Below are positions 1 to 33,850 of a DNA stretch of 33,850 nt, in pieces. The translations under genes were made by a program, and so were the position numbers. Below the pieces are notes generated by a model. It was not told the origin of the DNA and ran no database searches. It saw nothing but the letters and a program-made list of their open reading frames with translations. Source of the DNA: Streptacidiphilus neutrinimicus (GTDB taxonomy: Bacteria > Actinomycetota > Actinomycetes > Streptomycetales > Streptomycetaceae); the NCBI RefSeq assembly GCF_000787815.1, contig NZ_BBPO01000025.1, positions 1 through 33,850 on the forward strand. The letters run 5' to 3'. Position 1 is the first letter of the stretch, and each line of letters begins with the position of its first letter.

Positions 1-650
1 CGCCCACCGGCGCGGCGAGCAGGGCTGCCGCTCCGAGCCCGCCCGCGGCCGCATCCGCCGCCGCGGCCCACCCGACGACGAGCGCCGCCGCGCGCCCCGC
101 CGCCCCCCTGGCCGCCGCCCAACTGCCCGACGAGGCCAAGGCATTGTGGAAGCCGATCGGCGCGCCGACATCGCGTCCGGCCGCCCACCGCATCGGCCTC
201 GACGAGTGTGCGGACACCACCGGCGCCACCGCGTGGCTCCAGCAGGGCTGGGCCAGCGCCGCGAACACCCCCGCCATCCAGGACACCTTCACCTACGCCA
301 ATCCCGCCGACGCCGCTCGGGCCCTCCAGCAGGCCGACAACGGCCTTCAGAACTGCCAGACCCCGCTGCGCGCCCTACAGACCCAGCACGGCCTGCGCCC
401 CGACGCGACCGTCGCCCGCACCGCCGCCGGCACCGACGCCACCGCCTGGCAGTACCAGTGGAACGCCGTCCCCGGCATGTCGGCCCCGGGAGAGCAGATC
501 CATCACGTCTACCTCGTCCAGTACGGCGACGAACTGACGGTCCTGCAGTACACGGACCTCGCCTCCGCCGGCCAGACCGAGTCCGCCACGCCGACCGGCG
601 ACCAGACGGTGCTGGCCACCCTGGCCGCCCACCTGCGCACCGCCCGATAG
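1..650 (+). CDS. C-terminal part of an exported protein with a PknH-like sensor domain (5' truncated)
   Basis: The reading frame is open from base 3 to the TAG at 648-650, so the start lies to the left of the window. The visible N-terminal part is a roughly 40-residue Ala/Pro/Ser-rich stretch, typical of the linker between a signal peptide, lipobox or membrane segment and an outer domain. A globular part of about 170 residues follows. It holds two well separated cysteines (in DECAD and LQNCQT), which could form a disulfide, and ends in a strand-rich region (HHVYLVQYGDELTVLQY). This layout resembles the PknH-like extracellular sensor domain found in many actinobacterial lipoproteins. That is family resemblance only, and no ligand can be inferred. 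A TTG at 144 would be an internal start, but the linker upstream is clearly in frame. The next gene begins 82 bp downstream on the same strand. Confidence 0.6.
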   Translation, partial: PTGAASRAAAPSPPAAASAAAAHPTTSAAARPAAPLAAAQLPDEAKALWKPIGAPTSRPAAHRIGLDECADTTGATAWLQQGWASAANTPAIQDTFTYANPADAARALQQADNGLQNCQTPLRALQTQHGLRPDATVARTAAGTDATAWQYQWNAVPGMSAPGEQIHHVYLVQYGDELTVLQYTDLASAGQTESATPTGDQTVLATLAAHLRTAR

Positions 651-732
651 ACCGCAGTTCCCGCGCGACCCCGCAGCTCAGCTCCCGCACCACCGCGTAC
701 GTTCCCGACCCACCACCGTTGAAGGAGCCGCA

Positions 733-2418
733 ATGGCCCGCACCAAGCGCAGCGCCCTCGCTTCCCTCGCCGCTGTGACCGCACTGACCGCCGCCACGAC
801 CGTCACCGGTCTGGTCGCCTCGACCAGCGCCTCCGCCACCAGCTCCGTGGGAGGCGCGATCAGCCCGGGCGAGATGATGTCCCGGGCCCAGTTCTGGGTC
901 GCCAACTCGGTCCCCTACAACCAGGGCGCCTACGCCGCCGACCCCGAGGGCACGACCTACCGCGAGGACTGCTCCGGGTTCGTGTCCATGGCCTGGCACC
1001 TGGGCACCAGTCTCGTCGTCACCGACGGCGGCCCGTCCTTCACCAACTCCGACGGCAGCCCCAACACCACCTACGACACCGGGATCGGCGCGTTCACCAA
1101 CCTGCAGCAGGGTGACGCGATGGCCTACCCCCACGACCACATATGGCTGTTCGACAACTGGACCAACAAGGCCACCGGCGACTTCACCTACTACGCGGAG
1201 AGCAACCCGAGCGACCCCACGCACGGCCCGACCGCCGCCAACATCAACAACTCCAGCCTGGAGGGCTGGCCGACCAGCGGCTACGTCGGCCTGCGCTACA
1301 AGAACGTCGACACCACCCCCGTCACCATCAACAGCGGCAACACCACGGACAGCACCTACTCGGTGTACAACCCCGACTCCAAGACGATGACCCTGTTCGG
1401 CGTCGGGTCCGGCGGCCACCTCGGCTTCACCAAGAGCACGAACGGCGGGGCCAGCTGGAGCAACTGGGCCGAGGCCAACGCGTACTGGACGCTGCAGGGC
1501 ACGCCGGACGCCCTGTACGACCCGGACGCCAAGACGACCCTGCTCTTCGCCCGCGGCTCGGCCAACGGCGCCATGGGCATCAGCACCAGCAACAACAGCG
1601 GCGCCAGCTGGTCGAACTGGACCCAGATGAACGCCTACTGGAGCAACTTCAAGGGCGACGCCTCGGCCGTCTACAACCCCGACACCAAGAAGATCACGGT
1701 GTTCGCGCGTGGCGGCGACGGACGGATCGGCTACACCCAGAGCAGCAACGCCGGCGCGAGCTGGTCGAACTGGTCAGAGGTCAACGCCTACTGGAACAAC
1801 TTCGCCAGTGACCCGCACGCGATCTACAACCCCTACACGAAGCAGATCACCGTCTTCGCGCGTGGCGGCGACGGACGGATCGGCTACACGCAGAGCGCGA
1901 ACGACGGCGCGAGCTGGTCGAACTGGTCGGAGGTCAACGCCTACTGGAACAACTTCCAGGGCGACCCGCACGTGCTCCTCAACCCCGACACCAAGAAGAT
2001 CACGCTGTTCGCGCGCGGTGGCGACGGACGGATCGGTTACACGCAGAGCGGCAACGACGGCGCGAGCTGGTCGAACTGGTCGGAGGTCAACGCCTACTGG
2101 AACGGCTTCAAGGGCGACCCGCGTCCGGTCTACAACGCGAGCACGAAGACGGTCTCGCTGCTCGCCCGCGGCGGCGACGGACGGATCGGTTACACGCAGA
2201 GCGGCAACGACGGCGCGAGCTGGTCGAACTGGTCAGAGGCCAACGCCTACTGGAACAACTTCCAGGCCGACCCGACCGCGGTCTACGACCCGGACACCGC
2301 CCAGGACACCACCTTCGCTCTCGGTAGCGGCGGTCACCTGGGATACAGCCAGAGCGTCGGCAGCGGCTGGACGAACTGGTCCGAGGTCAACGCCTACTGG
2401 ACACTGGTCAACCCCTGA
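733..2418 (+). CDS. Secreted NlpC/P60-like hydrolase fused to a seven-repeat Asp-box beta-propeller
   Basis: The start is ATG 733, preceded by AAGGAG at 722-727. Residues 1-36 form a Sec signal peptide (MARTKR, hydrophobic core, cleavage near ASA). Residues about 45-190 look like an NlpC/P60-type papain-like domain: Cys80 in EDCSGF followed by GDAMAYPHDH with His134 and His136 as candidate catalytic His. Such domains usually act on peptidoglycan peptides or other amides. From residue about 209 to the end there are seven repeats of about 51 residues. Each has a Y-N-P-D-T-K strand, a RGGDGRIGYTQS strand and S-x-N-x-G-A-S-W followed by SNWSEVNAYW. The S-x-N-x-G-x-S-W element fits the Asp-box (BNR) turn of sialidase-like and PLL-lectin propellers, with Asn replacing Asp. 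Seven repeats suit a closed seven-bladed propeller, probably a carbohydrate-binding module that anchors the enzyme to a surface. No sialidase FRIP motif is visible, so a sialidase is unlikely. Substrate unknown. Confidence 0.8.
   Translation: MARTKRSALASLAAVTALTAATTVTGLVASTSASATSSVGGAISPGEMMSRAQFWVANSVPYNQGAYAADPEGTTYREDCSGFVSMAWHLGTSLVVTDGGPSFTNSDGSPNTTYDTGIGAFTNLQQGDAMAYPHDHIWLFDNWTNKATGDFTYYAESNPSDPTHGPTAANINNSSLEGWPTSGYVGLRYKNVDTTPVTINSGNTTDSTYSVYNPDSKTMTLFGVGSGGHLGFTKSTNGGASWSNWAEANAYWTLQGTPDALYDPDAKTTLLFARGSANGAMGISTSNNSGASWSNWTQMNAYWSNFKGDASAVYNPDTKKITVFARGGDGRIGYTQSSNAGASWSNWSEVNAYWNNFASDPHAIYNPYTKQITVFARGGDGRIGYTQSANDGASWSNWSEVNAYWNNFQGDPHVLLNPDTKKITLFARGGDGRIGYTQSGNDGASWSNWSEVNAYWNGFKGDPRPVYNASTKTVSLLARGGDGRIGYTQSGNDGASWSNWSEANAYWNNFQADPTAVYDPDTAQDTTFALGSGGHLGYSQSVGSGWTNWSEVNAYWTLVNP
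1357..2415 (+). repeat. Seven tandem 153-bp repeats encoding propeller blades
   Basis: The coding sequence for the seven blades repeats with a period of 51 codons. The GGCGGCGACG-type core recurs at 1711, 1864, 2017 and 2170, exactly 153 bp apart each time. Blades 3 to 6 are nearly identical even at the DNA level around GACGGACGGATCGG, while blades 1, 2 and 7 are diverged. This suggests recent internal duplication or gene conversion of the central blades. Confidence 0.85.
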
Positions 2419-2430
2419 TCATCCAGCGCG

Positions 2431-2506
2431 TTCACGCGAGCCGTCCGCGTGAATGAAGCCGAGGCCGCCCCTGTCCTGCGGCTCCCGAACCGGGAGCCGC
2501 AGGACA
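2431..2506 (+). terminator. Two consecutive hairpins behind the propeller gene
   Basis: Thirteen bases after the stop codon there is an 8-bp stem TTCACGCG/CGCGTGAA (2431-2438 with 2446-2453). It is followed by a perfect 16-bp stem TGTCCTGCGGCTCCCG (2472-2487), loop AAC and its complement at 2491-2506. Neither has a U-tract, which is usual for high-GC actinomycete terminators. It may act in both directions, because the next gene on the right is on the minus strand. Confidence 0.75.
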
Positions 2507-2657
2507 CGCGTGTGTGCGGCGTCCAGCACGGTGCTCGGAGCCGCGGACGCAACCGAAGGGCACGTCGCAGTCGGAACCACTTGGCCCCCGCAAAGGAGCT
2601 GGGAAAGCAGCCTGGGAATCGCGGTGTCGAGCCCTGCTGGGGCGTGGGCGTCCCCGA

Positions 2658-2993
2658 TCAGATGGTGGGATGGCCCACGAGGACCCGGTCGCCCGTGTGC
2701 TCGCAGTGGTAGCCGGCCTCGGCCAGGAGGGCGGCGATGCGCAGGGTGAGTCGGAAGCTTCGGGAGCGGACCGAGGCGCCGCCGTGGGCGAGCGCCGGGG
2801 CGGCACTCGCATCGATCGCCGCGTCACCGGCGTTGCCACTCCAGGACACGGTCACGCCGTGTGCCCGGTTCGACACCACGGCCCCGAGTTGGCTGCTGTG
2901 ATGATCGGCCACGGGCAGGCCAGCATCGCGGAGGGTTTCGGCAACGGAGGTGAGGAGGCTCGGGAAGGGGGGCACGCAAGCAAGTCTACGCAA
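2658..2993 (-). CDS. Small protein of unknown function
   Basis: An open frame of 111 residues with high third-position GC in most codons. I do not recognise the family. It has no signal peptide or membrane segment. Visible pieces are GVTVSWSGNAGDAAID in the middle and a C-terminal part LRIAALLAEAGYHCEHTGDRVLVGHPTI that looks like an alpha/beta fold. The TTG at 2993 is the outermost start. The first codons (CGT AGA CTT GCT) are unusual for this genome and no strong ribosome site precedes it, so GTG at codon 7 could be the real start. It stands alone between the terminators of the propeller gene and the 3' end of the oxidoreductase gene. The coding call rests on codon bias and length only. Confidence 0.5.
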   Translation of the reverse strand: MRRLACVPPFPSLLTSVAETLRDAGLPVADHHSSQLGAVVSNRAHGVTVSWSGNAGDAAIDASAAPALAHGGASVRSRSFRLTLRIAALLAEAGYHCEHTGDRVLVGHPTI

Positions 2994-3159
2994 TGAAACT
3001 TTGGTGAACCTCGAATGACGTGTGTGGGCGTTTCGCGGTTCGGGCAGCGGTGACGACGACGAATCGCCCGCCCCGCCCCGCCCGGACGGCGTCGGCGGCC
3101 GCGACAGCGTCGCGACCGGCGGCCGTGGAGGCTGACGCGGCTGGCGGCGGATGGCGCAG

Positions 3160-4143
3160 TCACGTGACGGGGGTGGTGCGAAGGACGAGCTTGCCGCGGG
3201 TGCGGCCGTTCTCGCCGTGCGCGTGGGCCTGGGCCGCCTGCTCCAGCGGGAAGACCTCCTCCACCTCGATCGCGACCTCGCCCGCGTCGATCAGCTCCGC
3301 GATCCGGGTGAGCGCGGGGCCGTCGGGCTCGACCAGGAACGGGGTGACGCGGACGCCCATGGCTGATGCGGTGTCGGCTAGTTCGGGGGAGACGCCAGCG
3401 GGGACGGCCACCAGCAGGCCGTCCGGTCGCAGGACGGCCAGGGAGCGCAGGGCGGTCTTGTCGTGGGTGTCGCCGACCAGGTCGACGACGACGTCGACGG
3501 CGCGTGCGACGTCCTCGAAGCGGACGGCGGTGTAGTCGATCACCTCGTCGGCGCCGAGCTCCTTGAGCCATGCGTGGCGACCCGCACTGGCCGTGGCGAC
3601 GACGTGCGCGCCCAGGTGCTTGGCGAACTGGACCGCCAGGTGCCCCACGCCGCCCGCGGCGGCGTGGACCAGCACCCGCTGTCCGGCCCGGACGTCGGCG
3701 GTGTCCACCAGCGCCTGCCACGCGGTGAGCGCCGCGAGCGGAACCGCTGCGGCGTGATCGTGATCGATCGTCGCCGGCTTGCGGGCGAACTGGCGGGCGG
3801 GCGCGGTGACGTACTCGGCATAGCCGCCCGCCGCACGCGGGAACCAGGGCATGCCGTAGACCTCGTCGCCCACCGAGAGGGTGGTGACGCCGAAGCCGAC
3901 CGCCTCGACCACGCCGGAGACGTCCCAGCCCAGGACGAACGGGGGCTGTCCGAGCACCCCGGCCATGCCGCTGCCCGCCCTGGTCTTCCAGTCCACCGGG
4001 TTCACCCCGGCGGCGTGGACGCGCACCAGCACCTCGGTCGGCAGCGGCTCGGGCCGCGGCACCTCCCGGACCCGGAGCACCTCCGGACCTCCGAACGCGT
4101 CCTGGACCACCGCGCGCATCGTCTTCTGCTTCTGTGCGGACAT
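3160..4143 (-). CDS. NADP-dependent quinone-oxidoreductase-type enzyme (MDR superfamily)
   Basis: A 327-residue protein of the medium-chain dehydrogenase/reductase superfamily, quinone-oxidoreductase branch. The N-terminal GroES-like domain (about 9-130) has the typical AAGVNPVDWKTRAG and GWDVSGVVEAVG motifs. The Rossmann domain carries the glycine-rich AAAGGVGHLAVQFAK (161-175) and ends with GKLVLR. Zinc-binding cysteines of alcohol dehydrogenases are absent, which agrees with the zinc-free QOR group. Such enzymes reduce quinones or enones with NADPH in the cytoplasm. The start ATG 4143 has AGGGA-like sequence upstream. ATG at codon 9 (MRAVVQ) is an alternative start. It is transcribed divergently from an HxlR regulator that probably controls it. 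Confidence 0.85.
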   Translation of the reverse strand: MSAQKQKTMRAVVQDAFGGPEVLRVREVPRPEPLPTEVLVRVHAAGVNPVDWKTRAGSGMAGVLGQPPFVLGWDVSGVVEAVGFGVTTLSVGDEVYGMPWFPRAAGGYAEYVTAPARQFARKPATIDHDHAAAVPLAALTAWQALVDTADVRAGQRVLVHAAAGGVGHLAVQFAKHLGAHVVATASAGRHAWLKELGADEVIDYTAVRFEDVARAVDVVVDLVGDTHDKTALRSLAVLRPDGLLVAVPAGVSPELADTASAMGVRVTPFLVEPDGPALTRIAELIDAGEVAIEVEEVFPLEQAAQAHAHGENGRTRGKLVLRTTPVT

Positions 4144-4224
4144 GGCTCATCCCTCGCCGTCGCATGGTGCGGAGGGCCCTTCTCCGGCCTCCGCGCTGAC
4201 GGGAATGAAGCTACGGGCGAGGGC

Positions 4225-4248
4225 GTAGTTACCCGCAAGGGGAACTAC
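4225..4248. promoter_or_regulatory. Candidate HxlR operator between the divergent oxidoreductase and regulator genes
   Basis: The arms GTAGTTACCC (4225-4234) and GGGGAACTAC (4239-4248) form a 10-bp inverted repeat with one mismatch, separated by GCAA. It lies in the 141-bp divergent promoter region, in a locally AT-richer patch. HxlR-family dimers typically bind such GTA...TAC type palindromes in the shared promoter of their own gene and a redox enzyme gene. Confidence 0.55.
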
Positions 4249-4284
4249 TTCCCTATGGGAAGCATCCAGGTGAGGAGCACATCC

Positions 4285-4656
4285 ATGGCGACCAGCTGCC
4301 CCAGCGGCCAACACGCGCACCACGACGTCTACGCCGCGCAGTGCCCCTGCCGGGCCCTGCTCGACCTGCTGGCCAACAAGTGGTCCGCCTTGGCCATCGG
4401 CGCCCTGGAGGACGGCCCGCAGCGCTTCGGCGAACTCCAGCGCAGGCTTCAGGGCGTCAGCCCCAAGGTGCTCACCCAGACCCTGCGCCGACTGGAGGAC
4501 TTCGGCCTCCTCGACCGCACGGTCTACCCGGCGGTGCCGCTCCACGTCGAGTACGCGCTCACCGCGCTGGGCAAGAGCGCCGCCGTCCCGCTCAACCTGC
4601 TGCGCACCTGGGTGGAGGAGAACATCGACAGTACGACGGGCCCGGCCGGGGCCTGA
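4285..4656 (+). CDS. HxlR-family transcriptional regulator
   Basis: A 123-residue winged-helix protein. The family signature is clear: CPCRALLDLLANKW near residue 20, then LTQTLRRLEDFGLLDR as recognition and wing region, and YALTALGKSA towards the C-terminus. Three cysteines (5, 20 and 22) are present. The Cys near position 20 matches the conserved N-terminal cysteine that HxlR/YodB-type regulators use to sense quinones, diamide or aldehydes. The start ATG 4285 is chosen because GAGGAG at 4272-4277 precedes it. The frame stays open far upstream, but that part lies antisense to the oxidoreductase gene. It is divergent from the oxidoreductase, suggesting a local redox or electrophile stress switch. 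Confidence 0.88.
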   Translation: MATSCPSGQHAHHDVYAAQCPCRALLDLLANKWSALAIGALEDGPQRFGELQRRLQGVSPKVLTQTLRRLEDFGLLDRTVYPAVPLHVEYALTALGKSAAVPLNLLRTWVEENIDSTTGPAGA

Positions 4657-4666
4657 CGCCCGGCGC

Positions 4667-4870
4667 TCAGGGCGACGTGCCGTCGAGGGAGGAGCGGGTG
4701 GCGCAGTGATCGGCGCCGTCGGTGAGGCCGTCGCGAACGAGCATCAGCACCTGCGTCAGCTGCGCGCGCCGGCCGGCCTCCCCGGCTGGTCGCCGCGGGG
4801 CCCGAGTCGCCGCCGTCGCCGCGGGCACCGGAGTTGCCTGCTCCAGAGGCCCGCCGAGGCAACCGGGGGC
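4667..4870 (-). pseudogene. Possible remnant of a regulator gene C-terminus
   Basis: A minus-strand frame ending with TGA at 4667-4669 reads RRAQLTQVLMLVRDGLTDGAD and then a short tail. This looks like the last helix of a TetR-type regulator, with coding-like third-position GC in the last 40 codons. Further upstream the frame turns into Ala/Pro/Gly-rich sequence and runs into the strong hairpin at 4889-4928, with no start codon or DNA-binding domain. It may be a decayed gene end or chance. Confidence 0.2.
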
Positions 4871-4888
4871 CCCTGGCCCGGCAGCGCG

Positions 4889-4928
4889 CCCCGCCCGGCC
4901 CGGCCGCTGAAGGCCGGGCCGGGCGGGG
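4889..4928 (-). terminator. Strong rho-independent-like hairpin behind the first GH87 gene
   Basis: A perfect 17-bp stem: CCCCGCCCGGCCCGGCC at 4889-4905 pairs with 4912-4928 around the 6-base loop GCTGAA. It lies 8 bases beyond the stop codon of the minus-strand GH87 gene and has no U-tract. Confidence 0.8.
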
Positions 4929-4936
4929 TGGCGGGG

Positions 4937-7909
4937 TCAGAAGCCGCTGTCGCCGGGGCCGCGGTTGACGGTGTAGCCGCCGGGGTTGTTGAGGCCGCCG
5001 GATGCGGCGCCGGTGACGGTGACGTAGTTCGCGGTCATGCTGCCGGTGACATTGGAGATGTCGATGCCGTAGGTGCCGGCGCCGGTGATCGTCAGGTGGT
5101 CGAGGGTGAGGTTGCTGATCTGCTTGCCGTAGCTGAGCAGAACCCCTTGATAGGTGGCGCGGGTGACGGTGTTGTTCGTGATGGTCACGGGCTGGGTGAT
5201 GTCGGTGGTGCTGGCGTAGATCCACAGGGCGCCGAGCGAAGAGCCCCAGTTGGAGTTGTACGACCCTGCCCGGACCAGAGCGTTGCCGCTGACCGTTGTC
5301 GGTCCGGTGAAGCCGCCGCCGAAGGCGGTGCTGACGGTGATGCCCGAGCCGAAGGCGACGGTGTCGGAAACGAGGTTGTCGGAGACGGCGTTGTTGCCGC
5401 CGCCGTAGACGCCGATGCCGTTGGCCTGGATCGGGCTGCTGACGGTGTCGTTGCTCAGTGAGCAGCCGGTGACGTTTCCGCCCTCGGTGTCGAGGGCCAG
5501 TTCGTCGTCGCCGGTGTTGCGGACCTCGGTCTGGTCCACCCGTGTGCCGGTGCTGCCGCCGTGGACGTGGATGCCGTCCGCGAAGACGTCGCGCACCCGG
5601 GTGTCCACCACGTGCAGGCCGTTGCCGGGGGCGGCCCAGATGCCGACCTTGGTGTGCTCGATCCACACGTCGTCGATGAGCGATCCGGAGGCGAAGGTCC
5701 CCTCGATGCCGGCGGCGCCGGAGTCGTTGTTGCGGAAGGTCTGGTCGCCGGTGATGCTCAGGTCCGCGACCTGGTTGGTGCCGCCGGTGGCGAAGAGGCC
5801 GCCGGCGCCGTTGGGGGCCGTGGACTGGATCGTGGTGTACCACTCGCCGGCGCCGCGCAGGGCGACGTTGGCGAAGTTGATCCGGCCCGAGATCAGGTAG
5901 GTGCCGGGCGGGAACCACAAGCCGGTTCCGCTGCCGGTCAGCGCGCTGAGTGCGTTGTTGAGGGCACTGGTGTCGTCGGCGCCGCTGTTGGGGGTGACGC
6001 CGTAGTTGGTGACGGAGGTGTAGCCGGTGGCCGGCATGGTGAATGCGGGGTCGACCTGCTCCGCGTCCAGGACGTCGACGGTGTAGGAGGCGGCAGAGTC
6101 GGCGGCGTCCTTCTGGAGCTTGAGGACGGTGCCCGCGGGCCAGTTGCCGATCAGTGCGCGCGTCTCGTCGTAGAAGTGGTGCGCGACGCCGCTGCTCGGG
6201 GAGTGGGTGTCGTAGTAGCCGCCGCCGTAGAGCCAGGAGTACTGGCTGGTCAGGCTGAGGTCCTGCAGCTTGGCGCCGTTGGCGTAGAGCGCGAGGGGGG
6301 CGGTCGCGGTCGAGCCGTCGGAGTTGTCGGGGATGGAGTAGCGCAGCACGACGGCGTTGGCGGGCTCGGTCAGCGTGAACTGGACGTACTGTCCGGTGCT
6401 GGTGAGCTGCACGGCCTGACGGCCCGTCGCCTCGGCCTGCAGGCTCGGGTAGCTGGTGCTGTAGGGCAGCACGGTGCCGTTGGTCTGGGCGGAGGAGGCG
6501 GCGTACTCGGTGTAGGGCACGGTCGCGCCCTGGGTGGCGAGCGCGACGCCGCCGGTGAGGGCGACGCTGTTGATCGCGATGTTGCCGCTGTCGCCCGGGT
6601 CGGTGTGGTAGCCGATCAGGTTCAGGCCCGAACGGAGCGTCACGTTCTGGGTGGAGCTGAGCCATCCGCTGCCTGCGGGCAGGCTGATCCGGCCGCTGCG
6701 CACGCCGTTGAGGTAGAGCGAGACGGTCTGCGCCGTGCCGGTGGAGTTGGCGTAGGCGAGGGCGAGCGGGTAGCTGCCCGCGCTGGGCACGTCCGTGGTG
6801 AAGTCGGCGACGGCGCCGGTCGCGGCGAACCCGGTCAGGTAGCCGCTGCCGGTGTATCCGGCCAGGGAGGTCGCGAGCGCCGGCCCGCCGGTCGCGAACG
6901 CGGCGTCAGCCTGGTAGGTCTGCGCGTTCCCGCCACCGCCGCTGCTGTTCGTCGGAGTGGGGCTGGGCGAGGGGCTCCCGGACGCCGTGCCGACCGTGAT
7001 GTCGTCGAGGTTGACGTTCCCGGTGTCGGTCGAGTCGAACTTGTACCCGATGGTGTCGCTGCCGGAGGTGAGGGTCAGCGTGTCGGTCTGGGTGGTCCAG
7101 GTGTTCCAGTCGGCGGTCGCGGCGAGCGAGTCCTGCTGGACCTTGGTGCCGTTGACGTAGACGGAGAGCGTCTTGGCGGAGCCGTTGCCGTTGGCGTAGC
7201 GCAGGGTCACCGGCGTCGGGCCGGTCGCTGCGGCGGTGACGGTGAAGACGGTGTCTGCGGTGCCCTTGTCCGTGTCGGTGTAGCCGGCGACGAAGCCCGT
7301 GCCGGTGTAGCCGGTGTGGTCGGAGGCGACCACGGCCCCGCCCGACAGGGCGGCGTTCTCCGCCTCGTACTGGCCCGGCGGGGGCGGCGGGACGGCGTCG
7401 ACGCTGATGTTGTCGAGGTTGACGTTGCCGCTGTCGGTGGAGTCGAACTTGTAGGCGATGGTGTCGCTGCCGGAGGTGAGGCTCACCGGCGTGGCGACCG
7501 TGCCCCAGGTGTTCCAGTCGGCGGTACCGGGCAGGGAGATCTGCCCGGTCCTGCCGCCGTTGACGTACACGGACAACGTCATCGTCGACCCGGTGCCGTT
7601 GGCGTAGCGCAGGGTGGACGTGTACGCCCCGGAGGTGGCGGCGGTGACGGTGAAGACGGTGTCTGCGGCGCCCTTGTCCGTGTCGGTGTAGCCGGCGACG
7701 AAGCCGGTGCCGGTGTAGCCGGTGTGGTCGGAGGCGACCACGGCCCCACCCGACAGGGCGGCGTTCTCCGCCTCGTAGACGGTGGCGGCCGCATGCGCCG
7801 CCGGGGCGGCGCTCCAGGCGACGGCGAGGGTCAGCAGCAGGGCGATCACGCTGAGCACGGCGAGGGGCAGCGCGCGGGCGCGCGAAACCCCCGGGGGAGG
7901 GACGGACAT
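4937..7909 (-). CDS. Secreted GH87-type alpha-1,3-glucanase/mycodextranase with three N-terminal CBM35-like modules
   Basis: A 990-residue secreted enzyme. The start ATG 7909 is chosen because AGGAG precedes it by a few bases and a signal peptide follows at once (residues 1-41, ending AHAAA). Residues 44-171 and 181-306 are two almost identical CBM35/CBM6-like modules beginning YEAENA and ending GNVNLD. After an S/P/T/G linker a diverged third module spans 332-451. Residues about 460-620 form a beta-sandwich shared with the second GH87 enzyme of this locus. Residues about 625-990 are a right-handed beta-helix that starts like Pectate_lyase_3 (NYGVTPNSGADDTSALNNAL). Asp778 in FADGI and Asp801-Asp802 in NTGDDELAL are spaced 23 residues. 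As I recall, this matches the three catalytic aspartates of Paenibacillus GH87 alpha-1,3-glucanase. GH87 enzymes hydrolyse alpha-1,3-glucan or nigeran, and the exact linkage cannot be read from sequence. It is the first gene of the glucan locus, on the opposite strand to the transport operon. Confidence 0.8.
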   Translation of the reverse strand: MSVPPPGVSRARALPLAVLSVIALLLTLAVAWSAAPAAHAAATVYEAENAALSGGAVVASDHTGYTGTGFVAGYTDTDKGAADTVFTVTAATSGAYTSTLRYANGTGSTMTLSVYVNGGRTGQISLPGTADWNTWGTVATPVSLTSGSDTIAYKFDSTDSGNVNLDNISVDAVPPPPPGQYEAENAALSGGAVVASDHTGYTGTGFVAGYTDTDKGTADTVFTVTAAATGPTPVTLRYANGNGSAKTLSVYVNGTKVQQDSLAATADWNTWTTQTDTLTLTSGSDTIGYKFDSTDTGNVNLDDITVGTASGSPSPSPTPTNSSGGGGNAQTYQADAAFATGGPALATSLAGYTGSGYLTGFAATGAVADFTTDVPSAGSYPLALAYANSTGTAQTVSLYLNGVRSGRISLPAGSGWLSSTQNVTLRSGLNLIGYHTDPGDSGNIAINSVALTGGVALATQGATVPYTEYAASSAQTNGTVLPYSTSYPSLQAEATGRQAVQLTSTGQYVQFTLTEPANAVVLRYSIPDNSDGSTATAPLALYANGAKLQDLSLTSQYSWLYGGGYYDTHSPSSGVAHHFYDETRALIGNWPAGTVLKLQKDAADSAASYTVDVLDAEQVDPAFTMPATGYTSVTNYGVTPNSGADDTSALNNALSALTGSGTGLWFPPGTYLISGRINFANVALRGAGEWYTTIQSTAPNGAGGLFATGGTNQVADLSITGDQTFRNNDSGAAGIEGTFASGSLIDDVWIEHTKVGIWAAPGNGLHVVDTRVRDVFADGIHVHGGSTGTRVDQTEVRNTGDDELALDTEGGNVTGCSLSNDTVSSPIQANGIGVYGGGNNAVSDNLVSDTVAFGSGITVSTAFGGGFTGPTTVSGNALVRAGSYNSNWGSSLGALWIYASTTDITQPVTITNNTVTRATYQGVLLSYGKQISNLTLDHLTITGAGTYGIDISNVTGSMTANYVTVTGAASGGLNNPGGYTVNRGPGDSGF
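7233..7781 (-). repeat. Recent intragenic duplication of the CBM35 module
   Basis: The segments 7233-7373 and 7641-7781, offset by exactly 408 bp (136 codons), differ by only a few bases. They encode the N-terminal halves of the two CBM35 modules. The remaining halves have diverged more, which points to duplication followed by partial gene conversion. Confidence 0.8.
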
Positions 7910-8153
7910 GTCGCTCCTGACGGGTGGGGGGGAGGAGGTGACCGCACGGCACCGTAGCCCTGGGGCGGGGTGCGCACAATGAATCGCGCGCACGCCGCAA
8001 TTCAGGGACCGCCACTGCGTCCACCTGGCCGTCGCTGTTTGCGAGCCGGGCCCAGCAGGGCGTTTGGCCGCGTCGGGCGGTCAGGTGTCCGTGTACGACC
8101 TGAAAATAGTCAGCAGGGAAAGACGCCGCCTTGCTGAGGGATTTCCGCCCGTT

Positions 8154-9149
8154 CTAGACCGATGCGGCAAGGTGCGGCCCGGTCGATCCGCGCACCACCA
8201 GCTCCGGTTCGTGCAGCAGCCGCCGGGGGGTCGGTGCGTTGCCGTCGATCTGATTGACCAGCAGCTGCACCGCGGCGCGGGCCATGGCGTCGATCGGCTG
8301 ACGCAGCGTCGTCAGCGGCGGGTCGGTGTAGTTCATGAAAGCGGAGTCGTCGAAGCCGACGGCGGAGAAGTCACGGGGCACGTGCAGGCCGGCCCGGCGG
8401 GCCGCGCGGATCGCGCCGAGGGCGAGGATGTCGCTGCCGCACACCACCGCGGTCGCACCCGCGCGGATCAGGTCCGCAGCCGCGGCTTGGCCGCCCTCGA
8501 AGGAGAAGAGCGCATGGGCGACCAACTGGGCGGAGCCCAGGCCCCGGGCGGCGGCGAGGGTGCGGAACGTCTGCGCCTTGTGCGCGGACGGCGCGTGCTC
8601 GGGTGGGCCGACCAGCAGGCCGATACGGCGGTGGCCCAGCGCGTGCAGGTGCGTGAAGGCCTGTTCGACCGCGGCCGCGTCGTCCGTGGCGACCTGTGGG
8701 AAGCCGGGGTGGTCGACGGCGGCGTTCAGCAGCACGACCGGTACGCCGCGCTCCAGCAGTTGGCGGTGCTCCTCCGAACTGAGGCCCCCGCAGAACACGA
8801 CGCCGGACACCTGCTGGTCCAGCAGCATGGTCACGTACTCCGCCTCGGTCAGACCGCCTGCGGAGCGTGTGCACAGGACCGGGGTGAAGCCGAGCTGCAC
8901 CAGCGCGCCACCGACCGTTTCCGCCAGGGCGGGGAAGATGGGGTTCTGCAGCTCCGGCAGCACCAGGCCGACCAGTCGGGCGCGCACGCCCCGCAGTTGA
9001 GTGGGCCGCTCGTAGCCGAGGACGTCCAGTGCGGTCAGCACGGTCTGCCGGGTGGCGTCCGAGACCCCGGACCTGCCGTTGAGCACCCGGCTGACGGTGG
9101 CCTCGCTGACCCCCACCTTGCGTGCCACCTCGGCGAGTCTGCGCGTCAT
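8154..9149 (-). CDS. LacI-family repressor of the glucan locus, copy 1
   Basis: A 331-residue LacI/GalR-type regulator. The N-terminal helix-turn-helix LAEVARKVGVSEATVSRVLNG (5-25) and hinge (about 45-60, LDVLGYERPTQLRG) are canonical. The periplasmic-binding-protein-like effector domain follows, with GLVLPELQNPIFPALA and the C-terminal DDSAFMNYTDPPLTTLRQP typical of sugar-responsive members. It is about four-fifths identical to the LacI protein at 17115-18191 but lacks a 16-residue insertion present there. The ATG at 9149 has no recognisable Shine-Dalgarno sequence, so the transcript may be leaderless. It is divergent from the transporter operon (254 bp apart), the classical arrangement for local repression relieved by an imported oligosaccharide. 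A weak hairpin TCAGCA/TGCTGA at 8110-8137 lies behind its stop codon. Confidence 0.9.
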   Translation of the reverse strand: MTRRLAEVARKVGVSEATVSRVLNGRSGVSDATRQTVLTALDVLGYERPTQLRGVRARLVGLVLPELQNPIFPALAETVGGALVQLGFTPVLCTRSAGGLTEAEYVTMLLDQQVSGVVFCGGLSSEEHRQLLERGVPVVLLNAAVDHPGFPQVATDDAAAVEQAFTHLHALGHRRIGLLVGPPEHAPSAHKAQTFRTLAAARGLGSAQLVAHALFSFEGGQAAAADLIRAGATAVVCGSDILALGAIRAARRAGLHVPRDFSAVGFDDSAFMNYTDPPLTTLRQPIDAMARAAVQLLVNQIDGNAPTPRRLLHEPELVVRGSTGPHLAASV

Positions 9150-9234
9150 GCGGGCAGCGTGCCACAGCCGATGCCTGATTCTCTACAGCCGATGACGTCC
9201 GAACGACACTCACTTACGGCAGTACGTCCAGGTT

Positions 9235-9260
9235 TTGCGCATATCGGTTTCCCTGTTGCG
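9235..9260. promoter_or_regulatory. Candidate LacI operator region upstream of the transporter operon
   Basis: In the LacI/transporter divergent region TTGCG occurs at 9235-9239 and again at 9256-9260, 21 bp (two helical turns) apart. CATATC (9240-9245) and CCTGTTGCG (9252-9260) recur with almost the same spacing upstream of the second LacI gene (18258-18278). Conservation in both promoters suggests a shared binding site. No perfect palindrome is visible. Confidence 0.4.
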
Positions 9261-9402
9261 GGCGCTCTCACGCCGCCCGTAGCTTGTCCTGCACGCCGGG
9301 CCGAGACCGCCACCCAGCCCCCTGGGTGCGGCCCTGACCAGCCTCAACGCCCACCATCCATCGGGTGATCCCCGCACCCGTTCTCACCTCCAGGGACCGA
9401 AG

Positions 9403-10806
9403 ATGACCGGAACCAGAGCCGCAGGACCGCAGACCGCCACCAGCCTCCGCGCCGCCGCGGCCGTCGCCCTCGCGACCGGCCTCGCGCTCACCGCCACCGC
9501 CTGCGCGAGCTCCGGCGGCGCCGGCAGCGCCGACGCGAACGGCAAGGTGACCATCACCGTCGGTTGCATGCCGCCCACCACCCAGGCCGGGCCCCGCGCC
9601 AACTGGATCGCCGACGTCGCCGCGTTCGAGAAGCTCAACCCGAACATCACCGTCAAGGGCGACGACACCAACCCCTGCGACGACCCGGCCACCTTCAACG
9701 CCAAGCTGGCGAGCGGCAAGATGGACGACGTCTTCTACACCTACTTCACCGACGGAGCCAACGTCGTCGCCTCCGGCCAGGCCGCCGACATCCAGCGGTA
9801 CGCGAGCCAGATCCACGGCCTGTCGGACATCCAGCCCGCCCTGACGAACATCTACCGTCAGGGCGGCAGCACCTCCGGCGACCTCTACGGCATCCCGAAG
9901 GGCAACTACAGCCTCGGTCTGGTCTACAGCAAGACCCTCTTCCAGAAGGCCGGCCTGGACCCGAACAAGCCGCCGACCACCTGGGACGAGGTCGAGGCCG
10001 ACGCCATCGCCATCACCAAGCTGGGCGGCGGCGACGTCGGCTACGCCGACTACAGTGCCGCGAACACCGGTGGCTGGCACTTCACCGCCGAGCTCTACTC
10101 CCGCGGCGGCACCATGGTCACCCCCGACGGCAAGTCCGCGAACTTCGACGACGCCAACGGCCTGGCGGTGCTGCAGTTCCTGCACAAGCTGCGGTTCACT
10201 GACAACGTCATGGGCACCAAGCAGGGCCTGCAGTACAACGACCTGCTCCAGATGATGGCTTCGGGCAAGCTCGGCATGTACGTGGGCGACCCGGTCACCC
10301 TGACCACCATCCACGACCAGTACAACGTCCCCTACGACACCATGGCCGTCGGCCCGATGCCCGGCGAGCAGGCCACCCTGGTCGGCGGCGACGGCTACAT
10401 GTTCAACAAGAAGGACACCCCGGCCCAGATCCAGGCCGGCATCAAGTGGGTCAACTACGAGTTCCTCACCTCCGGCCAGGGCCTGAACTTCAACTACCCG
10501 CGCCGTGCCCAGCAGAAGGAGCCCGTCGGCCTGCCCGAGCCGGACCTGTGGACCGGCGCGACCGCCTCCGCCGACGCCGCCGCGATGGCCAAGTACGCCA
10601 ACCTGCCGGTGCAGAACTTCTCCGCCTACGTCGCCGCCCTGCCGACCATGAAGCTGCTGGTCGAGCCCCCGCAGGCACAGGCGCTCTACGCGCAGGGCGA
10701 CAAGGCCATGAACTCCGTGCTGACCGACCCGAACGCGGACCCGCAGAAGCTCCTGGACACCTTCAAGGCCGCCGCGAACACCATCCTGGCCAACGCCCAG
10801 CAGTAA
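9403..10806 (+). CDS. CUT1 sugar ABC transporter, substrate-binding lipoprotein
   Basis: A 467-residue extracellular solute-binding protein, family 1. A lipoprotein signal peptide ends at a lipobox-like LTATAC with Cys34 as the lipidation site. Mature features include TITVGCMPPTT, a D-V-F-Y-T-Y-F strand, YGIPKGNYSLGLVYSKTLFQKAGLDP (typical of maltose-type binding proteins, hinge and ligand region) and PTTWDEVEADA. The start ATG 9403 is preceded by AGGGA. It heads a co-directional operon: binding protein, two permeases, secreted GH87 enzyme, GH13 enzyme. The expected role is capture of glucan-derived oligosaccharides outside the membrane. Its ligand is inferred from the two neighbouring GH87 genes. 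After the stop codon a 10-bp palindrome CGTCCGGACG lies in the 31-bp gap before the permease. Confidence 0.92.
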   Translation: MTGTRAAGPQTATSLRAAAAVALATGLALTATACASSGGAGSADANGKVTITVGCMPPTTQAGPRANWIADVAAFEKLNPNITVKGDDTNPCDDPATFNAKLASGKMDDVFYTYFTDGANVVASGQAADIQRYASQIHGLSDIQPALTNIYRQGGSTSGDLYGIPKGNYSLGLVYSKTLFQKAGLDPNKPPTTWDEVEADAIAITKLGGGDVGYADYSAANTGGWHFTAELYSRGGTMVTPDGKSANFDDANGLAVLQFLHKLRFTDNVMGTKQGLQYNDLLQMMASGKLGMYVGDPVTLTTIHDQYNVPYDTMAVGPMPGEQATLVGGDGYMFNKKDTPAQIQAGIKWVNYEFLTSGQGLNFNYPRRAQQKEPVGLPEPDLWTGATASADAAAMAKYANLPVQNFSAYVAALPTMKLLVEPPQAQALYAQGDKAMNSVLTDPNADPQKLLDTFKAAANTILANAQQ

Positions 10807-10837
10807 CCGTCCGGACGAGACGAGAGCCCCACCCGAG

Positions 10838-11782
10838 ATGGCGACGATCAACCTGACCCGAGCGGTAGCCCGCGACCTGCGGGCCGCCGAACCCGCCCGG
10901 CGCGGCGGCCTGCGCCGCCGACTGCGGCGCAACGCCACCGCCTACCTGTTCCTGGCCGGCGCGATCCTCTGTTTCGCGGTGTTCTCCTGGTACCCCATGA
11001 TCCGCGAGGTGGTCATGAGCTTCCAGTACACCAACTTCGCGGGGGAGACCAAGTGGGTGGGGCTGCGCAACTACCAACGCGTCCTGCACGACCCGGACTT
11101 CTGGAGCGCCTGGCGCACCACCGGCCTGTTCACCCTGTTCGCCGTCGTCGTCGGCTACGCCGTGCCGTTCGCCCTCGCGGTCGTGCTGAACGAGATCCGG
11201 CACGCCCGGTCCTACTTCCGGCTGCTGGTCTACCTGCCCGTCATGATGCCTCCGGTGGCCGCCGCGTTCCTGTGGAAGTGGTTCTACACCCCGGACGACA
11301 CCGGCCTGTTCAACGCCGCCCTGCACGCCGTCGGCCTCCCGAGCGTGCAGTGGCTGCAGTCCTCGCACACCCTCGCCGTGCTCTGCCTGGTCCTCTTCTC
11401 CACCTGGATCAACATGGGCGGCACCGTGCTGGTCTACCTCGCCTCCCTCCAGGGCATCCCCGGCGAGCTCTACGAGGCCGCCGAACTCGACGGGGCCGGA
11501 CTGCTGCGCCGGGTCTGGCACGTGACGGTGCCGCAGACCCGGCTGATCCTCTCGATGATGCTGCTGCTCCAGATCGTCGGCACCATGCAGGTCTTCCTGG
11601 AGCCCTACGTCATCACCGGCTCCGCCAACGACACCACCAGCGTCGTCTACCTGATCTACCAGTACGCGTTCAACTACAACAACTACGGCAGCGGCGCCGC
11701 GCTCGGCGTGCTGCTGCTCCTCGTCCTGATCGCCTTCGCCGGCGGCTACCTGTGGCTGAGCCGCCGCGCCGAGCAGGAGTAG
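10838..11782 (+). CDS. CUT1 sugar ABC transporter permease, MalF-like
   Basis: A 314-residue integral membrane protein. A basic cytoplasmic N-terminus (to about residue 30) is followed by six hydrophobic segments. The first is AYLFLAGAILCFAVFSWYPM. The ABC-permease EAA loop is clear: Y212-EAAELDGAG-LLRRVWHVTVP, which contacts the ATPase. VVMSFQYTNF and KWVGLRNYQRVLHDP are typical of MalF/UgpA-type subunits of sugar importers. It lies 31 bp behind the binding-protein gene and 5 bp before the second permease, so it is surely co-transcribed. No ATPase gene is present in the operon. In streptomycetes a shared MsiK-type ATPase commonly serves such importers. Confidence 0.93.
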   Translation: MATINLTRAVARDLRAAEPARRGGLRRRLRRNATAYLFLAGAILCFAVFSWYPMIREVVMSFQYTNFAGETKWVGLRNYQRVLHDPDFWSAWRTTGLFTLFAVVVGYAVPFALAVVLNEIRHARSYFRLLVYLPVMMPPVAAAFLWKWFYTPDDTGLFNAALHAVGLPSVQWLQSSHTLAVLCLVLFSTWINMGGTVLVYLASLQGIPGELYEAAELDGAGLLRRVWHVTVPQTRLILSMMLLLQIVGTMQVFLEPYVITGSANDTTSVVYLIYQYAFNYNNYGSGAALGVLLLLVLIAFAGGYLWLSRRAEQE

Positions 11783-11787
11783 GCCCG

Positions 11788-12678
11788 ATGTCCGCTTCCG
11801 TCACCCCGACGCGTACCCTCATCTCCCAGGCCCAGCTGGCCCGCCCGTTCGGCCGGGCCGCCTACTGGACGGTGTTCTGGGTCCTGGTCGCGCTGTTCGC
11901 CCTCGCCTTCCTCTTCCCGCTGTACTGGATGGTCAGCGGTGGGCTGAAGACTCCTCAGCAGATCATCCAGACACCGCCCTCGCTGCTGCCGACCTCCCCG
12001 TCGGTCACGAACTACGCGACCGCCTGGCGCGACCTGGACCTGGGCCGGCTGATCTTGAACACCACCCTCTACGCCTTCGGCGCGCTGGCCTTCCAGCTGG
12101 TCTTCGACGTGGCCGCCGCCTACGCGCTGTCCAAGCTGCGACCGGTCTTCGGCAACGGTGTGCTCTTCGCGATGCTGGCGACGCTGATGATCCCGACGAC
12201 CGTCATCGTCCTCCCCGCCTACCTGACCGCCAACGACCTGCCGTTCACCCACTGGAGCCTGCTCAACACCCCCTGGGCGATCTGGCTGCCCTCCGTCGCC
12301 AACGCTTTCAACATCTTCCTGCTGAAGCGCTTCTTCGACTCCATCCCCACCGAGCTGTTGGCCGCCGCGGCGATCGACGGCGCAGGGCCGCTGCGCACCC
12401 TGTGGTCGGTCGTGCTGCCGATGTCCCGGCCGATCCTCGGCGTCGTCTCCATCTTCGCCGTGGTCGGAGTCTGGAAGGACTTCCTGTGGCCACTGCTGGT
12501 GCTCACCGACACCTCCGCGCAGACGGTCAACGTCGGGATCAACCAGCTCCACGTCGGCGTCCCCGAGAACGTCTTCGTCGCCGCGCTCGCCATCGCCAGC
12601 GTGCCGACCATCGTGTTCTTCCTTTTCTTCCAGCGCAACATCATGGCCGGACTCACCGCCGGCGCGATGAAGGGCTGA
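11788..12678 (+). CDS. CUT1 sugar ABC transporter permease, MalG-like
   Basis: A 296-residue integral membrane protein. The start ATG 11788 is 5 bp after the previous stop, with AGGAG at 11775-11779 inside the preceding coding end. It has the MalG-type N-terminal segment (ALFALAFLFPLYWMVSGGLK), the PxxWxNYxxxW-like region (TSPSVTNYATAWRD) and NTTLYAFGALAFQLVFDV. The EAA loop reads LLAAAAIDGAGPLRTLWSVVLP with the Glu replaced. The C-terminus QRNIMAGLTAGAMKG is characteristic of MalG-like subunits. It pairs with the upstream MalF-like permease to form the membrane channel. The following GH87 gene starts 32 bp downstream in the same operon. Confidence 0.93.
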   Translation: MSASVTPTRTLISQAQLARPFGRAAYWTVFWVLVALFALAFLFPLYWMVSGGLKTPQQIIQTPPSLLPTSPSVTNYATAWRDLDLGRLILNTTLYAFGALAFQLVFDVAAAYALSKLRPVFGNGVLFAMLATLMIPTTVIVLPAYLTANDLPFTHWSLLNTPWAIWLPSVANAFNIFLLKRFFDSIPTELLAAAAIDGAGPLRTLWSVVLPMSRPILGVVSIFAVVGVWKDFLWPLLVLTDTSAQTVNVGINQLHVGVPENVFVAALAIASVPTIVFFLFFQRNIMAGLTAGAMKG

Positions 12679-12710
12679 CACCCCGCCTCCCACTCCCCGG
12701 AGCCGCATCC

Positions 12711-15335
12711 ATGACCCCCCGCAGCGCCGCGCGTCCGCGGCGCAGAACCGACCTGCCCGCGCTGGCCGCGCTCCTGCTGGCCGCCCCGCTGATCGCGCTG
12801 CCCACCGGCCCCGCCCACGCCGACACGCCGATTCCTCGCCAACCGGCGGGTGCTGACGTCTCGTTCACCGAGGACAACGCCGCCACCAGTCCGCACGCCC
12901 GTACCAACGGCGCCGTGCTCGGTCCTGACTACCGCTACGGCAGCCTCGCCAGCGAGGCGACGGGCCGCACCGCCGTCCAACTCGTCGGCCGGGGACGGTA
13001 TGTGAGCTTCACCCTCACCCGCCCGGCCAACGCTGTCGACTTCCACTACGCCCTGCCGGACTCGCTCCACGGCGGCGGCATCAACGCCCCGCTGGAGCTC
13101 TACGTCGACGGCAGGGCCGAGGCCGCCCTCACGTTGACCTCCCAGTTCAGCTGGCTCTACGGCACCTACCCGTTCAGCAACAACCCGTCGGTGGGCAAGC
13201 CCGACGGCCAGGTGCCGCACGACTTCTACAACGACGTCCGCTACCGCTTCGGTCGCACGCTGCCCGCCGGGACGGTCGTCAAGCTCCAGGTCGACGCGGG
13301 CGACAACGCGCCCTGGTACGTCGTCAACACCGCCGACTTCGAACAGGCGCCAGCCCCGGCCGCCAAGCCCGACGGCTACCTCGACGCCACCGCCTACGGC
13401 GTCGACGCCACCGGCGCGACCGACACCACCGCCGCACTCCAGCACGCCGTCGACGCCGCCTCCGCCGCCGGCCGCGGCCTCTACCTGCCGGCCGGCACCT
13501 ACACCCTCAGCGCCCCGCTGAACGTCGACCAGGTGACCATCGCCGGAGCGGGGGAGTGGTACACCGTCCTGACCGGCCACAACGTCTCCTTCGCGGGAAA
13601 ACAGAACCCGCCCAGCAGCCACGTGGACATCTCCGACCTGGCGATCTTCGGCAACGTCGACGTCCGCGACGACAGCAACAGCGCCGACACCGGCTTCAAC
13701 GGCGGCTTCAGCGACTCGAGGATCTCCCACGTGTGGATCCAGAACGAGAAGGTAGGCGCCTGGATCATCGGACCCAGCACGAACCTGACGCTCGACCACC
13801 TGCGCATCCAGGACACCACCGCCGACGGGGTCAACCTCAACGCCGCCGACGGCCCCGTCACCCACGCCCTGATCACCCAGAACTTCCTGCGCAACACCCA
13901 GGACGACGGCCTCGCCCTGTGGTCGGAGAACTACGGCGACACCGCGGACGCCCTCGTCCGCAACACCGTCGACTCACCCGGCCTGGCCAACAACATCGGC
14001 GTCTACGGCGCGGGCGCAGACGACGTCATCGCCGGCAACCTGCTCCAGGACACCGTCACCCGAGGCGGCGGCATCGGCATCGGGCAGCGTTTCGGCTCCG
14101 TCCCGATGAGCGGACCGCTGGCCGTCACCGGCAACACCCTGGTGCGCACCGGCCAGTGGGACCCGGGCTGGGACTACGGCGTCGGCGCGATCTGGTTCGA
14201 CCCGCAGCAGGGTTCCATGACCGCACCCGTCGAGATCCGCGGCAACGACATCGTCGACAGCCCGTACTCCGCGTTCATGTTCCAGAACTCGGCCGCCTAC
14301 ACCGGCGCCGCCGTGACCACCCCGCCGAGCGGCGGCAACGCCGTCACCAACGTGACGATCGACGACAACCGCGTCAGCGGTGTCGGCTCCTACGTCTTCC
14401 AGGACCAGGCACCAGGCGCGGTGACCGTCTCCGGCCTGCACGCGGACGGTGTCGGGATCGCGGGCGTCTTCAGTTGCGGCGCGGGCTTCGCGCTGAAGGA
14501 CGCGGGCGGCGACTCCGGCTGGAAGCACGCCCCGGTCTGCGGAATGCCCGCCCGCTCGGCGCTGTGGGCCTACCCCGGCAGCACCACCTTCGAGGCCGCC
14601 ACCACCGGGCAGGCCACCCCGGCGCAGAAGGTCGTCGTGGCGAACACCGGCGCGACCTCCGCCACGCTCGGCCAGGTCACAGCGAGCCCCGGGTTCTCCG
14701 TCGCGCCGGACCCGGCTCACCCCTGCGGCGCCACGCTCGACGCGGCCGACCCGACCGACCCGGCCACCTGGTGCGTCCTCGACGTCACCTTCACCCCGCA
14801 GCACGACGGCCTCACCCGGGGCGCACTCACGCTCCAGGCCACCGGCGGCGGAAAGCCCACCGCCGTCCAGTTGGTCGGCAGTACCGACCCGCTCGGGGGC
14901 GACGGCGGCGTCGCCCCGCCCAGCAACCTCGCCCTCGGCGCCACCCTCACCGCCAGCAGCGCTCTGCCGGGCTTCCCCGCCACCAACGCGAACGACGACA
15001 ACAGCGGCTCCTACTGGGAGAGCCAGGACGGCTCCGCCTTCCCGCAGTCCCTCACCGCCGACCTCGGCACCGCCCAGCAGGAGCGCAGCGTCGTGCTGAC
15101 CCTGCCGCCCAACTGGGGAGCCCGCACCCAGACGCTCGCCGTCCTCGGCTCCACGGACGGCAGCACCTGGACCACACTCGTACCCGCCGCCGACCACGTC
15201 TTCGACCCGGCGAGCGCCGACACCGTCACGCTGACGCTGCCCGTCGGCACGAACGAGCGCTATCTCCAGGTCGTCGTCGCCGGCAACACCGGCTGGCCCG
15301 CCGCCCAGCTGTCCGAGTTTGAGATCTTCGACTGA
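12711..15335 (+). CDS. Second secreted GH87-type glucanase with C-terminal Ig-like and discoidin (F5/8C) domains
   Basis: An 874-residue secreted enzyme. The start ATG 12711 follows GGAG at 12699-12702. The signal peptide covers residues 1-37 (cleavage after AHA). Residues about 50-212 are the same beta-sandwich as in the first GH87 enzyme (SEATGRTAVQL, SFTLTRPANAV, TSQFSWLYG, LPAGTVVKLQVDA). Residues about 222-600 form the right-handed beta-helix. Asp372 (TADGVN) and Asp398-Asp399 (NTQDDGLALW) correspond to the GH87 catalytic aspartates, here 26 rather than 23 residues apart. Then comes a choice-of-anchor-D-like Ig domain (about 615-725) and a discoidin/CBM32-like domain (about 736-874, SNLALGATLTASS...YWES...SLTADLGT...ERYLQVVV). 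It has no CBM35 modules. Being in the transport operon, it is likely co-induced with uptake. The different accessory domains suggest a different target or position on the polymer. Confidence 0.8.
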   Translation: MTPRSAARPRRRTDLPALAALLLAAPLIALPTGPAHADTPIPRQPAGADVSFTEDNAATSPHARTNGAVLGPDYRYGSLASEATGRTAVQLVGRGRYVSFTLTRPANAVDFHYALPDSLHGGGINAPLELYVDGRAEAALTLTSQFSWLYGTYPFSNNPSVGKPDGQVPHDFYNDVRYRFGRTLPAGTVVKLQVDAGDNAPWYVVNTADFEQAPAPAAKPDGYLDATAYGVDATGATDTTAALQHAVDAASAAGRGLYLPAGTYTLSAPLNVDQVTIAGAGEWYTVLTGHNVSFAGKQNPPSSHVDISDLAIFGNVDVRDDSNSADTGFNGGFSDSRISHVWIQNEKVGAWIIGPSTNLTLDHLRIQDTTADGVNLNAADGPVTHALITQNFLRNTQDDGLALWSENYGDTADALVRNTVDSPGLANNIGVYGAGADDVIAGNLLQDTVTRGGGIGIGQRFGSVPMSGPLAVTGNTLVRTGQWDPGWDYGVGAIWFDPQQGSMTAPVEIRGNDIVDSPYSAFMFQNSAAYTGAAVTTPPSGGNAVTNVTIDDNRVSGVGSYVFQDQAPGAVTVSGLHADGVGIAGVFSCGAGFALKDAGGDSGWKHAPVCGMPARSALWAYPGSTTFEAATTGQATPAQKVVVANTGATSATLGQVTASPGFSVAPDPAHPCGATLDAADPTDPATWCVLDVTFTPQHDGLTRGALTLQATGGGKPTAVQLVGSTDPLGGDGGVAPPSNLALGATLTASSALPGFPATNANDDNSGSYWESQDGSAFPQSLTADLGTAQQERSVVLTLPPNWGARTQTLAVLGSTDGSTWTTLVPAADHVFDPASADTVTLTLPVGTNERYLQVVVAGNTGWPAAQLSEFEIFD

Positions 15336-15354
15336 CCCTCCCGTGATCCGGTGT

Positions 15355-15386
15355 CCGGGAGCGCGGACCTGACCCCGCGCTCCCGG
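15355..15386 (+). terminator. Intra-operon hairpin between the GH87 and GH13 genes
   Basis: A perfect 12-bp stem CCGGGAGCGCGG (15355-15366) pairs with 15375-15386 around an 8-base loop, 19 bp after the GH87 stop. The GH13 gene starts 39 bp later with its own strong ribosome site, so the hairpin may attenuate transcription or protect the upstream mRNA. Confidence 0.6.
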
Positions 15387-15425
15387 GCGCCCACCCATCG
15401 ACAACTGCGCAAGGAGCACCCATCC

Positions 15426-17090
15426 ATGACGGTCCGTACACGCACATCTGACGAGGCTGCTCACGGGGCCGCGCCCTGGTGGCAGGACGCGGTGATCTAC
15501 CAGGTCTACGTCCGCTCCTTCGCCGACGCCGACGGCGACGGCATCGGCGACCTCGCCGGCGTGCGAGCCAAGCTGCCCTACCTGGCAGACCTGGGCGTCG
15601 ACGCACTCTGGTTCAACCCCTGGTACGCCTCCCCGCTCGCGGACGGCGGCTACGACGTGGCCGACTACCGCCGCATCGACCCCGCCTTCGGCACCCTCGA
15701 GGACGCCGAACAGCTCATTGCCGAAGCTCACGCGCTCGGCCTGCGGATCATCGTCGACGTCGTGCCCAACCACGTCTCCGACCGTCACGCCTGGTTCGAG
15801 GAAGCGCGGGCGTCGCAGCCCGGCTCGGCCGCCCGCGAGCGGTTCTGGTTCCGTCCCGGGCGGGGCGCGGACGGCGAACTGCCCCCGAATGACTGGACGT
15901 CGGAGTTCGGCGGCCCCGCCTGGACCCGCCTGCCCGACGGCGAGTGGTACCTCCACTTGTTCGCCGCCGAACAGCCCGACCTCAACTGGAACAACCCCGA
16001 GGTCGCCGAAGAACACGAGGCGGTGCTCCGCTTCTGGTTCGACCGCGGCGTCGACGGCGTCCGCATCGACTCGGCCACCATGCCCGCCAAGGACCCCGCA
16101 CTGCCCGCCTTCGGCCCCCACCACACCAAGGCGACCCCGCCGCAGCCGCACCCCTTCGTCGACCGCGACGAGGTGCACGAGATCTACCGGCACTGGCGCA
16201 AGGTCGCCGACTCCTACCCGGAGCCCAAGGCGCTCATCGGTGAGGTCTGGCTGGCCGACCCCGAACGGCTCGCCGCCTACCTGCGCGCCGACGAGATGCA
16301 CTGTGCCTTCAACTTCGACTACCTCAACTGCCCCTGGGACGCGGAGCGCCTGCGCGGCGTCATCGACGGCACCCTGGCGGCCCACGCGCCCGTCGGCGCG
16401 CCGGCGACCTGGGTGCTGTCCAACCACGATGTCACGCGTCACGTGACCCGCTACGGCCGCGCCGACAGCGCCATGGGGCGCAGCCCAGCCCAGCACGGTG
16501 CGCCCACCGACCTCGCCCTCGGCACCCGCCGCGCCCGCGCCGCCCTGCTGCTCAACCTCGCCCTGCCCGGCTCCTGCTACCTCTACCAGGGAGAGGAGCT
16601 CGGCCTGTGGGAGGTCACCGACCTCCCGGACGCCGCCCGCCAGGACCCGTTCTTCTTCCGCAGTGCCGGTGCCGACCTGGGCAGGGACGGCTGCCGCGTC
16701 CCGCTGCCCTGGTCCGGAGTGGCCCCGCCGTTCGGCTTCAGCCCCACCGAGTCCACGGCGGCCCCCTGGCTGCCGCAGCCGCAGGCGTGGGCGTCACTGG
16801 CAGCCGAGGTCCAACAGGACGCCGCGGGCTCGATGCTGACTCTCTACCGCACCGCCCTGCGCACCCGCCGGGCCGAACCGGCGTTGCACACGCCGGACTT
16901 CGCCTGGACGCAAGCCACCGGGCCCGAGGTTCTCGACTTCCGGCGCGGGGACTCGTTCCGCTGCCTGGTCAACCTCTCGGACGCCGACGTCCCGGTGCCG
17001 CAGGCGCACGCGCTCGTGCTGGCCAGCGGCCCTCTGGGCGCGGACGGCGCCCTCGTGCCGCCGGACACGACGGTGTGGCTCCACGGCTGA
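15426..17090 (+). CDS. Cytoplasmic GH13 alpha-glucosidase-type enzyme
   Basis: A 554-residue protein without signal peptide. The start ATG 15426 is chosen because AAGGAG (15411-15416) precedes it, and the GH13 domain begins within 20 residues (WWQDAVIYQVYVRSFADADGDGIGDL). The conserved GH13 regions are present: DVVPNH (111-116), GVRIDSA with nucleophile Asp215, IGEVW with acid/base Glu273, and SNHDVTR with Asp335. The sequence around the nucleophile (TMPAKDPALP) resembles actinobacterial alpha-glucosidases of subfamily GH13_30. These cleave alpha-linked glucose from the non-reducing end of short oligosaccharides in the cytoplasm. As the last gene of the operon it would turn imported glucan fragments (nigero- or malto-oligosaccharides) into glucose. 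The exact linkage preference is not readable from sequence. Confidence 0.92.
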   Translation: MTVRTRTSDEAAHGAAPWWQDAVIYQVYVRSFADADGDGIGDLAGVRAKLPYLADLGVDALWFNPWYASPLADGGYDVADYRRIDPAFGTLEDAEQLIAEAHALGLRIIVDVVPNHVSDRHAWFEEARASQPGSAARERFWFRPGRGADGELPPNDWTSEFGGPAWTRLPDGEWYLHLFAAEQPDLNWNNPEVAEEHEAVLRFWFDRGVDGVRIDSATMPAKDPALPAFGPHHTKATPPQPHPFVDRDEVHEIYRHWRKVADSYPEPKALIGEVWLADPERLAAYLRADEMHCAFNFDYLNCPWDAERLRGVIDGTLAAHAPVGAPATWVLSNHDVTRHVTRYGRADSAMGRSPAQHGAPTDLALGTRRARAALLLNLALPGSCYLYQGEELGLWEVTDLPDAARQDPFFFRSAGADLGRDGCRVPLPWSGVAPPFGFSPTESTAAPWLPQPQAWASLAAEVQQDAAGSMLTLYRTALRTRRAEPALHTPDFAWTQATGPEVLDFRRGDSFRCLVNLSDADVPVPQAHALVLASGPLGADGALVPPDTTVWLHG

Positions 17091-17097
17091 GCCCGGG

Positions 17098-17130
17098 CGT
17101 GGCCCGGGACGGTGTCAGACCCGGGCCACG
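17098..17130. terminator. Bidirectional terminator between the convergent GH13 and LacI genes
   Basis: A perfect 11-bp stem CGTGGCCCGGG (17098-17108) pairs with CCCGGGCCACG (17120-17130) around an 11-base loop. The right arm overlaps the last codons of the minus-strand LacI gene, so one hairpin can serve both convergent transcripts. Confidence 0.75.
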
Positions 17131-18191
17131 AGGGCACGGTCGAGCGGTCGACCGCTTGCCGGCGGCGCCGGGGCGGTGGAGCCGCGGACGACCAGTTCGG
17201 GCTCGTGAAGCAGCTCCTTCGGCGTCGGTGCACCACCGTCGATCTGATTGACCAGCAGCTGCACCGCGGCGCGGGCCATGGCGTCGATCGGCTGCCGCAG
17301 TGTCGTCAGCGGCGGGTCGGTGTAGTTCATGAAGGCCGAGTCGTCGTAGCCGATGATGGAGACGTCCTGCGGCACGTCCAGCCCCCGACGCCGGGCCGCC
17401 CGCACCGCGCCCAGGGCCAGGATGTCGCTCCCGCAGATCAGCGCGGTCGCGCCGGCGGCCAGCAGCTCGCCCGCAGCGGCCTGACCGCCCTCGAAGGAGA
17501 AGAGGGCGTGCCCCACCCGCCCCCGGTCGTCCGTTCCGGTCCGTGCGCACAGCCGCGCGAACGCCTGCGCCTTACGCCGTGACGGCATGTGCTCGGCGGG
17601 CCCGACCAGTAGGCCGATCCTGCGGTGCCCGAGCGCCCACACATGCCCGAAAGCCTGCTCGACCGCGGCCTGGTCATCGGTCGACACCTGCGGGAAACCG
17701 AGCTTGGCACCGTGCAGGGGGTCCGTCACCAGGGCGGGCGGCAGGGCCGCGAAGTCCACCGCGGCGTTGAGCAGCACGACGGGGACTCCACGGCCGAGCA
17801 GCTGCCCGTACTCGTCCACCGTCAGGCCACCACAGAACACCACCCCGGAGACCTGCTGGTCCAGCAGCATCGTGACGTACTCCGCCTCGGTCAGTCCGCC
17901 CGCGGTCCGGGTGCAGAGCACCGGCGTGAAGCCGAGCTGCACCAGCGCCCCACCCACGCCTTCGGCCAGCGCCGGGAAAATGGGGTTCTGCAGCTCCGGA
18001 ACGACGAGCCCGACCAGCCGAGCCCGCACACCCCGAAGCTGAGTGGGGCGCTCGTAGCCGAGAACGTCGACCGCGGTCAGCACGGCCTGCCGGGTGACGT
18101 CCGAAACCCCCGGCCGGCCGTTGAGCACCCGGCTCACTGTGGCCTCGCTGACCCCCACCTTCTTGGCTACCTCTGCAAGTCTGCGCGTCAT
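17115..18191 (-). CDS. LacI-family repressor of the glucan locus, copy 2
   Basis: A 358-residue LacI-type regulator and close paralogue of the protein at 8154-9149. The DNA-binding domain differs by only a few residues (LAEVAKKVGVSEATVSRVLNG), so both copies probably recognise the same operators. The effector domain carries a 16-residue insertion after LLNAAVD (residues about 147-163, rich in A/L/P), and the C-terminus is extended by about ten residues. The start ATG 18191 gives the family-standard MTRRL. An in-frame ATG at 18200 is an alternative. Neither has a Shine-Dalgarno sequence. It is convergent with the GH13 gene. It has its own upstream region with several TTGCA-like half-sites, so autoregulation is likely. 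Confidence 0.9.
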   Translation of the reverse strand: MTRRLAEVAKKVGVSEATVSRVLNGRPGVSDVTRQAVLTAVDVLGYERPTQLRGVRARLVGLVVPELQNPIFPALAEGVGGALVQLGFTPVLCTRTAGGLTEAEYVTMLLDQQVSGVVFCGGLTVDEYGQLLGRGVPVVLLNAAVDFAALPPALVTDPLHGAKLGFPQVSTDDQAAVEQAFGHVWALGHRRIGLLVGPAEHMPSRRKAQAFARLCARTGTDDRGRVGHALFSFEGGQAAAGELLAAGATALICGSDILALGAVRAARRRGLDVPQDVSIIGYDDSAFMNYTDPPLTTLRQPIDAMARAAVQLLVNQIDGGAPTPKELLHEPELVVRGSTAPAPPASGRPLDRALVARV

Positions 18192-18567
18192 ACGGCGCAT
18201 GATTTCGGAGGATCCATGAATTGCATACAGGCAAAGATGACTTTCGGGAGGAAGTCCATATCTTGCACGCCTGTTGCGTCGACCCAATGCAAGCAGGTGA
18301 CGTGTCGCGGTGAAACCGAACGTCACGGCATCACACGGGCGCCGAAGAGGCTCTGGCGGACGCTCCGCTGGACCGCCGGGCGGGCACCGGATCCTCGCGT
18401 CGTCGACACCCGACGCTGAGGGGCCAGCCGGCCCGCACGACGGCTCGTGCGCCCGCTTGCCGAGATCAGCTTGTGCCAAACGCCGAGAGCAGTTGCCTCG
18501 TCAGAGGGGTGTGACCGTCGCAGAACCGATGCCGCGCCTGCCTGTGCGGTGGCCGGTGCTCAACGCT
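18192..18567. other. Non-coding region upstream of LacI copy 2
   Basis: About 375 bp without a convincing gene. The left third is AT-richer than the surroundings and carries the half-site cluster. The right part (about 18300-18567) reads open in several frames but has no ribosome site, no recognisable protein and no clear hairpin. The minus-strand methyltransferase gene ends at 18568 without an obvious terminator. Confidence 0.5.
18221..18293. promoter_or_regulatory. Cluster of TTGCA-type half-sites upstream of LacI copy 2
   Basis: Within 73 bp there are TTGC...GCAA (18221-18224 and 18231-18234), CTTGCA (18262-18267), TTGCG (18274-18278) and TGCAAG (18288-18293). CTTGCA and TGCAAG form an inverted repeat, and the TTGCA starts at 18221, 18263 and 18274 are 42 and 11 bp apart, close to whole helical turns. 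A further inverted repeat GACTT/AAGTC lies at 18239-18256. CTTGCA/TGCAAG elements are known in operators of actinobacterial maltose-type LacI regulators. Assignment here is inference. Confidence 0.5.
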
Positions 18568-19356
18568 TCAGGGTTTGCGGGCGACGCCGACGGCGGCGAG
18601 GCGGAGGACGGGGTGGGCGGCGGGGGAGGGGTCGTCGGTGTCGGGGCGCCACTCGGGGACGATGACGACGCCGGGGTCGACGAGCTCGAGGCCGTCGAGG
18701 AAGGCGGCGACCTCGTCGAGGGTGCGGAACTGGCCGCGGCCGACGCCCTGGCGCAGGGCGGCTTCGGCTTCGGCGGTGTCGCCGTCGACCTCGGGGCCGG
18801 CGGTGATCAGGTGGTGGACGAAGACGTAGCTGCCGGAGGGCAGTTGGTCGATCAGGGTGCGGACGAGGCGGTAGGGGTCCTCGTCGTCGAGGATGTAGTG
18901 CAGGATGCCGCACAGGAGCAGGCCCACGGGCTGGTCGAAGTCGATGTGGGCGCGCAGGACCGGGTCGGCGAGGAGCTCGGCGGGGTGGCGCAGGTCGCCG
19001 TCGGTGACGACGGTCTGCTTGTTGTCGGCGAGCAGGGCTCTGGCGTGGGCGAGGACGGCGCGGTCGTTGTCGACGTAGACGACGTGGGTGTCCGGTGCGA
19101 TGCGCTGGGCGACCTGGTGGACGTTCTCTGCGGTGGGCAGGCCGGAGCCGATGTCGATCAGCTGCCGCAGGCCGACCTCGCGGACCAGGTGGTCGACGAC
19201 GCGGCGCAGCACGGCGCGCTGCGCCTGCACGCCGAGGTGAACCTGCGGAAGCGCGACGGCGATCCGCTCGCCCAGGGCCCGGTCGGAGGCGTAGTTGTCC
19301 TTGCCGCCGAGGAGATAGTCGTACACGCGGGCTATGTTCGGCGGCGGGGTGTCCAC
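18568..19356 (-). CDS. SAM-dependent methyltransferase (Methyltransf_19 / DUF574 type)
   Basis: A 262-residue protein of a family that is highly multiplied in streptomycetes. The start GTG 19356 is chosen because GGAG (complement of 19362-19365) lies just upstream and the family N-terminus PPNIARVYDYLLGGKDNYASDR follows. The frame is open further upstream, but that part lacks family resemblance. SAM-binding motif I is LIDIGSGLPT (66-75), followed by the acidic strand HVVYVDNDRAVL. GDLRHP and LLLCGILHYI are also typical. The substrate of this family is unknown. Many members sit near developmental regulators, but here both neighbours are unrelated. I see no partner gene and no sign of recent transfer. 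Confidence 0.88.
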   Translation of the reverse strand: MDTPPPNIARVYDYLLGGKDNYASDRALGERIAVALPQVHLGVQAQRAVLRRVVDHLVREVGLRQLIDIGSGLPTAENVHQVAQRIAPDTHVVYVDNDRAVLAHARALLADNKQTVVTDGDLRHPAELLADPVLRAHIDFDQPVGLLLCGILHYILDDEDPYRLVRTLIDQLPSGSYVFVHHLITAGPEVDGDTAEAEAALRQGVGRGQFRTLDEVAAFLDGLELVDPGVVIVPEWRPDTDDPSPAAHPVLRLAAVGVARKP

Positions 19357-19545
19357 GGATGCTCCACTGGGTGCCGGGCTTCGGGCGATCGAAGGTGATC
19401 GGTGGCGATCATAGAGGTGCCGGAAGCCGATCGGACGACCGGCCCGCGCCCTCACGACGCCACAGGATCTGACGATCAGCCAGGGAGCGGACGGCGGTCG
19501 CCACCGTGCCCGGCCGGCGGTGAGGCCCGGCGGCCCTCACCCCCG

Positions 19546-19572
19546 GCCGGGACGACTCGGAAGCGTCCCGGC
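19546..19572 (-). terminator. Hairpin behind the papain-like gene
   Basis: A perfect 9-bp stem GCCGGGACG (19546-19554) pairs with CGTCCCGGC (19564-19572) around a 9-base loop. It lies 12 bases beyond the stop codon of the minus-strand gene at 19585-20313. Confidence 0.65.
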
Positions 19573-19584
19573 AGCGAGCCGGGT

Positions 19585-20313
19585 TCAGATCTGCTTGAGG
19601 TCCGCCGTCAGGGTGGCCATGTCGATGCCGTTGACCGTGCCGGCCTCGTGGTACTCCTGCGCCAGCACCGCCCAGGCCTCGTCGCCGTAGGTCTGCCACC
19701 AGTCCCAGGCGACCTGCTGCACCGCGCCCCAGGTGACGACGTACAGCCAGTCCGGGTCGTAGCCGAGCAGCGGGACGGCGTGGCCGCCCACGATCGGTTC
19801 CGACTGCCAGTTGCCCTCCAGCGTCCAGGGCCGGCCGCCCTGGAACTGGGTCTGCGCGTTCGCCGGGACCTGGATGCCCGCGTAGACGCCGCCGAAGAGG
19901 GAGATGGTCTGCTTGATCGCCGTCTGCGCGTGGACGTTGACGGGTGCGTAGGCGACGATCCGGTTGCCCCACAGGCCCTTCTTCTGCCAGGCGGCCAGCA
20001 CCTGCGACTCGACGAGACCGGTGTCCTTGCCGCCGGAGAGGTGGAAGTACTCGTCCACCACCTGCTGCTCGGTGGGCACCGGATCGGCCTGGGCGGTCTG
20101 CGCGTTCCACGACTGGATCAGGTGCGCCGCCGCGGCCATCGTGCAGTCGCCGTACTGGTCGTTGCCGTCCATCGGCCAGTCGTCGACCTTCGTCGCCCAG
20201 TCGACGGCGGCGGGCGGCGCGGGCAGCGGGGCCGTCGCGTAGGCGGTGAACTGCTTGAGGCCGACCGGGAACTGAGGTCCGAGCTTGCCGAACTTTCCTG
20301 CGACGCGCGCCAT
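19585..20313 (-). CDS. Papain-like conserved protein of unknown function
   Basis: A 242-residue protein without signal peptide or membrane segment. The start ATG 20313 has AAGGG upstream; a longer frame to 20370 lacks a ribosome site. The core pattern resembles a cysteine peptidase of the papain fold. WPMDGNDQYGDCTMAAAAHLIQ places Cys57 at the start of a helix. VGGHAVPLLGYD holds His178 before a strand, and VVTWG matches the strand that carries the third catalytic residue in papains. I recall such NDxxGDC proteins as conserved hypotheticals in varied bacteria and phages, but no substrate is known to me. The C-terminal part (DEAWAVLAQEYHEAGTVNGID) is family-specific. It may be a peptidase or a transglutaminase-like enzyme. 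It stands alone, downstream of the ECF42 gene on the same strand with a 136-bp gap. Confidence 0.6.
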   Translation of the reverse strand: MARVAGKFGKLGPQFPVGLKQFTAYATAPLPAPPAAVDWATKVDDWPMDGNDQYGDCTMAAAAHLIQSWNAQTAQADPVPTEQQVVDEYFHLSGGKDTGLVESQVLAAWQKKGLWGNRIVAYAPVNVHAQTAIKQTISLFGGVYAGIQVPANAQTQFQGGRPWTLEGNWQSEPIVGGHAVPLLGYDPDWLYVVTWGAVQQVAWDWWQTYGDEAWAVLAQEYHEAGTVNGIDMATLTADLKQI

Positions 20314-20449
20314 CTGCGCCCTTTCTCGATGGTGATGACCGTACTGCGAACTTTGGGCGGTTTCCACCATTCCAGATCAACTGGGCATGTACGAGACATT
20401 TGGTACCACTCGTCCGGGTGAAGTCAGCGGCGGCGTCAGCGCACCGTGG

Positions 20450-21751
20450 TCATCCCAGCTCGGCCAACCGGCCCTCCAGGAAGGTTCGTTCCGTCTCGTT
20501 CGCGGTCAGCTCCAGCGCCGCGCGGTACTCCGACGCGGCCTCCGCGTCGCGCGCCAGGCGGCGCAGCAGATCCGCGCGGGCGGCGTGCAGGGGCTGGTAC
20601 GCGGACAGCGGCTCACGCAGGGCGTCGATCGCGGCCAGTCCCGCCTCCGGGCCGGAGACCTCGGCGAGCGCGACCGCGCGGTTGAGCGCGACGACCGGCG
20701 TCGGCGCCAGGCGGAGCTGGAGGTCGTACAGGGCGAGGACCTGCTCCCATCGCTGTCGCTCGTCCAGCGAGTCGTCGCTGTGCGCCGCGTTGACGGCCGC
20801 CTGGATCTGGTACGGGCCGGGCGAGCCCCGCCGCAGGCAGGCACGGACGAGGGCCTGGCCCTCGGTGATCTCCGCCCGGTCCCACAGCGCGCGGTCCTGG
20901 TCGGTGAGGAGCACCAGCGTGCCGTCGGCGCGCAGCCGCGCCGCACGGCGTGCGTGCGTCAGCAACAGCAGGGCGAGCAGCCCGACCGCCTCCGGCTCGT
21001 CCGGCATCAACTCCACCAGCACGCGGGCCAGGCGCAGCGCCTCGGCGCACAGGTCCTCACGGACCAGCGTTTCGCCCGCCGACGCGGTCCAACCCTCGTT
21101 GAAGACCAGGTAGACGGTGTCGAGCACGCCCTTCAGCCGGTCCGGCAGCTCGGCCTCGCGCGGGACCCGGTAGGGGATCCCGGCCTCCTTGATCTTGCGC
21201 TTGGCGCGCACCAGGCGCTGGGCCATGGTCGCCTCCGGCACCAGAAAGGCCCGGGCGATCTCGGCGGTCTCCAGGCCGCCGAGCAGACGCAGCGTCAGCG
21301 CCACCTGTGCGGCGGGCGCGAGCGCGGGGTGGCAGCAGGTGAACAGCAGCCGCAGCCGGTCGTCGGACACGGGCCCCTCCTCCGCCGCTCGTTCCTCCGG
21401 GGTGGCCGTCGTCGCGTCGAGCAGTCGCTGCGCCTGGCGGTGCCGGTCGTGCCGGGACGCCTCGCGGCGCAGCCGGTCGACGGCGCGGTTGCGCGCCGTT
21501 GTGGTGATCCACGCGCCGGGCTTGGGCGGCAGGCCGCGCAGCGGCCACTGCTCGAGGGCGACGGTGAAGGCCTCCTGCACCGCTTCCTCGGCGAGGTCGA
21601 TGTCGCCGAGGAAGCGGATCAGGGCGGCCACGCAGCGGCCGTACTCCTCCCGGAAGACCTGCTCGGTCTCCCGGCGGGCGGCGCGCCGCTCGTCATCTCG
21701 GGACGGATCGTCCACACCGTCCACGCGGTCCATGGAGTCCATGCGGTCCAT
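20450..21751 (-). CDS. ECF42-type RNA polymerase sigma factor with TPR-like C-terminal extension
   Basis: A 433-residue protein. Sigma region 2 lies at about 30-100 (VFREEYGRCVAALIRFLGD...DLAEEAVQEAFTVALEQWP, WITTTARNRAVDRLRR). Region 4 lies at about 140-195 (LTLRLLGGLETAEIARAFLV, MAQRLVRAKRKI). The long helical C-terminal part (about 200-433) starts with the signature LDTVYLVFNEGWTAS and continues with tetratricopeptide-like helices. This is the architecture of the ECF42 group, where the extension rather than an anti-sigma factor is thought to control activity. The DGPF-domain gene directly upstream (20 bp gap) is its standard genomic partner. The start is uncertain: three in-frame ATGs (21751, 21742, 21733) lie inside a 9-bp tandem repeat and none has a good ribosome site. 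Confidence 0.92.
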   Translation of the reverse strand: MDRMDSMDRVDGVDDPSRDDERRAARRETEQVFREEYGRCVAALIRFLGDIDLAEEAVQEAFTVALEQWPLRGLPPKPGAWITTTARNRAVDRLRREASRHDRHRQAQRLLDATTATPEERAAEEGPVSDDRLRLLFTCCHPALAPAAQVALTLRLLGGLETAEIARAFLVPEATMAQRLVRAKRKIKEAGIPYRVPREAELPDRLKGVLDTVYLVFNEGWTASAGETLVREDLCAEALRLARVLVELMPDEPEAVGLLALLLLTHARRAARLRADGTLVLLTDQDRALWDRAEITEGQALVRACLRRGSPGPYQIQAAVNAAHSDDSLDERQRWEQVLALYDLQLRLAPTPVVALNRAVALAEVSGPEAGLAAIDALREPLSAYQPLHAARADLLRRLARDAEAASEYRAALELTANETERTFLEGRLAELG

Positions 21752-21754
21752 GGT
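21710..21754 (-). repeat. Five 9-bp tandem repeats at the start of the sigma factor gene
   Basis: The plus strand reads GTCCACACC, GTCCACGCG, GTCCATGGA, GTCCATGCG, GTCCATGGT from 21710 to 21754. On the coding strand this gives an M-D-x / V-D-x repeat with three in-frame ATG codons. Changes in copy number would keep the frame but add or remove start codons. Confidence 0.75.
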
Positions 21755-21770
21755 GTCGGAGACGTCGGCC

Positions 21771-22139
21771 CTACTGCTCCGGCATGTCCTGGAAGGGCCG
21801 TACCTCGACCGGGCCCTGGCAGGCCTTGCTGCCCGCCGCGGCGAGCGCGAGCGCGGCGTCGAGGTCGGCTGCCCTGACCACCCAGAAGCCGCCCAGGTGC
21901 TCCTTGGTCTCGGCGAAGGGCCCGTCCGTGGTGATCACCTTGCCGTCCGGCTGGGTGCGCACGACGGTGGCGACGTCGGCCGGGAGCAGGCCGCCTGCGA
22001 AGACCCAGGCGCCGTCGGCCTGGAGCTTCTGGTTGAAGCGGTCCACATCCGCGTACATGGTCTGCATGGTCTCCTCGGACGGCGGCTCCTGACCCTCGAC
22101 CATGTGGACGGAGAGCAGGTACATCTTCGTGGCGCTCAT
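21771..22139 (-). CDS. DGPF-domain (YCII-related) protein, partner of ECF42
   Basis: A 122-residue protein of the YCII-related DGPF family. It has the name-giving motif in ITTDGPFAETKEHLGGFWVV, an N-terminal MYLLSVHMVEG strand and the C-terminal VEVRPFQDMPEQ. The start ATG 22139 is preceded by GAGGAG. DGPF proteins are small ferredoxin-like alpha/beta folds whose biochemical role is unsettled. They occur next to ECF42-type sigma factor genes in many actinobacteria and proteobacteria and are usually transcribed from the sigma factor's own target promoter. Here a TGTCGA -35-like element lies about 100 bp upstream. The gene is followed after 20 bp by the sigma factor, so the two are co-transcribed. 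Confidence 0.92.
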   Translation of the reverse strand: MSATKMYLLSVHMVEGQEPPSEETMQTMYADVDRFNQKLQADGAWVFAGGLLPADVATVVRTQPDGKVITTDGPFAETKEHLGGFWVVRAADLDAALALAAAGSKACQGPVEVRPFQDMPEQ

Positions 22140-22219
22140 GGCGAACTCCTCGTTGGGTTCGGTGGTGCGTGCGTTCGGCGGTTTTCCGGTCCGGCGTCCT
22201 GCCGGGCCGATACCACCAC

Positions 22220-22246
22220 TACGAACGGGGACCGCCCGGATCGACA
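22220..22246 (-). promoter_or_regulatory. Candidate ECF42-dependent promoter of the DGPF/sigma operon
   Basis: On the minus strand TGTCGA (complement of 22241-22246) is followed after 17 bases by CGTA (complement of 22220-22223). As I recall, ECF42 promoters have TGTCGA at -35 and a CG(A/T)C-like -10 element. The -10 here matches three of four bases. The site lies about 80 bp before the DGPF start codon. Confidence 0.5.
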
Positions 22247-22274
22247 CTCCGGCCGAGAGAAGTTCCAAGATTTT

Positions 22275-22321
22275 CCGGTCAGGAGGGCAGGCCGGTCAGG
22301 AGCAGGCCGGTCAGCAGCAGG
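22275..22321. repeat. Short 15-bp minisatellite between the phosphatase and DGPF genes
   Basis: Three imperfect copies of CCGGTCAGGAGCAGG (22275-22291 with two extra bases, 22292-22306, 22307-22321), with a partial fourth copy running into the phosphatase stop codon. It is non-coding and I see no stable hairpin. Confidence 0.6.
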
Positions 22322-22325
22322 ACGG

Positions 22326-24278
22326 TCAGGACGGGCGCGGGCGGACCCGGGCGGCCAGGACGGCGATGTCGTCCTCGGCCTCACTGGGCGTGGAGCTGTG
22401 GAGCGCGGCGTCGAGCAGGTCGTCCAGATCGCCCGCGGCGGGCAGCGGGAGCGCGGCCAGCCGCTCCAGGGAGACGTCGATGTCCTCGTGGCGGCGCTCG
22501 ACCAGGCCGTCGGTGTAGAGCAGCAGCACGGCGCCGGGCGTGAGCCCAAGGACCAGTTGCTGGTAGCCGCCGACCCCCGTACCGAGCGGGGGGCCACTGG
22601 GGACCGGCACGAGCTCGGTGACGCCGTCCGGGCTGACGAGCGCGGGCGGCAGATGGCCCGCGCTGGCGAAGGTGACCCGGTCGCGGGACGGGTCGACCAG
22701 CGCGAGCAGGCAGGTGGCGGGACGGGCGGCGTCGTTCTCGGAGATCATCGCGTCGAGCTGCCGCAGGATGCGGTGCGGCGGGAGGTCCATGGCCGCGACG
22801 TAGCGCAGCATCGAGCGGTAGGTGCTCATGTCGACCGCCGCCTCGACGCCGTGGCCCATGACGTCGCCGATCACCAGCAGCGTCCGGCCGAAGGGCAGAC
22901 GCACGCTCTCGTACCAGTCGCCGCCCACGACCGAGCTGCTGCCCGAGGGCAGGTAGCGGCAGGCGATCTCCATGTTCGGGTGCGGGTTGGCGGGCTCGGC
23001 CAGCAGCGCGCGCTGGAGCTCCAGGGCGATGCCCTGGGAGCGCATGTAGCGGCGGGCGTTGTCGATGCTGAGGGCGGCCCGGCCGGCCAGGTCCTCGATC
23101 AGCGCGATGTCCTCGTCCGAGTACCCCTCGCCCGAGGTCTGCGGGGCTCTGGCCAGGGTCAGTGCCCCCACGAGGTGTCCCCGGGCGGCGAGCGGGACGG
23201 CCAGCACGGACGCGATCCCCGCCGCCCGGTAGACCTCCATCGTGGCCGGGTCGGAGATGGCTGCCGCGCCCTCGGCTCCCTCGTCGATCGCGGCGAGGTC
23301 CAGCAGCAGCGGTTTGCCGGCGACGAGACTGCGGGCCACCAGGGAGCCCTCGCGGTGCCGCACCGACTCGCCGGGGTGGGCCAGCGTGGCGAGCTGCTGG
23401 TGCAGCTCGGGCCTGGCGGCCACCGCCGCACGGAGCAGCCGCAGGGTTCCCAGCGGCATGCCGAGCCGATGCTCGGGCACGCCGGGCGGCAGGATGTCGA
23501 CCGTGGTCAGGTCCGCGAGGCCCGGCACGGTGAAACGCGCCAGCTCGGCGCAGGTGGTGTCGGTGTCGAGGGTGGTGCCGATGAGCTCGCCCGCGGCGGT
23601 CAGCGTCGCGAGCCGCCGCTGCGCCAGCGCCTCGCCGTCGCTCGGCTGCCCCGCCGTCTGGGGCGCGTCCTGCGCCCCTGCCACGACCTCGACGGCCGCG
23701 ACGTCCTCGACCGCCTCGACGGCCCCCGGCACCCCGTCCTGGCCGGGCTGCTGCGCCGCCGCGGCGTCCAGCAGCGCCACCACGAGCACCATCGCCCCAC
23801 CTGGCCCGGCTCCCGCCTCGGGCGGGGGCTCGGCGCGGGCCGAAGATCCGGTGCCCGGGGCGGAAGCGGGCGGGCCCGCCTCCGGCGTGATGCGCTGGAG
23901 GCGCATGCGGATCGCATCGTGGGCGGGGCCGGTCACCAGCTCGCGGGTCTCGCCGTCGGCCAGGACCAGAGCGGCGGCGTGGGCCGTCGCGGCCGTGTCG
24001 TCCGGTGCGAGGCCGGCGGAGACGGGCGCTGCGGGGCTCGCCGAGGTGGGCGCCGAGGCGCCGAGGGGTCTGCCGGAGGTCGCCTCGGCCGGGAGGTCGG
24101 TGAGGCGCAGGAAGGCGTCGTTGGCATACTGCCAGCGCAGTTCGGCGTCGAGCAGCGCGACGCCGACCGGCAGCGCGTCCAGCACGCGGGACGACAGCGT
24201 TCCCTCCCCGGTCATGGCTACGGCCGCCGCGTCGATGGCTGCCGCGGCGGCGTCCCGCTTCGGGGCCTCCGCGCCCAC
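22326..24278 (-). CDS. PAS/GAF/SpoIIE-type protein serine phosphatase
   Basis: A 650-residue soluble regulator. The start GTG 24278 is chosen because AGGGGAG lies 3 bases upstream; a TTG at 24305 has no such site. A PAS-like domain (about 28-130) begins RVLDALPVGVALLDAELRWQYANDAFLRLT and is interrupted by Ala/Pro/Ser-rich stretches. After a long linker (about 135-210) a GAF domain follows (about 215-385, LTAAGELIGTTLDTDTTCAELARFTVP ... IASVLAVPLAARGHLVGALTLAR). The C-terminal PP2C/SpoIIE phosphatase (about 410-650) has the metal-binding motifs VGGDWYES, IGDVMGHG, YTDGLVERR and EDDIAVLAAR. Such enzymes dephosphorylate anti-anti-sigma factors. No anti-sigma kinase or STAS gene is adjacent, and the C-terminus carries no kinase domain. 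The signal sensed by PAS/GAF is unknown. Confidence 0.9.
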   Translation of the reverse strand: MGAEAPKRDAAAAAIDAAAVAMTGEGTLSSRVLDALPVGVALLDAELRWQYANDAFLRLTDLPAEATSGRPLGASAPTSASPAAPVSAGLAPDDTAATAHAAALVLADGETRELVTGPAHDAIRMRLQRITPEAGPPASAPGTGSSARAEPPPEAGAGPGGAMVLVVALLDAAAAQQPGQDGVPGAVEAVEDVAAVEVVAGAQDAPQTAGQPSDGEALAQRRLATLTAAGELIGTTLDTDTTCAELARFTVPGLADLTTVDILPPGVPEHRLGMPLGTLRLLRAAVAARPELHQQLATLAHPGESVRHREGSLVARSLVAGKPLLLDLAAIDEGAEGAAAISDPATMEVYRAAGIASVLAVPLAARGHLVGALTLARAPQTSGEGYSDEDIALIEDLAGRAALSIDNARRYMRSQGIALELQRALLAEPANPHPNMEIACRYLPSGSSSVVGGDWYESVRLPFGRTLLVIGDVMGHGVEAAVDMSTYRSMLRYVAAMDLPPHRILRQLDAMISENDAARPATCLLALVDPSRDRVTFASAGHLPPALVSPDGVTELVPVPSGPPLGTGVGGYQQLVLGLTPGAVLLLYTDGLVERRHEDIDVSLERLAALPLPAAGDLDDLLDAALHSSTPSEAEDDIAVLAARVRPRPS

Positions 24279-24556
24279 GTTCTCCCCTCGTCCCCCGATC
24301 GGCAAGAACTCAATCCATGATCACCCCGGGCCGATCGCGGCGCATCCGCTTTCCCTGGTCCGAGCGTCCATCTTGCCCGAGCACACGTACGAAGCGCGCC
24401 CCGAGCCGGAGAACCTATGAACCCGGGAGCGGAATCGCAGCGGAACCGCACGGGAATCGCAGCGGGGACACAGGGGCGAACGGTGTGTGGACGACGGGAC
24501 AGAATCAGGTAAGTGAGCTTTACGAGATTGACGCCCGGTTGTCATGATGACGTCCC

Positions 24557-26149
24557 GTGAGCATCAGCCATAAGCGCCGCAAGCGGCGCGCCCTCCTTCT
24601 CGCTTCGGTCGCCCCGCTCGTCGTCGGGGCCGGCGTCTACGCGACCGCGACCGCCGGCGCCTCGGTCACCGGCGCCGCCGGGACGAACTCCTCCGCCACG
24701 GCGGCTACCCCGAATACCCCGAGCAAGACGAACTGGATCTCCTGGACCGGCGGCAAGCTGGTCTACGGACACGACGCGCAGGGCAACCGCGTGCCCGACT
24801 ACTCGTCCGCGGGCTACGAGGGCGGCGGCGTCCCGCTGCCCGTGGCCGCGGTCAGGCAGCGCGTCGGCGCGCCCAGCGGCGGGGACGACACCACGCGCAT
24901 CCAGGCGGCGATCGACGCCGTCTCCAAGCTCCCGGTCGGCGTGGACGGCCTGCGCGGCGCGGTGCTGCTCGCGCCGGGCAGCTACCGGATCGACAGCGCC
25001 CTGCACATCGACGCCTCGGGCGTGGTCCTGCGCGGCTCCGGCGAGGGCGCGGGCGGCACCCGCCTGGTCGCGCACGGCGCGACCGCCCGCATCCTGATCA
25101 CCGTTGGCGGGTCCTCCCGTTACGCGGTCGTCGGCGCCCCGGCCAAGGTCACCGACTCCTACGTGCCCGTCGGTGCGACCTCGCTCGACGTCGCGAGCAC
25201 CGCGGGCCTACAGGCGGGCGCCGAGGTCGTCGTCCAGCGGCCGACCACCCAGGCGTGGATCGACGCGCTCGGCATGCGGCAGATCTGGTCGCCGAACTGG
25301 AGCCTCTACTCCGAGCGCCGGATCACGGGGATCAGCGGTCACCGGCTCACCCTGGACGCGCCGCTGACGACCGCGCTGGAGGCGAAGTACACGCAGGCCA
25401 CCGTCTACCGCTACACCTTTCCGCGGATCGACCACGTCGGCATCGAGGACCTGAGCGCCGACGGCCGCGCCATGGCCGCCGACCCGAACTACGCCAAGGA
25501 CTTCTACGGCGCGAGCCTGTCCTCTTTCGGCGCGGTCCAGGACTCCTGGGTGCAGGACGTGACCGGTGAGCACTTCGGCCAGGACGGAGTCACCGGCCTG
25601 GGCTCGCAGAGCCGCCGAATCAGCGTGCTGCACACGGCCACGCTCGACATGCTGGTCAACAACGCCACCTCGGCCCGTTCCGACGGGTACACCCTCGAAG
25701 GCCAGCAGAACCTGATCCAGGACTGCCTGGTGACGGCGTCCAAGATCCACGCCTTCACCACCGAGGCGCACCAGTCCGGGCCCGACGTCTACTCGCGCTG
25801 CACCGCCAGGCTGACGCAGACGTCGTACGACGCGGGCGGCCACCAGCGCTGGGGCAGCGGCACGCTCTACGACCAGGTCACCGTCGCCGGGACGCTGCTG
25901 CTGGTGAACAACGGCAGCCGCGGCACCGGCCACGGCTGGTCGGACGCCAACAGCACCGCGTGGAACTGCATCACCACCGGCGGCTACGAGGTCCAGGCGC
26001 CGCCGACCGCGAACAACTGGGCCTTCGGCTGCACAGGCCCGCTGCTCTCCGGCTCGAACGGCCAGGTGGTCAGCGGCGGCAAGGCCGTGCTGCCGGACAG
26101 CCTCTACGACGAGCAGCTGCGCGAGCGGGGTCTGCGCCCGATCGGCTGA
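24557..26149 (+). CDS. Secreted right-handed beta-helix (Pectate_lyase_3-like) protein
   Basis: A 530-residue exported protein. The start GTG 24557 gives a basic MSISHKRRKRR followed by a hydrophobic core and a signal peptide end near residue 35. The ribosome site is weak, and nearby ATGs (24544, 24547) are out of frame. After a Ser/Thr/Ala linker a beta-helix begins with the Pectate_lyase_3 pattern DDTTRIQAAIDAVSKLP ... GAVLLAPGSYRIDSAL ... VVLRGSGEG. Coils continue through YRYTFPRIDHVGIEDLSADG, GQDGVTGLGSQSRRISVLH and EGQQNLIQDCLVTASKIHAF. Four cysteines lie in the second half. It lacks the ADG...DD pattern of the two GH87-like enzymes and is probably a polysaccharide lyase or hydrolase of another family. 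Substrate unknown. It is convergent with the MarR gene, the stop codons being 6 bp apart. Confidence 0.75.
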   Translation: MSISHKRRKRRALLLASVAPLVVGAGVYATATAGASVTGAAGTNSSATAATPNTPSKTNWISWTGGKLVYGHDAQGNRVPDYSSAGYEGGGVPLPVAAVRQRVGAPSGGDDTTRIQAAIDAVSKLPVGVDGLRGAVLLAPGSYRIDSALHIDASGVVLRGSGEGAGGTRLVAHGATARILITVGGSSRYAVVGAPAKVTDSYVPVGATSLDVASTAGLQAGAEVVVQRPTTQAWIDALGMRQIWSPNWSLYSERRITGISGHRLTLDAPLTTALEAKYTQATVYRYTFPRIDHVGIEDLSADGRAMAADPNYAKDFYGASLSSFGAVQDSWVQDVTGEHFGQDGVTGLGSQSRRISVLHTATLDMLVNNATSARSDGYTLEGQQNLIQDCLVTASKIHAFTTEAHQSGPDVYSRCTARLTQTSYDAGGHQRWGSGTLYDQVTVAGTLLLVNNGSRGTGHGWSDANSTAWNCITTGGYEVQAPPTANNWAFGCTGPLLSGSNGQVVSGGKAVLPDSLYDEQLRERGLRPIG

Positions 26150-26155
26150 GGCCCG

Positions 26156-26605
26156 TCAGGCCTTGAGCTTGGCCCAGACGGTTTCGAGGGCGTCGATGTC
26201 CGCGTCGTCGAGGCGCTGGTCGAAGACGTCGGCGAGAGCCGCCCGACGGGTCGCGTTCGCCTCGGCGAAGGCGGCGCGGCCCTCGGGGGTCAGCGTGATC
26301 TCCACCGAGCGCGCGTCGTGCGGCGCGGGCGTGCGGGCGACCAGCCCGCGCGCCTGCAGCGCGTCCACGACGCGCGACACCTGCGGCCGGCTGAGCAGCG
26401 TCTTCGCGCCCAGCGCGGAGGCGGGCACCGGCGCCGTCTGCCCGTTGAGCCAGAGCATCACCTCGAACCAGGAGAGCGGCAGCTCGTGCGCGCGCATCAG
26501 CGCCCGGTCGACGTGGGCGGCCAGCGTGGTGCCGGCCCAGATGAGACCGTAGAAGGCGTGGTCGCGGGCGGAGAGTTCACCCATGGTCGGCTCGGCGCGG
26601 GTCAT
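26156..26605 (-). CDS. MarR-family transcriptional regulator
   Basis: A 149-residue winged-helix protein. The N-terminal dimerisation helices (LSARDHAFYGLIWAGTTLAAHVDRALMRAHELPLSWFEVMLWL) are followed by the MarR DNA-binding core LLSRPQVSRVVDALQARGLVARTPAPHDARSVEITLTPEGRAAFAEA, including the DxRS wing. The start ATG 26605 has no clear ribosome site; ATG at codon 8 is an alternative. It is divergent from a short-chain dehydrogenase, with two related palindromic elements in the 77-bp gap. MarR proteins usually repress such a neighbour until a phenolic or hydrophobic ligand binds. Confidence 0.9.
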   Translation of the reverse strand: MTRAEPTMGELSARDHAFYGLIWAGTTLAAHVDRALMRAHELPLSWFEVMLWLNGQTAPVPASALGAKTLLSRPQVSRVVDALQARGLVARTPAPHDARSVEITLTPEGRAAFAEANATRRAALADVFDQRLDDADIDALETVWAKLKA

Positions 26606-26630
26606 AACGACAGCTTATCGGGTTGCGTGC

Positions 26631-26662
26631 GTGTGCACGGAAGTCGTAGAGTGTGTGCGCAC
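26631..26662. promoter_or_regulatory. Candidate MarR operator pair
   Basis: Two copies of the near-palindrome GTG(T/C)GCAC occur in the divergent gap: GTGTGCAC at 26631-26638 and GTGCGCAC at 26655-26662, 24 bp centre to centre. Both are flanked by further GTG/CAC repeats. One MarR dimer per copy, covering both promoters, is plausible. Confidence 0.45.
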
Positions 26663-26682
26663 GCACAGAAACGGAGTTTGGC

Positions 26683-27540
26683 ATGGTTGCCGACGGATCC
26701 ACTCGCATCGTCCTCATCACCGGCACGTCCACCGGGATCGGCCGCGCCGCGGCCGTCGCGGCGGCGCAGGCCGGCTGGCACGTCGTCGCCACCATGCGCG
26801 ACACCGCCAAGGCCGGCCCGCTCACCGCCGCCGCGGAGGCGGCCGGGGTCGCCGACCGGGTGGAGGTGCGCCGCCTCGACGTCACCGACAAGGAGTCCGT
26901 CGCCTCCTGCCTGGAGGAGGTGCTCGCCGCCCACGGCCGCCTCGACGCGCTGGTCAACAACGCGGGCGCGGGCGTCGTCGGCACGGTCGAGCAGGGCGGC
27001 ACGGAGCTGTTCCGCTCCGCGATGGAGGTCAACTTCTTCGGCGTCGTCGAGGTGACGGGCGCGGCGATGCCGCACCTGCGCGCGACGGGCGGCCGCGTCG
27101 TGACGGTCACCAGCGTCGGCGGCATCGTCGGCCAGCCGTTCAACGAGGCCTACTGCGCGGCGAAGTTCGCGGCGGAGGGCTTCCTGGAGTCGCTGGCGCC
27201 GGTCGCCGCCTCGGTGGGCGTGAAGGTCACGGTCGTCGAGCCGGGCGCGGTGGCGAGCGAGTTCGTCTCCAGCCAGGAGCTGGACATCCCGGCGATGGTG
27301 GCCGCGGCAGGCCCCTACGGCCCCGCTCTCGAGGCCTACGTCGCCCGCACGCGCGGCGCGTTCGCCGCCGCGCAGACCTCGGCGGACGCGGCCGCCACGA
27401 TCGTCGACGCCCTGAACGCGGCGGAGCCCCCGTTCCGCCTCCAGACCAGCGATACCGCGCGCGCCTTCGTCTCCACCAAGCTCTCCGACCTGGACGGCGC
27501 GGCCGTCCAGAAGATGACCTCGGGCTGGGTCGGCCGCTGA
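26683..27540 (+). CDS. Short-chain dehydrogenase/reductase
   Basis: A 285-residue classical SDR. The start ATG 26683 follows GGAG (26673-26676). The cofactor motif TGTSTGIG (13-20), NNAG (92-95), catalytic Ser144 and YCAAK with Tyr157 and Lys161 are all present. MRD and RRLDVTD fit an NADP(H) or NAD(H) Rossmann fold. The length of 285 and the specificity loop after VVEPGAVASEF match the oxidoreductase group with broad carbonyl or alcohol substrates, and the substrate cannot be named. It is divergent from a MarR regulator, presumably its repressor. Confidence 0.92.
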   Translation: MVADGSTRIVLITGTSTGIGRAAAVAAAQAGWHVVATMRDTAKAGPLTAAAEAAGVADRVEVRRLDVTDKESVASCLEEVLAAHGRLDALVNNAGAGVVGTVEQGGTELFRSAMEVNFFGVVEVTGAAMPHLRATGGRVVTVTSVGGIVGQPFNEAYCAAKFAAEGFLESLAPVAASVGVKVTVVEPGAVASEFVSSQELDIPAMVAAAGPYGPALEAYVARTRGAFAAAQTSADAAATIVDALNAAEPPFRLQTSDTARAFVSTKLSDLDGAAVQKMTSGWVGR

Positions 27541-27697
27541 CGCGGACCCCGCGCCGCCCGGAACGCTCTTCGAGGCGGCCGAACCGTCCCGTCTCGGCCT
27601 TCGCCCCGGCTGCGCGGCTCGGCGATGCCCGCCGGGCGGCTTCGGGCGGGGCCGGCCCTCCAGGACGGGGGCCGGAGCGGAGCGGTGGGGTGCGCCT

Positions 27698-27739
27698 TCA
27701 AGGCTGCCGGGCCGCTGCTCAAGGCTGCCGGGCCGCTGC
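27698..27739. repeat. Perfect 21-bp direct tandem repeat in a convergent intergenic region
   Basis: TCAAGGCTGCCGGGCCGCTGC occurs twice head to tail (27698-27718 and 27719-27739). It lies in the 277-bp gap between the convergent SDR and PolX genes. The rest of that gap is GC-rich with CGGCTGCGCGG-type partial repeats and no convincing gene. Confidence 0.8.
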
Positions 27740-27817
27740 GGCTCGGCTCGGCATCGGCCTCGGCTGCGCGGTGGGCATCTCCCAAGCCCGTCGGCGCGGG
27801 TCTGCCGGGACCCGACG

Positions 27818-29557
27818 CTAACTCTCCCGGGTGGCGGGTTTGGTGAGGAAGCGCTTCAGCTTCTGCCAGGGCCAGGTGTTGATGACGTCCTCGGTGCCCA
27901 ACCACGCCCGCTGGGCCGTGCCCACGCCGAAGCGGGGGTTGTCCAGTTGCGGCGTGGAGTGCGCGTCGCTGTCGATCGAGAAGCGGACGCCCGCCGCGCG
28001 GGCCGCGCGGACGTGTTCGTCGTTGAGGTCCATCCGCCCCGGCGCGGCGTTGATCTCCAGGGCCGTGCCGGTCCGCGCCGCCGCCGCGAAGACCGCGGGC
28101 CAGTCGACGTCGATGGGCGCCCGGCGGCCGACCCGGCGGGCGCTCGGGTGTCCGATGATGTGGACGTGCGGGTTCTCGCAGGCGCGGATCAGGCGGCGCG
28201 TCTGCGTGGCGCGGTCCGCGCCGAAGTGGGAGTGGACGGAGGCCACGCAGACGTCGAACCCGGCGAGGAACTCCGCGGGCCAGTCCACCGAGCCGTCGGG
28301 CGCGATGTTCAGCTCGGTGCCGTGGAGCAGCCGCATCCGGCCGTACGCGCGCGTGTCGGCGAGTTCGCGCAGACGGGCCCGCTGGGCCAGCGTCTTCTCG
28401 TCCGTCATGCGCTGCATGACCAGGTCGGGAGCGTGGTCGGTGACGGCGTAGTACGCGTAGCCGCGGGCCTTCGCGGTGGCGAGCATGTCCTCCAGCGAGG
28501 CGACGCCGTCGGTGAGATCGGTGTGCGTGTGCAGGTCGCCGCGCAGGTCGCGCTCGGTGACGAGGGTCGGTAGCTCGCCCGCCGCCGCGGCCTCCACCTC
28601 GCCGCGGTCCTCCCGCAGCGTCGGTGGGATCCAGGGCAGCCCGAGCGCGGCGTAGACCTCCTCCTCGGTCGCGGAGGCGACGTTCGCGCCGGTCTCGTGG
28701 TCGAAGAGGCCGTACTCGGAGAGCTTCAGCCCGGCCCGCACCGCCATCGTGCGCAGCTTGATGTTGTGCGCCTTGGAGCCGGTGAAGTAGACCAGCGCCG
28801 CGCCCCACGCCTCCGGGGCGACCACGCGCAGGTCCACCTGCAGGCCGGCGGCCGTGCGCACGGAGGCCTTGGTCGAGCCCTGGACGATCACGTCCGCCAC
28901 GGCGGGCAGGGCGACGAAGGCGTCCATCAGCGGCGCCGAGTCGTGGGCCGCGACGAGTACGTCCAGGTCGCCGACGGTCTCGCGCAGTCGGCGCAGCGAT
29001 CCGGCCCAGGTGCAGCGCAGACAGCCGGGGACCGCGCTGAGCGCGGCCGTCACCTCCTCGGCGACGGAGGCGGCGGTGCCGAGGTCGGCGCGCCCGGCCG
29101 CAGCGTGCAGCACGTCCAGGCCGTGCAGGATGTTCTCCTCCGTGCGGCCGCCGAAGCCGGCCAGGTCGTGCAGCCGCCCGGCTTGCGCGGCGGCGCGCAG
29201 CTCGTCCACGTCCGAGACGCCCAGGTCCTGGTGCAGGGCCAGCGCCCGTTTGGGCCCCACGCCAGGCACCTTCATCATCGCGCGGACCCCGGGCGGGATC
29301 TTCTGGCGCAACTTCTCGACGGCCTCGAGGGTGCCGGTGCGGCGCACCTCGTCGATCTTGCCGACCGTCGACTTGCCGACGCCGGGGATCTCCAGGATGT
29401 CCTTCGGGTCCATGGCGGCGAGGTCGGCGGGCCAGCCGCCGATGGCGCGCGCGGACTTCTCGTAGGCGCGGGCCCGGAACGCGTCGCCGCCGGTGATGGT
29501 CAGCAGGTCGGCGTACTCCTCGAGCAGCGCCTGGACCTGGTCGTTGAGCCGGGCCAT
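27818..29557 (-). CDS. polX: PolX-type DNA polymerase with PHP domain
   Basis: A 579-residue family X polymerase, the standard bacterial length. An N-terminal helix-hairpin-helix part (DILEIPGVGKSTVGKI, MKVPGVGPKRALAL; 50-150) precedes the polymerase palm, where AGSLRR...GDLDVL supplies Asp197 and Asp199, and Asp242 (VDLRVV) is the third carboxylate. The C-terminal PHP domain (about 340-575) has the metal-ligand motifs GDLHTHTDLTDG (His343, His345), TDHAPD, HGTELN, VASVHSHF, HIIGHPSARR and SDAHS. These enzymes fill short gaps in base-excision repair, and the PHP domain provides 3'-5' exonuclease or phosphatase activity. The start ATG 29557 is 4 bp after the stop of a small zinc-ribbon gene, indicating an operon. 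Confidence 0.93.
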   Translation of the reverse strand: MARLNDQVQALLEEYADLLTITGGDAFRARAYEKSARAIGGWPADLAAMDPKDILEIPGVGKSTVGKIDEVRRTGTLEAVEKLRQKIPPGVRAMMKVPGVGPKRALALHQDLGVSDVDELRAAAQAGRLHDLAGFGGRTEENILHGLDVLHAAAGRADLGTAASVAEEVTAALSAVPGCLRCTWAGSLRRLRETVGDLDVLVAAHDSAPLMDAFVALPAVADVIVQGSTKASVRTAAGLQVDLRVVAPEAWGAALVYFTGSKAHNIKLRTMAVRAGLKLSEYGLFDHETGANVASATEEEVYAALGLPWIPPTLREDRGEVEAAAAGELPTLVTERDLRGDLHTHTDLTDGVASLEDMLATAKARGYAYYAVTDHAPDLVMQRMTDEKTLAQRARLRELADTRAYGRMRLLHGTELNIAPDGSVDWPAEFLAGFDVCVASVHSHFGADRATQTRRLIRACENPHVHIIGHPSARRVGRRAPIDVDWPAVFAAAARTGTALEINAAPGRMDLNDEHVRAARAAGVRFSIDSDAHSTPQLDNPRFGVGTAQRAWLGTEDVINTWPWQKLKRFLTKPATRES

Positions 29558-29561
29558 GGGC

Positions 29562-29765
29562 TCAGCGTAGGTCGGGGGCGTCCGCCTCGCCGCCCAAGGG
29601 CGCGCCGCACCGCCGGCAGCGCGCCGGGCGCGCCTCGTCCTGCACCGCGTCGCACTGCGGGCAGAGCCGATGCAGCCAGCACGCGGGCTCTCCGCCCTCC
29701 TCCGGCTCCTCGGGGCCGTCGTCGTAGTCGCTCACATCGGCCACGTTAGGCCGGTCCGCCGACAT
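29562..29765 (-). CDS. Small acidic zinc-ribbon protein upstream of polX
   Basis: A protein of up to 67 residues: an acidic N-terminus (DYDDGPEEPEEGGEP), then CWLHRLCPQCDAVQDEARPARCRRCGAPLGG, with two CxxC pairs that would hold one zinc ion. The ATG at 29765 is the outer start. GTG at 29735 gives 57 residues and begins next to the acidic part. Neither has a clear ribosome site. The stop lies 4 bp before the PolX start, so the two are translationally close and probably co-transcribed. The function is unknown; a nucleic-acid or polymerase accessory role would be guesswork from position. Confidence 0.65.
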   Translation of the reverse strand: MSADRPNVADVSDYDDGPEEPEEGGEPACWLHRLCPQCDAVQDEARPARCRRCGAPLGGEADAPDLR

Positions 29766-29858
29766 CGCAGTAGGCCCGGGGCTCCCACCTTTCGGCCGTG
29801 CGGCCGATCGCGGTGGGTGAGGGTGCCGGGGTGGGCGAGCCGATCTACGGTGAATAGC

Positions 29859-30527
29859 GTGTCTGAATCGGGTGAAATGGGTCAAAACGTGCGCCCGGGC
29901 GGGCGGATGAGTTCCGCCGGGAGCGTGTTCTGGGCGTTGCTGCCGCTGTTCACGGTGGGCATGGGGACCGCCGCCGTGGTCGGCTGGGCCGCCTGGCGAC
30001 TGCGCTCGCGGGCGGTGGCCGCGCTCGCCGCCGTCGACGCCGTGGCGACCGTCGTCTCGTTGTGGCTGGCGCAGGCGCCGGCCGACAGCGCGCAGAACTC
30101 CGCGGCCGGGGCGCTGATCGTCACCGTGCTGGTCGGCGGGGGACTGGCGACCACCTTCGCGCTGCGCCCCAGGCTGATCGGACCCTCTGCCCAGGACCCG
30201 GCCGTAAGCGCCGCACTCGACCGGCGCAGCCGTCGCGCCCAGGCCCGTGAGCTCGTCGAACGCGATCCCGGGCTCGCCCGCGAGCTGGGCATCGGCCGGC
30301 CGGACCTGTCCCACCAGTACGACGACGGCGGGCTCGCCGACGTCAACCACGTGCCCGCCCCGGTCCTGGCCGGGCTGCCGGGGATGACGCCGGAGTACGC
30401 CGACCGGATCGTCGCCGCGCGCGGCGAGCGCGGCGGGTTCGGCAGCGTGGCCGAGCTGGAGGTCTGGGCGGACCTGCCGCGCGACGTCGCCGAGGAGCTC
30501 GCGGACCGCGTCGTGTTCCTCCCGTAG
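29859..30527 (+). CDS. Membrane protein with C-terminal ComEA-like helix-hairpin-helix domain
   Basis: A protein of about 222 residues. GTG 29859 is the preferred start, with GGTGA about 10 bases upstream; ATG 29877 is the alternative. Hydrophobic segments are FWALLPLFTVGMGTAAVVGWA, AVAALAAVDAVATVVSLWLA and GALIVTVLVGGGLATTFAL, suggesting three membrane helices. A basic cytoplasmic linker (RRSRRAQARELVERDPGLARELGIGRPDL) leads to a C-terminal HHH_3 domain: VNHVPAPVLAGLPGMTPEYADRIVAAR and FGSVAELEVWADLPRDVAEELADRVVF. In ComEA this domain binds DNA. In this actinobacterial arrangement the helix-hairpin-helix would face the cytoplasm and its ligand is unknown. It is divergent from the zinc-ribbon/PolX operon, sharing a gap of about 95 bp. 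Confidence 0.8.
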   Translation: MSESGEMGQNVRPGGRMSSAGSVFWALLPLFTVGMGTAAVVGWAAWRLRSRAVAALAAVDAVATVVSLWLAQAPADSAQNSAAGALIVTVLVGGGLATTFALRPRLIGPSAQDPAVSAALDRRSRRAQARELVERDPGLARELGIGRPDLSHQYDDGGLADVNHVPAPVLAGLPGMTPEYADRIVAARGERGGFGSVAELEVWADLPRDVAEELADRVVFLP

Positions 30528-30535
30528 GCCCCGGG

Positions 30536-30559
30536 GCAGGCGGGCTTGCAGGCGGGCTG
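30536..30559. repeat. Two 12-bp tandem repeats behind the HhH gene
   Basis: GCAGGCGGGCTT (30536-30547) and GCAGGCGGGCTG (30548-30559), followed by GCAGG. It lies in the 130-bp gap before the P-type ATPase. No hairpin is evident. Confidence 0.55.
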
Positions 30560-30657
30560 GCAGGCCGTGCGTCGCCTCCGTCCCTCGATTCCCTCAGGAC
30601 CTTCACACCGTCCACCACCGCCGCTGGTGCTCTCCCACGGCGCGAGGGCGGATAGCC

Positions 30658-33384
30658 TTGCCTCGACAGGAGCGTGGCAAGGAGGCATCACTGACGCAGC
30701 TGGCCGGGAAGAGCGACCTGCAGGTGCTGCGCGCGCTCGAGACCGGCCTCGGCGGACTCGACGAACGGCAGGCCGAGCTGCGCCTGGTCGAGCACGGCGA
30801 GAACATCCTGCCCGCGCCGGTGCCCCCCTCCTTCGCCCGGCGTGTCGCCGCCCAGGCGCGCGATCCCTACGCTGCGACGCTCTGCCTGCTCATCGTGGTC
30901 ACCTGCCTCTCCGGCGCGTTCCGCAGCGCGGCCGTGCTGTCCGTGCTCGTGGTCGCGGGCGTGGCGTTGCGGCTGGTCGGCGAGCGGCGCGCGGAGCAGG
31001 ACGCCGCCGCGCTGCGCGGGCTCGCCGAGGGGACCGCGACGGTCCTGCGCCGCCGCGCCACCGCGGACGGCGGGCAGGACCGGGCCCACGCCCGGGAGCT
31101 TCCGTTCGATCAGTTCGTCCCGGGCGATCTCGTCCGTCTCGCCCCGGGCGACCGTGTGCCCGCGGACCTCGTGCTGGTGCGCTCCAGCGGGCTCACGCTC
31201 GACCAGTCGGCGCTGACCGGCGTCAGCCTGCCCGTGGTCAAGCACGCCGCCGGGGCGTCGACGGCCGCCGCGCCCGCGCCGCACACACCGGACAACGAGC
31301 GGCTCTGCCTGCGCGGGTGCACCGTCGTGCACGGCACCGGGACCGGCGTCGTCATCGCCACCGGTGCGGACACCCATCTGGCCGGACGGCCCGCGCCGAC
31401 GGCTCTTCCCCGGACGCCGGGCGAGCCCGCGCGGGGCGACGGGCCGTCGCCGCGCCGGACCGCGTTCGACCGCACCGCGCGCGCCGTCTCCGGACTGCTG
31501 CTGCGCCTGACCCTTCTCTCCGGCGCGGCCGGCCTGCTGGTCGGGGCGGCGGCCGAGGGGCACACCTGGGAGGTCCTCCCGTACGCGGCCGCCGTGGCCG
31601 TCGGCCTGACGCCCGAGATGCTGCTCCTGGTGGTGACCGCCGCACTCGCCCGCCAGTCGGACCTGCTGCGGCGCGGCGGCGTCTACGCCCGGCGGCTCAC
31701 CGCGGTGCACGACCTCGGCACTCTCGGCGTGCTGTGCACGGACAAGACCGGAACCCTCACCCGCGACCGGCTCACCCTCGACGGCAGCCTCGACCCCGAG
31801 GGCGCCCCGGACCCCGCGCCCGCGCACTGGGCCGCCGTCACCAGCCTGGTCTGCACCGATCTCGGCGACCCGCCGCTGGTCGACTCCGTCGACGAGGCCC
31901 TGCTCGACGCCGCCTGGGAGGCGTATCCGGACTTCGCCGACCGGCTGACGGGCGTGCTCGCGGTCCCGTTCGAGCCGAGCCGGCGCATCGCCGTCGCCGT
32001 GGTGCGCGGGCCGGTCGGGCTCGTCGCGCGGACGGTCGCCGTCACCGGGGCCGTCGAGGACGTCCTCGCCCGCTGCTCCGACGAGCGCGTCGAGGGCCGC
32101 GAACGCCCGCTGACCCCGGAACGACGGGACGCGGTCGTCGCCCTCGCGGACGCCCGCGCCGCGCAGGGGCTGCGGGTGCTGGCCGTCGCGACCGCCGAGA
32201 CCGACGTCCCCGCGCCCGGCCCCCCTCCGCGCGCCGCCCGACGCCGCGCGGAGGACCCCCACGGGTTGACTCTGCTGGGCCTGGTCTGCCTTGCCGACGC
32301 GACCGAGCCGGACGCCGTCGGCGCCCTCTTCGAGCTGGCCGCGGCCGGCCTGACGGTGAAGATCGTCACCGGCGACCGGGCCGGAGCCGCCGCGCACGTC
32401 TGCCGTGCGGCGGGGCTCGACCCCGGCACTCCGCTGCTCGGCCCGCAGGTCGACGCCATGGACGACGCGGAGCTGCGCCGCACGGCCGAACGGACGACCA
32501 TCTTCGCCCTGTTCGCGCCCGCGCAGAAGGCACGTCTGGTGCGTGCGCTGCAGGCCTCCGGCCACACCGTCGGGTTCCTCGGCGACGGCCTCAACGACGT
32601 GCCCGCGCTGCACGCCGCCGACATCGGCGTCAGCTCGCCCGCGGCGCTGGACCCCGGCCCGCGCCGCACCGCCGACCTGGTCCTCGGCGCGGACGCGCTG
32701 CGCCACCTCGCGGGCGTGCTCCGCGCGGCGCGCACGGCCGTCGCCAACGTCGGCAACTACCTGCGGATCACGCTCGCCTCCAACCTGGGGAACGTCCTCG
32801 CGATGCTGGCCGCGGGCGCGGCCGTGCCGTTCCTGCCGATGCTGCCCGCCCAGGTGCTGGCCCAGAACCTCTGCTTCGACGTCGCGCAGCTCGCGCTCGC
32901 CTACGACAGCCCCCTGCCGGACGGCGGCGCGACGACCGCGCCGCGCCGGCTCACCCGCGCCCACCTGGCGCGCTACGCGCTCTTCTTCGGCGTCGTCAAC
33001 GCCTGCGCGGACATGGCCACCTTCGCGGTCCTGCGCTCCCTGTCGGCGGGCCTGGGCGCCGCGCACGCGGAGGTGCTGTTCCACTCCGGGTGGTTCACCG
33101 AGAACCTCATCACCCAGGCCGTCACCGTCCATCTTCTGCGCACGTCCGCGCGGCGCTCGCGGGCATGGTCCCGCGCGGCGTGGCCCGTCCGGGCCGCGAA
33201 CCTCGGCCTGGTCCTCGTCGGCGTCCTGCTCCCGGCGACCCCGCTGGGCGCGTCGCTGGGGCTGCGCCTGCTGCCGGGGCCGTTCTACGCCCTCCTCACG
33301 GTGATCCTCGTCGGCTACGCGGCGGCCCTGCTGGCCGCCCGCCGCTTCGTCGCCGCCTTCCGCGGCGACACCACCCCCCGCTGA
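30658..33384 (+). CDS. MgtA-like P-type ATPase (P3B group) with altered TGES motif
   Basis: A protein of about 900 residues, close to MgtA length. The N-terminal cytoplasmic segment and PPSFARRVAAQARDPYAATLCLL match the start of magnesium-type P-ATPases, and LTPEMLLLVVTAALA (membrane helix 4) is the MgtA-group ion motif. The phosphorylation site DKTGTLT (Asp362), TGD (571-573), AQKARLV and GDGLND (642-647) are intact. The A-domain motif normally reading TGES is TGVS (residues 187-190), lacking the Glu needed for dephosphorylation. The N-domain KGA is TGA (463-465). Transport activity is therefore uncertain, and a slow or non-pumping variant is possible. The start is unclear: TTG 30658 is the outermost standard start, but a perfect AAGGAGG (30679-30685) lies 5 bases before an in-frame CTG at 30691, which may be the true start. 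Coordinates give the outer limit. Residue numbers count from 30658. Confidence 0.88.
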   Translation: MPRQERGKEASLTQLAGKSDLQVLRALETGLGGLDERQAELRLVEHGENILPAPVPPSFARRVAAQARDPYAATLCLLIVVTCLSGAFRSAAVLSVLVVAGVALRLVGERRAEQDAAALRGLAEGTATVLRRRATADGGQDRAHARELPFDQFVPGDLVRLAPGDRVPADLVLVRSSGLTLDQSALTGVSLPVVKHAAGASTAAAPAPHTPDNERLCLRGCTVVHGTGTGVVIATGADTHLAGRPAPTALPRTPGEPARGDGPSPRRTAFDRTARAVSGLLLRLTLLSGAAGLLVGAAAEGHTWEVLPYAAAVAVGLTPEMLLLVVTAALARQSDLLRRGGVYARRLTAVHDLGTLGVLCTDKTGTLTRDRLTLDGSLDPEGAPDPAPAHWAAVTSLVCTDLGDPPLVDSVDEALLDAAWEAYPDFADRLTGVLAVPFEPSRRIAVAVVRGPVGLVARTVAVTGAVEDVLARCSDERVEGRERPLTPERRDAVVALADARAAQGLRVLAVATAETDVPAPGPPPRAARRRAEDPHGLTLLGLVCLADATEPDAVGALFELAAAGLTVKIVTGDRAGAAAHVCRAAGLDPGTPLLGPQVDAMDDAELRRTAERTTIFALFAPAQKARLVRALQASGHTVGFLGDGLNDVPALHAADIGVSSPAALDPGPRRTADLVLGADALRHLAGVLRAARTAVANVGNYLRITLASNLGNVLAMLAAGAAVPFLPMLPAQVLAQNLCFDVAQLALAYDSPLPDGGATTAPRRLTRAHLARYALFFGVVNACADMATFAVLRSLSAGLGAAHAEVLFHSGWFTENLITQAVTVHLLRTSARRSRAWSRAAWPVRAANLGLVLVGVLLPATPLGASLGLRLLPGPFYALLTVILVGYAAALLAARRFVAAFRGDTTPR

Positions 33385-33771
33385 CCCCCGGCTCCGCCGG
33401 AAGGACACCCCGGGTGCCGGGCATCCGCCGCCGACAGTTGCAGGCGGCAGACCGAGGACACGCCTCCTCCCCTCCTCGCCCGCGTCGTGCGAGCCCGGCG
33501 GAGCCGCACCTCGGCGCGGGCGCCCCGGCTCGCGGGGACCGGGCCGGCTTGGGCCCGGGCCCGGCGGAGCTCCCCGAGACCGGGCCGCCTGGCACGCACC
33601 CCCGGCCTTGGGGCGGGAGGCGCCCGTGCTGTTTTGGCGGAACACCCGACTACGGCCCAGGACGCGGACGTTCCACCGCCGGGCGATCGCATGCACTGCG
33701 GGCCCCTCCTCGAAGGCCGAGGGCGGCCCCGGCCGACCCGAAGGGCTCCGCCGGGCGACAGCCCGGCCGGG
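33385..33771. other. Non-coding region between the ATPase and the right-edge gene
   Basis: About 387 bp without a convincing coding frame. A small hairpin CCGGC-TCC-GCCGG (33388-33400) sits just after the ATPase stop and may help end transcription. The rest is GC-rich with many CCCGGG/CCGGCGGAG fragments but no clear longer repeat. I see no promoter or RNA gene. Confidence 0.45.
33750..33767 (-). terminator. Hairpin behind the right-edge minus-strand gene
   Basis: A perfect 7-bp stem GCCGGGC (33750-33756) pairs with GCCCGGC (33761-33767) with loop GACA. It begins 4 bases beyond the TAG of the partial minus-strand gene, which supports that gene call. Confidence 0.55.
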
Positions 33772-33850
33772 CTAGGCCCGGTGCCAGTGGGGGGTGCGCT
33801 CGCGGGGGCGCCAGGTGTGGTGGGGGAGGGGTGCCGGGTCGGTGGGGGGC
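33772..33850 (-). CDS. C-terminal end of a minus-strand gene (truncated by the window)
   Basis: The last 25 codons read from the right edge towards TAG at 33772-33774: P/T-rich, then PLPHHTWRPRERTPHWHRA. Third positions are all G or C and the peptide looks like a natural streptomycete C-terminus rather than noise. A hairpin follows at once. The family cannot be told from this fragment. Confidence 0.4.
   Translation of the reverse strand, partial: PPTDPAPLPHHTWRPRERTPHWHRA

Follow-up and report, generated by a model that had tools for sequence, protein, structure and literature searches.

A probable LacI-controlled utilisation cluster for alpha-1,3-linked glucan in Streptacidiphilus combines two GH87 enzymes with a GH13 alpha-glucosidase

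Many fungi have alpha-1,3-glucan in their walls, and the polymer is also part of dental plaque; its use by bacteria is poorly worked out. Family GH87 has two known activities, of which mycodextranase is one (PMC13421300). A published GH87 tree holds a cluster of actinomycete mycodextranases, and a GH87 enzyme hydrolyses the alpha-1,3-glucan of fungal walls (PMC10696023). The structure 7C7D is that of the mutanase of S. thermodiastaticus HF3-3, and soil Streptomyces have been isolated on mutan and alternan (PMC11475409). At the level of gene clusters, Lachnoclostridium phytofermentans combines GH87 with a GH65 nigerose phosphorylase, GH31_u1, an ABC transporter and a LacI regulator (PMC9061262). 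To the knowledge of the authors of a 2026 paper, no GH87 PUL has been experimentally characterised (PMC13421300). For actinobacteria, we found no description of a cluster of GH87, importer and GH13 genes among the matches listed in a search of open PMC titles and abstracts, with subscription papers outside its scope.

The stretch analysed here (the window, 33,850 nt) comprises bases 1–33850 of contig 160 in a Streptacidiphilus genome of 8.4 Mb in 184 contigs. Streptacidiphilus is a genus of acid-soil actinobacteria. Within the window, the following features were delineated in this order:

4937..7909, minus strand: GH87a, secreted alpha-1,3-glucanase-type enzyme (Pfam, phmmer, conserved Asp; signal peptide by eye)
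8154..9149, minus strand: LacI1, LacI-family repressor (Pfam LacI and Peripla_BP_3)
9150..9402, no strand: divergent regulatory region separating LacI1 from SBP (blocks containing TTGCG, conserved in an alignment of the window with seven close relatives)
9403..10806, plus strand: SBP, solute-binding lipoprotein of a CUT1 ABC importer (Pfam SBP_bac_1, 1.9e-24; lipobox LTATAC by eye)
10838..11782, plus strand: MalF-type permease (Pfam BPD_transp_1)
11788..12678, plus strand: MalG-type permease (Pfam BPD_transp_1)
12711..15335, plus strand: GH87b, secreted, with a C-terminal F5/8 type C domain (Pfam, phmmer; start and signal peptide by eye)
15426..17090, plus strand: GH13 alpha-glucosidase, no signal peptide by eye (Pfam Alpha-amylase, PF00128, E 1.6e-95)
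17115..18191, minus strand: LacI2, LacI-family repressor and paralogue of LacI1 (Pfam)

A preliminary description of this DNA had named two GH87-like enzymes, a CUT1 importer, a GH13 enzyme and two LacI regulators, and open reading frames and Pfam matches recovered all of them at the places it gave. The plus-strand run from SBP to GH13 is operon-like, with gaps of 31, 5, 32 and 90 bases. Because only 32 bp separate GH87b from the preceding permease, GH87b probably belongs to the importer operon. Its open reading frame was called mechanically from 12402; the start was taken as 12711, where a signal-peptide-like stretch begins as judged by eye. The SBP and the two BPD_transp_1 permeases bear out the CUT1 importer of the preliminary description. 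Its wording of a “complete” locus is not right, since the Pfam scan of the cluster proteins detected no ABC ATPase. Streptomyces sugar importers usually share an ATPase, and a UgpC/MsiK-like one is encoded elsewhere in the host, on contig 131 (472.9 bits; cut-off, 432).

We read this locus as a gene cluster under LacI control that serves the use of an alpha-1,3-linked glucan, either the alpha-1,3-glucan of fungal walls or the related nigeran, and give this reading a probability of roughly 0.8. The secreted GH87a and GH87b would cut the polymer outside the cell to short nigero-oligosaccharides, a step predicted from family membership and active-site residues, with the CBM35 and F5/8C modules probably holding the enzymes on their substrate. 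The SBP lipoprotein would capture the oligosaccharides for import through the two permeases, powered by an ATPase that other sugar importers also use; the MsiK-like protein of contig 131 is the candidate for this role. In the cytoplasm, GH13 would release glucose, and one or both LacI proteins may keep the two divergent transcription units repressed until the imported sugar binds. The steps assigned to the importer, to GH13 and to the LacI proteins are suggested by gene neighbourhood and co-occurrence.

Both beta-helix proteins belong to GH87, as the preliminary description had proposed. In Pfam profile searches, GH87a matched CatAgl_D1 (E 3.6e-49, 167.3 bits, cut-off 27) and CatAgl_D2 (E 2.1e-21, 76.7 bits), and GH87b matched CatAgl_D1 (E 1.7e-36, 126.1 bits, cut-off 27), with no CatAgl_D2 among the matches listed for it. 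The closest solved structure was for both the alpha-1,3-glucanase 7c7d (phmmer; E 7.8e-78 for GH87a and 2.9e-97 for GH87b). Catalytic positions were taken from the Agl-FH1 chains 6k0p, 6k0q and 6k0s, each carrying a single Asp-to-Ala exchange relative to 6k0m; 6k0s was read against GH87a, 6k0p and 6k0q against GH87b, and the columns are the same in both wild-type alignments. All three aspartates mutated in these chains are present in both enzymes. They correspond to Asp778, Asp801 and Asp802 in GH87a, invariant in 15/15 aligned rows, and to Asp372, Asp398 and Asp399 in GH87b, invariant in 13/13, the window's own row being included each time. Family and active site together suggest that the two enzymes act on alpha-1,3-glucan or nigeran.

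The catalytic units of GH87a and GH87b are 38% identical. In GH87a, Pfam places tandem CBM35/CBM6-type modules at the N-terminal side and the GH87 catalytic unit at the C-terminal side; the best match of the modules is the GH31 alpha-glucosidase 5x7o, followed by a cycloalternan-forming enzyme. The host genome yielded five CatAgl_D1 matches, two of which are neighbouring pieces on contig 183, and therefore encodes four GH87 genes: two in the window, a third on contig 183 and a fourth, standing alone, on contig 134. Contig 183 carries a second LacI-SBP-permease-GH13-GH87 cluster.

The GH13 enzyme retains the catalytic acids, with Asp215 as nucleophile, Glu273 as acid/base and Asp335, in columns that are invariant in 92/92 aligned rows. 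The residue that follows the nucleophile in GH13 enzymes helps to set the preference for alpha-1,4 versus alpha-1,6 bonds, and here Ser216 occupies this position. Of 86 GH13 rows, taken from the window and from fetched loci, 84 have serine (exceptions, L098 and L126), a count that includes some genes fetched twice and leaves out matches with a stop in the aligned translation. Valine takes its place in the host GH13 paralogues on contigs 157 and 159, which lie outside the GH87 clusters, and in 8yif, to which the cluster GH13 is 54% identical. In a tree of 85 of the 92 rows, 78 serine rows formed one group with a support of 97, as obtained by a quick method that gave a long-branch warning; rows with names beginning L14 were omitted from it, mostly duplicates but also L140 and L146. 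The closest solved relatives of the cluster enzyme carry the label alpha-glucosidase only. The paper on 8yie and 8yif names only the bound ligands.

The association of this serine with GH87 was also seen phylum-wide. We searched a phylum-wide sample of 396 genomes, including the host, for GH13 and GH87. Besides the host, 48 genomes had a GH13 match, and the best GH13 locus was fetched from 29 of them. Every one of the 10 non-host genomes whose GH87 match exceeded the cut-off is in this set; one genome with a GH87 match below it (G551) lies outside the set. The best GH13 was of the serine type in 10/10 genomes with GH87 versus 1/19 without, the remaining 18 carrying valine (17) or alanine (1). 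Within one family (f1), the serine type was present in 8/8 loci from genomes with GH87 versus 0/3 without. In another (f8), it occurred in 2/2 with GH87 (G611 and G653) versus 1/2 without (serine in G727, valine in G701); the GH13 cluster of this family has a more distant importer, and G611 and G653 have their GH87 elsewhere in the genome. GH71 is an unrelated family of alpha-1,3-glucanases. The serine-type G727 has neither GH87 nor GH71, and a genome of the host's own family (G029) combines a serine-type GH13 with a GH71 gene and no GH87.

We infer that serine after the nucleophile may mark a preference for alpha-1,3 bonds and that the cluster GH13 would act on nigerose. The GH13 partner is the surprising part of the locus, and it leads to a single-residue prediction on GH13 linkage choice that is easily tested. 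Extended to its furthest, the serine-marked actinobacterial GH13 clade would be a nigero-oligosaccharide alpha-1,3-glucosidase evolving in concert with GH87 and with a dedicated importer under LacI control. It would take the place that GH65 and GH31 enzymes have in other systems and would define, for Streptomycetaceae as a family, a system for fungal alpha-1,3-glucan; we put this whole reading forward tentatively, at slightly less than an even chance.

The reading that best withstands comparison with ours has the GH87 enzymes as mycodextranases and GH13 taking the alpha-1,4 bonds, with nigerose split elsewhere, for instance by an unlinked GH65. Its components have counterparts in the literature, namely the second GH87 activity (PMC13421300) and the actinomycete cluster in the GH87 tree (PMC10696023), and in the host, where GH13 resembles ordinary alpha-glucosidases and one GH65 match is found on contig 181 (439.9 bits), which could serve nigerose. 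The closest structure of both GH87 enzymes is nevertheless an alpha-1,3-glucanase, in a comparison that contained no mycodextranase sequence, and at the position that follows the nucleophile the cluster GH13 is unlike its paralogues. We consider this reading somewhat unlikely as a whole. Nigeran itself is a possible substrate, because mycodextranases too are GH87 enzymes and form an actinomycete cluster in the published tree (PMC10696023).

To describe how far the proposed alpha-1,3-glucan cluster is conserved, we searched 394 genomes of the family, including the host, with the SBP and obtained matches in 232 at an E-value of 1e-40. Sixty loci were sampled, namely the 38 best and the last 22 among the SBP matches listed, with the host excluded and up to 20 kb taken around each, and were searched with the window proteins plus further GH87 seeds. 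All 60 contained LacI, SBP, both permeases and GH13, and 46 had a GH87 gene near this cassette (33/38 among the best rows and 13/22 among the last listed). In Streptacidiphilus jiangxiensis (L144), the genes are arranged as in the window. Of the 14 loci without one, 11 are in genomes that were searched for GH87, and 11/11 of these genomes have a GH87 match; the other three (in G325, G229 and G238) belong to genomes outside that search. No replacement endo-enzyme was recognised beside GH87-less cassettes in 16 loci inspected by eye with imprecise gene calls, and their neighbours looked unrelated.

The same association appeared at the level of whole genomes. Among 199 family genomes besides the host, 123 had both GH87 and SBP, 67 had neither, 2 had only GH87 (G157 and G189, E about 6e-4) and 7 had only SBP. 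The Fisher p-value of 4e-42 is uncorrected for genome relatedness and is inflated by it, so that it is not a clean probability. GH71, taken as a control, lacked such a tie, with SBP in 10/15 GH71 genomes, near the base rate of 130/199. GH71 was present in 3/7 SBP-only genomes versus 12/192 others (Fisher p 0.01), and G143 is among the SBP-only genomes that lack GH71 as well. This gives only a hint that GH71 might substitute for GH87 there, because the SBP matches of two of the three SBP-only genomes with GH71 (G004 and G020) are weak and five GH71 genomes have neither GH87 nor SBP.

The LacI-SBP-permease-GH13 cluster with GH87 is thus widespread in the host's family and not unique. The preliminary description's “distinct type” was overstated, the arrangement being common in this family and a cluster of GH87, ABC and LacI genes being known from L. 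phytofermentans (PMC9061262). Its proposal of a dedicated system for a non-starch alpha-glucan gains support from the genome-level co-occurrence of importer and GH87 and from the conserved neighbourhoods.

These data also bear on the idea that a general maltodextrin or alpha-glucoside importer with its GH13, in effect an agl- or mal-type starch locus, came to lie beside GH87 by chance. The SBP, permease and GH13 families do serve maltodextrin uptake as well, and the 14/60 sampled cassettes had no GH87 in the fetched stretch. Against this stand the co-occurrence of the importer with GH87 across genomes, the grouping of the serine-type GH13 enzymes in the tree and a separate ABC, GH13 and LacI locus on contig 159, which has a valine-type GH13 and transport proteins only 28–33% similar; we regard chance adjacency as improbable. 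That the GH87 enzymes mainly lyse living fungi, with feeding secondary, seems just as hard to sustain: the alpha-1,3-glucan of fungal walls is a substrate of a GH87 enzyme (PMC10696023), and both window enzymes look secreted and carry extra modules, but GH87b lies within the importer gene run (gaps of 5–90 bp) and GH87 is conserved together with the uptake genes, which points to nutrition.

For the regulation of the proposed alpha-1,3-glucan cluster, two similar repressors come into question. LacI1 and LacI2 share 78% identity and their DNA-binding domains are nearly the same, while an insertion of 16 residues is present in LacI2 and absent from LacI1; both combine a LacI helix-turn-helix with a periplasmic-binding-type ligand domain (Pfam). 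Training on 76 regions upstream of SBP yielded a palindromic motif, CGCAAgATcTTGCG. It gave 61 sites at a score of at least 15 in the 76 loci on which it was trained (1.47 Mb), compared with about 6 in shuffles, and this self-trained motif lay upstream of SBP in 57 of the 75 fetched loci with an SBP and was missing in 18. No site at this threshold occurred in 9150..9402 or in the window's close relatives. The recognition helix is nearly the same in the window's group despite the absent palindrome, and other TTGCG-containing blocks are conserved upstream of SBP in the window and seven close relatives. Because the motif is self-trained and absent from the window and its close relatives, we claim no operator here.

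Compared with described systems, the locus offers a defined importer, regulator and inner enzyme for alpha-1,3-glucan use. The GH87 of S. thermodiastaticus HF3-3 (7C7D; PMC11475409), the closest solved structure to both window enzymes, is a single enzyme. A predicted PUL of Prevotella melaninogenica is likewise GH87-based and assigned to a mutan-type glucan, but it is a Bacteroidota PUL with GH87, GH97 and GH99, whereas the window holds a CUT1 ABC system and other partner enzymes (PMC13421300). The cmmA-G genes of Arthrobacter globiformis, for cyclic maltosyl-maltose, share with our locus an actinobacterial ABC importer and an intracellular GH13 alpha-glucosidase; unlike in the window, their outer enzyme is a GH13, the substrate derives from starch and the accessible text of the report mentions no GH87 (PMC7676653). 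The L. phytofermentans cluster resembles ours in its GH87, ABC and LacI region and has enzymes for nigero-oligosaccharides (PMC9061262). There, GH87 is accompanied by a GH65 phosphorylase and a GH31 alpha-1,3-glucosidase (PMC9061262), whereas here we found a GH13, two GH87 enzymes and no ATPase in the cluster. Most likely, the Streptacidiphilus locus is a dedicated, LacI-controlled system for alpha-1,3-glucan that ends in a GH13 enzyme, not in the GH65 and GH31 of the clostridial precedent.

Besides the cluster in the window, the host genome carries a further LacI-SBP-permease-GH13-GH87 cluster (986-9461 of the fetched locus L085, G000:C183:60000-79900), whose SBP is 41% identical to that of the window. 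Beyond the family genomes, a relative of GH87b with 53% identity is encoded on a contig labelled as an Acidobacteria MAG (L151, JAJYIU010000046.1), which may reflect gene transfer or a mis-binned contig. Among 72,556 plasmid records, 11 matched GH87b, all below 60% identity; these are for the most part large Streptomyces replicons.

Two other proteins encoded in the window look secreted:
733-2418, + strand: 561-aa protein with repeat units of the 'GRIGYTQS...NWSEVNAYWN' kind
24557-26149, + strand: 530-aa protein, candidate beta-helix enzyme as judged by eye from its sequence

The first had a BNR-repeat match below the Pfam cut-off. For the second, the Pfam search returned no matches, and the NCBIfam match, to a hyaluronate-lyase-type family, was marginal only.

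Importers also occur in genomes in which the searches found no GH87. In genome G727, one is present alongside a Ser-type GH13 (L196), and neither GH87 nor GH71 was matched genome-wide. This organism is possibly a scavenger of oligosaccharides made by others, or else a counterexample. Genome G029, searched for GH87 with zero matches, has the importer cassette and a GH71-family gene (G029:C9:69367-70413).

Variant clusters with a Val-type GH13 were found in two further genomes (L098 in G093, L126 in G092), both with a GH87 gene placed between the permeases and the GH13. This exception could reveal how GH13 type and substrate are paired.
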